Below are positions 1 to 64,000 of a DNA stretch of 64,000 nt, one piece after another. A program made the translations under genes and the position numbers. The stretch comes from Anaerobiospirillum thomasii (GTDB lineage Bacteria; Pseudomonadota; Gammaproteobacteria; Enterobacterales; Succinivibrionaceae), in assembly GCF_900445255.1 (NCBI RefSeq), contig NZ_UAPU01000007.1, positions 292,001 through 356,000 on the forward strand, written 5' to 3'. Under the pieces are notes generated by a model. The model saw only the letters and a program-made list of their open reading frames with translations. It was not told the origin of the DNA and did not search any database. How positions within the stretch are numbered: the first letter of the stretch is position 1; the number at the start of each line of letters is the position of its first letter.

Positions 1-1
1 A

Positions 2-451
2 GATGTGGGGCAGGACATAGTCAGTGATGATTGGCGTTTTGTCTTTGCAGTGAGGGTAGCTTTTGGCTCTTTGCTTGAGTTAGCACAAAGTGAAGAGGGG
101 AATGTTTGGCTTGAGAAAAAATTTGTTAAGGCGTACCTATTGGCAGACGATCCGAGCCGTTGTGGGTATGTGTTAGGAGGTATGTATCACAACACAAGCG
201 ATCCACGAGTTAGGTACATAGGCAATAAAGACAAATGCAAGGAGATAGCTCAAGAGTTTTACAGTGACCGTGGCATGAGACCACGGCTCCCTACAGACAA
301 CGTTAAGCTTTTAGGACAGAACAGATACGCATTAAGTTACAAGGATATAACACTTAACACTACAGATGATGACGAGTATGTCTCAAAAGAGGAGCTCGTC
401 AAGGGTATAAAACAGATACAAGAGGCTTTTGGTTGTGCGCAAAAACTTTAG
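2..451 (+). CDS. hypothetical protein, probably phage-derived, 5' end outside window
   Basis: This frame is open to the window edge, so the gene is probably incomplete at its 5' end; a GTG at 5 would give 148 residues. I recognise no family. The protein is soluble and charged, with no membrane segment or signal peptide. The next gene, a RusA-like resolvase, starts inside its 3' end (overlap of about 17 bp), and a Q-like antiterminator overlaps that gene in turn. This tight packing is typical of the late-early part of a lambdoid prophage. Assignment to the phage module is inferred from neighbours only. Confidence 0.5.
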   Translation, partial: DVGQDIVSDDWRFVFAVRVAFGSLLELAQSEEGNVWLEKKFVKAYLLADDPSRCGYVLGGMYHNTSDPRVRYIGNKDKCKEIAQEFYSDRGMRPRLPTDNVKLLGQNRYALSYKDITLNTTDDDEYVSKEELVKGIKQIQEAFGCAQKL

Positions 452-977
452 ACAAAGTAACTGTGTTATTAGCATGTATGGGCAGGAAATTGAATGCAGA
501 GAGATTTTGCTATCAATGCCACCGAGTGAAAACGAACGATTGACTATTGATTGGAGAGGGGCGCAAAACGCCCTTACTCGCTCTTATTCAAAATCAAGGC
601 GAGCCTTAAAAAACTCAACCGATTATAACCGTTGGCTTAACTTTGCATCGGCGTGTTTGAAGTGTGGACAGCCACCAAAGATTGAGGGGGATGTAGGCTG
701 TATTCTTAATGTAGTGTTCCCTGATAACAAAGTGCGTGACGCTCAAAACCGTGAGAAAGCTTTTTTTGACGCATTAGAAAAAAGTGGCTGTGTTATTGAG
801 AACGATACTAATATTGTTTGGCATACCACTAATAAGATTATTCTACCTCACTATAGCTTTATATTGGCTTATGTCTTTTCTATGGACGCTGTAAAGAATT
901 GTCCGTTTTTTATTAACGGTGATTATTTACAGACCAAGTCTAAAGAGTTTGAGGAGATATACGGTGCGCCGAAGTAA
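435..977 (+). CDS. RusA-like Holliday junction resolvase
   Basis: About 180 residues. Near the N-terminus is a LLSMPPSENERL stretch, like the PPSxN turn that opens RusA proteins. Around the middle, a DNK..DAQNREKAFFDAL..SGCVIENDTNI run matches the RusA pattern of Asp-rich DxxN-K-xxxDAL-x-G-v-xxD, which supplies the metal-binding acidic residues. RusA enzymes are phage-encoded dimeric nucleases that cut four-way DNA junctions. The GTG at 435 is chosen because an AGAGG lies 9 bases upstream. A TTG at 429 and an ATG at 474 are alternatives. It overlaps its upstream neighbour by 17 bp and its downstream neighbour by 14 bp, suggesting translational coupling in a phage operon. Confidence 0.6.
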   Translation: MRKNFRQSNCVISMYGQEIECREILLSMPPSENERLTIDWRGAQNALTRSYSKSRRALKNSTDYNRWLNFASACLKCGQPPKIEGDVGCILNVVFPDNKVRDAQNREKAFFDALEKSGCVIENDTNIVWHTTNKIILPHYSFILAYVFSMDAVKNCPFFINGDYLQTKSKEFEEIYGAPK

Positions 978-1380
978 TTTTTATAACCTTGAGCTCTTAG
1001 TAGATCATTATTGTGCAGACGAGCTTTTGAAAACATGGGGCATATGGTCAAAATCAGACCTGCCCTATTTAGGCTATCCAAAAATATTCGTCACTACTAA
1101 TAAGACAGCATCTATAACATTGACCGAGGACGAGGTCGTGTTTATAGATTATGTTATCTCTTTAATGCTTGAATACCGTTTAACCAAGATATTGTTTGAC
1201 TATTATATCAAGTCAATGCGCCTTAAAGAATTAGGAATAAGTTATGGCTGTTCCACAAGTGGCGCCAAGTTTTTGCTTGATAAAATTAAAAAGAAATTTT
1301 GGTGCATTTTGATTACTGAACTTGCAAAAATCTTAAAAAAAGACGCCTCTTGGATTGCCGAAAAAACCGATCAAATTTGA
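964..1380 (+). CDS. phage antitermination protein Q-like
   Basis: About 138 residues. An N-terminal LLKTWGIWSKSDLPYLGYP stretch resembles the conserved WGxW...GYP block of lambdoid Q-type antiterminators. The C-terminal half has a helix-turn-helix-like run (LKELGISYGCSTSGAKFLLDKI). I start at GTG 964 because a strong GAGGAGAT lies just upstream; it overlaps the resolvase gene by 14 bp. Q proteins act on RNA polymerase at the late promoter of a prophage, yet no lysis, terminase or structural gene follows. The next gene is a metabolic transporter, so this looks like a prophage edge or remnant. Family call rests on motif resemblance only. Confidence 0.5.
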   Translation: MRRSNFYNLELLVDHYCADELLKTWGIWSKSDLPYLGYPKIFVTTNKTASITLTEDEVVFIDYVISLMLEYRLTKILFDYYIKSMRLKELGISYGCSTSGAKFLLDKIKKKFWCILITELAKILKKDASWIAEKTDQI

Positions 1381-1396
1381 CCCATAATTTGACCCA
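1374..1396 (+). repeat. 11-bp direct repeat at prophage edge
   Basis: The sequence AATTTGACCCA occurs twice, at 1374-1384 and 1386-1396, with a period of 12. The first copy contains the stop codon of the antiterminator-like gene. It lies exactly where phage-like genes give way to host-like genes. It could be part of an attachment site or deletion scar, but no second distant copy is visible in the window. Confidence 0.4.
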
Positions 1397-1451
1397 CGAA
1401 CCCTAATTTAAAGCTAAGTATTTGATTTTAAATATTTTTATATGATATCTT

Positions 1452-2816
1452 ATGTCAACTATGACCAAATCCTATATAGTCATTGCCGACATAATATTAT
1501 TTGTACTGCTCTTAAATGTTCTGCCTTTCTCCACAAATGAGAACAAGGGACTGGCCATGCTGGTGTTTATTGCCATTCTCTGGCTTACTGAGGCTGTACA
1601 CGTAACTATTACTGCTATAACCATTCCTATTCTGGCAGCCATCTTAGGTCTTGTACCTACTGCCAAGGCCTTAAACGGCTTTTCAGATCCTAATATCTAT
1701 CTGTTCTTTGGTGGTTTTGCCCTGGCAGCTGCCATGCACATTCAGAAATTGGACAGAATTATTGCCCAGCGCATCATGGTGCTGGCCCGTGGCAATTTCT
1801 TCTGGTCAGTAATCTTTCTGTGCACTATTACAGCCTTCCTCTCCATGTGGATGAGTAATACTGCAACTGCCGCTATGATGCTGCCTCTGGCCATTGGCAT
1901 GCTCTCAAATGTTGATGCCAAGGAAAACAGAAATATCTTTGTATTTGTGCTTCTAGGCATTGCCTTTTCAGCAAGTATAGGCGGTCTTGGCACCCTGGTA
2001 GGCTCACCTCCTAATGCCATTGTGGCCTCAAATATGGGACTTACCTTTGCCGACTGGTTTGTAATTGGCTTCCCATTTATGATTGTGCTCATGCCAATCA
2101 TGCTTTTAACTTTATACTTTGTCTTCAGACCAAATCTCAAGATCAAGGTTGATTTCCATGATGAGAAGATTGATCTTACTCCAAAGAGAATTACAACCCT
2201 GGCTGTATTTGTGATTGTGGCTCTGTGCTGGATTTTCTCAGGTCAGATAAACCCAGCTCTGTCAGGCATGTTAGGTCTTGAAGGTACCATTGGCTCATTT
2301 GACAGTGTTATTGCCATAAGCGCAGCCATTATTGTAGTTGTTCTCAAGCTTATCAACTGGAAAGAGGTTCAGGAAAATACCGACTGGGGCGTACTTATGC
2401 TCTTTGGCGGCGGTATTACCCTCTCTGCTGTACTGCGTGACTCAGGCGCCTCCAAGATTATGGCTGATGGACTTATCTTCCTGATGGAAGGCTCACACTA
2501 CTATATCTTAGGTCTGCTTGTTGCCTTCTTTATCGTGTTTCTAACCGAGTTCACCTCAAACACAGCCTCAGCTGCTCTGCTTGTGCCGCTGTTTATCTCC
2601 ATTGCCGAGAGTATTGGTGCACCTCCTTTAGGTCTGGCTCTTATCATAGGTCTTGGTGCCTCCTGTGCCTTCATGCTACCTGTGGCAACACCGCCTAATG
2701 CTATTGTCTTTGGTACAGGCTATATCAAACAGCAGGAAATGGTTAAGGTCGGCGTAATCTTAAATGTACTGTGCTCTATTGTTATTGCCACAGGCGCCTA
2801 CTTCTTCTTCCTTTAA
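1452..2816 (+). CDS. DASS/SLC13-family sodium:dicarboxylate symporter
   Basis: A 454-residue, strongly hydrophobic membrane protein with about 11-12 helices. It carries the two diagnostic Ser-Asn-Thr signatures of the divalent anion:Na+ symporter family: SNTATAAMMLPL near residue 135 and TSNTASAALLVPL near residue 372. Each is paired with a Pro-Pro-Asn-Ala motif (GSPPNAIV and ATPPNAIVFGTG), reflecting the inverted internal repeat. Family members import C4 dicarboxylates or citrate with Na+. That fits a succinate/fumarate-metabolising anaerobe with a fumarase gene elsewhere in the window. No clear Shine-Dalgarno sequence precedes ATG 1452; ATG 1461 is an alternative. Exact substrate is unknown. 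Confidence 0.85.
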   Translation: MSTMTKSYIVIADIILFVLLLNVLPFSTNENKGLAMLVFIAILWLTEAVHVTITAITIPILAAILGLVPTAKALNGFSDPNIYLFFGGFALAAAMHIQKLDRIIAQRIMVLARGNFFWSVIFLCTITAFLSMWMSNTATAAMMLPLAIGMLSNVDAKENRNIFVFVLLGIAFSASIGGLGTLVGSPPNAIVASNMGLTFADWFVIGFPFMIVLMPIMLLTLYFVFRPNLKIKVDFHDEKIDLTPKRITTLAVFVIVALCWIFSGQINPALSGMLGLEGTIGSFDSVIAISAAIIVVVLKLINWKEVQENTDWGVLMLFGGGITLSAVLRDSGASKIMADGLIFLMEGSHYYILGLLVAFFIVFLTEFTSNTASAALLVPLFISIAESIGAPPLGLALIIGLGASCAFMLPVATPPNAIVFGTGYIKQQEMVKVGVILNVLCSIVIATGAYFFFL

Positions 2817-2841
2817 TACATAGGTTTGTAATCCTTAGACA

Positions 2842-2870
2842 GAAGGCAGTTTTAAACTGCCTTCTTTTTT
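2842..2870 (+). terminator. rho-independent terminator of the dicarboxylate symporter
   Basis: Perfect 11-bp stem, GAAGGCAGTTT pairing with AAACTGCCTTC, followed by a run of six T. It ends the symporter transcript. Confidence 0.9.
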
Positions 2871-3174
2871 ATACTCAAATACCTGACAGTACTTTATAGT
2901 CCCTATATCCCTGAGCTCTTATACCTTGCGACCATTTTTTTTATTAAACAAAGTTTAACCATCTTCACTGTTTTTTATTGTGGACTTATGTAGAATTGGC
3001 CTCAATTACCAAGATCACAGCACAGCTTATCTGTATATATGGCAAAAGACTGGAGTCTTAGGCTCTTCTTTTTATCTGCACAAAGCTTTGTATAAATGAT
3101 CTTGCTTTACATGGCTGCTCGCTCCTGTTTTCCCCTATAACTATAAGGCTTAGCAGCATACAGGAAAAAATCAC
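2871..3174. other. intergenic region upstream of the chemoreceptor, nothing definite
   Basis: About 300 AT-rich bases without a credible reading frame. The only gene signal I can point to is an AGGA ten bases before the chemoreceptor ATG. I looked for a sigma28-type chemotaxis promoter and saw no convincing match. Confidence 0.4.
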
Positions 3175-4767
3175 ATGTTTAAGCTTGTCTTCAATTTAAA
3201 GGTTTCAACCAAACTTACACTGGCCTTTGCCCTTATTATTGTTCTTAGCATAATCTCCGATCTTTATGCCTCATCAAAACTTATAAATGACAGTGAGGTG
3301 GCTAAGGATGTTCATAACACCCTTGCTGTGCAGTATAAAATGGCCGATGCCTCTCGCTCTTTGATGTATGAGATACATGATGCCGTCTATACAGGAGAGC
3401 ACAGAAAGGGTGACGGTTTTGGCTCTAAAATACAAAACCTGCGCGCATCACTCTCAACTCTTGAGACACTTAATCTTGATACATTAAGTGCAGCTGTCAA
3501 GAGCAATGTCAATCAATATGTTGATATCTATGAGAACAGACTCAACGTGGCCGTTAAAAACAGAGATATGGCCGGTTATATTGAAACACTGCACAATGAT
3601 CTTGAGCCTATGTTTGTACAGACCATAGCAAGCTATGATGATTTAATGCGCTCTCTTGTAGCCACATCTGCAAACAAAAGTGCAAGCATTGGCAATACAG
3701 GCAATCTTGTTTTTATTGCGGGCATAAGCCTTATCTCTATTGTTATCTGCGTTGTCATTGCAAGCATTATGGGCCGTGATATTAAAAAGCATCTGTCCCA
3801 TGCCGGCATCTGTGTAGATAAGATTGCAAATTCCGATCTCTCAGGCTCCATTGTCTCCCTTAGCAATGATGAATTTGGCGCCATGACACAAAGACTTGAG
3901 CATATGCGCTTTAATCTGTCTGAAAAGATAAGCTCTGTATGCAATACCATGGAGAATTTAAATACTGTATCCATGGGTATTGCCTCACGCTCACAGACTA
4001 TGATGAAACAGGCAGGTGAATGTCAGGGTGCCACCTTAACTGTGGCTACAGCTGCCGATGAGATGGCCTCTACTACAGCAGAGATTGCCAGATCCTGTCA
4101 GAATGCCACAGATTCTGCACAGCATGCCAAGGAGATTACAGCAGAGGGTATGAGCACACTGCAGGGCACTATCAACAGTATTTATGAGCAGGCCTCAAAT
4201 ACACGCAATGATGCTAAAAATATCGAGGCATTGGTGGAACAGAGTCAGACCATTTCGGCCATTGTTGAGACTATATTTGAAATTTCACAGCAGACCAATC
4301 TTTTAGCCCTTAACGCTGCCATTGAGGCAGCCCGTGCCGGTGATGCAGGACGCGGCTTTGCTGTGGTTGCAGATGAGGTCAGAGCACTGGCGCAGAGAAC
4401 CTCAAATTCAACTAAAGAGATTACCAGCATGGTCACCAAGGTACAGCATGATGCCGATGTTGCCGCCAGATCCATGCATGAGTCTGTAGAGACTATGGAT
4501 ACAGTGGCCGGCAATGCCAAGGGTCTTGAGGAGATTTTAAACAATATTATTGCCAATGCCGATGATGTAAATATGCAGATTGCTCAGATTGCCTCAGCTT
4601 CACAGCAGCAAAGTGCCGCCACTGCCGAAATTTCACACAATATGCAGAATGTAACGCATTTAGTGCAGGAGGTTTACAGTTCATCTGAGACCAATGATCG
4701 CTCTATATCAAATGCAGGCAAGACTGTGGCAGCTGTGCTTGGCGAGCTGCAGGAGTTCAAGCTCTAA
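3175..4767 (+). CDS. methyl-accepting chemotaxis protein
   Basis: A 530-residue transmembrane chemoreceptor. TM1 is at about residues 13-33, followed by a helical periplasmic sensor of about 145 residues of the four-helix-bundle type, then TM2 at about 178-200. A HAMP linker and a long coiled-coil cytoplasmic domain follow. The hairpin tip that binds CheA and CheW is clear at about 367-415 ([20 protein letters not shown], then [17 protein letters not shown]). There is no C-terminal CheR-binding pentapeptide (it ends LQEFKL). An AGGA lies 10 bases before the ATG. It is a lone gene closed by a terminator, and no che genes are nearby. The ligand cannot be predicted. Confidence 0.93.
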
Positions 4768-4798
4768 TCCTGCATTAATTTAAAGCTTTGTACATTAA

Positions 4799-4838
4799 AA
4801 AACCCCGGTAATAATATCTACCGGGGTCTTTTTTTATC
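4799..4838. terminator. bidirectional terminator between chemoreceptor and P-type ATPase
   Basis: CCCCGGTA pairs with TACCGGGG around a loop of about ten bases. A T-run follows on the plus strand, and an A-run precedes the stem (a T-run on the minus strand). It can therefore terminate both convergent genes. Confidence 0.88.
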
Positions 4839-4854
4839 TGACACCTGTAAGCTC

Positions 4855-6756
4855 TTATGCTGTGCGCATCTTGTCAGTCTGTAAAGAAGCTGTCTTAGAA
4901 AACTCTCCCTTCCAGGTTAAGGCGCGCATGGCATTGAGCACTGCCACAATACACAGTCCTACATCGCCAAGCACTGCAAGCCAGATATTGGCAAAGCCAA
5001 AGGCTCCCAGAATTAAAATTATAAGCTTGACGCCAATTACCAGCACCATATTGGATATAGCCAGGGCTACAGTTCTGCGTGAGAGTACAATGGCATCAGC
5101 AATTTTATTTAAATTATCATTCATAACCACCACATCACTGGCCTCTACTGCCTGCGATGAGCCAAACTGCCCCATGGCAATACCCACGTCAGAGACTGCA
5201 AGCACAGGTGCATCATTGATACCGTCACCGACAAAGGCGCAGATACCATCTTCTCTTTTTATACTCTTAAAGGTTGTAAGCTTGTCCTGCGGCAGCTGCT
5301 GTGCAAAATAGCTATCAATACCTAAAGTATTGGCCAGATCTGAGGCCACCTGCTCTTTATCGCCTGTTATCATATAGCTTTTAATATTCAGACTCTCCAG
5401 GGCTTTTATAAATGATGCGGCCTCTGCTTTAGGCTCATCCTTGAGAGTAAGAGCTCCTATATAGCGGCCTTCTGCCACACAGTAGACATCACTGCCGCCA
5501 CTCTCATCAAGGCGCTCAATCCTATCGCTGCTCTTATCCTTTATAAAATCATAGCGACCTACAAAAACCTCGGTCCCATCCACTTTGCCCTTAAGACCAA
5601 AGCCGGCAATTTCTTTAAACTCACAGTCAGAGGCTATAGCCGAGCCACTGTCTTTACAGAAGGATGCAATAGCCACACCTAAAGGGTGGGTGGTCATGCG
5701 CTCGGCATTGTACATATAATAAAGCAGATCCTTTGTATCCTCAGCCTTAGAGTGCACCTGACTTACGCTAAAGACACCGTAGGTTAGAGTACCTGTCTTG
5801 TCAAAGGCCATGGATTTGATTTTAGCCAGATTTTCAATGTGAATAGAGCCTTTGACCATAACTCCTGTTTTTGATATGGCGCCAATACCGCCAAAAAATG
5901 ACAGAGGCACAGAGAGCACCAGCGCACATGGGCAGGAGAGCACTAAAAATACCAGGGCGCGTGTCACCCAGTCATGCACATCATATCCTTCAATTACAAA
6001 AGGTATAAGCGCTAAAGCTGCAGCCACTGCCACCACAATAGGGGTGTAATAGGTGCTAAAGCGGTAGATAAGAGCCTCAGGACGTGATTTGTTGGCAGCT
6101 GCATCCTCAATTAAATTGATAAGACGGTTGATGGATGAGTTTTTTGATAAAACTGTGGTTTTAATTTCAATAACTCTGTCAAGATTGATACCTCCAGATG
6201 GAATAATATCGCCTTTAAAAAAGACCACAGGCTCTGACTCACCTGTGAGGGCCGAGAGATTGACCGAGGCGCTATCTGACAGAAGCTCACCGTCAATGGC
6301 CACACTCTCACCCAGGAGCACGCGGGTAATACTGCCTGCTGCCACCTTGCGCGGCTTGACCTTCTCATCAGAGCCATCCTCTTTTACAAGGCGCACAAAT
6401 TCAGGCTTGAGAGCTAAAAGTGAGGTAATCTCACTGTGTGAGCGTCCCTGGGCATATTCTTCAAATATAGTCCCTACTCTGTAAAAAACTATAATAGCCA
6501 GAGCCTCGGCATAATCGCCAAGAGCCAGGGCACCAAAGGTGGCTATAGTCATTAAAAACTCCTCTGACATGCGATGACGCACAATAAGAGTTTTAAAGGC
6601 CCCGATTATAACTTTGTAGCTTATTGCAAGATAGCTTAAAGCCACCATAGATATAAGCACATAGGTATTTATATCCACGTCTATTAAAATTACAGTCATT
6701 ACAGCCAAAGCTGCAAGCATAGACACTCTTGTATAATTATCTATATATTTGAGCAT
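4855..6756 (-). CDS. heavy-metal-translocating P1B-type ATPase (Zn/Cd type likely)
   Basis: About 633 residues. Membrane segments precede an actuator domain with TGES, then the CPC metal-site helix (SCPCALVLSVP, about residue 273), the phosphorylation motif DKTGTLT (about 319), an HP-type motif (TTHPLG) and the hinge GDGINDAPV (about 511). These define a metal-exporting P1B ATPase of the inner membrane. The CPC core and the SmtB/CzrA-like operator upstream suggest zinc, cadmium or lead rather than copper. No N-terminal HMA domain is present; the HMA is a separate gene just upstream. I start at ATG 6756 behind GGGGA. A longer start at 6825 would overlap the HMA gene by 47 bases. Confidence 0.88.
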   Translation of the reverse strand: MLKYIDNYTRVSMLAALAVMTVILIDVDINTYVLISMVALSYLAISYKVIIGAFKTLIVRHRMSEEFLMTIATFGALALGDYAEALAIIVFYRVGTIFEEYAQGRSHSEITSLLALKPEFVRLVKEDGSDEKVKPRKVAAGSITRVLLGESVAIDGELLSDSASVNLSALTGESEPVVFFKGDIIPSGGINLDRVIEIKTTVLSKNSSINRLINLIEDAAANKSRPEALIYRFSTYYTPIVVAVAAALALIPFVIEGYDVHDWVTRALVFLVLSCPCALVLSVPLSFFGGIGAISKTGVMVKGSIHIENLAKIKSMAFDKTGTLTYGVFSVSQVHSKAEDTKDLLYYMYNAERMTTHPLGVAIASFCKDSGSAIASDCEFKEIAGFGLKGKVDGTEVFVGRYDFIKDKSSDRIERLDESGGSDVYCVAEGRYIGALTLKDEPKAEAASFIKALESLNIKSYMITGDKEQVASDLANTLGIDSYFAQQLPQDKLTTFKSIKREDGICAFVGDGINDAPVLAVSDVGIAMGQFGSSQAVEASDVVVMNDNLNKIADAIVLSRRTVALAISNMVLVIGVKLIILILGAFGFANIWLAVLGDVGLCIVAVLNAMRALTWKGEFSKTASLQTDKMRTA

Positions 6757-6778
6757 AATATCCCCAAGGTCTTTTTTA

Positions 6779-7006
6779 TCAGTCACGCAGATCGATAGAA
6801 ATTCCGTCTTCAAAATCATCAGCACACTGCTGCATCAGATCCAAAAGCTCCTCCTCGTCACACTCATCATGAGTATCAACCACTAAAGAGCCAATAGCAA
6901 AATTGATGGTGGCCTCTTTGACAGGCTCAAGAGAGCACATCTTTTTTTGCAGATCCATAGCACAGTGCGGGCAGTCTATACCTTTAATATCAAATCTTAC
7001 TTTCAT
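6779..7006 (-). CDS. free-standing heavy-metal-associated (HMA) domain protein
   Basis: A 75-residue protein with the HMA ferredoxin-like pattern. Residues MKVRFDIKGIDCPHCAMDL carry the metal-binding CxxC, followed by a strand ending in FAIGSLVV. The C-terminal half is rich in Asp and Glu (DECDEEELLDLM). It is normally the N-terminal domain of ZntA-like pumps, but here it stands 22 bp upstream of an ATPase that lacks one. It is probably a cytosolic metallochaperone or sensor for that pump, with both expressed from the operator-controlled promoter at 7075-7102. The acidic tail could add metal ligands, as in ZntA-type zinc sites. Confidence 0.8.
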   Translation of the reverse strand: MKVRFDIKGIDCPHCAMDLQKKMCSLEPVKEATINFAIGSLVVDTHDECDEEELLDLMQQCADDFEDGISIDLRD

Positions 7007-7044
7007 AGCATATCCTTAATAAAAAACTCTGTCGTAAAACCCAA

Positions 7045-7068
7045 ATAGTTGAATAAACGTTCAACTAT
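7045..7068. promoter_or_regulatory. SmtB/CzrA-like operator, proximal copy
   Basis: A 24-bp near-perfect palindrome whose arms read ATAGTTGAA and TTCAACTAT around a 6-base centre. TGAA...TTCA arms are typical of ArsR/SmtB-family metal sensors. It lies 39 bp upstream of the HMA gene start, inside the predicted untranslated leader. Confidence 0.7.
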
Positions 7069-7074
7069 ATTCAT

Positions 7075-7102
7075 ATTATATAATAGTTGAGCGTTTATTC
7101 AA
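7075..7102 (-). promoter_or_regulatory. sigma70-type promoter of the HMA/P-type ATPase operon
   Basis: On the minus strand, TTGAAT (7097-7102) and a perfect TATAAT (7075-7080) are separated by 16 bp. The -35 box is within the distal operator, and the start of transcription would fall just before the proximal operator. Confidence 0.6.
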
Positions 7103-7106
7103 CTAT
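7083..7106. promoter_or_regulatory. SmtB/CzrA-like operator, distal copy
   Basis: A second 24-bp palindrome with arms ATAGTTGA and TTCAACTAT. It is the reverse complement of the proximal copy except for one base, with centres 38 bp apart. It overlaps the -35 element of the minus-strand promoter, so a bound repressor would block transcription of the metal-export genes. Confidence 0.7.
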
Positions 7107-7183
7107 TATGTATAAAAATTTTTACTTTTATTTAACTGATTGTGTTGTATGATAAAAACATCAAGAATTTGCTGGAGTTTTGT

Positions 7184-8137
7184 ATGAGTGAAAAAGTAAG
7201 ATTTCTCAATATGGCCAATCAGTCGCTGCCACAGTGGCTACTGCAGGAGGTAGGCAGGCGCGGCGAGGTTAAAAATAAAAGAGATCTTGATAAAGATGAG
7301 CTTTATGAGTATATGCAGCATGTAGATATAGTGCTGGCCTCTGGCGGCTCTACTATAACAGCTGATGATATAAAGGCCATGCCTAAACTGCGCCTTATTA
7401 CAGATTGTGCCGTAGGTTATGACAAGATTGATGTTGCAGCCTGTAAAGAGCATGGCGTGCATGTCACTCATACTCCCGGCGTTTTAAATAATGATGTAGC
7501 CGATCTGGCTGTAGGTCTTTTAATCAATGTGACCCGTTCTCTTGTCGCTGCCCACAAATACATAGAAAATGGCAACTGGGGTAAGACCCTCTTCCCTCTT
7601 AGCACCTCAATGAGTGATTTGAAGGTGGGCCTTGCCGGCATTGGCAGCATAGGACAGGAAATTGCAAAGCGACTTGAGCCTTTTAAGACCCACATTGGCT
7701 ATTTTGCCCGCCACAGACATGATGATCTGCCTTATACCTATTTTGAAAAGATTGTGGATCTTGCTCAATGGTGCGATGCTCTTATTATTATCATGCCGGC
7801 TAGCAAGGATAATTATCATATAGTTGATGACAAAGTTTTAGATGCTCTTAAAGACGGCTTTTTAATCAATGTAGGCCGTGGCTCTTTAGTAGATACTCAG
7901 GCTTTAATTGATGCTCTTGAGAGCGGTCATATCAAAGGTGTGGCCCTTGATGTCTTTGAAAATGAACCACATGTGCCTTCATCATTCCTGCATATGGATA
8001 ATGTTGTCATAACACCGCATATTGGCTCTGCCACACAAAGAACCAGACGTATTATGGGACAGATGGTGCTTGACAATATAGACGCATTCTTGTCAGGCCG
8101 TGAGCTTGTCAATGAGGTTAAAGAGACCAGATCCTGA
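7184..8137 (+). CDS. D-2-hydroxyacid dehydrogenase (glyoxylate/hydroxypyruvate reductase-like)
   Basis: About 317 residues, the usual length for this NAD(P)-dependent family. The Rossmann motif GLAGIGSIG is at about residue 148. The catalytic Arg sits in INVGRGSLVD (about 230), the Glu in FENEP (about 259) and the His in PHIGS (about 278). Substrate could be glyoxylate, hydroxypyruvate or another 2-ketoacid. I choose ATG 7184 because GGAG sits 7 bases upstream; a GTG at 7142 would add 14 unlikely residues. Its stop overlaps the start of the DnaT-like gene by one base. It diverges from the metal-export operon but is oriented away from the operator promoter. Confidence 0.85.
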   Translation: MSEKVRFLNMANQSLPQWLLQEVGRRGEVKNKRDLDKDELYEYMQHVDIVLASGGSTITADDIKAMPKLRLITDCAVGYDKIDVAACKEHGVHVTHTPGVLNNDVADLAVGLLINVTRSLVAAHKYIENGNWGKTLFPLSTSMSDLKVGLAGIGSIGQEIAKRLEPFKTHIGYFARHRHDDLPYTYFEKIVDLAQWCDALIIIMPASKDNYHIVDDKVLDALKDGFLINVGRGSLVDTQALIDALESGHIKGVALDVFENEPHVPSSFLHMDNVVITPHIGSATQRTRRIMGQMVLDNIDAFLSGRELVNEVKETRS

Positions 8138-8730
8138 TGACATCAGCTGAGTTTGAGGCTCTTGCTAGCAGGAGCCTGTCCCATCAGTCACGTAGCCTGT
8201 ATATTTTCTATCTTAGAAACAAAGCTGTTATGGGTGATGTCTTAATTGATTACGGGGCTATGTCAGATGCCCTTGTATCAACCTCACAATACTGTCCTTT
8301 TGCAGCTGACAGTACTTTAATTGACTCTCTGCTGCACGAGCTTGAGTATCATGGCCTTATTGCCTTTAAAGAACGTCTTATACAGGGCATGATGCACAGG
8401 GTCATTATTCTGCCCTATCTTGAGATGGAGCAAAGATCTCTGCCGCAAAAGCCTTTTATTATGCACAGCTCCTGGCGCCCCGGACCTTCATTTGTACATG
8501 CAGCTAAGGTGTCAGGTCTTATGGATCCATCCTTTTCTGAAAAAGATTTGCAAAGTTTTATAGCCTACTGGTCGCAAAAGTCTGAAAGCCGCAATCAGGC
8601 AGCCTGGGAGCGGGCCTTTGTACTGCGTCTAAAGCGCATGCGCCAGGATGGAGTCTCTGTCAGACACAAGGCCGTATCTGCCTCATCGCCTATAAGAGGC
8701 TATGATGTGTTTGGCAATCCTTTCTTTTAA
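8137..8730 (+). CDS. DnaT-like primosomal protein
   Basis: 197 residues. The C-terminal part, about 112-170, has WRPGPSF, then FSEKDLQSFIAYW and a WERAFVLRLKR helix. This matches the DNA-binding domain of DnaT (W-P-x-x-F, then FIAYW, then a W-containing helix). DnaT loads DnaB with PriA and PriB during replication restart. The N-terminal half has winged-helix-like character (ADSTLIDSLLHELEYHGLIAF). The start codon shares one base with the stop of the dehydrogenase, implying translational coupling. Pairing with a metabolic gene is odd and says little about function. The family match is by motif only. Confidence 0.55.
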   Translation: MTSAEFEALASRSLSHQSRSLYIFYLRNKAVMGDVLIDYGAMSDALVSTSQYCPFAADSTLIDSLLHELEYHGLIAFKERLIQGMMHRVIILPYLEMEQRSLPQKPFIMHSSWRPGPSFVHAAKVSGLMDPSFSEKDLQSFIAYWSQKSESRNQAAWERAFVLRLKRMRQDGVSVRHKAVSASSPIRGYDVFGNPFF

Positions 8731-8816
8731 CGACTTTTTGTGTTAGCATAGGCTAATTATTTTTATACTTTTTGTGATCTCTGTTATATAATGCCTCATA
8801 AAGCGAGGATCAAAAT

Positions 8817-9650
8817 ATGCTTTTGCAGTTTAAAGATAAAAAATTAAATTTAGACAGCCCACGTATCATGGGCATTTTAAATGTAACTCCAGATTCATTT
8901 TCAGACGGCGGTCTGTATCTTAATACAGACAATGCTCTGCGTCAGGCTCAGCTTATGATTGAGCAGGGAGCCGATATTATAGATATAGGCGCCGAGTCCA
9001 CCCGTCCTGGCTCTGATGGTGTGAGCGATGAGATACAACTTGAAAGACTAAGCCATCTGACACGAGCCATATCCTCAAATTTTGATACTATAATCTCCAT
9101 TGATACCTCATCACCGTTTGTTATGACAGAATGTGTAAGAGATGGTGCGCACATGTGGAATGATATCAGAGCTTTGCAGGAGGATGGGGCAGTTGAGACC
9201 TGTGCAAAACTTGGTATTCCTGTATGTCTTATGCATATGCAGGGCACACCGCGCTCCATGCAGGTCAACCCAACCTATGATGATGTAGTCAAAGAGGTAT
9301 CAGACTTTTTGGTGCAAAGAGCCGATGTCTGCATAAACCATGGCATTAAAAAGGAAAATATAATTATTGATCCTGGCTTTGGCTTTGGTAAAAATGCTAC
9401 AGATAATTACAGACTTCTGTCCAATTTAGATAAGCTGTGCTCATTAGGTTTTGTACTGCTCTCAGCTCTGTCGCGCAAGAGTATGCTGGGCTATGCCACA
9501 GGCATTGATAAACCTGCAGACAGAATCACTGCCTCTGTCAGCGGTGCTGTAATTTCTGTGTTAAAAGGAGCCTCCATTGTGCGCGTGCATGATGTAAAAG
9601 AGACTAAAGAGGCTCTTGATGTAGCAGCACAGGTGCTTTTAAATCCATGA
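8817..9650 (+). CDS. folP: dihydropteroate synthase
   Basis: 277 residues, full length for DHPS, the TIM-barrel enzyme that condenses pterin pyrophosphate with p-aminobenzoate in folate synthesis. Diagnostic segments are present in order: MGILNVTPDSFSDGG, DIGAESTRPGSD, SIDTSS, MHMQGTPRSMQ, IIDPGFGFGK, SRKSMLG and VRVHDV. A GAGGATC lies shortly before the ATG, and a TATAAT is seen about 30 bases upstream at the end of the intergenic gap. The ZIP transporter gene starts inside its stop codon (4-bp overlap). The usual partner glmM and the neighbour ftsH are not here. Confidence 0.95.
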   Translation: MLLQFKDKKLNLDSPRIMGILNVTPDSFSDGGLYLNTDNALRQAQLMIEQGADIIDIGAESTRPGSDGVSDEIQLERLSHLTRAISSNFDTIISIDTSSPFVMTECVRDGAHMWNDIRALQEDGAVETCAKLGIPVCLMHMQGTPRSMQVNPTYDDVVKEVSDFLVQRADVCINHGIKKENIIIDPGFGFGKNATDNYRLLSNLDKLCSLGFVLLSALSRKSMLGYATGIDKPADRITASVSGAVISVLKGASIVRVHDVKETKEALDVAAQVLLNP

Positions 9651-10393
9651 TTACCTACGTACTTGCTGCCACCTGTATAAGCTCTGTCAGTGCCGCTCTT
9701 TTAGCCACAATTATAGGCACTAAAAGACTTAAAAGATTTGCGCGTCCTCTAAGTCTTATTGCCACAGGTCTTTTAATAACCCTGTCCTTTACGCATGTTC
9801 TGCCTCATGCTATGGAAGGAGATGCTCCACTGCACAGCATAGGTCTTACAGCCTGGGCTACAGTTATGGTGCTTATTGCCCTTGAGATGTTTTTAAATAC
9901 CTTTCATCATCACGGTCATGACAGCACCCTGCCTCATCAGGCTATGGCACAGGGCGGTTCAGGTCTGCTCTCGGGCACAGCTTTGCACACCTTCTGTGAC
10001 GGCTTTATGATTGCAAGTGCCATCATGGTTGATCCTCATCTGGGCCTTGCTGTAACCATAGCTATTATGGCCCATGAAATACCTCAGCAGCTAGGTGACT
10101 ACATAATTTTACTTGAGTGCGGTATGTCAACGCTTGCAGCCTATGTGGTCAATATCATAGCTCTTGTGTTTACCACAGCCGGCGGCCTTATGGCCTACTT
10201 TATCCTCGATAAGGTTGAAAATCTGCTGCCCTATGCCCTGGCCATATCTGCCTCAAGCTTTATCTATGTCTCGCTCTCTGATCTGCTGCCAAGACTTAAC
10301 AAGTCAGACAGCAAAAAGACCATGTTAAAGCGCTATGTCTTTTTACTCACGGGTGCAGCCATAGCCATGCTCATAAGCCATCATCCGCACTAG
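9647..10393 (+). CDS. ZIP-family divalent metal transporter
   Basis: 248 residues with about eight membrane segments. The fourth helix carries HTFCDG and the fifth carries MAHEIPQQLGDY, the paired His/Glu metal-site motifs of ZIP (SLC39) proteins. There is a His-rich loop, FHHHGHDSTLPH, at about residue 85. ZIP proteins bring zinc or iron into the cytoplasm. The ATG overlaps the folP stop by 4 bp, so the two genes are probably co-transcribed. Zinc is the most likely substrate but iron or manganese cannot be excluded. Confidence 0.85.
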   Translation: MITYVLAATCISSVSAALLATIIGTKRLKRFARPLSLIATGLLITLSFTHVLPHAMEGDAPLHSIGLTAWATVMVLIALEMFLNTFHHHGHDSTLPHQAMAQGGSGLLSGTALHTFCDGFMIASAIMVDPHLGLAVTIAIMAHEIPQQLGDYIILLECGMSTLAAYVVNIIALVFTTAGGLMAYFILDKVENLLPYALAISASSFIYVSLSDLLPRLNKSDSKKTMLKRYVFLLTGAAIAMLISHHPH

Positions 10394-10398
10394 TTTTT

Positions 10399-12690
10399 TT
10401 ATGGCTCCTCAAGCTTTTTTAAAGGAGCCATAAATGACAGAGTGCGCGACCTGCCCAGCCTTTCAAAGAATATTACATACTCGCAGTCTTTATCATTGAT
10501 ATTCTCAATCACACCTGCGCCAAGTACATCTGAAAAGACTTTATCGCCAGGCTCAAAGGCACAGCCTTGTGACGAAGCAGGCTTTTGCATATTGTCATCA
10601 ATGGATATATCAAGACCAATTTTTTGCAGCAGATCCTGCCCAATATCGCCAATAAAGCGTGATGCTCTGCGCCTTTCACTGTTGGCAAAAAAGCCGCCAG
10701 GCTGCACTAGAAACAGCTGCCGGCGCGCTCTGGTCATAGCCACATAAAAAAGTCTGCGCTCCTCTTGCACCTGCTCTGCAGACAAAGCCTTGCGCGATGG
10801 GAACAGACCTTCATTAACCCCTGCTATAAAGACGTAGTCAAACTCAAGGCCCTTGGCATTGTGCACAGTCATAAGCTCGGTGCTGCACTGCACGGTTTTA
10901 TCAGAGCTTAGCATCAGTGAGCTTAAAAAATCAGCAATATTCACCCTCTCCTGAGCCCCTTTGGCAAAGGCTATTGCCATCTGACGCAAAAGAGACAGTG
11001 ACTCAAGTCTGTCAACATCGCCGCTGTCTCTTAATTTTTTTTCATAGTCAAAGACACTAAGCAGAGTATCTAATGCCTGTATGGGACTTAAAGATAAAAG
11101 ATCGCTGCATTTGTACGAGGCTAAAATAAAGGCGCCCACTGCTTTGGTTATAAGTCTGTTGTCATATGCTGCGCACTCAAGCTGCATCTGCGCCAGAGCG
11201 CGCAGGGTATTGAATAATGACATATTGTGCTTTTGTGACAGCTCTCTAAGTCTTTGCATACGGCTTTTGCCAAAGCCGCGGCGCGGTGAATTTATCACAC
11301 GCACAAAGGCTGTATCATCATTGCCATTGAGCATAAGGCGCAGGTAGGCAATAATATCTCTTATCTCTTTTCTGTCTGTATATCTGACAGTGGAGCTGAC
11401 CTTATAGGCAATTTTATTTTCAATAAAGGCCCGCTCAAGCTCCCTTATCTGCATATGAGCCCGGCACAGTACGCCAATGCTCACATCACCCTGCTCCTTT
11501 AAAATGCTCTTTATAACATGACTTATATACAAAGCCTCCTGCCTGTCATTTTTAACACAGGCAAGTATGGTCTTTTTATCCTTTATATCACCTTTGTCTG
11601 TAGCTTTTAACTCATCCTTTGCAATAGCATTTAATGACAGTGTGTCAAGCACCTGTCTGTCATCATCTGTATCATGATTTAAAGCCTTGATAAAACTCTC
11701 ATGTGTTGTGACAAGCTCTTTTATATCAGTCTTTTTTCTGCAGGCTTTAAGCTTTTTTCTAAGATCGGATGCATTGTGGGCAATAAGTGCATAGGCTGCA
11801 TCTAAAATCAGACTCTGCGTACGGTAATTGTTTAGAAGATATAAAGTCTGCAGTGAAGCAAAATCAGTCTGCATGGTCAGCATAATCTTTGGATCAGAGC
11901 CGCGAAAGGCATAGATACTCTGATCAGGATCGCCCACTACAAAAAGATTGTTATGATAATGGCACAGTATCTTTAAAAGCTCATACTGCGAGCCGTCAAC
12001 ATCCTGAAACTCATCGACCATGATGTACTCAAGAGCACGCGAGATATCAGATGCCAAAGCTGCATCGCTTTTTAAAATAAAGACAGTAAAGTTTATAAGA
12101 TCATCAAAATCAAGACTTATACTCTGCCTTTGAGCTGACAGGTAGTAATAATAGATTTTTAATTTCAGATCATCAAGGCCATCTGCCATCTGTCTTATCT
12201 CAAGGGCGCTTTTATCCTTAAGATAGGATATATAATCAAGCCCGCTCTTTTGCAGAGCTATAAAATCAAGCATCTGCCTTTGAGTAATATCACGTCCATT
12301 GACAGACAGATAGGAGTAGATATTGTCTAAAATCTCCTTACTGTCATTTCTGTCAATAATGGCAAAATTGCTCTCAAAGTTGACACGGCTGCCATAGAGT
12401 TTTAAAAAGTGGGCACAGTAGCCATGAAAGGTCATTATATTGCAGGCTATGTTATTGCCGCACAAAGAGGCTATACGCTCTTTCATCTCACCTGCAGCTC
12501 TGTTGGTAAAGGTCAGAGCCAGTATGGCGCGCGGGGCAATGCCCAAAGATGAAAGCAGATAGGCAAAACGATAGGTCAGAGCACGGGTCTTGCCGGTGCC
12601 GGCACCGGCCATGACCCTGATGACGCCTTCAGTCTGTTTCAGGCACTCTATCTGCTCCTTGTTTAAATCCTTAAACAGGATATCACTCAT
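10399..12690 (-). CDS. UvrD/Rep/PcrA-type superfamily 1 DNA helicase
   Basis: 763 residues with the SF1A motif series. Walker A AGAGTGKT is at residues 28-35, the DExx box VDEFQD at about 223, GDPDQSIYAFRGSDP follows, then a HNAKGLEFDYVFI block (about 608) and FYVAMTRARR (about 652). This is a 3'-5' ATP-driven helicase of repair or replication restart. It resembles PcrA more than E. coli UvrD in overall length, and uvrD and rep cannot be told apart here. The start shares bases with the ttcA stop (TAATG), so the two genes are translationally coupled. It converges on the ZIP gene with a five-base gap. Confidence 0.9.
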   Translation of the reverse strand: MSDILFKDLNKEQIECLKQTEGVIRVMAGAGTGKTRALTYRFAYLLSSLGIAPRAILALTFTNRAAGEMKERIASLCGNNIACNIMTFHGYCAHFLKLYGSRVNFESNFAIIDRNDSKEILDNIYSYLSVNGRDITQRQMLDFIALQKSGLDYISYLKDKSALEIRQMADGLDDLKLKIYYYYLSAQRQSISLDFDDLINFTVFILKSDAALASDISRALEYIMVDEFQDVDGSQYELLKILCHYHNNLFVVGDPDQSIYAFRGSDPKIMLTMQTDFASLQTLYLLNNYRTQSLILDAAYALIAHNASDLRKKLKACRKKTDIKELVTTHESFIKALNHDTDDDRQVLDTLSLNAIAKDELKATDKGDIKDKKTILACVKNDRQEALYISHVIKSILKEQGDVSIGVLCRAHMQIRELERAFIENKIAYKVSSTVRYTDRKEIRDIIAYLRLMLNGNDDTAFVRVINSPRRGFGKSRMQRLRELSQKHNMSLFNTLRALAQMQLECAAYDNRLITKAVGAFILASYKCSDLLSLSPIQALDTLLSVFDYEKKLRDSGDVDRLESLSLLRQMAIAFAKGAQERVNIADFLSSLMLSSDKTVQCSTELMTVHNAKGLEFDYVFIAGVNEGLFPSRKALSAEQVQEERRLFYVAMTRARRQLFLVQPGGFFANSERRRASRFIGDIGQDLLQKIGLDISIDDNMQKPASSQGCAFEPGDKVFSDVLGAGVIENINDKDCEYVIFFERLGRSRTLSFMAPLKKLEEP

Positions 12691-13565
12691 TACTTGACCC
12701 GTGGTCCTTTACTTATATCTGTAAAATCAAACAGATTTCTGTCTAAAAGATGGGATGGCACCACATTCTGCAGAGATTTGAAAATAATCTCGGTGCGCTT
12801 TGGATTTTCCCTGTCCCACTGTCGCAGCATGGCAAGCATGGCAGCTCTCTGCTGATCCTCACCATAGCCGCAAAGCCCCTTAGGCAGCACAGGATATTCC
12901 TTGAGCTTGGATAAGGTGATCAAATCCTTTTCCTTGCAGTAGGCTAAAGGACGTATCACAGTTAATGTATCATCATCTGTGCGCAGTATAGGCGGCATGG
13001 TCTTCATAATGCCTGAGTAGAAAAGATTTAAAAAATAGGTGGCCAGAATATCATCACGATGGTGGCCTAATGCTATTTTATTGGCGCCAATCTCACGGGC
13101 CTTGGCATATAAAAAGCCGCGGCGCATGCGCGAGCAAATCGAGCACATGGTTTTATCCTTGGAGCTCATCTTGGCCTTTGAGATCTCAAAGACAGGTCTT
13201 TTGATAATAATATAGTCAAGACCTACCTTCTTTAAATGATTTTCAACCACACCCTGCGGGGTATTGGGAAAACCTGCCTCAAGGTGCACAGGCACCAGGG
13301 TAAATGGAAAAGGAGCTGAACGCTTTAAAGACAAGAGCAGATCCAAAAGAGCATAACTGTCCTTGCCACCTGAGACGCAGACCATAATCTTGTCATTTGG
13401 CTCAATCATGCCAAAATCACCTATGGCATTGCCTGTTTTGCGTCTTAGACGTTTAAACAGCTTATCGGCCTTGTATTTGGCCTGCTTATCTTCAATATTA
13501 AAATATGGACTTACATGACGGGCGTAATCATCTGCCTTTTGCGGCAGATCAGTATCATTGCGCAC
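12690..13565 (-). CDS. ttcA: tRNA 2-thiocytidine(32) synthetase TtcA
   Basis: 291 residues. The PP-loop SGGKDS, which adenylates C32 of tRNA, is at 65-70. CSICSRMRRGFLYAKA (about 140) carries the CxxC that holds the 4Fe-4S cluster with a third Cys in LPKGLCGYGEDQQR. The GHHRDD motif is present between them. Canonical proteins read PCNLCG where this one reads PKGLCG, but the ligand Cys appears kept. TtcA thiolates cytidine 32 of several tRNAs. It heads a pair with the helicase gene (TAATG overlap). The start is the first Met after a short upstream spacer. Confidence 0.93.
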   Translation of the reverse strand: MRNDTDLPQKADDYARHVSPYFNIEDKQAKYKADKLFKRLRRKTGNAIGDFGMIEPNDKIMVCVSGGKDSYALLDLLLSLKRSAPFPFTLVPVHLEAGFPNTPQGVVENHLKKVGLDYIIIKRPVFEISKAKMSSKDKTMCSICSRMRRGFLYAKAREIGANKIALGHHRDDILATYFLNLFYSGIMKTMPPILRTDDDTLTVIRPLAYCKEKDLITLSKLKEYPVLPKGLCGYGEDQQRAAMLAMLRQWDRENPKRTEIIFKSLQNVVPSHLLDRNLFDFTDISKGPRVK

Positions 13566-13609
13566 TTAAAACTGCTCCTATTCTCTATATATTAATGATG
13601 GTGTATTGA

Positions 13610-14584
13610 TTATTGTGTATTAAGATCTGATATTTCCTGTTTATGCTCTACGGCCTTTGGTGTAATCACGGCCACATCACACTCAAGAGTATCTATAACC
13701 TTCTCGCATATATTGCCAAGTAAAGCCACAGCAAGACCGTCACGGGCGGCTGTGCCTATAAACAATGCCGTAGGTTTGAGCTCATCGCAAAGAGCTGGTA
13801 TCACATCCTCAGGATGGCCCTCTCTTATATGACAGTACTCACCCATAATTCTGTGACGTTTGGCAAAGGTTAAAAGAGCTCTGCACCCCTCTTTTAAAGT
13901 CTCATCGCCAAGAGACTCAGGCACAAAGCCTGGCAGGGCAATGGAGGCAGGAGGCAGCACAGGCGGTATGGCATTTAACAGATGAATTTTGCACTTGGTA
14001 ATCTGTGAGAGCTCCTGTGCCTCGCGCAAAAGACGCATATTTAATTTGCGGGTTTTAACATCACTTGGATCTGCCATCTGCAAAGCAACAGCAATGACAC
14101 CTGTAGGATGCCAGATTCTGTCTCTGGCAATAAGCACAGGTATGCTTGAGTGGCGCAGCAGCTGCAGATCAAGCGGGGTAAAGAGCACAGAGTCTAAAAG
14201 ACCATGCACATCAGCTGTCTTTATAATAATGTCAGCGCTTCTCTCCCTGGCATAGGAGATAATGTCACGGCCTGGGAATTTTGAGCATATGACATGACAT
14301 TCAATATCAAAACCCATGGCATGAATGCTTAAATAATTCTCAAGCCATTTTTTATGCTTCTTGATAAGAGCACTTTTATTCTGCTCAATCTGATCAAGTG
14401 ACATCTTGCTTGAGAGTCGGCCCTCAAAGGAAAAATCAAAGATAGGCATTAAAGCCACTATCTTTATATCGCTTTTTGCTCTGGTTCTGCAGCTTGCCTG
14501 ATACAGAGCCAGGGCTCTTTCAAGAGCGGCCTGACGCATTTTGCGCTGCTCGATAATGGCAACAACTCTGTGTAAATTACGCAT
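13610..14584 (-). CDS. uspE: universal stress protein E-like, tandem Usp domains
   Basis: 324 residues made of two Usp folds, about 1-155 and 160-310. The order of the segments HSSIPVLIARDR closing the first domain and ALFIGTAARDGLAVALLGN followed by CEKVIDTLECDVAVITPK closing the second is typical of UspE. UspE is cytoplasmic and helps cells survive oxidative and DNA stress. In E. coli uspE neighbours fnr and ttcA; here ttcA is next to it (44 bp), a conserved gammaproteobacterial arrangement that supports the call. No fnr is visible. Confidence 0.88.
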   Translation of the reverse strand: MRNLHRVVAIIEQRKMRQAALERALALYQASCRTRAKSDIKIVALMPIFDFSFEGRLSSKMSLDQIEQNKSALIKKHKKWLENYLSIHAMGFDIECHVICSKFPGRDIISYARERSADIIIKTADVHGLLDSVLFTPLDLQLLRHSSIPVLIARDRIWHPTGVIAVALQMADPSDVKTRKLNMRLLREAQELSQITKCKIHLLNAIPPVLPPASIALPGFVPESLGDETLKEGCRALLTFAKRHRIMGEYCHIREGHPEDVIPALCDELKPTALFIGTAARDGLAVALLGNICEKVIDTLECDVAVITPKAVEHKQEISDLNTQ

Positions 14585-14662
14585 ATTATCCCCGCTATTG
14601 ATTTAAACCTTTCATATTCTAGCCCAAAGGTCATACAACGTGTAGACAAATTCACCTTAAGT

Positions 14663-15241
14663 CTATTTGTTCACGAGATTTTCCCTGCAGTACTCCTTGG
14701 TGCTTGTAACCAGTGTGCTCCAGGCATCCTGCACCCTTTTGACATAACGGCTGTGTATATTTTTGTTCACACTGTAGTGATAATGATAATTGCCAACTCC
14801 ACGCCAGATGTCACCACCTGCCTTTTCAATCTCACGGCGCAGAAGATAACCCATAGCCCAGATATTGTGGCATGGCTTGTGTCTTATATCCTCGCGGCTT
14901 AGCTTAAAGCGCTTTAACTCGCCTATGCGCACATCATTGATCTGCGCAGGTCCGCAGTCTTTGGTACCGTTGCGGTTAAATGAGCATTGGCCGTTAACAG
15001 AGCCACGCTCCACATATAAAATAGAGTAGATAAGCTCCTCTGGCAGATCAAACTGATAGGCAGTCCAGCTTATACATTTAATATAAGGAGAGTATCTTTT
15101 CATAGGAGCCTTTAAATAGGCAACATCACGCCAGTGACTGCCGTTTACATCACACTGCATGCGCGCAGAGTGCGCCACCCCTGTCACAAGCAGCAACGCC
15201 ACAGCCAGGCTGCATGAAAGACTTTTTATACAGCCCATCAC
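14663..15241 (-). CDS. periplasmic lytic transglycosylase (VirB1/IagB-like)
   Basis: 192 residues with a signal peptide (positively charged start, hydrophobic to about 23, AHS-A cleavage). The likely catalytic Glu is E78 in SILYVERGSVNG, followed by the fold signature GPAQIN at 97-102 and a C-terminal NIWAMGYLLRR...GNYHYHY. Small SLT enzymes of this type open peptidoglycan for secretion or conjugation machines. Its start overlaps the stop of the DotH-like gene upstream (4 bp), so the two are one unit. Several Cys residues (30, 56, 86, 96) could form disulfides. No secretion genes lie nearby, although a Trb operon starts 13 kb away. Confidence 0.75.
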   Translation of the reverse strand: MMGCIKSLSCSLAVALLLVTGVAHSARMQCDVNGSHWRDVAYLKAPMKRYSPYIKCISWTAYQFDLPEELIYSILYVERGSVNGQCSFNRNGTKDCGPAQINDVRIGELKRFKLSREDIRHKPCHNIWAMGYLLRREIEKAGGDIWRGVGNYHYHYSVNKNIHSRYVKRVQDAWSTLVTSTKEYCRENLVNK

Positions 15242-15936
15242 TTAAGCTCGCTCAATGCCTGCACCAGATTATCCCTTACACTTTTAAAATCCACACTTGA
15301 ATAATCAACCTTGGGGGCAAAAGGATTGGTCTTTGAAAATTCAACTTTATCTACAGTATAAGGTCTGACTCTGTCGCTTACATAATTTACCTTGATGGAA
15401 TTTAAAACCACCTTTAAAGTCTTGTCATTTTTCAAAAGCGACAGTGAATTTAAATTAAAAATAAGAGGCTGCATGAGACCTGAAAGATGCACTGTCATCT
15501 TGGTATTGGCAGCACCCTGCAGACGGTTGACAAGAAGCTCTGAGGGAGCTGCTGTCACCTTGGCTATATAGCCCTGATTTTCAAGCTCGATACGGGCAAT
15601 ATCCCATGGATTGCCATACATATCATAAAAGCGCATCAGAGCTGAACCATACTGCGGCACGGTTATGCTCTGCCCTGCAAGATACGGCGAGCTTATACGT
15701 AAAAGACCCACAAGCTCATCACTTTTGGTAAGCAGAGGATCTTCAACTTTAAGATCAACAGCATTGTCAGCGCCAAATTCGATGATATGGCGCTCCTCAA
15801 GCTGCTCTTTGGTTCTAAAATCAGTAAGAGTATCACCAAGCTCTGGCGGGGCCTGGGGACTTACTATATCGGCAAGAGCAGGAGCTATAAGCATAGCCTG
15901 CATCAGATTAATAAATATAAGGCTTTTTATCTTCAT
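15238..15936 (-). CDS. DotH/IcmK (TraN)-like type IVB secretion protein
   Basis: About 232 residues beginning with a signal peptide ending LIAPALA-D. Two stretches match the core pattern of DotH/IcmK and IncI TraN proteins: VPQYGSALMRFYDMYGNPWDI, broken as YGSALMRFYD plus GNPWDI, and then MTVHLSGLMQPLIFNLN. Those proteins form the outer-membrane core complex of type IVB machines. It is shorter than Legionella DotH (about 360 residues), lacking part of the C-terminal region. ATG 15936 is preferred over a TTG six codons earlier. A TATAAT ends 6 bases before the ATG, hinting at a leaderless or very short leader mRNA. It forms a two-gene unit with a transglycosylase. The family call is inferred from motifs. 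Confidence 0.55.
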   Translation of the reverse strand: MKIKSLIFINLMQAMLIAPALADIVSPQAPPELGDTLTDFRTKEQLEERHIIEFGADNAVDLKVEDPLLTKSDELVGLLRISSPYLAGQSITVPQYGSALMRFYDMYGNPWDIARIELENQGYIAKVTAAPSELLVNRLQGAANTKMTVHLSGLMQPLIFNLNSLSLLKNDKTLKVVLNSIKVNYVSDRVRPYTVDKVEFSKTNPFAPKVDYSSVDFKSVRDNLVQALSELK

Positions 15937-16059
15937 TGTGTAATTATATCCCAAGCTAAAAAAGCATTAATATTTTTTACCAAAAAAAGTCATTTTTTAT
16001 CGTAAAATGTTAAAATCTGACACAATTAACATTTTTTTATTATTTTAAGAGGCATATAC

Positions 16060-16980
16060 ATGACCGCTCTGGTTTTAGGACACAAGAATCCGGATACAGA
16101 CTCAATTATTTCAGCACTAAGCGCCACCAATTTATATAAAGGCCGCGGTTTTGATGTACAGAGCGCAGCTCAGGGCAAGCCTGCTCCTGAAACTGCCTTT
16201 GTGCTTAAAAGATTTAATCTTGAGGCACCACAGGAGGTGCATGAGGTTGCAGGCCGTGATGTATTTTTAGTTGACTACTCCGATCTGGCCCAGGCCCCTG
16301 ATGATTTTGCCAAGTGCACCTTAAAGGGCATTATTGATCATCACAAATTAGGTGATGTTACATCAGATGCTCCTGTTGAGTGCTGGATTCAGCCTGTAGG
16401 CTGCTCCAACACCCTGATTAAAATGATGCACGATTACTACAATGTTGCAATTGACAAGAACCTGGCAGGTGCCATGCTCTGTGCCATTTTATCTGACACT
16501 GTACTCTTTAAGAGCCCAACCTGCACCGAGCATGATAAAAAGGCAGCAGCAGAGCTTGCACAGATTGCCGGTATTGATGACATGATTGCCCTGGGTATGG
16601 AAATGTTCAAGGCCAAGAGCAATTTAGACGGCGCCACCCCACGTGAGCTTATTTTCAGAGACTTTAAAGACTTTGACATGTCAGGTAACAAGGTAGGCAT
16701 AGGACAGCTTGAGCTGACCTCACTGTCACTTGTCACCCCTGAGCTTAAGGCTGCCCTTAAAGAGGAGCTTGGCAAGGTTAAAGCTGAAGGTCGTCACAGT
16801 GCCGTGCTCATTATCACTGATGTGATGGAAGAAGGTTCAGAGCTTCTTTTATGCTCAGACAATAGCGAGATTATCACCAAGGCCCTTAATGCCACCTTAT
16901 CCGATAACATGTGGCTGCCTGGCGTTATGAGCCGCAAAAAGCAGGTTGTACCACCTCTTGAGGCCGCATTTAAAGCTTAA
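16060..16980 (+). CDS. ppaC: manganese-dependent (family II) inorganic pyrophosphatase
   Basis: 306 residues, full length. The DHH-superfamily metal ligands are visible: GHKNPDTDS (His9, Asp13, Asp15), VDYSD (about 71-75), IDHH (about 95-98) and LSDT (about 149). The C-terminal substrate clamp SRKKQ is at about 294. The enzyme hydrolyses pyrophosphate in the cytosol. Family II is the type found in many Firmicutes and some anaerobic or marine gammaproteobacteria instead of the E. coli Ppa. AAGAGG precedes the ATG, and a strong terminator follows, so it is monocistronic. Confidence 0.96.
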   Translation: MTALVLGHKNPDTDSIISALSATNLYKGRGFDVQSAAQGKPAPETAFVLKRFNLEAPQEVHEVAGRDVFLVDYSDLAQAPDDFAKCTLKGIIDHHKLGDVTSDAPVECWIQPVGCSNTLIKMMHDYYNVAIDKNLAGAMLCAILSDTVLFKSPTCTEHDKKAAAELAQIAGIDDMIALGMEMFKAKSNLDGATPRELIFRDFKDFDMSGNKVGIGQLELTSLSLVTPELKAALKEELGKVKAEGRHSAVLIITDVMEEGSELLLCSDNSEIITKALNATLSDNMWLPGVMSRKKQVVPPLEAAFKA

Positions 16981-16998
16981 TCTTAATTAATTTGCACC

Positions 16999-17027
16999 TG
17001 CGGATCATCACGATCCGCATTTTTTTC
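16999..17027 (+). terminator. terminator of ppaC
   Basis: TGCGGATC pairs with GATCCGCA around a five-base loop and is followed by a seven-T run. Confidence 0.92.
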
Positions 17028-17051
17028 TGTTAAAACCCCACTTTTATAAGT

Positions 17052-18377
17052 ATGCAAAAAATTCCAAGTATAGGCATTGTCTCTTTGGGCTGTGCCAAAA
17101 ACCTTGTAGACACACAGCGCCTGACCTCACTGCTTGTAGCACGCGGCTATCAGATAAAGGATGAGTATGACAGCTGTGATCTTATTATTGTCAACACCTG
17201 CGGCTTTGTTGCCCCTGCCATCAAGGAATCACTTGAGGCTATAGGTGTGGCCCTTGAGCACTCTCAGAAGGTTATAGTCATGGGCTGTCTTGGCAGCAAT
17301 GACAAGCTTATTTTACAAAATTATCCCAATGTACTTGCAGTCTATGGACCTGGCATGCGAGCCTCCGTCATGCGCGGTGTGATAAAGGCCATAGGTGAGC
17401 CGCCGCAGGATGCTGTGCAGAGAGTAAATCCTTCAGGTATACTTTTAACCCCGCCGCACTATGCCTATGTCAAGGTGGCAGAGGGCTGCCGCCACCGCTG
17501 CTCATTCTGCATCATTCCTAAACTGCGCGGTCCTCTGCGCTCACGCAGTGTCGATCATATCTATGCTGAATGCTCCGATCTGGTTAAAAACGGTGTTAAA
17601 GAGCTTTTAGTTATTGCGCAGGACTCATCTGACTATGGTATAGATCTTAAAGAAAAAAGCTCAATTTACGATCTGTGCCTTAAACTCTCAGAGCTAAAAC
17701 GCTGGATACGCGTGCACTATGTCTATCCGTCAGCAGCCGCTGACAGCCTCGTTGAGCTTATGGCCGACAGAAAAATAGTGCCTTACATTGATGTGCCGCT
17801 GCAGCATGCCCACCCTGATGTGCTAAAGGCCATGCGTCGTCCTGGCAATATTGAAAAGACCTTAAAGACCATTGAAAGATGGAGAGAGATCTGTCCTGAT
17901 ATTGCCATACGCTCTACCTTTATTGCAGGCTTTCCTGGTGAGACAGACGAGCAGTTTAACTTCCTGCTTGATTTTCTAAAGGAGGCTAAGCTTGACAGAG
18001 TTGGCTGCTTTGCCTATTCAGATGTAGAAGGAGCAGCTGCCAACAGCATAGAGCCATCTGTACCATTTGATGTAAGACAGGACAGAGTGGCAAGGCTTAT
18101 GGAGCTGCAGGAGCAGATCTCCTATGCCAAGCTGCAACAGCGCATTGGCAAAAGCTATGAGATTATAGTAGACAGTGTGACCGATGAGCATGTGGCCATT
18201 GGCAGATCCATGTATGAATCACCAGATATTGACGGTCAGATCTTTATTGAAGATGCAAGAGGCATACGTGCAGGTGATATTGTAAAGGCTATTATCACTC
18301 AGGCCGATGCCCATGATATGAATGCCATGCTGCCATCTAAGTACAATCAGACAACAATACCTTTTGCCAGGGTTTAA
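17052..18377 (+). CDS. rimO: ribosomal protein uS12 methylthiotransferase RimO
   Basis: 441 residues with the three MTTase parts. The N-terminal UPF0004 domain (SLGCAKNLVDT and VNTCGF, supplying one cluster) is followed by a radical-SAM domain with CRHRCSFC at about 146, then a C-terminal TRAM domain from about residue 375. The PKLRGPLRSRS stretch after the CxxxCxxC is typical of RimO rather than MiaB. RimO methylthiolates Asp89 of ribosomal protein S12. It stands alone between terminators, starting 25 bases after the ppaC terminator. Confidence 0.96.
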   Translation: MQKIPSIGIVSLGCAKNLVDTQRLTSLLVARGYQIKDEYDSCDLIIVNTCGFVAPAIKESLEAIGVALEHSQKVIVMGCLGSNDKLILQNYPNVLAVYGPGMRASVMRGVIKAIGEPPQDAVQRVNPSGILLTPPHYAYVKVAEGCRHRCSFCIIPKLRGPLRSRSVDHIYAECSDLVKNGVKELLVIAQDSSDYGIDLKEKSSIYDLCLKLSELKRWIRVHYVYPSAAADSLVELMADRKIVPYIDVPLQHAHPDVLKAMRRPGNIEKTLKTIERWREICPDIAIRSTFIAGFPGETDEQFNFLLDFLKEAKLDRVGCFAYSDVEGAAANSIEPSVPFDVRQDRVARLMELQEQISYAKLQQRIGKSYEIIVDSVTDEHVAIGRSMYESPDIDGQIFIEDARGIRAGDIVKAIITQADAHDMNAMLPSKYNQTTIPFARV

Positions 18378-18416
18378 CCTTCCTGTTTAGAGCTGTGCCT
18401 GCTGCCTGATACAGAC

Positions 18417-18443
18417 AAAGGCTCACTTATATGAGCCTTTTTA
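18417..18443 (+). terminator. terminator of rimO
   Basis: AAAGGCTCA pairs with TGAGCCTTT around a short AT loop, followed by TTT. Confidence 0.8.
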
Positions 18444-18500
18444 ACTTACAGATACAGACAATGATACTAAAAAAATTATAAACAGCCTGTATAAGATGGT

Positions 18501-18531
18501 AAAAAGCAGGGTTTATACCCTGCTTTTTTAT
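18501..18531. terminator. bidirectional terminator between rimO and pepT
   Basis: Perfect stem AAAAAGCAGGG / CCCTGCTTTTT with loop TTTATA. The A-run on the left and T-run on the right let it stop transcripts from both strands. It is the end of the minus-strand pepT transcript. Confidence 0.9.
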
Positions 18532-18552
18532 AAGTTTAGAAGCTGTGAGCTC

Positions 18553-19779
18553 CTAGCGGCCGCAGGCCTTTTCAATCAGTCTTAATGTCATCTTAAGTGA
18601 TTTTACAAATGAAGGTATTGGCAGAAATTCACAGTATGAGTGGAAATTATGCGCACCTGTAAAATAATTTGGGGTGACAATACCGGCAGGTGATAAGGCC
18701 GAACCGTCGGTGCCGCCGCGCATGGCTATGGTTATAGGCTTGATGCCAAGATCATCTGCTGCCTCATAGAGCATAGCTACAGGCTTGTCATCTCTGCTGA
18801 CATTATTGGCAATATTGGCATATATATCCTCCATCTCAAGTTCAATCTGAGCCTTTGGATGCATAAGCTTTAGAGTCTGTACACACTCTTTTATATAATC
18901 TTTACGTCTTTTATAATTGTCCTTGTCAAAATCACGTATATGCATATCAAGTGTGCAGTACAGAGGATCTGACTTGCAGCCTACAAACCACCAGTAGCCA
19001 TCCTTTTTATCGGTAAACTCAGGTGTCTGCTCTCTGTCAAACATATTCATAAAATCATGAGCTACAAGCAGAGGATTGACTAAAACACCCTTGGCAGACA
19101 TTGGGTGGGCGCTCACACCCTTGATTTTAAGGCTTGCGGCACCTGCATTGAAGGTCTCATAGACAATCTCGCCTAAGCGACAGCTGTCAATGGTATAGGC
19201 ATAATCAACATTGAATCTCTCCCTGGTTAAAAGCTTGGAGCCTTTAAGACCGGTTTCCTCATCAGGAACAAAGGCCACATGCAGATCGCCATGGGGCAGA
19301 TTGTTTTTAATAATATACTCAAAGGCTGTCATGATATTGGCCATGGCTGCCTTGTTGTCAGCACCAAGCACTGAGGTGCCGTCGGTGAAGATAATATCCA
19401 TATCCTTATAATGATTAAGCTCAGGATGCTGTGCAACTGAAATCTTGATATCAAGATCCTTGTTTAAAAGCACATCCTCACCGGTAAATTTTAAAATCTG
19501 AGGTTTGACCTCAGGGCTTAAGGAGACATCCACAGTATCAAGATGGGAGACAAAACCTATGGTGTCACCTTCACAGTTGCCCTTGAGCACTGCTGTTAAA
19601 ATGGCATGCTCATCAAGCACAATATTTTCAAAGCCAAGATCCTCAAGCTCTTTTTTTAAAATTAAAGCCATGTCCATCTGACCTTGAGTTGAAGGTACAG
19701 TTTTAACAGATGCATCTGACTGTGATGGGGTTTTTACATAGCGTATGAAATTATCAACTAATCTTTGCTCTAAATCCAT
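18553..19779 (-). CDS. pepT: peptidase T (tripeptide aminopeptidase)
   Basis: 408 residues, the usual PepT length. The M20 dizinc site is visible: SHLDTVD, LGADNKAAMANIM, DEETGLKGSK (catalytic Glu pair) and TGAHNFHSYCEFLP near the C-terminus. The central lid/dimerisation domain is present. PepT removes N-terminal residues from tripeptides in the cytoplasm, and in enteric bacteria it is induced anaerobically by FNR. I saw no clear FNR box here. Single gene, ended by the shared terminator at 18501. Confidence 0.95.
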   Translation of the reverse strand: MDLEQRLVDNFIRYVKTPSQSDASVKTVPSTQGQMDMALILKKELEDLGFENIVLDEHAILTAVLKGNCEGDTIGFVSHLDTVDVSLSPEVKPQILKFTGEDVLLNKDLDIKISVAQHPELNHYKDMDIIFTDGTSVLGADNKAAMANIMTAFEYIIKNNLPHGDLHVAFVPDEETGLKGSKLLTRERFNVDYAYTIDSCRLGEIVYETFNAGAASLKIKGVSAHPMSAKGVLVNPLLVAHDFMNMFDREQTPEFTDKKDGYWWFVGCKSDPLYCTLDMHIRDFDKDNYKRRKDYIKECVQTLKLMHPKAQIELEMEDIYANIANNVSRDDKPVAMLYEAADDLGIKPITIAMRGGTDGSALSPAGIVTPNYFTGAHNFHSYCEFLPIPSFVKSLKMTLRLIEKACGR

Positions 19780-19835
19780 GTTTGTATCCTTAACATTGCC
19801 TTTAACATATTTTATTTAAAGTATATCAATTATAA

Positions 19836-19886
19836 CAAAAAGGCAGAGATCTGCTTACCTTTTAGGGTATGAACATATCTCTGCCT
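19836..19886 (-). terminator. terminator of the MFS transporter at 19913
   Basis: AGGCAGAGAT and ATCTCTGCCT form a 10-bp stem with a 26-base loop, which itself contains a short TACC/GGTA pairing. On the minus strand it is followed by TTTTTG. Confidence 0.75.
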
Positions 19887-19912
19887 GTCAGTCAGATTAG
19901 AAGTCAGCCTCT

Positions 19913-21112
19913 TTAGACGCTCATCTCCTGCTCAATGATAAAGTGCTTTTTAAAGACTATACTTAAAGCCAGTATCACAAGGAAGATTACACCAAAGCAT
20001 AAAAATGCAAACTCAGTGCTTTGATTGCCAGAGATGGTGCTAATAAGCACAAAGCCTGCAGGAGCTGCAAAGGCACCTACGTTACAGCCAATTAACATCC
20101 ATGAGGTTACAAGAATGTTGGAGGTGCGCTTTGAGAGCGATCCTATCATATTAAAGATATAGGAGATAATAAGAGGATAGGCCAGGCCATTGATGCAGCA
20201 GGCAAGATAGAACACTGTCACATTGCTGGCCATAACCAGAATCAGGCATGACAGACCGGTTAAAAGCAACGCTGCAAGCAGTGAGAAGTATTTAATCTTT
20301 TTATAGATAATACCAAAGATACAGCCGCCTGCCATGGTACAGAAGGAAATTGCTGTCATAAGTGATGAGGCATGTGACTCATCAAGATTATTAAGCTGCA
20401 GCAATGGGTGGATCTTGATAAAAAAGCCTACGGATACAAGCACAGTAAAGAGAAGAATAAGACAGTGAGGCAGCGCATTCAAAGGAATAAAGGTTTTGCC
20501 GCCAGATGCGCCTGTGACAGCACTCTCTACCTTTGTCTCACTCTTTGCTGTAACTGTCTTGTCATCAGATGGCACAAAGAGCATAAAGATCAGGAAGATT
20601 GGCACAGCGCTTAGATAAACATATGGCACATAGGCATAGCCATAGCTTTCATAAACAAAGCCTGCAATGGCCACAAGTGCAGTCTGTCCAAAGCCCTCTA
20701 CAGCATTTCTAAGACCCATCATGGTGGCACATTCATTGCCGGTAAAGAAATCATCAATCATGGAGATGGCCAGGGCATTGATAAGACCAAGACCTACACC
20801 AAAGATAAGACGTGAGACAAACATCATCTCATAACTAGTCACCATAGCTGACATAAAAGATGAGGCAGTCACAACCACAAGACCTAAAAGCACAGTATTT
20901 TTCTTGCCAATAAGTCTTGATACAAAATCAGAGATAAACATTACCACCATTACAGCTAAAGCCGAGATGGTAACTAAAAACTCAATGGCGGCATCTGAAT
21001 AGCCTACAAAGAGTTTCTGATAGTCTGGAATACAGTAAGTTATGGCATAACCTGTAACGAGCAGGAAGGATGCCGATAACAGTGCAAATTTAAGCATATT
21101 TTTCTGCAACAT
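19913..21112 (-). CDS. major facilitator superfamily transporter
   Basis: 399 residues, about 12 membrane helices with a cytoplasmic central loop rich in Lys, Thr and Ser (about 200-215). Between helices 2 and 3 lies FVSRLIGKKNTVLLG, the MFS motif A region; helix 4 carries SRLIFGVGLGLINALAIS. Substrate cannot be told from sequence; drug, sugar or organic-acid efflux are all possible. A GAGG eight bases upstream supports ATG 21112. It diverges from the nucleoside hydrolase operon across a 286-base AT-rich gap that probably holds both promoters. Confidence 0.8.
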   Translation of the reverse strand: MLQKNMLKFALLSASFLLVTGYAITYCIPDYQKLFVGYSDAAIEFLVTISALAVMVVMFISDFVSRLIGKKNTVLLGLVVVTASSFMSAMVTSYEMMFVSRLIFGVGLGLINALAISMIDDFFTGNECATMMGLRNAVEGFGQTALVAIAGFVYESYGYAYVPYVYLSAVPIFLIFMLFVPSDDKTVTAKSETKVESAVTGASGGKTFIPLNALPHCLILLFTVLVSVGFFIKIHPLLQLNNLDESHASSLMTAISFCTMAGGCIFGIIYKKIKYFSLLAALLLTGLSCLILVMASNVTVFYLACCINGLAYPLIISYIFNMIGSLSKRTSNILVTSWMLIGCNVGAFAAPAGFVLISTISGNQSTEFAFLCFGVIFLVILALSIVFKKHFIIEQEMSV

Positions 21113-21398
21113 AGTTCAACCCTCACTAAGTATATATAGCTTAATGATATAAACTTTAATATATAAAAATTATACATTTGACGGATTTTTATTGATGTTA
21201 CGGAAATAGAGAGTGTATTTTTGATCCTCATCACTAAAAGCCGGTCTATATGCATATTTTTTATGTGAATAATTTGAGCCAGGCCTTAATTTTATAATTT
21301 TTAATTTATTATTATAATTCTATCCTCAAAATCATAATAATTTTTATGAATTTTGCTTATGCTAGCATATGTATATTTTATTTAAGCTCGAGGTTGTT

Positions 21399-22319
21399 AT
21401 GCGTAAAATTATAATTGATACAGATATTGGTATTGATGATGCCTTTGCTATATATTTTGCCTCAAAACTCTTTGATGTTATAGGCATAACCACCGTCAAC
21501 GGCAACGTAACTGCCAATATGGCCACTAAAAATGCCAAACTCTTTAATGCAAAGAACCATCTGTCCATACCTGTCTATAAGGGAGCACAAAGAGCTCTTG
21601 CCATAGACAATACCCCGCCTATTTTTGAGGTGCATGGTGCAGACGGCATGGGTCAGGTGTATGACAATCCATTTGATGATAACGCACCTGATGCCATAAG
21701 CTTTATTTTAGATACAGTCAAAAAACACAAAGGTGAGATAACTTTAGTGGCCATTGGCCCTCTTACCAATATAGCTATGGCACTTATGCTAGAGCCTGAT
21801 CTTGCAGACTATGTCAAAGAGCTTGTAATCATGGGCGGTGCCTTTGGAACCAACGGCCACACCGGCAATATGAGTCAGTTTGCTGAATTTAATATCTACA
21901 AAGATCCACATGCTGCCGACATGGTGTTTCGCTCCAATCTTAATATCACTGTAATTCCTCTTGATGTAACCTATGAGGTTTTAGTCAACGGTGATGAGAT
22001 TGAGTCTACACATAATCAGTTTTTAATTGATATCTCAAAGTTCTACCTTGATTTTTCTCAAAAGGAAGAGGGTTTTTACGGCATGGCCATACACGATGCC
22101 CTGACCCTGTCCTACCTTTATAATAAAGACTTCTTTACCATAAAAAGAAGCCCTGTGCGTGTAGCTACCTCTGGTATCAACTTTGGTCAGACCATGATGC
22201 CGCTCTCTTCCATGAAAGTAAGCGATCCAAACTTTGAGGGCCTGTGCGAGCATAATCTTGCCCTTTATGTAGATGTCAAAGCTGTAAAGGATCATTTCTT
22301 AAAGACTATAAGCATGTAA
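21399..22319 (+). CDS. inosine/uridine-preferring nucleoside hydrolase
   Basis: About 306 residues. It opens with IIIDTDIGIDDAFAI, the DxDxxxDD calcium-binding signature of the family, followed by TTVNGNV, a VAIGPLTN segment and VIMGGAF. A further His-Asp pair (IHDALTLSY) completes the site. These enzymes cleave ribonucleosides to ribose and base. ATG 21399 is preferred, with GAGG six bases upstream, over 21369, which lacks one. One base separates it from the MFS gene that follows, and an AraC-type regulator overlaps that. The three genes look like a nucleoside uptake and catabolism operon with its own regulator. Confidence 0.9.
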   Translation: MRKIIIDTDIGIDDAFAIYFASKLFDVIGITTVNGNVTANMATKNAKLFNAKNHLSIPVYKGAQRALAIDNTPPIFEVHGADGMGQVYDNPFDDNAPDAISFILDTVKKHKGEITLVAIGPLTNIAMALMLEPDLADYVKELVIMGGAFGTNGHTGNMSQFAEFNIYKDPHAADMVFRSNLNITVIPLDVTYEVLVNGDEIESTHNQFLIDISKFYLDFSQKEEGFYGMAIHDALTLSYLYNKDFFTIKRSPVRVATSGINFGQTMMPLSSMKVSDPNFEGLCEHNLALYVDVKAVKDHFLKTISM

Positions 22320-22320
22320 G

Positions 22321-23577
22321 ATGTTAAAGGAAAAAATCTACAATCTGTCACTAAGAGCTTTGTCATTTTTCTCACACTGGAAAAGTGATAAAAGCTCTAT
22401 AACAAAAGATCAGTATCTAAATGCAAAAATGGCTACCATTCTGGCCTTTTTTGCTGCCGGTCTGTCAACTGCACCATGGGCCTCCGTGGTGCCCTATGTC
22501 AAAATGCGTCTTGATTTAAATGAGATGCATTATGCCAGCATCATTTTATGTTTTGGCCTGGGCGCAGTTATAGGTATGCCTCTGACAGGCTATATAGTCT
22601 CAAAAACAGGTGTCAAAAAAGTCATACTACTCTCGCTTGCCACCCTTTATGGCAGTATGCTGCTTTTAACCCTTGAGTCTATAACACTGCCTCTTGCCTA
22701 TGCCTCGGCCCTGATCTGGGGTATGTCACTTGGTGTGCTTGATGTTGCCAACAATATTCATGCAGCTCTTTTAGAAAAGCTCTCTGGCAAACATCTTATG
22801 TCACGCTTTCACGGATTTTTCACCTTAGGCTGCATTTTTGCCGCCGTGTTTTTCACCCTGCTTTTATATGCCTCGCTGCATACCTTCTCTGTAGCCCTGA
22901 TGCTAAGCATCTTTGGTATAATTCTAACCCTGGCCCTTTATCCGCGCCTTATTGATACTAAAGGCGAGTACACTGATGAAAAAGACAGCTCAGCCTCATC
23001 ATCCTCTAAATTTAAAGTAAGCTATATACTTGTTATCTTAGGTATCATCGCTCTTATTATGTATCTTACAGAGGGCATGGTCTATGACTGGTCTGGTGTC
23101 TATCTTATTGAAAAGGGCTCTGTGGCCATTGAGCTTGCCACCCTTGGCTATCTTGCCTTTGAAGGGGCCATTACCCTCATGCGCTTTTTTGGCGACTCCC
23201 TTGTACAAAAGACAGGCGAGCTGCGTCTTTTAACCATAGGATCTGTCACAGGTGCCGCAGCTTTGTTTACCATAGCCTCAACCCAAGATCCTTATCTTAT
23301 GCTTATAAGCTTTTTCATTGCAGGTCTGTCACTTGCCAATATTGTGCCTGTAATGTTCTCGCTTGCAGCTAAAACTGACGCTGTACATCAGGGCAAAGCT
23401 ATTGCCTTTGTAGGCACGCTTGGCTATTCAGGTCTGCTTTTAGGACCTGGAATTCTAGGTGCCATTGCCACACTGACATCACTTTCAACCATGTTTGTCT
23501 TTGTAGCCCTGCTCTGTCTTGTCATGGCCCTGCTCTCCTTTATAACCTTAAGAGGCTCACGCCATGCAGCTCCATGA
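22321..23577 (+). CDS. MFS transporter in nucleoside-catabolism operon
   Basis: 418 residues, about 12 membrane helices after a charged N-terminal tail. Resemblance is to the FucP/YbjJ-like branch of MFS: GFFTLGCIFAAVFFTLLLYA, then a Ser-rich mid-loop at about 215-228 (SSASSSSKFK), then a second six-helix half. Start ATG 22321 follows the nucleoside hydrolase stop by one base, and its 3' end overlaps the AraC gene by 14 bp. Position suggests it imports a nucleoside or a related sugar, but the sequence does not prove substrate. Confidence 0.75.
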   Translation: MLKEKIYNLSLRALSFFSHWKSDKSSITKDQYLNAKMATILAFFAAGLSTAPWASVVPYVKMRLDLNEMHYASIILCFGLGAVIGMPLTGYIVSKTGVKKVILLSLATLYGSMLLLTLESITLPLAYASALIWGMSLGVLDVANNIHAALLEKLSGKHLMSRFHGFFTLGCIFAAVFFTLLLYASLHTFSVALMLSIFGIILTLALYPRLIDTKGEYTDEKDSSASSSSKFKVSYILVILGIIALIMYLTEGMVYDWSGVYLIEKGSVAIELATLGYLAFEGAITLMRFFGDSLVQKTGELRLLTIGSVTGAAALFTIASTQDPYLMLISFFIAGLSLANIVPVMFSLAAKTDAVHQGKAIAFVGTLGYSGLLLGPGILGAIATLTSLSTMFVFVALLCLVMALLSFITLRGSRHAAP

Positions 23578-24820
23578 CAGAGTTTTTAAAAAAGAAGATA
23601 TAAAAGAGCTTGTCATTCACTCGCTCTCTCTTTTAAAGGCCCCGGCCTGTATACTTGATGAAGATGAAAACTATACAGAGCTGCTTGGCATTGATAATAA
23701 CTGCAATCCTCTAGTCTCATCGCCAGATCTTAAAAAGTGCATTAAAGATTTTGCCATGCGGCATAATAAGTTCTCTGTCTATTATGACAGCGAGCATATT
23801 TTCTTTTTAATCTTTGCCCTGTCAGGTAAGGATACACAGAGTGATAACAATGACACGGGCTGCAGACAATATCTTGTCTCAGGTCCGCTTACAGTCAATT
23901 ATGTAAGCGCCACTGAGCTTAAGGATTATACACTGCGCCACAATGTGCTCTCAGATGCCATTGTGCAGCATACATTGCGCAGCACCAAGCTTATTGCCTC
24001 TATGATCTCCTTTTTGCTCTATGGGCATAATTTAAATGCAGAACCTTATATCAAGGTGCCTGGCAACAGCAGCAACAGCAGCAAGCTAAATGAAAGCCTG
24101 TCTGCTGTCATGCACTATCATATAGGCATCAATGAACCGCACAATTCACATGAGTATGAGATCAATATTAAAAAGGCCATAGCCAGAGGCGATGATGAGC
24201 ATATTCTTGATATTATCCATGCCCCTTTTGCAGGTGTGCGCGGCAAGATTGCGCTCAATGAACTGCGCAATATTAAAAATCTGGCCATTGTGGATATAAC
24301 TATAATCTCACGCGAGGTTATTGACTGCGGTCTTAGCTCTGAGCATATATACTCAGTTGGCGATGCCTTTATACTGCGAATTGAAAAGGCCCGATCGGCA
24401 GAAGAGGTCACAGCCATATACAATGAGGCGGCACTGACCTTTGCCCGTGAGGTTAAAAACTTTAAACACACCAACAGTCTGCCTTCAGATGAAAGAATCA
24501 AAAAGGCCATAGTCTATATTGACAAAAATCTTACCGAGCGCATACGCGTCAATGATATTGCAGCACATTTAAATATTTCAGCTGACTATCTGCAGGATCT
24601 GTTTAAAAAACATCTTGATATGTCAGTTGCCACCTATGTGCATTATCAGAAGATAAAAAAGGCCAAGCTTTTAATTAAAAACACTGATATGAAGATTGAG
24701 GATATTGCCATGTCACTTGGCTTTACCAATGCCTCAAACTTTGTGACCTTCTTTAAAAGGGCTTTGAACGTCAGTCCGCTTAAGTACAGAAATCTCTCTG
24801 ACATAAGAGATCTGGATTAA
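23564..24820 (+). CDS. AraC-family transcriptional regulator
   Basis: 418 residues. The C-terminal hundred residues are a double helix-turn-helix of the AraC/XylS type: RIRVNDIAAHLNISADYLQ, then KIEDIAMSLGFTNASNFVTF, then FKRALNVSPLKYR. The long N-terminal part (about 310 residues) is a sensory region of unknown class, with no clear cupin signature. It may bind a cytosolic ligand. Its start lies inside the MFS gene (14-bp overlap), so it is co-expressed with the nucleoside hydrolase and transporter and probably controls them. A bidirectional terminator follows. Confidence 0.85.
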   Translation: MQLHDRVFKKEDIKELVIHSLSLLKAPACILDEDENYTELLGIDNNCNPLVSSPDLKKCIKDFAMRHNKFSVYYDSEHIFFLIFALSGKDTQSDNNDTGCRQYLVSGPLTVNYVSATELKDYTLRHNVLSDAIVQHTLRSTKLIASMISFLLYGHNLNAEPYIKVPGNSSNSSKLNESLSAVMHYHIGINEPHNSHEYEINIKKAIARGDDEHILDIIHAPFAGVRGKIALNELRNIKNLAIVDITIISREVIDCGLSSEHIYSVGDAFILRIEKARSAEEVTAIYNEAALTFAREVKNFKHTNSLPSDERIKKAIVYIDKNLTERIRVNDIAAHLNISADYLQDLFKKHLDMSVATYVHYQKIKKAKLLIKNTDMKIEDIAMSLGFTNASNFVTFFKRALNVSPLKYRNLSDIRDLD

Positions 24821-24843
24821 AAATTTTTTATAACACACCGCCA

Positions 24844-24877
24844 AAAAAAATGCAGATCCTGTGACCTGCATTTTTTT
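24844..24877. terminator. bidirectional terminator between araC-like gene and abgT-like gene
   Basis: A-rich left arm ending ATGCAG pairs with CTGCAT and the T-run, around a ten-base loop. It serves both convergent transcripts. Confidence 0.85.
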
Positions 24878-24889
24878 ATTGTCAAAACT

Positions 24890-26461
24890 CTATGGCAATG
24901 GCTTGTCGTAGGTATAGCCACTGTCAAAGCCCAGTGGAATCTCAAGCATCCAGAAGGCATAGAGCACAGCTGTAAGTACTATCATAAGAGCCACTGTATA
25001 TGGAATCATCATCGAGCACAGTGTTCCCACACCTGCATTCTTGGCATAACGCTGACAGTACATAATAAGCAGCGGATAGAATGGGAAGAGCGGTGTTGAT
25101 ACGTTAACCGAGCTGTCAGAGACGCGGAAGGCAGCCTGTGTAAGCTCAGGTGAGATGCCAAGCATCATAAGCATAGGCACGAAAATGGTGGAGAGAATAG
25201 CCCACTTTGAGGTAGCTGAGGTAATAAGAATATTAAGCATACCTGTGAGCAAAATAATACCAAAGAGGGTAATACCAGATGGCATACCCAGATCGCGCAG
25301 GAACTCAGCTCCAGAGATGGCAAGCAGTGCACCTATATTTGACTGTCCAAAGACATATAAAAACTGTGCTGCAAAGAAACAGAACACAATAAAGGACAGC
25401 AGCATGCGCATTACATTTTCCATTGCCTTAATCACATCAGTGGTGCTCTTGAATGAGCCTGAGGCAATACCGTAGACAAGACCAGGTGTTGAAAAGACTA
25501 AAAACAGAATTGGCACCAGACCCTGCATGACAGGAGACTGAGGTGAGGTTAAAGAGCCATCAGGGGCGCGCATGATGGATGACTCTGGATAACAGATGGC
25601 AAAGATCAGAGCTAAAAGAGCAAACTCGGCCCAGACAGCCTTGCTAAAGGCCTTTTTCTCATGCTCGTGCAGATCATGAATGGCAAGCTCAGGATCATCC
25701 TTGATGTCATTGTCAACAGGCATGGTCTGATTAAGTCTTGGCTCTACAATCCTATCTGTTACATACCAGCATGAGAGAATAACAAAGATGGTGCCGCCTA
25801 GGGCAAAGAAGTAATTACACAGTACATTGACCTGATAGGCAGGATCAATGGTGTGGGCTGCAGCCTGTGTAAAACCCTGCATTACAGGATCGATAATTGA
25901 TGGAGTGAAGCTTGCTGTAAAGCCGCCTGCAAGACCTGCAAAGGAGCAGGCAATGCCGGCTAAAGGATGACGGCCACAGGCATAGAACATTAAAGCTGAA
26001 ACCGGCATAAGCACTACATACACACTGTCTGAGGCTAAATGGCAGAATACAGCCACTGTAATAACTGCCGGGGTCAGATATTTTCTTGGGGTAATGCTCA
26101 AAAGCTTCTTTAAAAGCACATTGATAAAACCAGAGCCCTCTGCAATACCAATACCCAGTGTAGCCACAATGGTAATGCCAAGAGGCGGGAAGGCCATGAA
26201 GTTTGACACTGACTTGACCATAAGATCAATAATATTGCCAGGGGCCAGCATATTTAAAATGGCAATCTTCTCTCCGGTTTTTGGATGCACATAATCAAAG
26301 TTGATATATGACAGGGCAAAAGAAAGAATAAGCGCAATGATAAGGGCATAGATAAAGAGCATGGTAATGTGCGGAAGTTTATTGCCTGCTCTTTCAATAA
26401 AGTTTAAAAAGCGGTTTAAGGCGCTCTGCTGTGAGGTATCAATATTTTCTGACATATACAA
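24890..26461 (-). CDS. AbgT-family transporter (p-aminobenzoyl-glutamate type)
   Basis: 523 residues, about 12-13 membrane helices. Family features include an N-terminal FIERAGNKLPHITMLF, the FPPLGITIVATLGIGIAEGSG region and the C-terminal re-entrant helix with SATSKWAILSTIFVPML. AbgT proteins take up p-aminobenzoyl-glutamate, while MtrF-like members export sulfonamides. Folate salvage would go with folP in this window but they are not linked. ATG at 26461 or 26455 are both possible. No amidohydrolase abgA/B is adjacent. Confidence 0.88.
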   Translation of the reverse strand: MYMSENIDTSQQSALNRFLNFIERAGNKLPHITMLFIYALIIALILSFALSYINFDYVHPKTGEKIAILNMLAPGNIIDLMVKSVSNFMAFPPLGITIVATLGIGIAEGSGFINVLLKKLLSITPRKYLTPAVITVAVFCHLASDSVYVVLMPVSALMFYACGRHPLAGIACSFAGLAGGFTASFTPSIIDPVMQGFTQAAAHTIDPAYQVNVLCNYFFALGGTIFVILSCWYVTDRIVEPRLNQTMPVDNDIKDDPELAIHDLHEHEKKAFSKAVWAEFALLALIFAICYPESSIMRAPDGSLTSPQSPVMQGLVPILFLVFSTPGLVYGIASGSFKSTTDVIKAMENVMRMLLSFIVFCFFAAQFLYVFGQSNIGALLAISGAEFLRDLGMPSGITLFGIILLTGMLNILITSATSKWAILSTIFVPMLMMLGISPELTQAAFRVSDSSVNVSTPLFPFYPLLIMYCQRYAKNAGVGTLCSMMIPYTVALMIVLTAVLYAFWMLEIPLGFDSGYTYDKPLP

Positions 26462-27018
26462 ATCCTGTGTCTGTACAATTTAGCTTCACAATTATAGCAA
26501 AAACAGACTTAATGATAAAACGTATCACCAAAATATAACAGCATTAAGGCCATATACGTAAGCTTTGTATCATGTTATGCATCAAAATAATGCATGCATC
26601 GGCCACCAGAAAACATGCTTGCTTTTTCTCCCAAGGCCATCTTACACACTGCCATGCCCGCAGCTGACAGTGCATTCTGTATTACAAAAGCACTATAGAC
26701 TTTAAGATCTATAAATTAAAAAAGTGCATGTACTTTGATAAATAGTGCAGTATCTGCATTTTATACAGATAAAGGAATGTGGTGATATTTAAGCGGCACA
26801 TACAAAAAAATCTTTTGCAATAAGTATGATTTTTATCTAATGCAGTCTACATAAAACCCATCTGACATCACACTTTGCCTTAATCATTTTTGAACAAAAT
26901 CAAGGAATATTCTGTTAAACCTTCTAATCTTGCACCATTTTAATGCATAGTTAGGTTATACCTATACATATATGTATAATTAGTCTGATTTTTATTTTTG
27001 CAGATAAAGAGTTTTACT
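26462..27018. other. 557-bp intergenic region between abgT-like gene and sstT
   Basis: Divergent promoter region with no plausible gene. A perfect TATAAT at 26975-26980 lies 38 bp before the sstT ATG, with only a weak -35 (TAGGTT, 17-bp spacer). Several short palindromes occur, including ATGCATGCAT near 26591. No riboswitch structure was recognised. Confidence 0.4.
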
Positions 27019-28284
27019 ATGTCAGAATCAAGAAATCCGCAGGCACTTTTAGCCAGCACCCTCAACAAGGTGCCGTTTATTATGCAGATCCTTGCAGGTC
27101 TTATCATCGGTGTCATCATAGGAGCCATCTATCCAAACGATCACACTGTTCTTCCAACTATGGGATCTTTATTTGTAAAGGCTCTCAAATCGGTTGCCCC
27201 TATTTTGGTTTTTGTGCTTGTAGCAGCAGCCATTGCCCGTCATGAAAAGGGCACACAGAGCAATATGCGCCCTATTGTGGTTGTCTATTTTATCTCCATG
27301 GTGCTGGCCTCTACCCTGGCCCTGTCCATGAGCTATATCTTCCCAAGCACCTTCTCAGAGCTTGCCAGTGCCGCTGATGACTTAAGTCCGCCACAGGGTA
27401 TTGCCGAGGTTTTAACCAACTTTGTAAATCAGGCAATTGACAATCCAGTCACCGCTCTTATGAACGGCAACTATATTGCCATTTTATTCTGGGCTATTGC
27501 TTTAGGTCTAATGTTCAGAACAGCTCATGACAATACCAAAAAGGTACTTGAGGATTTAACACAGAGCGTAGCTGGTGTGGTACGTATCATCATCCGCTTT
27601 GCCCCACTTGGTGTTATGGGTCTTGTCTACTCATCAGTGACACAGGAAGGCGGCTTTGCCAATCTTTTAAACTATGTACACGTACTTTTAGTACTCATAG
27701 GCTCCATGCTGCTCATTGGCTTTGTGCTAAATGCCGGCATTGTCTATTACATGACACGTGAAAATCCATATCCGCTTATTTTCACCTGCGTTGCAAGATC
27801 AGGCGTAACAGCCTTCTTTACCAGATCATCTGCAGCCAATCTGCCTGTAAATCTGGCCTTATGTGAAAAACTCAATCTGCCACGTGAAACCTATACCATC
27901 TCTATTCCATTAGGTGCCACCATCAATATGTCAGGTGCTGCTGTAACCATAGTTATCATGACCATGGCAGCTGTACACACCCTAGGTATTGAGGTTGACT
28001 TCTTCTCTGCTCTTTTAATGTCCATCTCAGCTGTACTGTGTGCCTGTGGTGCCTCAGGTGTAGCCGGCGGCTCATTAATGCTTATTCCTCTTGCCTGCTC
28101 CATCTTTGGTATTGGCAATGATGTAGCCATGCAGATTGTAGGTATTGGCTTTATTATCGGTGTGCTGCAGGACTCAACAGAAACTGCCCTCAACAGCTTT
28201 ACCGACGTGCTCTTTACAGCAGCAGTATGCAAGAGAGCACAGAGACTGCAGAAAAAGGCTGAGCAAAAAGCCGCAGCTCAATAA
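27019..28284 (+). CDS. sstT: Na+/serine-threonine symporter SstT
   Basis: 421 residues of the dicarboxylate/amino acid:cation symporter (DAACS) family. GLIIGVIIG follows the N-terminal amphipathic segment. The serine-rich re-entrant loop reads ARSGVTAFFTRSSAANLPVN, and the unwound helix motif is GATINMSGAAVTI. These point to SstT rather than GltP. It imports serine and threonine with sodium. The ATG at 27019 is preferred over an in-frame TTG seven codons earlier. It is closed by a terminator, just upstream of the secretion operon. Confidence 0.93.
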   Translation: MSESRNPQALLASTLNKVPFIMQILAGLIIGVIIGAIYPNDHTVLPTMGSLFVKALKSVAPILVFVLVAAAIARHEKGTQSNMRPIVVVYFISMVLASTLALSMSYIFPSTFSELASAADDLSPPQGIAEVLTNFVNQAIDNPVTALMNGNYIAILFWAIALGLMFRTAHDNTKKVLEDLTQSVAGVVRIIIRFAPLGVMGLVYSSVTQEGGFANLLNYVHVLLVLIGSMLLIGFVLNAGIVYYMTRENPYPLIFTCVARSGVTAFFTRSSAANLPVNLALCEKLNLPRETYTISIPLGATINMSGAAVTIVIMTMAAVHTLGIEVDFFSALLMSISAVLCACGASGVAGGSLMLIPLACSIFGIGNDVAMQIVGIGFIIGVLQDSTETALNSFTDVLFTAAVCKRAQRLQKKAEQKAAAQ

Positions 28285-28303
28285 TATTTCATGTTAAAAT
28301 CTC

Positions 28304-28334
28304 AAAAAGGCTGTCACAAGACAGTCTTTTTTTT
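28304..28334 (+). terminator. terminator of sstT
   Basis: AAAAGGCTGTC pairs with GACAGTCTTTT (one G-T wobble) and is followed by more T. It separates sstT from the secretion operon downstream. Confidence 0.88.
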
Positions 28335-28530
28335 TCACACCAGGCTCTAGCACCAAAAAGCATATATCTAAGGCTTGAGGCCATATCTGTTTTAAAAATA
28401 TAAATATTAAAAAAACTCACAATATCAGTCCTTTATCCTGACTTTTTTAAATTTTCCCCTCAAAGTTCACCTGCCTTTGCAGTCATAAAAAGTTAAATCT
28501 CTATACTCACTCATACTTTTTGAGGTAGCT

Positions 28531-29472
28531 ATGAGTGATATTAAAAATTTAGGTGAGAGTTTTTTAAAGTCGCGCCTTGGCGATGATCTGTGCTCAATTC
28601 TTGAAGATGAGAATATTGAGGAGATTATGCTAAATGCCGATGGCAGCGTATTTATAGAGGCGCGTGGCTGTGGCATGCACAAGGCTATGTCCTTAGATGC
28701 TCTGCGCTCTCAGAGCATTATAAGAACCATGGCCACATTCTTTAATACAGAGATAAATGCCCAAAATGCCATAGTCTCAGGCCATATGCCCTTTTACAAT
28801 GCCCGCTTTGAAGGTGTGCTTCCGCCTTTGGTAAAAGCTCCTTGCTTTAGCATAAGAAAGCATGGCTCACTGTCTTTATCCATTGAGATGTTAAAGGATA
28901 ATGGCATGTTGACTGACAGGCAGCTTGAGATTTTATGCAAGGCATTGAGTGACAGGCGCTCAGTTATTATCTGCGGCGAGACCAGCTCTGGCAAGACCAC
29001 ACTGGTCAATGCCATGCTCAATGAGCTTTTAACCATTGCCCCCTATGATCGTCTGCTACTTTTGGAGGATACTCCCGAGCTTACATTATCCTGTGACAAT
29101 CACATCTGTCTTTATGCCAATGATGCAAGCGATATGTCAGCACTGGTGCGTCAGGCCTTAAGGTTAAGACCTGACAGAATTATTGTAGGCGAGGTGCGCG
29201 GCGCTGAGGCCCTTGATCTGATTGATGCTCTGTCCACAGGTCACAGCGGCGGACTGTGCACACTGCATGCAGGCTCCATTGAGCAGGCTTTAATGCGCCT
29301 GGTACTTTTAATCTCGCGCCACAAAAGCGCCCCGCGTCTTATAGAGCCGTTTTTAACCCAGGCTCTTGATCTTATTGTCATTTTAAAAACCAGACCCGTA
29401 CGTCATATAGCAGATATTGCCTGTGTCACAGGCTATGACAACGGCCGTTTTATCTACCACAGCATAGTTTAA
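28531..29472 (+). CDS. trbB: TrbB/VirB11-type secretion ATPase
   Basis: 313 residues. An N-terminal domain (about 1-130) precedes a RecA-like ATPase with Walker A GETSSGKTT (about 149), Asp box LLLLEDTPEL, a Walker B-like RPDRIIVGEVRG and His box STGHSGGLCTLHAGS. This is the hexameric traffic ATPase at the cytoplasmic base of type IV secretion machines. A GAGG lies five bases before ATG 28531. It opens a ten-gene operon whose order (B11, B2, B3, B4, B8, B9, lipoprotein, B10, B5, B6) is that of the IncP Tra2/Trb region, hence the trb symbols. Confidence 0.92.
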   Translation: MSDIKNLGESFLKSRLGDDLCSILEDENIEEIMLNADGSVFIEARGCGMHKAMSLDALRSQSIIRTMATFFNTEINAQNAIVSGHMPFYNARFEGVLPPLVKAPCFSIRKHGSLSLSIEMLKDNGMLTDRQLEILCKALSDRRSVIICGETSSGKTTLVNAMLNELLTIAPYDRLLLLEDTPELTLSCDNHICLYANDASDMSALVRQALRLRPDRIIVGEVRGAEALDLIDALSTGHSGGLCTLHAGSIEQALMRLVLLISRHKSAPRLIEPFLTQALDLIVILKTRPVRHIADIACVTGYDNGRFIYHSIV

Positions 29473-29484
29473 GGAGAAATATAT

Positions 29485-29796
29485 ATGCTAAAGCTTTGTG
29501 CCCTTATAACCTTTATGTATGCCGCATTAAATACTGCCCTGGCCTCTCAGGCAAGCTCAGGACAGTCATATCTGCCCTATGAGTCATGGCTTATTACACT
29601 GCAAAAAAGCCTGACAGGCCCTGTAGCCTCATCTGTGGCTTTAATAGGCATTGTCTGCTCTGGCGCTACCTTAATTTTTGCCGGCGGCGAGATTACACGC
29701 TTTATGCGCTCTTTAATCTACATTGTACTGGTTATGACCTTTTTAATCGGCGCCAACTCCCTTTTAACCAACTTTTTCAACGGAGCTGTGATCTGA
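29485..29796 (+). CDS. trbC: TrbC/VirB2-type pilin
   Basis: 103 residues. A signal peptide ends at about ALA-S (residue 20), then YESWLITLQKSLTGPVASSVALIG, followed by a GATLIFAGGE stretch and a second hydrophobic helix. The SLTGPVA plus FGGE-like pattern is characteristic of TrbC/VirB2 pilins, which are processed to two-helix subunits of the conjugative pilus. RBS AAGGAG lies ahead of the ATG, 12 bases after the ATPase stop. The C-terminus is short, without the extended tail that is cyclised in RP4. Confidence 0.85.
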   Translation: MLKLCALITFMYAALNTALASQASSGQSYLPYESWLITLQKSLTGPVASSVALIGIVCSGATLIFAGGEITRFMRSLIYIVLVMTFLIGANSLLTNFFNGAVI

Positions 29797-29799
29797 TTT

Positions 29800-30093
29800 A
29801 TGATAAAGCGCCATAAAAGCGTACAGGCTTTGCTTGAGCATCAGAAGTTTTTAGGTACAGATCGTGAACTTACCATGTTTATGCTGCTTATTTTAATTGC
29901 CATAAATATGATTGCCCTTAGCATCTCTGTCACCTTAATAAGTCTTGTGCTCTTTGCACTGTGCTATGGACTTTTATACACCATGGCGCGCAATGATCTG
30001 CTCTTGCGCAAAGTGTATATAAGATCGCTGCGCTACAGCTCGCACTACAGAGCTCAGGGCCTTATGTTTGATAAAGGCGGTTTTAGAAAATGA
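29800..30093 (+). CDS. trbD: TrbD/VirB3-type inner-membrane protein
   Basis: 97 residues with an N-terminal HKSVQALLEHQKFLGTDREL segment, in which the LGTDRE-like stretch resembles the VirB3/TrbD family. A hydrophobic pair of helices (about 25-65) and a basic cytoplasmic tail follow. VirB3 proteins associate with VirB4 at the inner membrane. The ATG is three bases after the pilin stop, and its stop overlaps the start of trbE by 4 bp. Confidence 0.8.
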   Translation: MIKRHKSVQALLEHQKFLGTDRELTMFMLLILIAINMIALSISVTLISLVLFALCYGLLYTMARNDLLLRKVYIRSLRYSSHYRAQGLMFDKGGFRK

Positions 30094-32525
30094 GTGATAT
30101 TATTATCGCCCTGTCTTTAGCTGTTGCGCTTTTAACAGCAGTTGCCGCCTTGATTACAGTATACAGGGCACGCTATTTTAAAAAGGGCACTGATACAAGT
30201 CCTGCCTTTTGCGATCTTCTAGATTATGCCTTTATAGCAGATAACAACGTTATTGTGCTCAAAAACGGCGCTCTTTTGAGTATTTTTGCCATAGAGGCAG
30301 ATGATCTGAGCCATGCTGCAGATGACAGAGTCAATGAATGTGTCAGGCTTTTACAGAGCATGGTGCACAGACTTGATGGCTCTTTGTGTCTGCACTTTGA
30401 TCTGCTGCGCGACAAAGATACAGACTATAAGCCTTTGTTTAAAGGCAGCAATGACTTTGCCCGTATGCTAGATGCCAGGCGCCATGAAAAGCTCCTGTCC
30501 GATGGTGTCTTTAAAAACAGTTTTTACATAGGCATAAGCAAAAAAGGCCGGGGCTTTGATGGCAATGTGCTAAAGGGTAAAAAAGAGGTGTCGCTGCAAG
30601 GAGAGCTTGAATCTTTCAGAGCCACTTTATCCACCCTGACACGCACCCTTGAGCATTTTGCCAAAGTAAGAGCGCTTAGCCTTATTGAAAATGAGTCTTT
30701 TACAGGTCATGAGGCTGTAGATTTTATTTTCAAATGCATCTATGACAGGAATGTGCATCTTAGCTGCGCACAGTCTGACTTTCTTGATCTGACCTTATCC
30801 CCCTTTGATGTAAAGGTTGATGATCATATTGAAATTGAAGGTGAGAGAGTGGCTGTCATAGCCATTGAAGGTCTGCCCTATGAGAGCTTTTTTGCCATGG
30901 CCGACACTCTTGGCTCGCTGCCCTTTGCTCTGCGTCTTAACCTTAGGTATATGGCCTTTGACTCTGTCATATCCGCTCTGTATCTTGAAAAATACAGACG
31001 TATGTGGTCACAAAAGTCAAAAGGCTTTTTTGCCCAGCTTACCGATACACACAGCTACAGGGAAAACCGTCATGCCAGTGACAGTATAGAGGAGATTGAT
31101 GAGGCAAAAGCCCAGCTTGACAAGGGGCTCTCGTGCTTTGGCTCCATGTGTCTTAATCTTATTATAAGAGATACAGATGCCAAGCGCCTTGATGATAAAA
31201 AGATGCTTATCTTTAAAACCCTGGATGCCATAGGCTTTAAGGGCCGTGCTGAGAGCGTCAATGCCATGGAGGCCTTTTTAGGCTCACTGCCTGGGCATAT
31301 GTTTGAAAATCTAAGGCGCCCTATTATCTCATCCACTGTGCTTTGTGATCTTATACCGCTGTACACTGAGTATACAGGAGAGAGTGTATCGCCAAATACT
31401 CTGCCAGGTATGTTATCCCCTCTGTGTCAGGCCATAAGTGATAAAAAACAGGCCTTTTATTTAAATCTGCATGATAAGGATCTGGCCAATACCCTGGTCA
31501 TTGGCCCGCCTGGATCTGGCAAATCAGTGCTTTTGGGCCATCTTATCTTAAATCTGCTGCGCTATGAGGATATATCTGTTGTTATCTTTGAAAAAGGCTA
31601 TTCCTTTTATGCTCTGACCAGGGCCCTTGGCGGCAGCCATCTTGAGCTTAAGTCAAAAGATGCACAGCTGTGCCCTCTTTATCATTTAGACAGTACCGAG
31701 GATATGGCTCTGGCGCGCGATTATATTGAATATCTGCTGCGCCTTACAGGTATGGAGTTTTTAAAAGAGTACAGAGATGATATAGATACAGCTTTAAATC
31801 TTACAGCACAGCTGCCGCATTATGAGCGCACGCTTACAGCCTTTTGCTCCTATCTTAATAAAAGACAGCTGCTTGAGGCCATGCAGCCTTATCTGTCAGT
31901 AAGCGGTTTTGTCTCGCCTCTTGATGGCTGTGATGATCTGTGTCTTGACAATAAGGTCACAACTGTGGAGCTTGAGGGTCTGTTTGAAAGATCGGATATC
32001 TCAGCCGGTGCCATTTTACGCCATTTGTTCAATCTTGTTGAAAGAATGAGAGTCAAGGATAAAAAGCCCAAGGCCATTGTCATTGATGAGGCGTGGCTGG
32101 TGCTAAAAGATGAGCTTTTTGCAAAGCAGCTTGTCTCCTGGCTCAAGACTCTGCGCAAGGATAATATCTTTGTCATTCTTGCCACACAAAGTGTAGATGA
32201 TCTGATGTCAAGCTCCATCTCGCGCATCTTTTTAGACTGCATCAAGACACGCATCTATCTGCCAAATCCTGCTCTTGGTGAGAGCAGATACAGTATTAAA
32301 GCCTATGAGGATATGGGTCTTAATGACAATGACATTAAAACCATAGCCAGGGCTGTAAATAAAAAACACTATTATTTTGTCAAAAACTCAAACAAAGCCC
32401 TGATAGAGCTCAATCTTACAGACAGCGAGCTTAAGCTTCTGTCTGTAAGCGGGGCTGCGGCTGTGGATGAGGTTGACAGATGCTATGCAATTTTTGGAAA
32501 TGCCTTTTATGAACATCTTGCATGA
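30090..32525 (+). CDS. trbE: TrbE/VirB4-type secretion ATPase
   Basis: 811 residues, usual VirB4 length. An N-terminal membrane-associated CagE/TrbE domain (to about 420) precedes the ATPase domain. That domain has Walker A GPPGSGKS at about 471, Walker B AIVIDEAWLVL at about 662, and the following ILATQSVDDL. VirB4 is the largest ATPase of the machine, needed for pilus assembly and substrate transfer. ATGA overlap with trbD and a long overlap into trbF point to coupled translation. All catalytic motifs look intact, so the machine is probably still functional. Confidence 0.93.
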   Translation: MSDIIIALSLAVALLTAVAALITVYRARYFKKGTDTSPAFCDLLDYAFIADNNVIVLKNGALLSIFAIEADDLSHAADDRVNECVRLLQSMVHRLDGSLCLHFDLLRDKDTDYKPLFKGSNDFARMLDARRHEKLLSDGVFKNSFYIGISKKGRGFDGNVLKGKKEVSLQGELESFRATLSTLTRTLEHFAKVRALSLIENESFTGHEAVDFIFKCIYDRNVHLSCAQSDFLDLTLSPFDVKVDDHIEIEGERVAVIAIEGLPYESFFAMADTLGSLPFALRLNLRYMAFDSVISALYLEKYRRMWSQKSKGFFAQLTDTHSYRENRHASDSIEEIDEAKAQLDKGLSCFGSMCLNLIIRDTDAKRLDDKKMLIFKTLDAIGFKGRAESVNAMEAFLGSLPGHMFENLRRPIISSTVLCDLIPLYTEYTGESVSPNTLPGMLSPLCQAISDKKQAFYLNLHDKDLANTLVIGPPGSGKSVLLGHLILNLLRYEDISVVIFEKGYSFYALTRALGGSHLELKSKDAQLCPLYHLDSTEDMALARDYIEYLLRLTGMEFLKEYRDDIDTALNLTAQLPHYERTLTAFCSYLNKRQLLEAMQPYLSVSGFVSPLDGCDDLCLDNKVTTVELEGLFERSDISAGAILRHLFNLVERMRVKDKKPKAIVIDEAWLVLKDELFAKQLVSWLKTLRKDNIFVILATQSVDDLMSSSISRIFLDCIKTRIYLPNPALGESRYSIKAYEDMGLNDNDIKTIARAVNKKHYYFVKNSNKALIELNLTDSELKLLSVSGAAAVDEVDRCYAIFGNAFYEHLA

Positions 32526-33177
32526 ATATCAGGGACTTTTAGCTATAAATCAGGCGCATAAGACGCTAAAGCATCAGGTTTTTATAACTGTTATATGTCT
32601 TTTAAGTCTGTCACTTGCGCTTATTGCCTTTGCCACCTGCCTGTATATCTATACGCACAAAAGCATTGTGCCTTATGTTATAGGCGTTGACAGTCATGGA
32701 GTGGTACTTGCCAGTGACAGGCTGCAAAAGGCTGAAGCCATACCCAAGGCTGCCATTGTCACCGAGCTGTGCTCTTTTATAAAAAATGTGCGTCTTATCA
32801 GCAGCGATCAGGATGTGCAGAGTCAGTCTGTAATTAAAAGCTATGCCTATTTAAAGGATAAAAACATCATAAATGAGCTTAATGACTATTTTATAAAAAA
32901 CAATCCGCTGCAGCTGTCTGAAAGTCAGAGGCGATCTGTGGCTATAGTCAATGTGCTCTATGGCTCAAATGGCAGTGCGCAGATAGATTTTGTCGAGACT
33001 ACAACCTCACTTGACAGCGGGGCGGTTAAAGACAGAACCATGCGGGCGCTTTTAGTGTATGAAATAGATCTTGACAGCGTCATCTCCACAGAGGGCATGC
33101 TGTTAAATCCTTTAGGTATTTTTATTAAGGAGTACAGTGTAAGTGAAATTATTGCCACACCGCAGACAAGATATTAA
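32467..33177 (+). CDS. trbF: TrbF/VirB8-type assembly protein
   Basis: About 236 residues: a short cytoplasmic tail, one membrane helix (VFITVICLLSLSLALIAFAT), then an NTF2-like periplasmic domain ending LNPLGIFIKEYSVSEI. The NPLGI...Y..S pattern near the end is typical of VirB8/TrbF. It nucleates the inner-membrane complex. The start is uncertain. ATG 32467 puts the helix at residue 38, as I recall for RP4 TrbF. ATG 32485 and 32509 (GGAA nine bases upstream) are alternatives. All overlap the trbE end. Confidence 0.85.
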   Translation: MRLTDAMQFLEMPFMNILHEYQGLLAINQAHKTLKHQVFITVICLLSLSLALIAFATCLYIYTHKSIVPYVIGVDSHGVVLASDRLQKAEAIPKAAIVTELCSFIKNVRLISSDQDVQSQSVIKSYAYLKDKNIINELNDYFIKNNPLQLSESQRRSVAIVNVLYGSNGSAQIDFVETTTSLDSGAVKDRTMRALLVYEIDLDSVISTEGMLLNPLGIFIKEYSVSEIIATPQTRY

Positions 33178-34084
33178 ATATATTGTGCCAATTTTACTTG
33201 CAGTTAGCAGCGCACAGGTACATGCCGACAGCGCCTATGACAGCTATGCGCAAAACCCAAACGGCGGCAGTTTTTTAAATGACAGCGACTATGAGACTCT
33301 GCAGCAGCTAAAGGACAGAGACAGACGCGGTGTTGATGGCCTGGGCCTTAACGGCTCAGCCTCAAGACCAGGTCAGGTAGTCTTCAGCTACGGCTCAAGT
33401 CAGCCCTCTATTGTCTGTGCCATACTGCATCTGACCGATATTGCCTTTGAACCGGGCGAGGTTATAAATTCAGTGCAGATTGGTGATGCGGCAAGATGGT
33501 CTGTAGATTCAGCTATCTCAGGCTCGCCTCAGGGACAGGTCAGTCATCTTATTGTAAAGCCCCTTGATACTGATCTGTTTACCTCCATGATAGTGGCCAC
33601 AGACAGGCGTACCTACAATTTAAACTTAAAATCAACGCTAGATGATTTTATGCCATCTGTTGTCTTTATCTACCCGCAGCAGCAGTTAAGCTCGCTTAAC
33701 TTTAAAGCCCCGGCCCTATCGCGCATGCCATCTGGTGCCGATGCTGTATCGCGCCCTTTCCCTGCAGCCTCGGTTAAAAAAGTGGCCAGGCACAGGCGCA
33801 ACTACACCTTCGAGCTTGAGGGTGATGAGGAGATCATGCCGCTTGAGGTCTATCATGACAATGTACAGACCTTTATAGAAATGGACAGACGCACTTTACA
33901 AAAAGGCGCTCCGGCCCTGGTTTTAATACAGGAGGGCAGAATGTTTCAAAAAGACAGCTCCTCTGTTATCAATTATCGTCTTGTAGGCTCAACCTATGTA
34001 GTCGATGGAATTTTCAACAAAGCAAGATTGATGCTAAATGACTATGGCAGCAATCTTCAGGTAGACATTATCAACAAAGGATAG
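33143..34084 (+). CDS. trbG: TrbG/VirB9-type outer-membrane core protein
   Basis: 313 residues with a signal peptide ending SAQVHA-D. The N-terminal half holds GQVVFSYGSSQPSIVCA and a FEPGEVI stretch; the C-terminal half has RRNYTFELEGDEEIMP, PLEVYHDNVQTFIEM and NYRLVGSTYVVDGIF. These correspond to the two VirB9/TrbG beta domains. The protein forms the outer-membrane ring with VirB10 and the lipoprotein. Start is GTG 33143 with AGGAG ten bases upstream, overlapping the end of trbF. Some VirB9-family residues are diverged, but the overall pattern is clear. Confidence 0.88.
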   Translation: MKLLPHRRQDIKYIVPILLAVSSAQVHADSAYDSYAQNPNGGSFLNDSDYETLQQLKDRDRRGVDGLGLNGSASRPGQVVFSYGSSQPSIVCAILHLTDIAFEPGEVINSVQIGDAARWSVDSAISGSPQGQVSHLIVKPLDTDLFTSMIVATDRRTYNLNLKSTLDDFMPSVVFIYPQQQLSSLNFKAPALSRMPSGADAVSRPFPAASVKKVARHRRNYTFELEGDEEIMPLEVYHDNVQTFIEMDRRTLQKGAPALVLIQEGRMFQKDSSSVINYRLVGSTYVVDGIFNKARLMLNDYGSNLQVDIINKG

Positions 34085-34087
34085 AAA

Positions 34088-34588
34088 ATGCTTAAATATT
34101 TAAAGACTCTGGCGCTTGTAGGCCTTAACAGCGCTCTTTTATGCTCTTGCTCAGTTCTTGATAACAGCAAGGAGACTGCAGAAACAGCCGCAGCGCTGCA
34201 CAATGCTAACTTTATGCTCTTTGATGGAACACAGGGCTATTGTTTAAGCTTTGATTATGATCTTATTTTAAAAGATGCGGCCACATTTATCCGCACTACA
34301 GACAATCTTGGCTCACTTGACTATGTCATTGATGATACAGACAGCAAAGGCTTTATCTACCGAGCCCTGCTGCAAAAATACAATGTAAGAGTAAGTCCCT
34401 ATGAGAGTGATGACAGCAGCAGCGCCTTTATCACCTTTAAGGAGAATGACAGCAAAACCGAGCTTTTTATGCTCATTGAAACCCCATATGGCAGTATAAA
34501 CCGACTCTATGGCAAGAATGCCCATCAGACCTTTGCCCTCTCTGCCTTTAATTTTGATGCCACAGGTCATGACGGGGAAATGGCATGA
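34088..34588 (+). CDS. trbH: TrbH-like lipoprotein (VirB7-position)
   Basis: 166 residues beginning with a lipoprotein signal: two Lys, hydrophobic run, then ALLCSC, making Cys22 the probable lipidated residue. The mature part is Asp and Ser rich with no recognised domain. Its place between VirB9 and VirB10 genes is that of trbH in IncP plasmids, where the lipoprotein anchors the core complex to the outer membrane. Sequence similarity to RP4 TrbH is not obvious by eye, so the name rests on position and the lipobox. It overlaps trbI by 4 bp. Confidence 0.65.
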   Translation: MLKYLKTLALVGLNSALLCSCSVLDNSKETAETAAALHNANFMLFDGTQGYCLSFDYDLILKDAATFIRTTDNLGSLDYVIDDTDSKGFIYRALLQKYNVRVSPYESDDSSSAFITFKENDSKTELFMLIETPYGSINRLYGKNAHQTFALSAFNFDATGHDGEMA

Positions 34589-36000
34589 GTTTAATGCTGT
34601 ATGATAAAAAGCGCATCAGGCTGATTATTGCCATTATCATCATGCTTTTTGTGCTGCTCTCTGTCTATGCCATTTTTATTGTGCACACAAGATCTTTGAC
34701 TAAAGAGCCTCAAAAGACATCAGATGTTCAAAAAAGCAGCATGAATATGGCCAATCCCCTGCTTGAGACCTTAAAAAGAAACTCTGGTGTCAGCTCTTAT
34801 TATCTAAAGGATGATGAAAAAAAAGATAAGGATGCCCTTGAGAGCTTTGAGCAAAAGCTTTTAGGCTCTGATTTATTTTTACAAAACAGCTCTTTGAGTG
34901 CAGATCCTAATGAAACTTTAGAGTCACACAAGCTGCAAAGCAATGTGCTTTTAGATGAGCTTGATACAAACTACAAAGAAAATCTGTCACAGCTTAATGA
35001 CTCTCTGTCACAAAATAAGATTGATACTGACATAAATACCTATGTCTATGACAGTGGGGTAGAGGATCAAAGCCTGCGCAGGAGTATGTCACAGGATACG
35101 CAGTCTTTGTATGATAAGCGCATCAGTGCCTTTAATGATGCAGTTAAAAGCTCCTCGCGTCTTAATATAGGACAGAGTGGTGGACTTGCTGCTGTCAATG
35201 ACAGGGCCTGTGCTGTCTATCCTGTAAATGCTGCAAATACAGCTGTATCTGCAGGATCTCTTTCAGGCGGCGCTGTACATCAGAGTACTTATCCATCATC
35301 AGGCCCTATCCTGTCTGAGGATAAAAACAAGGCCATAAGTACTCTTGATGGCTATAAGGTACTTGAGCATAATAACTATACCCTTAAACACAAGGTGCAG
35401 ACTGTAAGCACCCCTTATCTTTTAAGACAGGGAGCAGTACTGCCTGCCATCTTGCTTACTGGTATAAACTCCTCATTGCCAGGACAGGTAAGTGCGCAGA
35501 TAACACGCAATGTCTATGATACGCCTACAGGACGCTATCTTTTAATTCCGCGCGGCTCCAAGCTTATAGGACAGTACAATGCCTCACCTGCCATGGGAGC
35601 TGAGAGGGTGATGTTAGGCTTCAACCGCCTTGTCTTTCCAGATGGCAGAGCCCTTGATTTAGGTGCCATGCCTGTCTCTGGCAATGATGGAATGGCAGGA
35701 CTTGAGGCTGATGTTAATACCCATCTTATGCGCCTTTTAACCTACTCAGCCCTGCTTGGCACCATAAGTGCCTCTGTAAGCATAGCAGGAGGACGTGAGT
35801 ATGATGACAACGGACGTGTGACAGGCTCCTCTGCCCTGTATGAGGCTTTAACTCAGAGCCTGGGTGCTGCCTTGTCTGAAAGTATAAGACAGAATATGGC
35901 CATTGCCCCAACCCTTGAGGTAGGCAGCGGCTATCCATTCAACCTGACACTTACTAGTGATATTTATTTTGATAACAGCTACAAGGATTATAACTACTGA
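34585..36000 (+). CDS. trbI: TrbI/VirB10-type core complex protein
   Basis: 471 residues: a short cytoplasmic tail, a membrane helix at about 12-33, then a low-complexity, Ser/Asn/Lys-rich linker (about 35-250) where VirB10 proteins usually have a Pro-rich one. A C-terminal beta-barrel domain follows. That domain contains LRQGAVLPAILLTGINSSLPG, RNVYDTPTGRYLLIPRGSKL, LGFNRLVFPDGRALDLG and a membrane-antenna region. VirB10 spans both membranes and senses ATPase activity. The linker shows little Pro, which is unusual. ATGA overlap with trbH; one-base overlap with trbJ. Confidence 0.9.
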   Translation: MSLMLYDKKRIRLIIAIIIMLFVLLSVYAIFIVHTRSLTKEPQKTSDVQKSSMNMANPLLETLKRNSGVSSYYLKDDEKKDKDALESFEQKLLGSDLFLQNSSLSADPNETLESHKLQSNVLLDELDTNYKENLSQLNDSLSQNKIDTDINTYVYDSGVEDQSLRRSMSQDTQSLYDKRISAFNDAVKSSSRLNIGQSGGLAAVNDRACAVYPVNAANTAVSAGSLSGGAVHQSTYPSSGPILSEDKNKAISTLDGYKVLEHNNYTLKHKVQTVSTPYLLRQGAVLPAILLTGINSSLPGQVSAQITRNVYDTPTGRYLLIPRGSKLIGQYNASPAMGAERVMLGFNRLVFPDGRALDLGAMPVSGNDGMAGLEADVNTHLMRLLTYSALLGTISASVSIAGGREYDDNGRVTGSSALYEALTQSLGAALSESIRQNMAIAPTLEVGSGYPFNLTLTSDIYFDNSYKDYNY

Positions 36001-36761
36001 TGCTATACCGTTTTTTAAGCCTGTGGGCTTTTTGTGTATTTGTCTTTATGGGGCAGCTGCCTTTTAACACAGCTTACAGCAAGGGCAATAATGATGCCCA
36101 GGTTATGGAATTTAAAGCAGCCACCTTTGCGCAGTGGGCTCATGATAACAGCAATCAGATAGCCAAACTCAATGAACAGTTAAAGACCAATGAGCTTTTA
36201 AGAAGCGATATGGTCATGAGCCATAAGCAAAGCTGGGAGCGTGTATCAAAGCTTAACAGCGATTCAATTAAAATTCTGACCGCCTCGCATGCACTTGCCG
36301 ATGAGATGGAAAAAGGCAGTGCTTATCTTGTATCTAAAAGCCGCAGTAAAGTCATTGCAAGCTGTCTTAAAGACAGCAAATGCATGCTGCAGGAGAAGCT
36401 AAGATCATTTGACGAGGTGGCCTCAATGCGCTCTGAGCGTGCCATACATCAGGCGCGTATGGTCAAACAGTCTTTAAAACAGCAGATCCATGAGCTCTCA
36501 CAGCTTAGCTTTGAAGGTCGCGATGCCACCAGCCGCTCTGATGCTCTTGATACCATGGCTAAAATCAATGCCCAGGCCGGATCTTCCTTAATTGCCCTAA
36601 ATGATCAGTTTGCCTCTGTGGTTGAATTTTTAAGCCTTGACACAGCTACCAGGGTGCAGGATAAAAATATTAAAAAGGCCATGTCATCAAGGCTCTATGC
36701 CAGACTCTCAGGTCTTGAGCCTGATTTTGATTTAAGCCTTAAATCAAGGATGGGCAGATAA
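36000..36761 (+). CDS. trbJ: TrbJ/VirB5-type pilus-tip protein
   Basis: 253 residues with a signal peptide (ending about NTAYS) and an all-helical mature part rich in Gln, Lys and Ser: EFKAATFAQWAHDNSNQIAKL and MAKINAQAGSSLIALNDQFAS. This resembles the P-type transfer protein TrbJ, the VirB5 counterpart that caps the pilus. The Cys pair at about 122-128 (SCLKDSKC) could form a disulfide. The start codon shares one base with the trbI stop. The identification leans on position, helical character and the QIxxLxxQL pattern. Confidence 0.75.
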   Translation: MLYRFLSLWAFCVFVFMGQLPFNTAYSKGNNDAQVMEFKAATFAQWAHDNSNQIAKLNEQLKTNELLRSDMVMSHKQSWERVSKLNSDSIKILTASHALADEMEKGSAYLVSKSRSKVIASCLKDSKCMLQEKLRSFDEVASMRSERAIHQARMVKQSLKQQIHELSQLSFEGRDATSRSDALDTMAKINAQAGSSLIALNDQFASVVEFLSLDTATRVQDKNIKKAMSSRLYARLSGLEPDFDLSLKSRMGR

Positions 36762-37694
36762 GTGAAGCTTTATCTTTATACAGCACTTGCAGCGCTGCTT
36801 TTAGCGCTGCCATCTGTCAATGCCCAGCCCATAGACAGTATGCATGTGCAGCAGAGCATAGATATTATTTTAAAGCACACAGCCTCAATACGCACTGATA
36901 TTACAGCCTTTGCCATGAAGACCTTTTATTATCTGTGCGGTATATCCTTTGTGCTTACAGGAATAAAGCTTATCTTCAAAGACAGCGATCTTAGAGCCTT
37001 TTTTCATATACTTGTAAAGTACATGCTTATCATAGGCTTTTTTAAATATATTATTGAAAACGGTCCTGAGATTGGAGCTGCCATTATTGACTCGCTAAGT
37101 GCCATAGGCGCCTCGCGCACCTCACATGCCTCGCCCTATACCATGCTTGAGATGTGTCTTAATGCCTACTCCTCGCTCTCAAATATTGATTTTGATATCT
37201 ACAATATTGCCGATGTCTTTGTCATCAAGACCACAGCTATAGCCTTTTTAATCTTAAACTTTCTTATTGTGGTGCGCTATATAGTAAGCTATGTCAGCGC
37301 CTATATGCTCTGCGTGCTAGGTATTGCCTGCCTGGGCACTGCAGCTCTGTCAGCTACACGCGATATTGCCATCAACTATATAAAATCCATCTTTGCCTCA
37401 GGCCTTGAGCTCTTTACCATAGCTTTTTTATGTACAGTGCACAAGGATATTATCAAAGACACAATATCCCTGCTCAAAGAGGATGGAGCTCTTGATAATA
37501 TAAGATCGCATATGTTTTTAATCTTTTTATCACTTTTGATGTACGCTCTGTCAAAGACCCTGCCCTCTATGCTCTCATCTTTAGTCTTTATGACAGGACA
37601 GTCTCAGAGTATGCCGGGGGCCGCCTCGGCCCGCTTTGGTATTAACTTTGGCTCAAACTTTATTACAAGGGCACTGACTCTTGTTAGAAAATAG
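36762..37694 (+). CDS. trbL: TrbL/VirB6-type polytopic channel protein
   Basis: 310 residues. After a signal-like N-terminus (ALPSVNAQ) come five or more membrane helices, with the central periplasmic loop of TrbL/VirB6 proteins. The helix IFASGLELFTIAFLCTVHKD and a Gly/Ser/Met-rich C-terminus (GQSQSMPGAASARFG) are consistent with the family. VirB6 helps form the inner-membrane passage. Start is GTG 36762, directly after the trbJ stop. It is shorter than RP4 TrbL, which I recall as over 500 residues. It ends the operon; a strong terminator follows at 37779. Confidence 0.82.
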   Translation: MKLYLYTALAALLLALPSVNAQPIDSMHVQQSIDIILKHTASIRTDITAFAMKTFYYLCGISFVLTGIKLIFKDSDLRAFFHILVKYMLIIGFFKYIIENGPEIGAAIIDSLSAIGASRTSHASPYTMLEMCLNAYSSLSNIDFDIYNIADVFVIKTTAIAFLILNFLIVVRYIVSYVSAYMLCVLGIACLGTAALSATRDIAINYIKSIFASGLELFTIAFLCTVHKDIIKDTISLLKEDGALDNIRSHMFLIFLSLLMYALSKTLPSMLSSLVFMTGQSQSMPGAASARFGINFGSNFITRALTLVRK

Positions 37695-37778
37695 ACATAA
37701 GACAGGTCTCAGAGCGCTGTGCAAATCTGTATAACAGCCAGAGAATCAAGAGATCTTATACATTTATGAGAGGATTAA

Positions 37779-37815
37779 AAAAGCCTGCATTTTTTCAAAG
37801 GCAGGCTTTTTATAA
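37779..37815. terminator. terminator ending the Trb operon, bidirectional
   Basis: AAAAAGCCTGC pairs with GCAGGCTTTTT around a 12-base loop. The A-run and T-run make it usable from both sides, and the next gene converges. Confidence 0.88.
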
Positions 37816-37829
37816 TCAGATAAGGCAGA

Positions 37830-38600
37830 TTACCATTTCTTTTTATCGCCAAAGAGCTGATCAAGCTCTGAGACTTCTTCTTTTTCTGTCTCAATCTTCT
37901 TTTGAACAGTCTTCTCGCCCTTATCCTTAACCTCGCGTTCAATATCGGCTGCAATCTGTGACAGGATAGAGCTCTTCTCCATCAGCCACTCATCCTTGAT
38001 GCCTGATTTTCTTATAACATCAAGACCTTTTTCAATAAGCTGACGGCATGAACCTACCTGATGCAGACGCTTGAGCTCAAGCACAGTCTGAATCAGATTG
38101 GAAATATTAACCTTGATAACCAAAAGTGACAGGCGCTTATCCTCTTTCTGACATAAGACAGGATCAACAGGGGTGCCTGATCTGATTTCTGTATAGATAA
38201 GTTTGCGCAGACGGCGGATAGCACGCAGCTGACCTACTGCCACCACATCATTTTCAGGAGTTCTAAAGGCAATATCCTCGCGGAAGTTGGCGTTGACATC
38301 GCGTATCATCTGCTCCTGCTCAGTGATCTTCTCATTGATATGTTTTGCATGAGGATCCTCCTGCAGCTTGCGCAGTGCATTTAAAATTCTATAGCGCAGG
38401 ATCAGAACCAGAGTTTTTGAATATGGCAGCTGAGCCTGATTCATTAACAGCTCGTCTGCATCAGATATGACATTTCTTGCCCGGTTGAACATCATACGCT
38501 GATCTGCTTCCTTTCGGGACAGATAATCAGAGTACATGTTGTACATAATCAGCAAGAATGTTGCCAGAACGATAAAAATTACTGCAATAGTTATAAACAT
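37830..38600 (-). CDS. hypothetical single-span membrane protein with long helical cytoplasmic part
   Basis: 256 residues. One N-terminal membrane helix (ITIAVIFIVLATFLLIMY, about 3-20) is followed by a long, charged, probably coiled-coil domain with several heptad-like stretches (about 25-110 and 160-215) and a Lys/Glu-rich tail ending DQLFGDKKKW. I do not recognise the family. It resembles conserved gammaproteobacterial proteins of unknown function by architecture only. It converges on the Trb operon and shares its terminator, but there is no sign that it belongs to that system. It is the only gene between the operon and the fumarase gene. Confidence 0.7.
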   Translation of the reverse strand: MFITIAVIFIVLATFLLIMYNMYSDYLSRKEADQRMMFNRARNVISDADELLMNQAQLPYSKTLVLILRYRILNALRKLQEDPHAKHINEKITEQEQMIRDVNANFREDIAFRTPENDVVAVGQLRAIRRLRKLIYTEIRSGTPVDPVLCQKEDKRLSLLVIKVNISNLIQTVLELKRLHQVGSCRQLIEKGLDVIRKSGIKDEWLMEKSSILSQIAADIEREVKDKGEKTVQKKIETEKEEVSELDQLFGDKKKW

Positions 38601-39011
38601 ATCAAACTCTATACTAGGTACATATCCTTAATTGACGGTAGGATATTTAAAAACTTTAGCTCTATTTTAAACCAGCTCAAATTATCGACCTAATTTAAAA
38701 AATTGTCACCTTATGCCATTTTACAGGCACAATTTTCAAGCAGAGAGCATGTGACAGCTAAAAACTTGGCGGCGACATTCTGACATTTTTACATATAAAA
38801 AATGCTGTTTTTTTAGTATTTTAAAAGATTGTTCTTTATATAACAATATATTCAATACACTCCAAGAAAATTTTAGCGGATCTGCCCCATTGTTATGCTC
38901 TAAATTATGTGTCCTGTGGCATAAATTGATTTTTTAGCTTTTTTTTAGACATCAGACGATCTACAATCAAACTAATAATTGTTATCAATTCATTTATTTA
39001 GGAATTTGCCC
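38601..39011. other. 411-bp intergenic region upstream of fumarase
   Basis: Divergent promoter region without a gene. It holds a TTGTT/AACAA inverted repeat at 38829-38846 and an ATTGTTATCAAT stretch near 38975. These might be sites for redox or iron regulators, but I cannot match either convincingly to FNR, ArcA or Fur consensus. Confidence 0.35.
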
Positions 39012-40538
39012 ATGACCACATTAATCAAGACTAAAGACTTTATAGATTCTATTTATGAGGCTTTGCAGTTCATTTCCTACTATCATCCAAAAGATTTCCT
39101 CGATGCCATGAAAAAAGCCTATGACATTGAGCAGAACCCATCTGCAAAGGCCGCCATTGCCCAGATTTTAAAGAATTCAAAAATGTGTGCCATAGGTCAT
39201 CGTCCATTATGTCAGGATACAGGCGCTGTAACCTGCTTTGTCAAGATTGGTATGGATGTACGCTTTGAAGGCGACATGACTGTACAGGAAATGGTGGATG
39301 AGGGCACAAGACGCGCCTACTGCGATGAGCACAATCCACTGCGCAAATCAGTTTTAACCGATCCTGTAGGCAAGAGAGTCAACACCAAGGACAATGCCCC
39401 TGCTGTTGTGCATATTGAAATGATCAAGGGCGACAAGGTTGAAGTTGCCATTGCAGCCAAGGGCGGTGGCTCTGAGAACAAGACCCACTTAAAGATGTTA
39501 AATCCATCAGATTCAATTGTTGACTGGATTTTACATGAAATCCCTGCCATGGGTGCAGGCTGGTGCCCACCTGGCATCTTAGGTGTAGGCGTTGGTGGTA
39601 CTCCTGAAAAATCTGCAATTTTAGCCAAAGAGGCTTTAAATGATCCTATTGATATTCAGGATCTTATTGCTCGCGGCCCTAGCAATGCCGATGAAGAGCT
39701 GCGTTTAGAGCTTTATGAGAAGATTAACAAATTAGGTATTGGCGCTCAGGGTTTAGGCGGTCTGACCACTGTGCTTGATGTCAAGGTCAAGAGCTATCCT
39801 TGCCATGCCGTATCCAAGGCCACAACCATTATTCCAAACTGCGCCGCCACCCGTCACATCGACTTTGAGCTTGACGGTTCAGGCCCTGCCACCTTCACTC
39901 CTCCATCACTTGATGACTATCCAGAGATTGAGCTTAGTGGCTCTGACAATGTTAAGAAGGTAAATCTTGATACTCTGACCAAAGAAGAGATTGCCACCTG
40001 GAAGATGGGTGATACCCTGCTTTTAAGCGGCACCATTCTAACCGGCCGTGACGCTGCCCACAAGAGAATCTGCGATATGATTGCCAAGGGTGAGAAACTG
40101 CCTGATGGCGTTGATTTCAAGGGCAAGCTTATCTACTACGTAGGCCCTGTTCCTGCTGTAGGTGATGAGGTTGTAGGCCCTGCAGGTCCAACCACCTCAA
40201 CCCGTATGGATAAATTTGTTGAGACTATGCTTGCACAGACTGGCCTGTTTGGCATGATCGGCAAGTCAGAGCGCGGCCCTGCTGCTGTTGAGTCTATCAA
40301 GAAGCACGGTGCTGCCTATCTCATGGCTGTAGGCGGAGCTGCCTATCTTGTGTCAAAAGCCATCAAGAGCGCCAAGGTTATAGCCTTTGAGGATCTTGGC
40401 ATGGAGGCCATTCACGAGTTTAAGGTTGTCGATATGCCAGTTACTGTTGCAGTTGACGCTCAGGGCAACAATATCCACGCCGTAGGTCCTAAGGAGTGGA
40501 GCAAGAAGATTGAGGAAATCGGCTTTAAATACGTCTAA
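39012..40538 (+). CDS. class I (4Fe-4S) fumarate hydratase
   Basis: 508 residues, a FumA/FumB-type fused enzyme. The N-terminal alpha part contains RPLCQDTGAV, whose Cys is one cluster ligand, and AKGGGSENKTHLKML. The C-terminal beta part contains LLSGTILTGRDAAHKRI, YYVGPVP and GPAGPTTSTRMD. It interconverts fumarate and malate; in a succinate-producing anaerobe it would feed fumarate reductase. ATG 39012 is chosen, with AGGAA seven bases upstream; an in-frame TTG at 38979 lacks one. Codon use is strongly biased, suggesting high expression. Confidence 0.95.
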   Translation: MTTLIKTKDFIDSIYEALQFISYYHPKDFLDAMKKAYDIEQNPSAKAAIAQILKNSKMCAIGHRPLCQDTGAVTCFVKIGMDVRFEGDMTVQEMVDEGTRRAYCDEHNPLRKSVLTDPVGKRVNTKDNAPAVVHIEMIKGDKVEVAIAAKGGGSENKTHLKMLNPSDSIVDWILHEIPAMGAGWCPPGILGVGVGGTPEKSAILAKEALNDPIDIQDLIARGPSNADEELRLELYEKINKLGIGAQGLGGLTTVLDVKVKSYPCHAVSKATTIIPNCAATRHIDFELDGSGPATFTPPSLDDYPEIELSGSDNVKKVNLDTLTKEEIATWKMGDTLLLSGTILTGRDAAHKRICDMIAKGEKLPDGVDFKGKLIYYVGPVPAVGDEVVGPAGPTTSTRMDKFVETMLAQTGLFGMIGKSERGPAAVESIKKHGAAYLMAVGGAAYLVSKAIKSAKVIAFEDLGMEAIHEFKVVDMPVTVAVDAQGNNIHAVGPKEWSKKIEEIGFKYV

Positions 40539-40563
40539 ATAAAGCTTAGTTCTAATTAATCAG

Positions 40564-40591
40564 GCGCCTGCATCTGCAGGCGCTTTTTTTT
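40564..40591 (+). terminator. terminator of fumarase gene
   Basis: GC-rich 9-bp stem GCGCCTGCA / TGCAGGCGC with a tiny loop, followed by eight T. Strong intrinsic terminator. Confidence 0.93.
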
Positions 40592-40619
40592 GTTCGCTAA
40601 AAAAAGTTTTAATCAAAAC

Positions 40620-40647
40620 TTGATTTTCTATTTTTTTTGCGTAAAAT
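40620..40647 (+). promoter_or_regulatory. sigma70 promoter of tRNA-Ser
   Basis: TTGATT (40620-40625) and TAAAAT (40642-40647) with a 16-bp spacer, ending 19 bp before the tRNA. Confidence 0.65.
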
Positions 40648-40666
40648 ACACTCACTTTACAAATTT

Positions 40667-40756
40667 GGTTAGGTGTCCGAGAGGCTGAAGGAGCACGCCT
40701 GGAAAGCGTGTATACGTGAAAGCGTATCAAGGGTTCGAATCCCTTCCTAACCGCCA
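40667..40756 (+). tRNA. tRNA-Ser(GGA)
   Basis: 90 nt including encoded CCA. Acceptor stem GGTTAGG pairs with CCTAACC, discriminator G. Anticodon stem CACGC/GCGTG encloses CTGGAAA, giving anticodon GGA at 40701-40703. It has the long variable arm expected of class II serine tRNAs and T-loop GGTTCGAATCC. It stands alone behind its own promoter. Confidence 0.97.
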
Positions 40757-40881
40757 TTCACAAATTCCCCTTTTTTATAGATATCTTGGCTTTATACCAC
40801 TAAGGCTAAAGCAGATTTTATGTAATGTTTTAACACAGATATTTTAAAGAGTCCTGTTGTTTTAATCCCATATAAATTAAA

Positions 40882-40912
40882 ACTGCAGCCATCTGACTGC
40901 AGTATAATTTTA
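40882..40912 (-). terminator. probable terminator of cvrA-like gene
   Basis: ACTGCAG/CTGCAGT inverted repeat with an eight-base loop. On the minus strand it is followed by TTTTAATTT, a weak U-tract. Confidence 0.5.
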
Positions 40913-40935
40913 TATCTTAAACAAGATGCAAAGCT

Positions 40936-42657
40936 TTAGGTATAATGGTCAAGACCCACACGCTCGACGCTGTCACCTGTCATCTCAACTACTGTAAGCT
41001 TGACATTGATAAGGCCTAAGACATCGCCAACCTGCGGAAAACCGCCTATATGATAGGTCATAAACTCAGACAGATTCATAGTCTGCTCAAAGCTTGTAAT
41101 CTCAATATTGTAGGTCTTTGCAATCTCACTCATAGTCATCTTGCCGTTTAAAATGGTATCGCCCTTGTAGAGCTTTGGCGTCTTCTGATTCTGATCGCGT
41201 GAGAATACTGAGTTTAACAGCATTTCATCGGCAGGAGAGCCAATAATACTTACAATATCATCATTGACAAGCTTGGTATCACCTGTGGCCTTTAACATGT
41301 GACCATCTCTGAACACGGCTGCAATCTGTGTACGCTTTGGAAAACGTATATTGCGCAGTTTGACACCATCCAGACTCTCTCTTTTTACATTGTAGCTATA
41401 AAGCTCAAAATCATCAGAGAGCATGACACCAACCTGAGATTTATTAATAGGACTGACCGAGGCTGGGGCATAGATCTTAAAGATCTTGGCAACAGGCAAA
41501 AGTGTGGCTCCCTGCAGTGACAATGAGAAAAGCACTACAATAAAGGCCACGTTAAAGAACAGCTGCGCATCATTTGCGCCAGCCATTACAGGATAGATGG
41601 ACAGAACAATAGGCACAGAGCCACGCAGTCCCACCCATGAGATAAAGGACAGATCTTTTATTGAGTACTTCTTGAAAAATGGCTTAATGCATAAAAATAC
41701 AGCCAGAGGACGGGCCACAAAGGCCAGCACAAAGGCCACAGCCACACCAGGTACAAGATATGGCAGCATCTGATGCGGTGTCACTAACAGGCCTAACATC
41801 AAAAACAGTGTAATCTGAGCAAGCCAGGTCAAGCCTTCACCTACTGGCAGCATATAGCTCAAAGGTCTTATATTCTGATTGCCAATAAACATGCCGTAGA
41901 TAAATATGGCCAGAAAGCCTGAGCCATTGAGAGAGGCTGTAATGGCAAAGCCTACAAGACCAAGGCCTAAGGCTAATAGAGTATAAAGACCTGAGGATAA
42001 ATGAATTGAGGCTATAACAAAACGGCCGAACAGACCAAAGATCACACCTAATATAATGCCAAGACCAAACTGTGAGATAAAGAAAAGTACAATATCCACA
42101 GGGGATGTCACATCGCCTGTGACAAAGGCTAAAAGCACAGTGGTGAGCAAAATAGCCATAGGATCGTTGGTGGCTGATTCTATCTGCAGTGTCGATGAAA
42201 CCTTTTCCTTTAAATGCACACCGCCGTCACCTAGCAGTGAAAATACGGCTGCCGCATCAGTTGATCCAACAATGGCGCCAATAAGCAGCGATTCAATAAG
42301 AGACAGATCGAAAAACAGATAGGCAGCAAGGCCAGTAATACCTGAGGTTACAATAACGCCTGCCGTTGCTAAAAGCAGTGATTCTGAGGCCACCGAGCGG
42401 AACATCTTGACATTTGTGCGCAGACCGCCGTCAAGAAGAATAATGGCCAGCATCAGGTTTGAGATAAAGAAGGCCGATGAGTAGTCATTATAGATGATTT
42501 TAATAAATGGACCGTCCTCACCTGTAAGCATACCTATAGCCAGGAACAAAAGCAGTATGGGAGCGCCGAAAAATGAAGAAAGCTTGCTGGCCAGAACAGC
42601 TATAGTTAAAAGTGTACCACCTATAAAAAATACATAATTTATGTCAAAGCTTTCCAT
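40936..42657 (-). CDS. cvrA: CvrA/NhaP2-type K+(Na+)/H+ antiporter
   Basis: 573 residues. About 12-13 membrane helices of the CPA1 family occupy the first 390 residues, including the transport-site segments GAIVGSTDAAAVFSLLG and IESATNDPMAILLT. A cytoplasmic TrkA-C domain (about 400-480) and a C-terminal CorC/HlyC-like domain follow, as in CvrA/NhaP2. These proteins expel K+ and set cell volume and osmotic balance at the inner membrane. The start at 42657 is the first Met and fits the family N-terminus. It diverges from asnB. Confidence 0.9.
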   Translation of the reverse strand: MESFDINYVFFIGGTLLTIAVLASKLSSFFGAPILLLFLAIGMLTGEDGPFIKIIYNDYSSAFFISNLMLAIILLDGGLRTNVKMFRSVASESLLLATAGVIVTSGITGLAAYLFFDLSLIESLLIGAIVGSTDAAAVFSLLGDGGVHLKEKVSSTLQIESATNDPMAILLTTVLLAFVTGDVTSPVDIVLFFISQFGLGIILGVIFGLFGRFVIASIHLSSGLYTLLALGLGLVGFAITASLNGSGFLAIFIYGMFIGNQNIRPLSYMLPVGEGLTWLAQITLFLMLGLLVTPHQMLPYLVPGVAVAFVLAFVARPLAVFLCIKPFFKKYSIKDLSFISWVGLRGSVPIVLSIYPVMAGANDAQLFFNVAFIVVLFSLSLQGATLLPVAKIFKIYAPASVSPINKSQVGVMLSDDFELYSYNVKRESLDGVKLRNIRFPKRTQIAAVFRDGHMLKATGDTKLVNDDIVSIIGSPADEMLLNSVFSRDQNQKTPKLYKGDTILNGKMTMSEIAKTYNIEITSFEQTMNLSEFMTYHIGGFPQVGDVLGLINVKLTVVEMTGDSVERVGLDHYT

Positions 42658-43003
42658 GATCTGATTGCTGCCCTAATATCTATTTTTGTTGTTTAATATG
42701 CAGCTGTATATTTTAAAGTAATTTTTACTGCTAATGTTTTATTTGTTTCAAAAAGCTAGACTTATGCACGCACATGCAAAATATTCTTGAAAAGAGGCAC
42801 CTTTTGTAGCAAAAACGGGAAGATATGCGCAAAGCTTTTTCATTAGGCACTGCACTGCCTATGTGACAGCACCTGCAAGATTTTTACCAAAACGGTGCAA
42901 AGATATGATAATCTTTGCTATATTTTCACGAATGTGTTTTTATACAGTTGCAGATTAATATCTGTAAGAAAATGAGTGCAAATCTATAAATAGGAAAAAT
43001 AAA
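42658..43003. other. 346-bp divergent region between cvrA and asnB
   Basis: No gene. It contains AGGCA/TGCCT around 42845-42860 and a perfect 8-bp inverted repeat described separately. An AGGAAAA precedes the asnB ATG. Confidence 0.4.
42897..42918. promoter_or_regulatory. palindrome upstream of asnB, possible operator
   Basis: GCAAAGAT and ATCTTTGC flank a six-base spacer ATGATA, forming a perfect 8-bp inverted repeat 86 bp before the asnB start. It has no T-run, so it is more likely a protein-binding site than a terminator. The regulator is unknown. Confidence 0.45.
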
Positions 43004-44698
43004 ATGTGTTCAATATTTGGAATTCTTGAGATTAAAGAAAACCCAGAACAGTTGCGCCGCCAGGCTTTGGAAATGTCAAGACGCCAGCTGCATCGTGGTC
43101 CTGACTGGGAGGGTATTTATCAGGGCGAGCATGCCATTATCGTGCATGAGCGTCTGTCAATTGTAGATCCATCAAACGGCGCTCAACCTCTGTACAATAA
43201 TAATCGCACTCATGTACTTGCCGCTAATGGTGAGATTTACAATCACAGACAGTTAAAAGCCGAGCTCAAAGACGCCTATGAATTCTCCACAGGCTCTGAC
43301 TGTGAGGTTATTCTGCCTTTATATGCAGAATTTAAAAAGACAGGCGAGATCTTTTTAGACCGTCTTATCGGTGACTTTGCCTTTATGGTCTATGATGCTG
43401 AGGATAACAGCTATTTTATTGCCCGTGACCACATGGGTATTGTACCTTTATATGTAGGTCAGGATCATGCCGGCCGCTTCTATGTTGCCTCTGAAATGAA
43501 GGCACTGACCCCTGTGTGCGATGCCGTCAAGGAATTTCCACCAGGCTGCTATCTGTATTCAAAAGATGGCAGTGACTTTAAGACCTATTACAAGCGCGAC
43601 TGGATGGAGTATGACAATGTCAAAAACAATACTACATCTGTTGAACAGCTCAAAGAGGCTCTGATGGACAGCGTCAAGCGTCAGCTCATGTGCGACGTGC
43701 CATATGGCGTACTGCTCTCAGGCGGTCTTGATTCATCAGTTATCTCAGCTATTGCTAAGTTTTATGCCGAAGGCCGTGTTGAAGATGACGGCAAGACACA
43801 GGCCTGGTTCCCACGCCTGCACTCTTTTGCCATTGGCCTCAAGGATGCACCTGATCTGAAAAAAGCCCGTGTAGTTGCCGATTATCTTGGTACTGTACAC
43901 CATGAAATCAACTATACAGTACAAGAGGGTATAGATGCCCTGCGCGATGTTATATATCATATTGAAACCTATGATGTAACCACCATCCGCGCCTCAACCC
44001 CAATGTTCCTCATGGCCCGCTACATCAAGGCCATGGGTATCAAGATGGTACTCTCAGGCGAAGGCTCAGATGAGATCTTCGGTGGCTATCTGTATTTCCA
44101 CAAGGCTCCTGATTCAAAGGAATTCCACGAAGAGCTCGTGCGTAAACTCTCACAGCTGCACCTGTATGACTGCCTGCGCGCCAACAAGTCACTTATGGCC
44201 TGGGGCGTTGAAGGTCGTGTGCCATTCCTTGACAAGAAGTTTTTAGATGTTGCCATGCGCATCAATCCTGAGGATAAGATGTGCCCTGGCAAGACTATTG
44301 AGAAGAAGGTATTGCGTGAGGCCTTTACCGGCATGCTGCCAGATGATGTGCTCTGGCGTCAGAAAGAGCAGTTCTCTGATGGCGTAGGCTATTCATGGAT
44401 TGATGCTCTGCGCGATTATGCCGAGCAGCAGGTATCTGATGTAAAATTTGAGCAAAGAGCCGTACGCTTCCCTGTCAACACTCCTGTCACCAAGGAAGCC
44501 TATCTGTATCGCGAGATCTTTGAAGAGCTCTTTAAACTCCCATCAGCTGTAAGCACTGTACCTTATGGCAAGTCAGTAGCCTGCTCCACAGAGACAGCTA
44601 TTGCCTGGGATGAGAAGTTTAAGAACATGGCTGATCCTTCAGGCCGCGCCGTGACCGATGTGCACGATGATGCCTATGAAATGGGTCATAAGCTCTAA
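43004..44698 (+). CDS. asnB: glutamine-hydrolysing asparagine synthetase B
   Basis: 564 residues. Cys2 (MCSIFGIL) is the nucleophile of the class II glutaminase domain, which also shows RGPDWEG and AANGEIYNH. The synthetase domain has the ATP pyrophosphatase loop LSGGLDSSV at about 245 and SGEGSDEIFGGY. It makes asparagine from aspartate with ammonia from glutamine. Length and sequence match the E. coli type closely. Strong codon bias suggests high expression. It is followed by a terminator, then an unrelated gene. Confidence 0.96.
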   Translation: MCSIFGILEIKENPEQLRRQALEMSRRQLHRGPDWEGIYQGEHAIIVHERLSIVDPSNGAQPLYNNNRTHVLAANGEIYNHRQLKAELKDAYEFSTGSDCEVILPLYAEFKKTGEIFLDRLIGDFAFMVYDAEDNSYFIARDHMGIVPLYVGQDHAGRFYVASEMKALTPVCDAVKEFPPGCYLYSKDGSDFKTYYKRDWMEYDNVKNNTTSVEQLKEALMDSVKRQLMCDVPYGVLLSGGLDSSVISAIAKFYAEGRVEDDGKTQAWFPRLHSFAIGLKDAPDLKKARVVADYLGTVHHEINYTVQEGIDALRDVIYHIETYDVTTIRASTPMFLMARYIKAMGIKMVLSGEGSDEIFGGYLYFHKAPDSKEFHEELVRKLSQLHLYDCLRANKSLMAWGVEGRVPFLDKKFLDVAMRINPEDKMCPGKTIEKKVLREAFTGMLPDDVLWRQKEQFSDGVGYSWIDALRDYAEQQVSDVKFEQRAVRFPVNTPVTKEAYLYREIFEELFKLPSAVSTVPYGKSVACSTETAIAWDEKFKNMADPSGRAVTDVHDDAYEMGHKL

Positions 44699-44710
44699 AA
44701 TGATTTACTA

Positions 44711-44737
44711 AAAGGGCAGGTTAATCCTGCCTTTTTT
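44711..44737 (+). terminator. terminator of asnB
   Basis: GGCAGG/CCTGCC stem with loop TTAAT and a six-T run. Confidence 0.85.
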
Positions 44738-44764
44738 GCTTTATACACCTAAAAAACAATTCAG

Positions 44765-45751
44765 ATGTCAAAAACCGGACTGATTCGCATACCCTATTAT
44801 CCGCAGCTTAATGTACTGTGTGACAATAAGATAGGTGCCCTGTCACTTACCTTATCCGTGCTTTTATTCTGGAGCTCACGCTCTGATAGAGCCCTTTTTT
44901 CCAAAAAGGAGCATGCCTATCAGATAGCTCAGCATCTAAACCTCTGCCTTGATGAGGTCATAACAGCCTTAGATACCCTTCAAACCCTAGGTATTCTTGA
45001 TGAGAGCATTTTAACCAAGGCTCAGGTTAAAATTATGCGCAAAGGCGCTCTGGCCACCATAACTGAAAATGATCATAAAAAGACCATTGCCTTTTTAAGG
45101 GTTAATTTTATAAAGCTCTCGCAGATCCTAAACAGCTATGGCGTGCACTTTAGCCCAAGAACTCTGCGCCATGCAAGTGATGACAGCTTTGATATGTATG
45201 ATGTCATTGTCCCTGCACTGCTGCCAGAGCGTCAGACTCTTATAGGAACGCTTACAGGTGATGATTTTGAAAAAGCTGCAGAGATTATTGCCTCACTTGC
45301 CATTTACTGTGTCCAAAAGGATGATGATTTTTCCTATAAGGCCATAGCTCCAGGCTGGCATATGCTACTTAAAAAGCCATCACGCAGCTGCGATATTGTA
45401 AGACGCTGGCTTGATGGTGAGCAAAGAGCTATAGATCTTTCATTTACAGATGGAAATCTGTTTTTAATAGATGGCATGGCAACAGGAGCAAACGAGCATT
45501 TTATAAGACATTATAAAAAAGGCTCTGAGAGTAAAATTTTAGGCTGTGCCTGTCTTTTAGCCCTGTCGGCAAGCTTTGATTATCTTCAGGTATGCACAGA
45601 TATTGATGATGAGCTTATTGTCAAAGCCTGCAGCTATCTATACAGCGCCACTGATATCAAAGCTAAATTTGATATGAGCTTTTTTAACTACAGAGAGCTT
45701 GACGGACATGATGTGGCAAAGCTTAAAACCATGCTTGCAGATGTATTTTAG
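44765..45751 (+). CDS. uncharacterised protein with possible N-terminal winged helix
   Basis: 328 residues, soluble. Residues about 20-80 (GALSLTLSVLLFWSSRSDRALFSKKEHAYQ broken by EVITALDTLQTLGILDE) look like a winged-helix DNA-binding fold of the kind seen in replication-initiation or DnaD/DnaT-like proteins. This is by pattern only. The rest is helical without a recognised motif. It starts 28 bp after the asnB terminator and is followed 17 bp later by the ferrochelatase gene, so they are probably co-transcribed. No function is proposed. Confidence 0.55.
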   Translation: MSKTGLIRIPYYPQLNVLCDNKIGALSLTLSVLLFWSSRSDRALFSKKEHAYQIAQHLNLCLDEVITALDTLQTLGILDESILTKAQVKIMRKGALATITENDHKKTIAFLRVNFIKLSQILNSYGVHFSPRTLRHASDDSFDMYDVIVPALLPERQTLIGTLTGDDFEKAAEIIASLAIYCVQKDDDFSYKAIAPGWHMLLKKPSRSCDIVRRWLDGEQRAIDLSFTDGNLFLIDGMATGANEHFIRHYKKGSESKILGCACLLALSASFDYLQVCTDIDDELIVKACSYLYSATDIKAKFDMSFFNYRELDGHDVAKLKTMLADVF

Positions 45752-45767
45752 TCTTTAGTGTCAGATT

Positions 45768-46736
45768 ATGAAAAAAGCGGTTGTTCTTATCAATACAGGC
45801 TCTATATACGCAGCAGACAGATCTGAGTATCTTGCCTTTATGCGCCGCTTTTTATCGGATATCAATGTAGTCAAGCTGCCTTTGTGGCTAAAACCACTGC
45901 TCTTTAGACTTATTCTGCCTCTGCGCTCTTCTCGTATCCTGTCACACTATAAAAGTATATTTACCGATAAGGGCAATCCTTATTTTATCTATACACAAAA
46001 TCTTGTAGATACACTTAATAAAGCCACTGATGATTGTGATTTTTATCAGGCACAAAGCTATAGCAGACCTTTTTTAAAAGATGTGCTTGTTGCTTTAAAG
46101 GCTAAAGGCTACAGCGCTGATGATATTATCTTTATACCTTTATATCCTCAGTACTGCAGAGCCACCACACAGGCCGCCATGTCTTTGATTAAAAAGACTC
46201 TAAGAGAAGTTTTTGTAAATATATCAGAGCCTTACAATTTTCACTCCATTAAATCCTACTGTTTTGATAATGCCTATATCAAGGCCCTTGCTGCATCTTT
46301 TAAGGATCACAGCCTTGGAGATCATATTATCTTTACCTATCACTCTATGCTAAAGGAGTCTATTGCCTCAGGGGACAGCTATCAAAAAGAGTGTGAATAT
46401 ACTACACAGTCAGTGTGCAAAGCTCTTATGCTCAATCCTGATAAGATAAGTCATACCTATCAGTCACCAGCAGGTTTAAGGCAGGCCTGGCTTGGCCCTT
46501 TTTTAGATGAGAGACTAATTGAACTTGCCAAAGATGGCATTAAACATGTAACTGTAATTGCTCCCACCTTCAGCATTGACTGTCTTGAGACTTTATATGA
46601 GATAAAGATTGAAAATCAAAAACGCTTTATTGAACATGGCGGGGATAGGCTTGAGTATATTGCTGCCTTAAATGACAGCAATGATCACGCAGATTTGATT
46701 TTACATCTGCTGCAAAAGTACACAGAGCAGATGTAA
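45768..46736 (+). CDS. hemH: ferrochelatase
   Basis: 322 residues. The protein opens with AVVLINTGS (family LLxNLG), followed by PLRSSRILSHYKSIF. The active-site His is in FTYHSM (about 188), where most bacterial enzymes read FSxHG. The second active-site block is APTFSIDCLETLYEI (about 271), holding the conserved Glu. HemH inserts ferrous iron into protoporphyrin or coproporphyrin in the last step of heme synthesis. It is somewhat diverged but keeps the key residues. No other heme genes are nearby. Immediately downstream begins a foreign, rearranged region. Confidence 0.85.
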   Translation: MKKAVVLINTGSIYAADRSEYLAFMRRFLSDINVVKLPLWLKPLLFRLILPLRSSRILSHYKSIFTDKGNPYFIYTQNLVDTLNKATDDCDFYQAQSYSRPFLKDVLVALKAKGYSADDIIFIPLYPQYCRATTQAAMSLIKKTLREVFVNISEPYNFHSIKSYCFDNAYIKALAASFKDHSLGDHIIFTYHSMLKESIASGDSYQKECEYTTQSVCKALMLNPDKISHTYQSPAGLRQAWLGPFLDERLIELAKDGIKHVTVIAPTFSIDCLETLYEIKIENQKRFIEHGGDRLEYIAALNDSNDHADLILHLLQKYTEQM

Positions 46737-46740
46737 GGTT

Positions 46741-46890
46741 TTAAAAATCCAGATTTGACATCATACGGCGTGGAATTAACATACCCTTTTTAAAATAGCC
46801 AACACCCAGGAAGCGGCCGTTGCAGCGTATCTGCACATTCTCCTCCTCTTTTGCTATAAGAGCCTTCCTGCGTTTAGCACTTAAGTAATA
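46741..46890 (-). pseudogene. C-terminal fragment resembling TruB (tRNA pseudouridine 55 synthase)
   Basis: On the minus strand a frame ending at TAA 46743-46741 reads RCNGRFLGVG, then KKGMLIPRRMMSNLDF. This resembles the PUA-like C-terminus of TruB (FlGxG...L.PrRl). The rest of a truB gene (about 250 residues) is absent upstream. The reading frame runs into the flank of an IS1634-type element with no start codon or ribosome site. It is best read as a 3' gene fragment left by an insertion or rearrangement. The breakpoint is probably about 46880-46905. The family match is by eye on about 35 residues only. Confidence 0.45.
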
Positions 46891-46904
46891 TAAAAAATGT
46901 CTCC

Positions 46905-46927
46905 AGGCCCGAATGGGCCTTTTTTTG
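46905..46927 (+). terminator. terminator-like hairpin before IS1634-type element
   Basis: AGGCCC/GGGCCT with loop GAAT followed by seven T. It could end the hemH transcript or protect the insertion element from outside transcription. Confidence 0.75.
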
Positions 46928-47011
46928 CGCCAAATTATATTTTTTTATCTACAACGCACCCCACATACCCTAAATATGATATAATAAGAACATAAAACGG
47001 CGGGGGTGCTT

Positions 47012-49066
47012 ATGTATCTGACTAAAAGAACTAAAAATGGTGGGGTCTATCTGTATCTGGTAGAGAATTATAAAGATCCAGATTCAGGCAAACGTAAGGT
47101 CAGAACCATAAAAAGTTTCGGTAAACTTGAAAGTATCGACAGTGAGACTCTTTCAAAACTTGAAGCTCAATATGCACAGCCTGCACAAAAGAGCAGAGAG
47201 GAGCAAAAGAACCACATCAATAGATCGTTGACATCTATTACAGATATTGCCAACTCATTCGAGCAAAGCAATTTCAATAAAGCTAATCTGCTGCACTATT
47301 CAAATCTCATCATAAGACCAATATGGAAGCAGCTTAATCTTGACTACAAACTTAACTATCTACAAAAGCAATTTACTAAAATAACTTCCTACAAACTTTC
47401 TGACATCCTGTTCTATCTGGTGTGCAGAAAAATTACCAGTCCGTCATCCTACATTAACTCATTTACTGAGCAGAGCACTGTTTTAAATAATCCTATTGAA
47501 GGCATCTGTCAGGACAATATCTACGCAGCATTGGATTATTTCAATAAATTCTACAGAGAGCTTTTGCCATACGCAGTAAAGAAATCATATGCACAAAAAG
47601 ACTATGAACCATGTAACAAAGATGGCGGTCCAAATATGATATTTTTCGACTGCACCAACTGCTACTTTGAAACTCCATATGACGATAGAGAGCAATTTAC
47701 ACACACGTTTATTAAGCAGAAAAAAGATGAGCTTATTGACAGTGGAGCAAGTGTTGAACAGATTGAGAAGTACCTTGACAGTGAAGAGTTTTTAGGAGAG
47801 CTGGATACTGCTATTAAAGATCATGAAGAAGAATTTATAAGAATGCGCGGCCCATCAAAAGAGGCACGTTTCAGTCAACCCCTTGTCTCAGTTTCTCTGG
47901 TAATAGATGAGCGAGGTGTTCCTATTGATTTTGCTGTATTTCCTGGCAATCACTCTGAATTTAAACAGGTTGCTCCTACTATTGAGAGACTCAAAGAGCA
48001 GTATAACGTACAGAACTGTTATTTTGTTGCAGACAGAGGCATTAACTCTACCTCCAATCTTGAGGAGATATTAAAGAAATCATTGGGGTTTATTGTTGCT
48101 CAGAAGATTACTGGACAGTCGAAAAAAGATACTGAGCAAATGTTGGATCCTAACGGCTGGAAGAGTTTTGATTTGACATCTGACAGCAAGATCAATTTTA
48201 TTAAAGACGATATCGACAGAGGCTTTAAATATAAGGTTTGTAAAAAGGAAAAAAGCGCAAGGGTAGTGCTTGAAAATGGAACTGTTAAAACCATAAAGGT
48301 TAATTGCAATATTGTTTATACATTCTCTCCAAAACGTAGGGAAAAAGAGCTGCATGATATTGAAGAGGCAAAAATCAAGGCCCAACAAGCCATTGATGAA
48401 GGCAGACTTATGGGGAACCCGTCCGGCTCTGGCTGGCGCTGTCTGGTGAAAACACAAAAAGAAGTAACACAAAATAAAAAAGACAAGCAGCTTTATAAAG
48501 CCGTAGCTCTGAATCAGGATGTAATCGAAAACCGAATCAGGCTTGCAGGATATAGCGCGATTATTTATGAAGATCCAAAAAGTGTTAAAGAGAAAGGAGC
48601 TGAAATAAGTGATTGTGTAGTGCTTGGCGCCTATCACTCCTTAGTGCGTATTGAGGAATGTTTTAGAATAATGAAAAATAGCTTTGAGCTCAGACCTGTT
48701 TATGTCAAGCGTTATGAAAGAACTGTTGCTCATGTATTTATCTGTGTGTTATCACTGATGATTTTAAGACTGATGCAGATAAGACTCAGTGAGTATGGGG
48801 TACATATAACGATCAATCAGATCACATCAAATCTCAACAAGGCTATGGTTATGCCTTTGTGTCTTAGTAAAGAAGATACGCTTTACATAAATTGCTTTGA
48901 AAATGCTGATATCTATACTCCTAAGTCTACAAGGCTATCAGCTCAGGATAATGACGTACTTGATGTAAAATCAGCCATTGACAATTACAATAACCAAAGG
49001 AAAAAAGAAGCCGATATTATAGATACCATTATAAAAGCTATGGGTCTTGTGGAAAATCCGGTCTAA
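47012..49066 (+). CDS. IS1634-family transposase
   Basis: 684 residues. An N-terminal domain opens YLTKRTKNGGVYLYLVENY and continues with KRKVRTIKSFGKLE, the beta-rich head of IS1634-type transposases. The RNase H-like catalytic domain shows FFDCTN (about 209), VADRGINS (about 337) and RIEECFRIMK (about 545), a probable DDE triad. The frame is intact and full length, so the element may be active. ATG 47012 is chosen, with GGGGG seven bases upstream. Codon use is more AT-rich than that of the neighbouring hemH and asnB. Confidence 0.85.
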   Translation: MYLTKRTKNGGVYLYLVENYKDPDSGKRKVRTIKSFGKLESIDSETLSKLEAQYAQPAQKSREEQKNHINRSLTSITDIANSFEQSNFNKANLLHYSNLIIRPIWKQLNLDYKLNYLQKQFTKITSYKLSDILFYLVCRKITSPSSYINSFTEQSTVLNNPIEGICQDNIYAALDYFNKFYRELLPYAVKKSYAQKDYEPCNKDGGPNMIFFDCTNCYFETPYDDREQFTHTFIKQKKDELIDSGASVEQIEKYLDSEEFLGELDTAIKDHEEEFIRMRGPSKEARFSQPLVSVSLVIDERGVPIDFAVFPGNHSEFKQVAPTIERLKEQYNVQNCYFVADRGINSTSNLEEILKKSLGFIVAQKITGQSKKDTEQMLDPNGWKSFDLTSDSKINFIKDDIDRGFKYKVCKKEKSARVVLENGTVKTIKVNCNIVYTFSPKRREKELHDIEEAKIKAQQAIDEGRLMGNPSGSGWRCLVKTQKEVTQNKKDKQLYKAVALNQDVIENRIRLAGYSAIIYEDPKSVKEKGAEISDCVVLGAYHSLVRIEECFRIMKNSFELRPVYVKRYERTVAHVFICVLSLMILRLMQIRLSEYGVHITINQITSNLNKAMVMPLCLSKEDTLYINCFENADIYTPKSTRLSAQDNDVLDVKSAIDNYNNQRKKEADIIDTIIKAMGLVENPV

Positions 49067-49495
49067 AATCTCATCTGATCCGGTAGTGCCTCAGTATTAG
49101 ATCTTGAAAACGGACGACACCAATTCCTATTAAATCTCATCTGATCTTGAGCTAAAATTTGTCCTAAACTCTAGCAGTAGTTCCTGCCTACTTTTGTTCA
49201 ATACTGTTTTTATACATCTGATCCTGACCTAAATCAGTATTTCCGCTCTTCTTACACATGATCTTTTGTCTATTAAATCCTTCTGGTAATCATGCCATCT
49301 TTAAAGGCATCGTCAGATCCTGAGGGTTATCAGAAGTTCCTATTGCACCAAAACAGTACTTCCGTTACATCATCTATTGATCTTGTATAGCACGTCAGAT
49401 CTTTAGGCAGTTACTCTGTAAACTGACGCCATAAATATAGCTTTTATATAGGCTTATTAGAGATAAAACCCTGACACTAGGCCAGGGTTTTTGTG
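49067..49495. other. 429-bp noncoding region with repeated GATC-containing motifs
   Basis: No gene. Seven copies of a GATCYTGA-like motif begin at about 49100, 49143, 49220, 49260, 49316, 49379 and 49398. Interspersed are AGTAnTTCC-like words, and AAATCTCATCTGATC occurs twice (49066-49080 and 49133-49147). This is likely the repeat-rich terminus (transposase-binding array) of the IS21-like module that lies to its right on the minus strand. Confidence 0.5.
49466..49492. terminator. terminator after the IS21-like module
   Basis: AAACCCTG/CAGGGTTT stem with a nine-base loop; T-run on the plus strand, weaker TTTTA on the minus strand. It follows the last minus-strand gene of the module. Confidence 0.75.
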
Positions 49496-49744
49496 TTATA
49501 AAATGATATCGATTTTAACAACTCTGCCAAGATGAAGTTGCGGCCTCATTGGTTTACCTCCTAGAAACCATTCATGGCTGTTTAAATTAAAATCGACCAT
49601 ATGGGAGATCCATTTTGATTTGCCATGTCTATCCTTTTTTTTCAGATAGATGGTATCTCCTATATTTATTTCATAGTCATCAATATAAAGACAGTTACTG
49701 TCATTATTAAATGCAAGACGGCCTAATATTTTTAACTTATACAC
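49496..49744 (-). CDS. small DUF5348-like protein, third gene of IS21-like module
   Basis: 82 residues. The pattern GRLAFNN...YEINIGDTIYL...WISHMVDF...EWFLGG...LGRVVKI matches the small beta-barrel-like DUF5348 type: GRL, GD-I-Y-L, W, EWYLGG. Its function is unknown. It starts 9 bp after istB, and a clearly related 80-residue protein occupies the same place in the second module at 61295. It therefore belongs to the element, not to the host. A role in nucleic-acid binding or in regulating transposition is a guess. Confidence 0.65.
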   Translation of the reverse strand: MYKLKILGRLAFNNDSNCLYIDDYEINIGDTIYLKKKDRHGKSKWISHMVDFNLNSHEWFLGGKPMRPQLHLGRVVKIDIIL

Positions 49745-49753
49745 GACAAGCTC

Positions 49754-50509
49754 CTAGACAAAGTCATATGGCAGAAGTGTAATATCCTGTACACACTGAT
49801 TAATGCGCCTAGTTACAGCATCTGTTATGGCTGCATCAATATTTACAAACCTTTTAGCCATACCTACAGATGTAAGCTGTGTTGCTATCAGTGTAGACGC
49901 AGTATTAATACGATCATTTAAAATATCATTAAGATATTTAGCATACCTGGCTTCATAAAAGTCGGTCAAAAATAAATCATCTATTATCAGCAGGTGCACC
50001 TTTTTAAGCTTTTCTCTGAATTTAAGTCTTTGCTCTACGTTAAATATAGAGAATTGCTCTAGGAGATCATTGGCTATTGTATATTGTACACTCATGCCTC
50101 TGAGGCAAGCTCTTCTACCGATATTGCATATGAGCTCTGTCTTACCTGTTCCAGATGCTCCTCGTACTATGACATTTTGTTTTTTAACTACAAAACTCAG
50201 CGAGGCAAGCTCTGCCATAGTTGTATTACTAAGCCCTCTCTTTTCACTCCTTAAAATAAAATCTAAATCTTGATTTCCTCTGAGTTTACTGCGCTTTAAC
50301 AGCGTCTGACCTTTAACCTCATTAGCATAATCAATATGCTCTTGAAGCGCCATCAGCAGTCTTTCATTAAATGTCAAACCGCTAAATATGTCTGGCGTTG
50401 TAAACTGGCGATGAAAGGCCAGAGCAAGGCCTTTTAAACGAATGTCTTTAAAAGCTTTTATTATACGGCTTTCATCTTCAGTTAGAGTGTAAGTTTGTTC
50501 ATTTGACAT
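49754..50509 (-). CDS. IstB-like transposition helper ATPase
   Basis: 251 residues of the DnaC/IstB AAA+ family. Walker A GASGTGKTELI is at about 115 and Walker B LLIIDDLFLTDF at about 172, with an arginine-bearing segment near LNDRINTASTLIAT. IstB activates the IS21 transposase IstA and selects target DNA. Its ATG overlaps the istA stop (TAATG). Motifs are intact. Confidence 0.9.
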   Translation of the reverse strand: MSNEQTYTLTEDESRIIKAFKDIRLKGLALAFHRQFTTPDIFSGLTFNERLLMALQEHIDYANEVKGQTLLKRSKLRGNQDLDFILRSEKRGLSNTTMAELASLSFVVKKQNVIVRGASGTGKTELICNIGRRACLRGMSVQYTIANDLLEQFSIFNVEQRLKFREKLKKVHLLIIDDLFLTDFYEARYAKYLNDILNDRINTASTLIATQLTSVGMAKRFVNIDAAITDAVTRRINQCVQDITLLPYDFV

Positions 50510-52242
50510 TATTTATTCTCCTGTGCTTTACCCAATTTTCTGGCCATAGCCACATCTCTAGAGTTGCGCAGAACACCATCGTCATCAACACTAAATGTTA
50601 AATTACCTTGCTCACTGGCTTTGTCAGATCTGGGCTCATTGATGACGGGATCTTCTGCAGTACAGGCTATATCGGCAATATCATCCTCACGCGGTTTTAA
50701 AGACTCTGATACCATCTGCTTATAAATTTGGACTAAATTTGTTATGTTTCTAACAGCTGGTTCCATCTGCATTATTTTCATGAATGTCTTATCAGCAAGC
50801 TCTGTGTTGGCAGATCCTTTATAGAAATTAATGGCCGCAACACATGCTTTGAGGGCATGTCCGTTTTTTTGCTTATTTTTCCATGAACAGTATGAGTGCA
50901 GATTTTTACTGAGATTAAAAGCTTCATCCAGCGCCTGTTCAATCTTTAAATACTTCCTTTCATCTTGAACGGCCTTGTGGTTCTCAGGCATATGTGCTCT
51001 AATCGTATTGACGCTGTTATTTTGTGCAAAATTAATAGGATGCGTGGCAATAAGGCGATCATCGCATGATATTGTTAATATATTTTCATACACTCTGACT
51101 GTTACCACCTGACCTATATAGGTATATGGGACAGAATATTTATTTGTACCAAATGTTATATGGTAGTTACGAGGCACTTTGAGGATATAGATATGGGCAA
51201 ATTGAGGTATGGTAGAGATCATGGCGCGGGCTTTAGGTTTTTCACAATGCTCAAACAGATAGGCTCTGTTTTGCTCTAAATCTCCACGCAGCTGGGCCTG
51301 ATTAATACGCTTTTCAATCAGATCCTGTAATAGGTGGTTATGTTCCTCCAGTGATCTTGGTGTGTCACTGTCATAATTGTTGATAACACGTTCAGTTATT
51401 AACCTTACAGCGTATTCAACCCTGGATTTATGAGTTGGCGCACGTGGTGATGTTGGATGTACAAATACATCAAAACGCGACATAAAGTCTTCAAATGATT
51501 TATTTATGATAGGCTCTGATATAATAGAGTGATCTTCTACCCATGCTTTGGCATTGTCAGGTATTATTTCCTGGGGTAGACAGTTAAAGTGCTTAAATGC
51601 AGCGCTTATAGCTATGCATGTAGCCTCTGTGGTCTGTCTTTCTACGAATCTTGCAAAAACGTAACAACTGGCAGACCACACAATTACAAATACATTAAAA
51701 TCTGTCTTAACGCCTCCAGGAAGTGTCAGAGCACACTTTTTTCCGGCAAAATCAATTTCGCAGCTTAGTCCATATGTCTTGTCCATGATAAATACTGGAT
51801 CAGCCGTTTTTGCAAAAAGCTCATCTTCTGCCTTTTTTAAATAATGATAAAACTGACTGCGAGATAAGTAGTGCCATTTATTGGCAATACAGTTTTCCAT
51901 GTAATTAAAATAATAAAATTGCTTGCTCATATGCCTTTCCAGGCGGTCTACAGCCATCTCCAAAAAATCTGGCATAAACTCTGAGCGGGAGACATGCTCC
52001 TCCTGAGTACCATTATCTGTACCTGATGCCAGATAGCATATATCTACAAGTTGCTGATTACTAAGAAGCTCAAGAGAGTATCGGGAGCAGATGTCTGCTT
52101 TAAACAGCCTCTCTTTTATGTGCGATACAGTAAAACGGGAGACACCAACTCTAGCTCCAATCTGGGTATTATTCAGCCCTCCAAGAATAAGCTTGGCTAT
52201 GTCTTTGAGCTTGTCTGCGCTCAAATGCTGTCTTTTTGTCAT
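50509..52242 (-). CDS. IS21-family transposase IstA
   Basis: About 577 residues. The N-terminal helix-turn-helix is LGGLNNTQIGARVGVSRFTV. The catalytic core has EIDFAGKKCAL (first Asp), EIIPDNAKAWV (second Asp) and THKSRVEYAVRLITERV (Glu), consistent with a DDE integrase. A C-terminal beta-barrel part follows (NYHITFGTNKYSVPYTYIGQ). ATG 52242 is preferred because AAGGAAC stands seven bases upstream; an earlier in-frame start at 52269 lacks a site. It is complete, unlike its relative at 53613. The istB gene follows with a one-base overlap. Confidence 0.9.
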   Translation of the reverse strand: MTKRQHLSADKLKDIAKLILGGLNNTQIGARVGVSRFTVSHIKERLFKADICSRYSLELLSNQQLVDICYLASGTDNGTQEEHVSRSEFMPDFLEMAVDRLERHMSKQFYYFNYMENCIANKWHYLSRSQFYHYLKKAEDELFAKTADPVFIMDKTYGLSCEIDFAGKKCALTLPGGVKTDFNVFVIVWSASCYVFARFVERQTTEATCIAISAAFKHFNCLPQEIIPDNAKAWVEDHSIISEPIINKSFEDFMSRFDVFVHPTSPRAPTHKSRVEYAVRLITERVINNYDSDTPRSLEEHNHLLQDLIEKRINQAQLRGDLEQNRAYLFEHCEKPKARAMISTIPQFAHIYILKVPRNYHITFGTNKYSVPYTYIGQVVTVRVYENILTISCDDRLIATHPINFAQNNSVNTIRAHMPENHKAVQDERKYLKIEQALDEAFNLSKNLHSYCSWKNKQKNGHALKACVAAINFYKGSANTELADKTFMKIMQMEPAVRNITNLVQIYKQMVSESLKPREDDIADIACTAEDPVINEPRSDKASEQGNLTFSVDDDGVLRNSRDVAMARKLGKAQENK

Positions 52243-52316
52243 TAAAAGTTCCTTAAAAAAATATGACAAACCCCATGTTTGTCTTCAACAAAGGGTATTT
52301 TAAGGACTTTTAAAAA

Positions 52317-52937
52317 TTAGTCGTTATTTGCTGTACGAAAGCGCATAAGTATGGCATTTTGTATATTTTCACTATTATGGAGCAACAGGCAGAACCTAGG
52401 GGCCGTCAGGCATGAAACCGTAATATCAAAAAATTTAAATACTCTATGCTTGAGAGAGTTAAACTGTTTTATATGATATTTCCATCTTTGTATCAGCTTT
52501 AATACTTTCTTACATTCTTGTTTAAATAGACTGAGATCACCGCAGCGAGCTTCTAAATCTTTATTTTGTACATTTTCTGATTCTGCTGCTATATAGTCTT
52601 CAATAACTTGTTTTAAATGACTTTGGCCAGGCTCAAAAATATCTGGCTGTACAAGATGGTAACGTGACACCTTATGCTTCTTGCAAGCACCACAATTACA
52701 ATCTTTGTTTTCGCAAAACATCTGAGGAATAAGCACTGTAATTTTCACTCCATAGATCAGGCGTTTGGCCTTGCTAATATAAGCTTTAAATTTGAGTTTC
52801 TTATTACAGAGTGGACAGATTAAATATTGAAAAGCATCTTTATGTAAAAGCAATCTTATAGGCTTTGAAAGGCCATTATTGATGGCTTCATTGAGCTCAT
52901 CAATATTAGAAAATAAATTTTGTGTTAAAATAAACAT
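52317..52937 (-). CDS. zinc-ribbon protein (DUF6431-like) upstream of istA
   Basis: 206 residues. A zinc-ribbon is formed by CPLC at about 47-50 and CENKDCNCGACKKH at about 85-98. It is followed by YHLVQPDIFEPGQSHLKQVI, reminiscent of DUF6431 proteins (C..C ... C..C ... H-x-L-P). Such proteins are found near mobile elements but have no known role. It is transcribed with istA-istB-DUF5348, about 74 bp upstream of istA, and has no counterpart in the second module. It is probably a DNA-binding accessory of this transposon. Confidence 0.5.
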   Translation of the reverse strand: MFILTQNLFSNIDELNEAINNGLSKPIRLLLHKDAFQYLICPLCNKKLKFKAYISKAKRLIYGVKITVLIPQMFCENKDCNCGACKKHKVSRYHLVQPDIFEPGQSHLKQVIEDYIAAESENVQNKDLEARCGDLSLFKQECKKVLKLIQRWKYHIKQFNSLKHRVFKFFDITVSCLTAPRFCLLLHNSENIQNAILMRFRTANND

Positions 52938-53612
52938 TCAAGTAGTGTGAGCTCTTTATTCTTGGCGGAAGTGAGCTCACCTCTCCTTCTAATATCCTAG
53001 CAAAACAACTTTTTAGTTGATTCTAACAATGTTCAATAGTTTACATAAAGTAGCCATAAAAAGAGCTGCGTTGTAGACGAGTGCATTAAAATAATGCAAT
53101 AAGATCTGATGTATATGCTTAAGAATAAAGGTTTGCATAACATAAGATATGTGCAAAAGGCAGAACTGCGATTACAAGATCAGGATCAGGCGAGAAGATT
53201 AGGAATTCAAGAGCAAATTTAGGAATGATATAAAACGTCCCGGATCTATAGTTAAAACCAAGATTTAAAGATTAAAGATCAGATTCATTGATTGATATAT
53301 ATAGGATTTGGTGTTGGTTATTAATAAGATCAACCGAGATTGAAACCCGGAAATTTCAAAAGCCCTTGTCAAAGACTGGAAATCACGTATTGGCAAGGTA
53401 TATTCACAATGTAAAAAAGGCAATACAAAAGGTGACGATACTCCATCTATCATAGTAGGTCGCTTCACTTTATATATTCTAGGGGAATGTGCCAACGCCC
53501 TTTGGGGCAGAATAGTACACTTTAATACATAAACATCAGGAATTTCCTTAGATAATAGCTCCATCGAAGCGTTAGATACTGGATTTAACGCAGTAAACTA
53601 TATGGAGAAAAT
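52938..53612. other. 675-bp region between the two divergent IS21-like modules
   Basis: No credible gene. It carries repeats including AAGATCTGATGTATA (53101-53115), TAAGATATGTGCAAAAGG (53143-53160), AAGATCAGGATCAGG (about 53177) and AAAGATCAGATT (about 53274). These resemble the array at the far right end of copy 2; the word TGCAAAAGG is shared with 61688-61696. A 63-codon open stretch at 53344-53532 has no start and no recognisable homology. Confidence 0.45.
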
Positions 53613-54583
53613 ATGTCTCAAGGTAAAACATTAAACTCTGAGCAAATAAGGACTATAGCGAGGCTGACTTTTGCTGGCTTCACTAAATCTGCTATTGGCA
53701 TAAGAGAGCGCATATCACGAATAACAGTGGCCCATATTCAAAGAAGATTATTTAAGGCCAATGTTGTAAGTGAGAACATTTTAAAAAGCAAAAGCAATCA
53801 GGAGCTTTTATATATCTGCTATGGCTCAACAAGCTCAAATAGCATGAATGATGATGCAAAAAAGGTCGCCTGCATTTCCAGGTCAGAGCATCAGCCTGAT
53901 TTTGAAGAGATTGCTTTAGATAGAATAATTACTCGTGAAAACAAACAGTTTTATTATTTCAGATATATTGATGAGTGTAGCTTTTCCTCCGTTACCCCTA
54001 TAACTAGGAGCTCATTTTATCGCCTACTGAAGGATGCTGAAGACAAGCTTAAAATACAGAGTAAAGATCCTGTCATGATCATAGACAAGCCGTATGGAGT
54101 TAGCTGCGAGATTGATTTTGCAGGCACCAAACTTGAATTGACATTGACTGGAGGTATTAAGGAGACATTCAGTGTCTTTGTAGCTACGTGGTCTGCAAGC
54201 TGCTATACATTTGGCTGTTTTGTCCAGAGACAGAGTACTGAGGCAACATGTAATGCATTAGCTAATGCTTTTCAACGGTGGGGATGTCTGCCACATGAGA
54301 TTATTCCAGATAATGCGAAGGCATGGGTTGAAGACTGCAGCGTGCATGGAGAGTCTGTAACAAACAGATCTTTTAATGATTACCTATCACAGTTTGGTGT
54401 ATTTATATCACCCGCCTCTCCAAGGTCACCGACTCATAAGTCAAGGGTTGAATTTGCGGTACGACTATTGACTGAAAGAGTGATTAGTAAATATGATACA
54501 AAACAGGAGTTGAATCTGCAAGAGCACAATATCTGCCTGCAGAAAATGATTGATAAATACATAAATCAGGCACCGTTTCACAA
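53613..54583 (+). pseudogene. istA, copy 2, 5' part (interrupted by IS66 element)
   Basis: Encodes the first 323 residues of an IstA transposase related to, but clearly different from, the copy at 50509. It has the same HTH region and catalytic words (SCEIDFAGTKLEL, HEIIPDNAKAWVED, THKSRVEFAVRLLTERV). The frame enters the IS66-family insertion at 54584 and stops four bases in (TAA at 54585-54587). Ribosome site GGAG is just upstream of ATG 53613. Joining 54583 to 59774 restores the frame as ...INQAPFHK-DPNTTREF..., matching the intact relative. Confidence 0.9.
54576..54583 (+). repeat. 8-bp target-site duplication, left copy
   Basis: TTTCACAA immediately before the left inverted repeat of the IS66-family element. 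The identical word follows the right inverted repeat at 59766-59773. Eight base pairs is the duplication length of IS66 elements. Confidence 0.92.
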
Positions 54584-54657
54584 GTAACTAGAAACTATTA
54601 GGACCCTTTAAAAAGTCGCTGATCTATATAGAATATTTCCAAAACGGAGGAGACTAT

Positions 54658-55470
54658 ATGGATCGCCCAAATTTAAAATCTGTAAATAATCTTTCTGAAG
54701 AAGAACGTAAGGCTCTTACTAACGATTTGATTCAGACCAAGCTTTGCTCTTATCAATTAAGCCATAAGTATGGTATGGCCACTCAGCGTAGCATTTTAAT
54801 TTTCGCCCGAGAGATCTTAGGTGATCTGTTTGAAAGTCGCGAGCAACTGGCCTTGATAACATTGCTTAAAGAAATATACCGTCTGGTGAAGGACGGAAGA
54901 GGATTAGCATATATTTGTAAAAAGTTTGGTATTTCAAATCACTTCGGTTATAAAATCATAAGACAGTTTTCACATCCTACCACAAAATATTGTATTGAGA
55001 ATGGTACGCTGCTTAAGTCTGCCGATGGCATGTATCTGCCAACACTAATACTTCATTATAACAATGATATTCCACAGAACAATAAAGAGCATGAGCTGGC
55101 AGATACCCAAGGCAGTTATGTCTGCTCTGAAAAGTTAAAGCCATTTAGTTTTATAGATGTAATTGATGATGCTCAGTCAGAGGCCACACCCTTAGCAGAT
55201 ACAACACTACCAGCTGAAGCTCTGCCTTCACATGATATGGCAGGTTCATCAACCATGTCGGTGGCTTTAAGAAGTCAAACAGAGGAAGAAGACGGCGTCA
55301 AATCGGTTCCTGCGCTTATAAATCAGGATGGTGTAACCCACTCAGATACTAAATCAAATCATTTGATAAAAGTAAATATGGGCACTATCTCTTTTGAATA
55401 CTGCAGTGTAGCTGAGCCAGAGCTATCTATAGCAAAACTTATAAGTCATATTGGCATAAATCAGGCGTGA
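54658..55470 (+). CDS. IS66 TnpA-like HTH protein
   Basis: 270 residues. The N-terminal half has helix-turn-helix character: a first one at about 28-48 (CSYQLSHKYGMATQRSILIF), a second in GRGLAYICKKFGISNHFGYK. The acidic, Ser/Thr-rich middle is low complexity. The C-terminal INMGTISFEYCS-type end (IKVNMGTISFEYCSVAEPE, then SIAKLISHI) matches the conserved tail of IS66 TnpA. It is longer than usual (about 100-140 residues). GGAGGAG lies upstream of ATG 54658. TnpA is needed for transposition but its role is unclear. Confidence 0.75.
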   Translation: MDRPNLKSVNNLSEEERKALTNDLIQTKLCSYQLSHKYGMATQRSILIFAREILGDLFESREQLALITLLKEIYRLVKDGRGLAYICKKFGISNHFGYKIIRQFSHPTTKYCIENGTLLKSADGMYLPTLILHYNNDIPQNNKEHELADTQGSYVCSEKLKPFSFIDVIDDAQSEATPLADTTLPAEALPSHDMAGSSTMSVALRSQTEEEDGVKSVPALINQDGVTHSDTKSNHLIKVNMGTISFEYCSVAEPELSIAKLISHIGINQA

Positions 55471-55486
55471 GCTTAGGAGATAGATA

Positions 55487-55801
55487 ATGTTTTTACCTCA
55501 GAATATGCGTATTGTGCTGGTCCGAGAGCCTGTCAGTGGCCGTTTTGGCATGTACAGGCTTTTAGCTCAGCTGTCTAATAATGCATTTGGTGTTGGCTGG
55601 AACGGAGTAGACCGCATAGCAGTACTTACCTTTAACAAGAAAAGGACCATAGCCACGATGATTATAGTGGATAGTAGTGGAACTTCGCTGGTACGCAGAG
55701 TACTCAACTCTGGTCGTTTTGATATAGAGCTAGATGAAGGAAAAATTCCCCTTTCTTATACTCGCAGTGAGCTTGAAGAGCTGCTAAGACTTGATACTTA
55801 A
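55487..55801 (+). CDS. IS66 TnpB (Orf2) protein
   Basis: 104 residues. The pattern of IS66 Orf2 proteins is recognisable: an N-terminal RIVLVREPVSGRFGMYRLLAQ, then GVGWNGVDRIAVLTFNKKRTIATMII (usually FVFRNRRRDRIKIL), then DSSGTSLVRRVLNSGRF. A single AGGAGATAGATA lies before the ATG, 16 bp after tnpA. It is essential for IS66 transposition though not catalytic. Sequence is quite diverged from the proteobacterial consensus. Confidence 0.75.
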   Translation: MFLPQNMRIVLVREPVSGRFGMYRLLAQLSNNAFGVGWNGVDRIAVLTFNKKRTIATMIIVDSSGTSLVRRVLNSGRFDIELDEGKIPLSYTRSELEELLRLDT

Positions 55802-55857
55802 GTTGCGATTTAAACCATTGAAAATAAAAGAAAAATATCTGTATAGAATTGTGATAT

Positions 55858-55895
55858 AAATCACCTAAAAATGCTGTTATTTTAGGTGATTTTCT
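55858..55895 (+). terminator. terminator after tnpA-tnpB
   Basis: AAATCACCTAAAA/TTTTAGGTGATTT forms a long perfect stem with a nine-base loop and a T-rich tail. It separates tnpAB from the downstream pair. Confidence 0.85.
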
Positions 55896-55913
55896 TTATT
55901 TATCAATATAATT

Positions 55914-55922
55914 ATGGTATAA
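55914..55922 (+). promoter_or_regulatory. extended -10 promoter for the passenger gene
   Basis: TGGTATAAT is a full extended -10 (TGnTATAAT) about 30 bp before the ATG at 55953, just past the tnpB terminator. No good -35 is seen, as is usual for extended -10 promoters. Confidence 0.55.
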
Positions 55923-55952
55923 TTGACCTATCCACGAATTGAGGTGTTTATT

Positions 55953-56462
55953 ATGCCTATTGATAAAAATTCCATAAAAAATCTGCCACAGGATGAGCCT
56001 GTATCAGTATATAAAGACAAGGGCAAAATTTATGTGGCTGTATATAAAACTCAGGTAGATGAAGCTACTGGAAGAAAAAAGAGAATAAGAACTATTGTAG
56101 GCCGTGTGGTTGATAATACCTATTACTCTATGGAAGAGTTTCATAGCCGCTTTAAAAAGGATTTGTCTTTACGCGAAGTTCCAGATGGCTCTGTACCAAC
56201 GAGGCGCAGGCATGCCAGGCTTAATACCACACTTAAAGAGCATGGCGTGGATTTGAGCAAGGTTAAAAATCTGCCCACAGGTCCTGATGTCCGTATCTAT
56301 AAGACAGGTAATTTTATCTATGTGGTCGAGCGTAAGCGCTTTAAAGTCGATGACAAGTATAAAACTCAGACCATATATCTGGGCAAGATAATAAACAACT
56401 GCTATTACACCATGGAGCAGTGCAAGGCAATGAATAACAGCAGACGCAGGAAGCAAAGCTGA
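55953..56462 (+). CDS. passenger protein with two tandem transposase-head-like domains
   Basis: About 169 residues made of two copies of one about 55-residue unit. The first copy has SVYKDKGKIYVAVYKTQ, RTIVGRVVDNTYYSMEEF; the second has VRIYKTGNFIYVVERKRF, IYLGKIINNCYYTMEQC. The unit resembles the beta-rich N-terminal domain of IS1634-type transposases (vYxxxxxYVY...xGKI-xxxYy). No catalytic domain is attached. It lies between tnpB and tnpC, where IS66 elements normally have nothing, with its own promoter and GAGG ribosome site before ATG 55953. Function is unknown; a DNA-end-binding accessory is my guess. Confidence 0.55.
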   Translation: MPIDKNSIKNLPQDEPVSVYKDKGKIYVAVYKTQVDEATGRKKRIRTIVGRVVDNTYYSMEEFHSRFKKDLSLREVPDGSVPTRRRHARLNTTLKEHGVDLSKVKNLPTGPDVRIYKTGNFIYVVERKRFKVDDKYKTQTIYLGKIINNCYYTMEQCKAMNNSRRRKQS

Positions 56463-56523
56463 CCTGCATACTTCTATGGGTTTGGCCTCAGGTACGGTAC
56501 AATACGGATATAAGGATATTAAT

Positions 56524-59460
56524 ATGGCTCACTTAGATCGCAACAACAGTAACACAGCCCCTGCCACCAATATTGCAGGTACAGACTTAAATGCTCTTAG
56601 CAAGGAGCAGCTTATTGCTCTGCTGCAGGAGCAGAGCCGGCAGCATAAAAAAGAGATGCAGGAGCAGAGCCAGCAGCATAAAAAAGAAATGCAGGAGCTA
56701 CAGAGTCATTCTGTTAAAGAGCAGAAAAGCCAGATTGATATCATAACCAGGCTGCGAGCCCATATTAAAAGTCAGGATACACGTATAAACGAGCTAAATG
56801 ACTCTGTTGCCGATTATAAGAAGCTAACTTCTGAACAGAAGAATGAAATTGAGGAGCTCAAGGCAGGCAATGCAGGCCAGAAGGACGTTATAGTCAATGC
56901 ACTCACCTTTATCAAGGATAACAGAGATGCCTTTGCAAATCTTATAAAGGACAATCCTCCTGAGGATTTATATAATCTAAAAGAGATTAACTCATATCTG
57001 ATGATATTTTTATCCAATGCCCGCATTGCTACTGCACAACTTGGCAGATATATAAGGGGTACATATGTATCATCACAAAGCGAGAGCAATAAAAACTATA
57101 AAATCCAGAGCGATTCTGAAAATAGCTCAGATTCCAGCATAAAAGGCTCAGAGAGCGCCAGTGCAAATAACGTAGAGCCAAAAGACAGCGAAAATACTGC
57201 ACCAACCTATGCCACATACCCTGATTATACAGAGCATAAAGATGTAGATGTGGCAGCGGCCTCTATAGTCAGCCACGATGACAGGGACATGGAAGAGCTC
57301 TCTTTAATGTGTGATGTGGAGGAGAAAGAGTGCTGTGCTGACAGCATGTCCACACTGCAAAGCGTGCAAAGTGTTATTGAGCTGTCAGGTGAGATTAGAA
57401 AAAATAATAAAAACTCAGCAGGTGTGGTTTTAGATCCACTTGCAGAAGAAAGGAGCATTTTAAATCTCTCTAAAGACAGCGACATTACAAAAGCCATCAA
57501 AGTGCCTACAGGTTTTAGAATCAGATGCTACTGCCCTACATGCAAACATATCCATGAATTTAAATTTGACGGCAAGGTTAAAAGAGCAAATGAGGTTAAA
57601 GAGTATCAGGGTATTGATACCAAAATCAGCCTCAGTGCTGTACAGAATCTCATAGGTGTAGGCTGCGGCACTACCATAGAATACAATCCTGCTCTGATAA
57701 CTGCCTATGATACCTATGAGGTAAAAACCAGAAGCGATGATAGGCCTGAGGAAGGTGTTCGTAATTCAAACGAATGTGACTCAAAAATAGAACAGTCATT
57801 AAATCAAGAGGTTATTGTTACAAATCAGGACAGACAAAATACACCCAAAACCCACACGAATGAGTCTGCAGATAACAGCGAGCTTAAAAACTCAGACAAT
57901 AAAGCTAAGGTTAACAAGAAGATCCTGCAGAATATCTGCCGCCATGATGGTGCAGTTAAAAGCTCACATGATATAGCCCATGATTTAATTAGCTATAAGG
58001 GCAGAAATGACATTATAAATCCCAACACTTTTGATTTTGATGCCTTTGCCTTGCTGCCATGCTTTAATAAATGCGCTCTATCTGCTGGGCTTATGAGTGC
58101 ATTACACTCAATGTTTGCCATGCTCAGTGCTCCTAAGAGCCGTATTACCACCATGCTCAACGGCCTGGGTGTTGACTGGTCGCGTGTACATATCACAGAT
58201 ATTATAAATGGAGGCTCAAGAGCTTTTTTCCATGGAGTGGCTGAGGTTATTCATAATGACATGCTCTATAACTGTCGCAGCGTTATTATGGACGAGACCA
58301 CACTTAAGGTACGCTCGCAAAAGACTAAAGGCGGTTATATTAAAAAGTCACAGTTATGGTGTATGGCCACATCCTGGACGGAGGAGGTAAGTGCCACCTA
58401 TTTCAGAGCCTCAGACAGTAGAAATGCTGACAATGTCCTGGATTTGCTCGACAGTAAAAATCCAAGCTCAATTGATACTATAACCACTGATGGCTATGCA
58501 GGTTATGATGCTGCCGTCGAGGAGTTTAAAAAGGCCGGCATAGATATCTGCCATGCCTCGTGCTGGACTCATGCCAGACGACCTCTGCACCGCTATTTAA
58601 CTGAATCAGGACTGCTTAAAATCTACAATCAATATCTGCTGCCAGATGGCTGTGAGATGAGTGCTTTTATGGAGAACCTGATAAAATATGAGCAAAAGAA
58701 TAAAGGTGCAAAATCTTTATCTGCTCTGAACAGAGACTGTTTTATTGTCTATTACCTCATCAACTGCCTGTTTTATATAGACAGCAGCGCCTGGCAGGAA
58801 GCTATCATTAAAGGCACCTCATTTGAAGATGAGATAGAAAAGTACAGAAAGAATATATCCTCTAAGGTGCTGGATGCTATATTTGATGTGGTAAGACACA
58901 TAATCAGAGAAAATGGCAATATAGTTATTAAATGCTCTGGCAGTCGCCATGGCCGTGTCAAATACAGAAAATCAAATCAGCATGCTGTCTCTGGTCCTCT
59001 TATCTATCTGCTCAATCAGGAGACAAAGCTCAGAGAGTTTGTAGATAAACCACATATAGAGCTATCCTCATCAGCAGCTGAAAGAGCTATAAGGCTGGGA
59101 GCCTGTGCGCGTCACAGTTTCCAGTTTTTAAATCACCCGGACAGTGCTCAGACTTTTGCAGATCACCTGACTATTGCCAATACCTGTACAATGAATAATG
59201 TATCATTTACGCAGTATACATTATGGCTTATGGCCAATATCAGATATAGAATTGTGCAGAAACTGATGCTCGAAGGTATGCAGTCACATGCAGTTTCACT
59301 GCCAAAATCAAGAACAGAAATTATTGAAGATGGGGACAATAAAGTAAAGATCCGCATTGGGCTGTATGATAAGGCTAATAAGACCATATTTGATGAAATC
59401 AGCTATGAAGGACTTACCCCATACGATTTCAAGACTCTGATCTTAAGTCATGGAGAATGA
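56524..59460 (+). CDS. IS66 TnpC transposase, unusually long
   Basis: About 978 residues, nearly twice the usual 500-550. A coiled coil (about 25-120) includes a repeated QQHKKEMQE unit. A long acidic linker (about 190-320) and a C-x-x-C zinc segment (CYCPTCKHIHEFKF) follow, then a second Asn/Lys-rich linker. The DDE domain has IIMDETTLKVR (about 587), TTDGYAGYDA (about 654) and SSAAERAIRLGA (about 851). The final CTMNNVSFTQYTLWLMANI is typical of IS66. AAGGAT precedes ATG 56524; an upstream ATG at 56476 is less likely. Residues of the catalytic core are intact. Confidence 0.88.
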   Translation: MAHLDRNNSNTAPATNIAGTDLNALSKEQLIALLQEQSRQHKKEMQEQSQQHKKEMQELQSHSVKEQKSQIDIITRLRAHIKSQDTRINELNDSVADYKKLTSEQKNEIEELKAGNAGQKDVIVNALTFIKDNRDAFANLIKDNPPEDLYNLKEINSYLMIFLSNARIATAQLGRYIRGTYVSSQSESNKNYKIQSDSENSSDSSIKGSESASANNVEPKDSENTAPTYATYPDYTEHKDVDVAAASIVSHDDRDMEELSLMCDVEEKECCADSMSTLQSVQSVIELSGEIRKNNKNSAGVVLDPLAEERSILNLSKDSDITKAIKVPTGFRIRCYCPTCKHIHEFKFDGKVKRANEVKEYQGIDTKISLSAVQNLIGVGCGTTIEYNPALITAYDTYEVKTRSDDRPEEGVRNSNECDSKIEQSLNQEVIVTNQDRQNTPKTHTNESADNSELKNSDNKAKVNKKILQNICRHDGAVKSSHDIAHDLISYKGRNDIINPNTFDFDAFALLPCFNKCALSAGLMSALHSMFAMLSAPKSRITTMLNGLGVDWSRVHITDIINGGSRAFFHGVAEVIHNDMLYNCRSVIMDETTLKVRSQKTKGGYIKKSQLWCMATSWTEEVSATYFRASDSRNADNVLDLLDSKNPSSIDTITTDGYAGYDAAVEEFKKAGIDICHASCWTHARRPLHRYLTESGLLKIYNQYLLPDGCEMSAFMENLIKYEQKNKGAKSLSALNRDCFIVYYLINCLFYIDSSAWQEAIIKGTSFEDEIEKYRKNISSKVLDAIFDVVRHIIRENGNIVIKCSGSRHGRVKYRKSNQHAVSGPLIYLLNQETKLREFVDKPHIELSSSAAERAIRLGACARHSFQFLNHPDSAQTFADHLTIANTCTMNNVSFTQYTLWLMANIRYRIVQKLMLEGMQSHAVSLPKSRTEIIEDGDNKVKIRIGLYDKANKTIFDEISYEGLTPYDFKTLILSHGE

Positions 59461-59741
59461 TAACCAAGCCTCGGCTCTTTGTGAGCCAAGGCCTATATAA
59501 GTGATTAAATGTGTCTTATATTGAGCGCTGCTGAAAATTTTACCTCTGATAACAAGGCTTTTTATCAAAGCATGCATTTAAATAAAAGCCTCTAATGATC
59601 CTACACTCTCTGCACTCGAGCTGCTGACCGTCTATAGCCATATATCAAAGCCGGCATGGCTACTCTAATCTATTTGCAACAAGGCAGATCCTATGGGTTT
59701 CCCCATGGGAGTTATAGTAATCTGACTTGGTTTTACAATCT
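59461..59741. other. noncoding 3' region of the IS66 element
   Basis: No gene. A hairpin GCCTCGGCTC/GAGCCAAGGC (59468-59492, one mismatch) follows tnpC directly and may act as a terminator although the T-run is missing. The rest up to the right inverted repeat is AT-rich without recognisable signals. Confidence 0.5.
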
Positions 59742-59765
59742 AGGGTCGCAATAGTTACTAGTTAC
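59742..59765 (-). repeat. right terminal inverted repeat of the IS66 element
   Basis: Reverse complement begins GTAACTAGTAACTATT and ends GACCCT. It matches the left end (54584-54607) at 21 of 24 positions; the differing positions are 9, 17 and 18. Confidence 0.9.
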
Positions 59766-59773
59766 TTTCACAA
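59766..59773 (+). repeat. 8-bp target-site duplication, right copy
   Basis: TTTCACAA, identical to the left copy at 54576-54583. Confidence 0.92.
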
Positions 59774-60509
59774 AGATCCAAACACAACCCGTGAATTTTT
59801 ATTTGAACATTGTGAAAAATCTCATGCAAGAGCCATGATCAATGTAATACCGTCCTATGCCGTTGTATCGTATGCAAAGGTACGCAGAAACTACCATATT
59901 GAGCATAATGGCAAGCTGTATTCAGTGCCATATAAATATATAAATCACACGGTGACAGTGAAAGAGTATGAAAACTCATTGAGTATTTACTGTGACAGCA
60001 AACTTATAGCTACGCATGCCAAGTTAAAAGACTCTGACGCTAAAAACTCAACACAGCACGATCATATGCCAGAAAATCACCAGAAGGTCATTGAAAAGCG
60101 TAAATATCGCACTATTGACGACGTTTTAAGTGAGGCGCAACGATTATCTCATGAGCTTTATACTTATTGTAAATATAAGTCAGAGCACACACGTAGCGCT
60201 CCATTAAAATCCTGTTTATCCGTGCTTAATATGTACATTCACAGCTCCAACAAGGCCATTCTCTCTGAGGTTTTAAACGAGGTCATGAAAATGCCGGATG
60301 ACTATAGAAATTACGATTCAGTCCGTAGTCTATATGCCAGACGCATCGAAGAGGCTTATAGTGCACGGACAAAAGCTATAAGTGCCACAGACATGGCATC
60401 TGATATCGCACATTTAAAAAACAGCATCAAGCCTGATCTTACAGTGGATGAGAACGGGGTATACCGTGACTCAAATGGCTTAATTTTATCTGCTTCAATC
60501 AAGGAATAA
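59774..60509 (+). pseudogene. istA, copy 2, 3' part
   Basis: Continues the istA frame after the IS66 insertion, from DPNTTREFLFEHCEKSHARAM through the C-terminal beta-barrel region (NYHIEHNGKLYSVPYKYINH) to the stop. It corresponds to the last 245 residues of the intact relative. By itself it has no start or ribosome site at the junction. An in-frame TTG start at 59727 would read through inserted sequence and is not credible. With the 5' half it makes a 568-residue protein, close to the 577 of copy 1. Confidence 0.88.
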
Positions 60510-60522
60510 TAAGGAAATATCA

Positions 60523-61302
60523 ATGACAAATAAAGTTGTACTGCTGGAGATGGAGCAGGAAGTTTTAAAATCATTAAGAGGATTAAAGCTCGTTGGCTTT
60601 TCAGAGGCATTGTTAAGACAACTGCAGCAACCAGAGATATATAACAAAATTAATTTTATGGAGAGAATCAGTATTGCAGTCCAGGAGCATATTGACTATC
60701 TGCATATGAAAAAAAGTCAAACAATACTTAAAAAGAGCAGGCTCAAAGGTATCAGAACTATAGATACAATCGATGCTGAGGAGTCCAGAGGACTGTCTGC
60801 ATCTTTAATTGCTGAGCTGACAACATTAGGTTTTGAGACCAAGCATCAGAACATAATCATTAGAGGAGCCTCTGGGACAGGCAAGACTGAGCTTGTATGT
60901 GCACTGGGCAGACTGGCATGCTCAAGAGCAATTTCTACAGAATATTATACGGCCTCAGATCTGATGGAGCTATGTGCATGTATGAACATAGAAGAAAGGC
61001 ATAGACTCAGGGAACGTCTAAAAAAAATTAAAATATTAATAATTGACGATTTATTCCTAACAGAGTTCCAAAACTCTGATTATGCCAAATATCTACATGA
61101 TATTTTAGACGATAGAATAAATGTGGGGTCAACTATTTTTGCCACACAGCTTGCTGACAGTGGAATTGCTGCGAGGGTTGATAATATTGGATCTGCCGTA
61201 GCCGATGCTCTTGTCAGGAGAATAAAAAACTGTGCTTTTGATATCGTCCTAAAGCCATTTGTAGACCCGCTGGCAACACTAAAGGATAGCAAGAATGTCT
61301 AA
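60523..61302 (+). CDS. IstB-like helper ATPase, copy 2
   Basis: 259 residues. Walker A GASGTGKTELV is at about 119, Walker B ILIIDDLFLTEF at about 176, and the segment DDRINVGSTIFATQL is as in copy 1. It is intact although its partner istA is disrupted. It would lose normal translation coupling unless expressed from within the IS66 element. AAGGAAAT precedes ATG 60523. Clear homology to the other IstB (49754) but many substitutions, so the two modules are not a recent duplication. Confidence 0.9.
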   Translation: MTNKVVLLEMEQEVLKSLRGLKLVGFSEALLRQLQQPEIYNKINFMERISIAVQEHIDYLHMKKSQTILKKSRLKGIRTIDTIDAEESRGLSASLIAELTTLGFETKHQNIIIRGASGTGKTELVCALGRLACSRAISTEYYTASDLMELCACMNIEERHRLRERLKKIKILIIDDLFLTEFQNSDYAKYLHDILDDRINVGSTIFATQLADSGIAARVDNIGSAVADALVRRIKNCAFDIVLKPFVDPLATLKDSKNV

Positions 61303-61537
61303 GCCATTAATTATTGGCCGTTTAGAGTATAGCAACAGCAGAGATCTTATATTAATTGATGAGCATGCTCTGAAGATCGGAGATACCATTTATCTCAAGA
61401 ATACTCTTAAAAACGGCAGGAGTCATTGGACAGGCTATATGCTGGACTATGGTCTTGAGAGTAAGGAGTGGTATTTATGCGGTATCAAAGATCCGCTCTA
61501 TAGGCTACTGGGAAAAGTCGCTAAAATTTACCTATAA
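61295..61537 (+). CDS. small DUF5348-like protein, third gene of IS21-like module, copy 2
   Basis: 80 residues: IIGRLEYSNSRDLILIDEHA, LKIGDTIYLKNTL, HWTGYMLDYGLESKEWYLCG, LLGKVAKIYL. It is plainly related to the 82-residue protein at 49496, with the same GRL-Y, GDTIYL, W and EW-L-G landmarks. Its start lies inside the istB stop region (8-bp overlap), so it is translationally coupled. Two divergent modules keeping this gene in the same place argues that it has a job in the element. Confidence 0.65.
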   Translation: MSKPLIIGRLEYSNSRDLILIDEHALKIGDTIYLKNTLKNGRSHWTGYMLDYGLESKEWYLCGIKDPLYRLLGKVAKIYL

Positions 61538-61605
61538 AAAGTAACACGGTAGGCTCTAAGGCAACTTAGGGCCTTTTATTTGATTTAATAAGAAAAAATA
61601 TGGAT

Positions 61606-61756
61606 CAGCTGTATACAGTGAAGATTGCCCGTAACTTTTAAAGATTCAGTGATTAAAGTGGAGGTCGTGTATAAGGTTAAGATTCAATGCAAAAGGTCAA
61701 ATTGGATCGTGTGTATAAAGTTTAAGAGAATGTATGTATAAAGATAAAGGATTTTC
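61606..61756 (+). repeat. terminal repeat array at right end of copy 2
   Basis: Four related units of form GTATA-n-AAGA... begin at about 61611, 61669, 61713 and 61736 (for example GTGTATAAGGTTAAGATTC and GTGTATAAAGTTTAAGAG). Spacing shrinks toward the end (58, 44, 23). Such arrays are the transposase-binding sites of IS21-type ends. A further AAAGATTCAG half-copy is at 61640. Confidence 0.6.
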
Positions 61757-61761
61757 CATAC

Positions 61762-63291
61762 ATGATAATGACCTGTCTGTCCAAGGGTATTAAATCTATA
61801 TCTTATGAGATTGAGGCTTTTGTCAGAGAGCACGCTCTTGATTTAGATATAAACTCTTATAAAGATCATATACAGAGACTGTATAAATACATAGATGAAA
61901 ACGGCGTTATAAACGAGTTTGCCAAATTTAAAACTCAGTATCATAAAAAGAAAAATGGCAATAAGCACATGCAGTTTCTGGCTCTTGATGGTACTAACGT
62001 AGATAATGCCGGCAACTGCCTGACTAAGGCACAGTACGGCAAATCTAAAAGCGGTACAGACAACAAGGTTATTAATTTTATAACACTGGTTGACCAGAGC
62101 ACACATGAGCTGTTTTCCACTGTTACATATGCAGGCAATATTACAGATGTGCTGACTGTGGAGTCAGTATGCAGGCAGCTTGTGGACAGAGGCGCCGGCG
62201 ACAATATATCTTTAGTCTGTGACAGGGGATTCTGGTCTATCAACAATATCTCGGCCATGCTTGAGCATAATATATCCTTTGTGTGCAACTGTAATATAGC
62301 CAAGAGCAAACTTATCAAAGAGCAGGTAGATGCAATATCACGCGATCTGCTAAGAGACAGGGGTCTGGTTTTTAGCAGTAGCGCAGATATTACAGACACT
62401 GCGCCTAAACTGCTTGCAGGAAAGACTATACAGCTCCCATGGTCTTATACACAGAAGATTCTAAGTAAAATGGCAAGAGAAAATAATGAGTCTTACAAGC
62501 CTGTAAGGCAAAAGGAGAAAACTCTGTATGTACACTTTATTTTCTCCCGCGAGATATATGAAGAGAGCATGAATAAATATAGGGTTTTAATCAAAGAGCT
62601 CAATGATGCCTATGATATAGCCAGCAACTGGCAGGAGGTTATTGCAGGTAAAGAGCCATCTGAGCTTACTGCCGCTCATACCAATCTTTTAAAAGACAAG
62701 CTCGTTGATTTATTTCAATATAGTGATGAGGTTGCAGACACTGACTCCTCTTTTGACAAAAAGGAGCAGCCTCAACAACACTATTACCCAAGATACTATG
62801 TCATATCAAGGCTATGCAGACAAATAGCCACCAGAGTTCTGGTTTCTGACTGTGTGGATAATGTTATTGAGGCAAATGAAATATATGCGCAGAGAAATAA
62901 TGTAGAGGTGGGCTATAGTATAATTAAAGGCGAGCTTGGAGGCTCTACACTCAATGCCTCCACCGATAAGACAGTAAATGCCAAAGTATTCATACTGTCT
63001 CTTGCATCAGAGGTGCAAAGACAAATGCTCGAGGCTAATAAAGTCTTTAATAAAGAGCAGATTAAAAACAATCTGCCTCCTGTAAAGCTTTGTCATAACT
63101 CATTTAGAGGCACACTGCGCTCTCTGGAGGCTATAGAGGCCACTATTGATAAAGAAAATGGATCTATAATATTCTCTGGAGGAATATTAAAAAGGCAGTC
63201 TGAGTTAATACGCTCATTTGGCATTGAGCCATTAGATACGCTGACACGTGCAGCATATGCCAAAGAAGAGGGTTTTAGCTTTAAACGATAG
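61762..63291 (+). pseudogene. 5'-truncated DDE transposase (IS1634/IS4-type)
   Basis: 509 residues remain. The catalytic domain is present: FLALDGTNVD (about 73), SLVCDRGFWS (about 151) and NVEVGYSIIKGELGG (about 379), a DDE triad. There is no N-terminal beta-rich head of the IS1634 type and no ribosome site before the ATG. The frame begins only a few bases after the repeat array of the IS21-like copy 2. The missing N-terminal part was probably removed by insertion or deletion at this junction. It is only distantly similar to the transposase at 47012. Confidence 0.75.
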
Positions 63292-63293
63292 TT

Positions 63294-63333
63294 AAAAAAA
63301 GAAGATCTGGTCGCGTCCGGCGACCGGCTTCTG
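63294..63333 (-). terminator. terminator of the tRNA operon
   Basis: On the minus strand, AGAAG..GGTCGC..GCGACC..CTTCT forms a nested hairpin followed by seven T. It lies about 100 bp after the last tRNA. Confidence 0.8.
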
Positions 63334-63429
63334 GTCATGAAATTAAGATTGATTCTCGGTATGTTTGGTGTGCGATCTTAGGGATCTTGAAGTGAAATTT
63401 ATTGAAGAGATATGGATTATTTTATTAGG

Positions 63430-63513
63430 TGGTGCGGGAGAAGAGACTCGAACTCTTACACCTAGGGCGCCAGAACCTAAATCTGGTGCGTCTACCAATT
63501 TCGCCACTCCCGC
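63430..63513 (-). tRNA. tRNA-Leu(UAG)
   Basis: 84 nt with encoded CCA. Acceptor GCGGGAG/CTCCCGC, discriminator A. The anticodon stem CCAGA/TCTGG encloses TTTAGGT, giving anticodon TAG. Long variable arm of class II; T-arm GAGTTCGAGTCTC. Third gene of the cluster. Confidence 0.96.
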
Positions 63514-63533
63514 GTTAGGAAAAATGACAATGA

Positions 63534-63610
63534 TGGGGTGGCTGATGGGGCTCGAACCCACGACAACCGGAATCACAATCCGGGACTCTACCAACTGAGC
63601 TACAGCCACC
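63534..63610 (-). tRNA. tRNA-His(GUG)
   Basis: 77 nt including the extra 5' G typical of tRNA-His and encoded CCA. Acceptor GGTGGCT pairs with AGCCACC. Anticodon loop TTGTGAT gives GTG. Nearly identical in layout to E. coli hisR. Confidence 0.97.
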
Positions 63611-63631
63611 ATTGTCATGTGTTAATTTAGA

Positions 63632-63708
63632 TGGCGCGTCCTAGAGGAGTCGAACCTCTGACCCACAGCTTAGAAGGCTGTTGCTCTATCCAACTGAGCT
63701 AAGGACGC
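63632..63708 (-). tRNA. tRNA-Arg(UCU)
   Basis: 77 nt with encoded CCA. Acceptor GCGTCCT/AGGACGC, discriminator G. Anticodon loop TTCTAAG gives TCT. It is first in the cluster and nearest the promoter. Confidence 0.96.
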
Positions 63709-63786
63709 AAACCTAAAGTCAATTGAACTATCTCTAAGAGATGCCGACCAGAAGTCTGTGTGCTCATCATCAATCAACGGGAGCCT

Positions 63787-63815
63787 ATTATATGTACTAA
63801 ATTTACCCACGTCAA
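63787..63815 (-). promoter_or_regulatory. sigma70 promoter of the Arg-His-Leu tRNA operon
   Basis: On the minus strand TTGACG (63810-63815) and TATAAT (63787-63792) are exactly 17 bp apart. They are followed by a GC-rich discriminator GGCTCCCG, typical of stringently controlled stable-RNA promoters. Confidence 0.88.
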
Positions 63816-63941
63816 ATATTTTTTAATATTTTTCACATAAAAAATATTATATCATTGATTTTAAAGAATTTTTGCATTTTAAGATCATGCTGCAGTGTAT
63901 GCCCTCCTCTGGCATAAAGCCTGCTTTAAAACTAAAGCAAC

Positions 63942-63968
63942 TTGTATTTTTAAGACGTTAAAATACAA
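63942..63968. promoter_or_regulatory. 9-bp inverted repeat near the right edge
   Basis: TTGTATTTT and AAAATACAA flank TAAGACGTT. A likely ribosome site (AAAGAGGTG) is at the very end of the window, so this may be an operator or part of the promoter of a plus-strand gene beginning just outside. Confidence 0.4.
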
Positions 63969-64000
63969 TAGGCCTACAAGTTTTTTTTAAAGAGGTGCTT

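What the first reader, a model, noticed from the sequence alone, without database searches (positions are those of the whole stretch)
28531..37694. Complete Trb-type type IV secretion operon without relaxase or coupling protein in a housekeeping context
Ten genes in the exact IncP trbB-C-D-E-F-G-H-I-J-L order, with intact ATPase motifs and overlapping starts, lie between the sstT terminator and a bidirectional terminator. Within the 64 kb there is no relaxase, no TraG/VirD4, no integrase and no att-like repeat around it. Base composition and codon style look like the neighbours. This suggests either a decayed conjugative element whose DNA-processing half is elsewhere, or a machine kept for another purpose (effector delivery, DNA release or uptake).
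Basis: partly seen in the sequence, partly recalled or inferred. Interest (0 to 1): 0.75.

Follow-up and report, generated by a model that had tools for sequence, protein, structure and literature searches.

The report
Domesticated, split type IV secretion machine
A bacterium carries a complete conjugation-type channel fixed in its chromosome next to ordinary metabolic genes; its likely partner genes (a coupling protein and a relaxase-like protein) sit far away on the same chromosome, and in relatives those partners are found with a different kind of channel, which suggests that a gene-transfer machine was tamed and its channel later replaced.

Summary
In detail: ten genes, trbB-C-D-E-F-G-H-I-J-L, lie at 28531-37694, with no flanking att-like repeats. 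They are not a decayed element. All 41 held genomes of eight genera of this family have a TrbE of this one clade. TrbE composition tracks the host (GC3 r = 0.97, n = 18), its place beside sstT or fumA is shared with some relatives, and dN/dS is 0.05-0.35 in a related genus. The 'missing' half exists 237 kb away on the same contig: an SXT-type TraD, a small membrane protein and a MobH-like TraI, between pfkA and secG. TraD occurs in 34 of 35 family genomes sampled. The other six genera keep TraD/TraI but have an F-type channel (TraC in 14 of 15). The Trb genera form one clade nested among them, so the channel was probably swapped once. I infer one split, domesticated machine, most likely for DNA export. 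TraI keeps its HD motif, but its 3H motif is altered in all 18 readable Trb-clade sequences, so protein export is a close rival. Nothing was tested in cells.

The parts
28531..29472 (+). trbB (VirB11-type ATPase), 313 aa
   Evidence: PF00437 111 bits; TIGR02782 TrbB_P 301.5 bits, just under the 304.55 cut-off; Walker A GETSSGKT
29485..29796 (+). trbC (VirB2-type pilin), 103 aa
   Evidence: PF04956 50.4 bits
29800..30093 (+). trbD (VirB3-like), 97 aa
   Evidence: PF05101 28.3 bits
30090..32525 (+). trbE (VirB4 ATPase), 811 aa
   Evidence: PF03135, PF19044; Walker A and DEAW residues invariant in 18 aligned homologues
32467..33177 (+). trbF (VirB8), 236 aa
   Evidence: PF04335 95.4 bits
33143..34084 (+). 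trbG (VirB9), 313 aa
   Evidence: PF03524 144 bits; TIGR02775 TrbG_Ti 181.5 bits, over the 180.85 cut-off
34088..34588 (+). trbH-position gene, putative lipoprotein (VirB7-like), 166 aa
   Evidence: No family match; position and lipobox-like LLCSC; a gene in the same place in relatives, very divergent
34585..36000 (+). trbI (VirB10), 471 aa
   Evidence: PF03743 165.7 bits
36000..36761 (+). trbJ (VirB5-like), 253 aa
   Evidence: No own match; 9 of 13 aligned members match TIGR02780 TrbJ
36762..37694 (+). trbL (VirB6), 310 aa
   Evidence: PF04610 56.6 bits; TIGR02783 TrbL_P 141 bits, over the 128.85 cut-off
26998..28284 (+). sstT-like dicarboxylate symporter, neighbour shared with some relatives
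   Evidence: PF00375; beside trb in G008, G068, G077 and within 4 kb in G071
38979..40538 (+). class I fumarase, neighbour shared with some relatives
   Evidence: PF05681/PF05683; near trb in G001 (same arrangement) and directly before trbB in G003

Best explanation
A chromosomally fixed ('domesticated') T4SS whose parts lie at two unlinked loci. The Trb operon makes the envelope-spanning channel and pilus. TraD (coupling ATPase), a small inner-membrane protein and a MobH-like HD-domain TraI, 237 kb away, pick and feed the substrate. Shown by computation: operon content, one TrbE clade in all genomes of eight genera, purifying selection in relatives, presence of the TraD/TraI locus, and a pattern in which TraD/TraI are kept while the channel changes from F-type to Trb on one branch. 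Inferred: that TraD/TraI work through the Trb channel, and that the usual substrate is DNA released or passed to kin, as in the gonococcal genetic island (GGI). The substrate step is the weakest.
For: TrbE of one clade in 41 of 41 genomes of eight genera (SH-like 100; also 20 rows, SH-aLRT 100). TraD in 34 of 35 family genomes sampled and 2 of 24 genomes of other families of the order. Own TraD passes the SXT_TraD cut-off (370.6 vs 366), TraI matches MobH at 60.9 bits and PF07514 at 50.7 bits, over cut-off. F-type TraC in 14 of 15 genomes of the other six genera and 5 of 41 Trb genomes. Of the 34 TraD-bearing sampled genomes, 33 have a TrbE of the Trb clade or an F-type TraC. Species tree: Trb genera one clade (100*), F genera paraphyletic (99*); the TraC tree of F genera broadly follows it. 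dN/dS 0.05-0.35 for Trb, TraD, small protein and TraI in four g8 genomes. Complete genome G065: trb near 563-573 kb, TraD-TraI at 2223-2230 kb, so unlinked there too. GGI precedent: MOBH TraI, TraD and small membrane protein Yaa go together (PMC4207684, passages seen).
Against: TraI's 3H motif, reported as needed with the HD motif for cleavage (PMC12857230, passages), is HD/HN instead of HH in 18 of 18 readable Trb-clade sequences, and the tyrosine recalled as catalytic is Phe here. The F-to-Trb swap is a single event, so its coincidence with kept TraD/TraI has no replicate. One genome, G005, has TraD and TraI but neither TrbE nor TraC hits. In the TraD tree a TraD from another family (G045, long branch) falls beside the Trb clade and the accessory TraD of G004 among the family rows, so descent of all family TraD from one ancestor is not shown. 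A mirror-tree test of TraD against Trb subunits was inconclusive: partial r 0.10-0.38, while the FolP control reached 0.48. MOBH with an MPF_T channel is not an expected pairing (MPF_T goes with MOBP in PMC3158045, passages). No oriT or competence gene was searched for, and no expression data exist.
Confidence: 0.5

Rival explanations
1. The same split machine (Trb channel plus TraD/TraI) exports proteins into neighbouring bacteria or host cells; TraI has become a non-nicking adaptor.
For: 3H motif altered in 18 of 18 readable Trb-clade TraI and recalled catalytic Tyr missing; T4SS without a co-located relaxase are often protein exporters (PMC3158045, passages); very fast sequence change (TrbE 32% identical to the other genome of its genus, FtsH 91%) fits conflict with other cells.
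Against: No effector or immunity gene was identified (none was systematically sought); HD motif kept in 18 of 18 readable Trb-clade TraI and TraI under purifying selection, so an enzyme role probably persists.
Confidence: 0.3
2. Trb and TraD/TraI are two unrelated domesticated leftovers: Trb works without a coupling protein (as Bordetella Ptl and Helicobacter ComB are recalled to do), TraD/TraI do something else.
For: They are unlinked; mirror-tree test inconclusive; G005 has TraD/TraI without a TrbE or TraC hit.
Against: TraD/TraI are kept across the family while the channel type changes once; 33 of 34 TraD-bearing sampled genomes have one or other channel ATPase.
Confidence: 0.17
3. A decayed or silent integrative conjugative element.
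For: Conjugation gene set without linked mobility genes.
Against: 41 of 41 presence of TrbE, intact frames, dN/dS 0.05-0.35 in g8 relatives, host-tracking GC3, partly shared neighbours, no att-like repeats.
Confidence: 0.03

Closest known systems
IncP (RP4) Trb mating-pair system, MPF_T
   Same: Gene set and order trbB-J and L (order recalled); ATPase motifs
   Different: No trbK between J and L, no full-length TraG-type PF02534 protein and no PF03432 relaxase in the genome; fixed in the chromosome
Gonococcal genetic island (GGI) T4SS
   Same: Targeting module of MOBH-type TraI, TraD and a small inner-membrane protein (PMC4207684 passages)
   Different: GGI has an F-type channel in one island; here the channel is Trb and unlinked; 3H motif altered; DNA secretion untested
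SXT/IncA-type MOBH-MPF_F conjugation (pRA1)
   Same: TraD over the SXT_TraD cut-off; mobH and traD side by side
   Different: No F-type TraC or TraU in this genome, no plasmid or ICE context seen
Archaeal Ced/Ted domesticated conjugation machines
   Same: Chromosomal, not on a mobile element (PMC9905601 passages)
   Different: Different set of parts and domain of life; Ced imports DNA; here function is unknown
MOBless T4SS (Guglielmini 2011)
   Same: A VirB4 cluster with no relaxase within 60 ORFs would be filed there (PMC3158045 passages)
   Different: A relaxase-like TraI with TraD exists elsewhere on the chromosome

Membership tests
IncP-type Trb mating-pair formation (MPF_T) | trbB-C-D-E-F-G-H-I-J-L in IncP order | tested here: met
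   J through relatives; H by position only; the IncP order itself is recalled
IncP-type Trb mating-pair formation (MPF_T) | TraG-type coupling protein and MOBP relaxase in the genome | tested here: not met
   PF03432 none in own genome; the only PF02534 hit is the partial match of TraD, 22 bits
Integrative conjugative element | Integrase and att repeats around the operon; patchy presence | tested here: not met
   No att-like pair; no tyrosine or serine recombinase among the 20 flanking genes scanned (rve-type transposases at 50509-52269 and 53613-54587); 41 of 41 presence
GGI-like DNA secretion T4SS | MOBH-type TraI with TraD and small membrane protein | tested here: met
   small protein by position and predicted TM pattern only
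GGI-like DNA secretion T4SS | F-type (MPF_F) channel | tested here: not met
   PF11130 and PF06834 absent from own genome
GGI-like DNA secretion T4SS | Secretes chromosomal DNA | not testable with these tools
   Needs culture
MOBH relaxase | HD motif | tested here: met
   LHDFTK in own TraI; HD..K in 18 of 18 readable Trb-clade rows (16 by pattern, the two it missed read)
MOBH relaxase | 3H motif | tested here: not met
   HD in 17 and HN in 1 of 18 readable Trb-clade rows (17 genomes); HH in 12 of 12 F-genus rows and 2 of 2 plasmids; 5 further Trb-clade rows lack the stretch and were dropped
MOBH relaxase | Curated NCBIfam MobH cut-off (200 bits) | tested here: not met
   60.9 bits; Pfam TraI_2 is met, 50.7 vs 23.9

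The most novel reading that the evidence does not exclude
A whole bacterial family has domesticated a conjugation machine to pass chromosomal DNA between cells, a bacterial counterpart of archaeal Ced, and one clade replaced the entire F-type channel with a Trb channel while keeping the TraD/TraI substrate-selecting half.
Probability: 0.3. Interest if true: 0.9.

Novelty: new variant of a known kind. Interest (0 to 1): 0.72.

Why it matters
If right, it is a natural experiment in which a substrate-selecting half (TraD/TraI) outlived the exchange of its whole secretion channel, which bears on how coupling proteins recognise channels. It would also be a family-wide, vertically inherited conjugation-derived machine in bacteria. 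[quoted passage not shown] It also shows that co-location rules for calling a T4SS 'without relaxase' can miss distant partners.

Tried and rejected
Decayed ICE: rejected. Conjugative Trb elements of the F genera as part of the same TrbE clade: rejected, they fall outside it. A scattered, divergent Trb operon in g5/g9/g11: rejected, the genes examined are F-type (TraC_F_IV, TraU, TraN, TraG_N). Mirror-tree link TraD-Trb: inconclusive. DUF4400 or Yaa identity of the small protein by sequence: not significant, only position, size and hydropathy. Relaxases other than PF03432 and PF07514 (MOBF, MOBQ, MOBV, MOBC), oriT and competence genes were not searched. Literature: searches 'Succinivibrionaceae' + 'type IV secretion' and variants gave listings in which I saw no title on this subject; in PMC8103633 (12 of 15 passages shown) none describes a T4SS in Succinivibrio. 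PMC8716806 was seen in passages and not used. The GGI TraI papers PMC2586181 and PMC6736028 are not held; the gonococcal Y93 and H161 numbering is recalled.
Full report
Observation. Ten same-strand genes lie exactly at 28531-37694. Pfam identifies eight as TrbB, C, D, E, F, G, I, L, and NCBIfam's best matches agree, though only TrbG and TrbL pass the curated cut-off. TrbJ is supported through relatives (9 of 13 members match TrbJ); TrbH only by position and a lipobox-like start. Neighbouring starts overlap or nearly so and the ATPase motifs are intact. There is no space for trbK between J and L. Hairpins after sstT and after trbL can be read. No att-like repeat pair flanks the operon. The transposases found lie in the right third of the window (20 flanking genes scanned).

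Whole genome. The window is C7:292001-356000 of a 3.0 Mb, 10-contig genome. It holds one TrbE by PF03135, no PF03432 relaxase, no F-type TraC or TraU, one PF02534 hit and one PF07514 hit. The last two are one locus at C7:78319-82976: a 679-aa TraD, a 190-aa membrane protein, a 687-aa TraI, between pfkA and secG (the two neighbour names are mine from the sequences). The distance to trb is about 237 kb on the same contig. TraD scores 370.6 bits against TIGR03743 SXT_TraD (cut-off 366); TraI scores 60.9 against MobH (cut-off 200) and 50.7 against Pfam TraI_2 (cut-off 23.9). The pRA1 plasmid, typed MOBH and MPF_F, has mobH and traD side by side. The 190-aa protein matches no family. It has the position, size and rough TM pattern of DUF4400/Yaa proteins, without significant sequence similarity.

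Distribution. I call 'T' the genera g1, g2, g3, g4, g8, g12, g13, g14 and 'F' the genera g5, g6, g7, g9, g10, g11. With the profile of 18 TrbE rows, 55 of 56 family genomes have some match. Scores alone do not separate this type from ordinary Trb, so I put TrbE of all 41 T genomes into one tree: they form one clade (42 rows, G079 being in two pieces; FastTree SH-like 100). G067, at a contig edge, and G079 are incomplete. Five F genomes (G007, G009, G020, G021, G025) have a different Trb outside this clade. A second Trb of T genome G068 lies just outside as its sister. F-type TraC occurs in 14 of 15 F genomes (not G005) and in 5 of 41 T genomes (G004, G008, G066, G069, G078). In G004, G066 and G078 a further TraI_2 lies on the TraC contig, in G008 on another contig, in G069 none was found; in G004 a second TraD lies about 12 kb from TraC. 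I read these as additional F-type elements, less surely in G008 and G069. TraD occurs in 34 of 35 family genomes sampled, G029 lacking it, and in 2 of 24 other genomes of the order. G005 has TraD and TraI_2 but no TrbE or TraC hit. TraI_2 matches at E <= 0.001 in 29 of 41 T and 14 of 15 F genomes; the 12 T misses include 6 of 10 g2 genomes and may reflect divergence.

History. A tree of FtsH, GlmM and RrmJ for 41 rows (33 family, 8 outgroup; G024 and G028 left out because their FtsH is split) puts the 18 T rows in one clade (SH-aLRT 100) and joins it to g6, g7, g9, g11 (99), with g5 and g10 outside. So the F type looks ancestral and Trb the replacement. This is a quick tree without bootstrap; g5 and g10 have long branches, and a long-branch artefact is possible. 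T TraD is one clade (100, 19 rows), but a long-branched TraD from another family (G045) falls beside it and the accessory TraD of G004 among the family rows, so a single family ancestor for TraD is plausible, not shown. T TrbE is one clade with a long stem. The F-genus TraC tree (12 rows; G007 and G029 not included) broadly follows the species tree; it puts g10 with g6, g9 and g11, unlike the species tree, and places the two accessory TraC apart.

Vertical residence. TrbE GC3 ranges from 0.13 to 0.94 across 18 T genomes and follows FtsH GC3 (r = 0.97). sstT lies beside trb in G008, G068 and G077 and within 4 kb in G071; in G008 I did not find trbB between sstT and trbC. fumA lies near trb in G001, with the same gene between as in the window, and directly before trbB in G003. 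In other T genomes the neighbours differ, for example an LpxK and a cytidylyltransferase gene in three g4 genomes, so the place is only partly conserved. In the complete genome G065 the two loci are about 1.65 Mb apart.

Selection and rate. Among G064, G065, G066 and G078, for pairs above 45% identity, dN/dS is 0.05-0.35 for the nine Trb genes compared (not TrbH), 0.08-0.16 for TraD, 0.13-0.30 for the small protein and 0.10-0.17 for TraI (many dS values exceed 1 and one is saturated). The window's own operon could not be tested this way. The proteins change fast: TrbE is 32% identical between the two g1 genomes, FtsH 91%.

TraI. Both the 3H and HD motifs are reported as needed for cleavage by gonococcal TraI (PMC12857230, passages). 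HD..K is kept in 18 of 18 readable T rows (16 by pattern, the two missed read). The HH of the 3H stretch is HD in 17 and HN in 1 of these 18 rows (17 genomes), and HH in 12 of 12 F rows (5 T rows without the stretch dropped). The tyrosine that lies 68 residues before the HD in pRA1, the spacing I recall for gonococcal Y93 and H161, is Phe in the own protein and absent in the other readable T rows; of 12 F rows only G017, G025 and G034 keep it. In g8 a tandem first TraI copy has lost both motifs. This counts against a standard relaxase.

Tests that did not help. The mirror-tree of TraD with Trb subunits gave partial r of 0.10-0.38, no better than the FolP control at 0.48; TraD-TraI gave 0.71.

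Conclusion. The operon is a conserved, vertically inherited channel. That it works with TraD/TraI is inferred from the channel swap with kept TraD/TraI; that it moves DNA is a further inference, with protein export close behind. It is a variant of known T4SS kinds, not a new kind.

Noticed in passing
window 47006-63291: The right third of the window is rich in transposases: DDE_Tnp_1 (two), IstA/IstB-like pair, IS66-like, an rve-domain gene. The 49754-52269 pair has a 99.9% identical copy at C7:117576-120091.
   Followed up: partly
window 37830-38600 (-): A 256-aa protein without a family match sits between trbL and fumA, and has homologues (66% and 60%) near fumA/trb in G001 and G003.
   Followed up: no
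L292 (G065) and L296 (G066): In G065 two CesT-type secretion chaperone genes lie a few kb from the TraD-TraI locus, with look-alike genes in the same place in G066; in G066 a gene with a weak, below-cut-off match to a T3SS needle protein lies there too.
   Followed up: no
L292:5787-9531, L298:4177-7921, L296:6079-9639, L308:6957-10560: Two TraI homologues in tandem in g8; the first has lost both the PAS/3H and HD motifs but is still under purifying selection.
   Followed up: partly
L065, L072, L147, L167, L039-L042, L049 (g2 genomes): TraD frames of about 1,280-2,090 aa and TrbE frames of about 900-1,200 aa in genus g2: large insertions in several T4SS proteins.
   Followed up: no
L053, L055, L056, L057 and others: Separate, more ordinary Trb systems in F genera: 4 of the 5 genomes (not G025) also have full-length PF02534 coupling proteins and PF03432 relaxases, on the same contig in G007 and G009.
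   Followed up: partly
L319 (G068:C5:18300-21400): A second TrbE in G068 is the nearest row outside the T clade (98) and may resemble the source of the domesticated operon.
   Followed up: no
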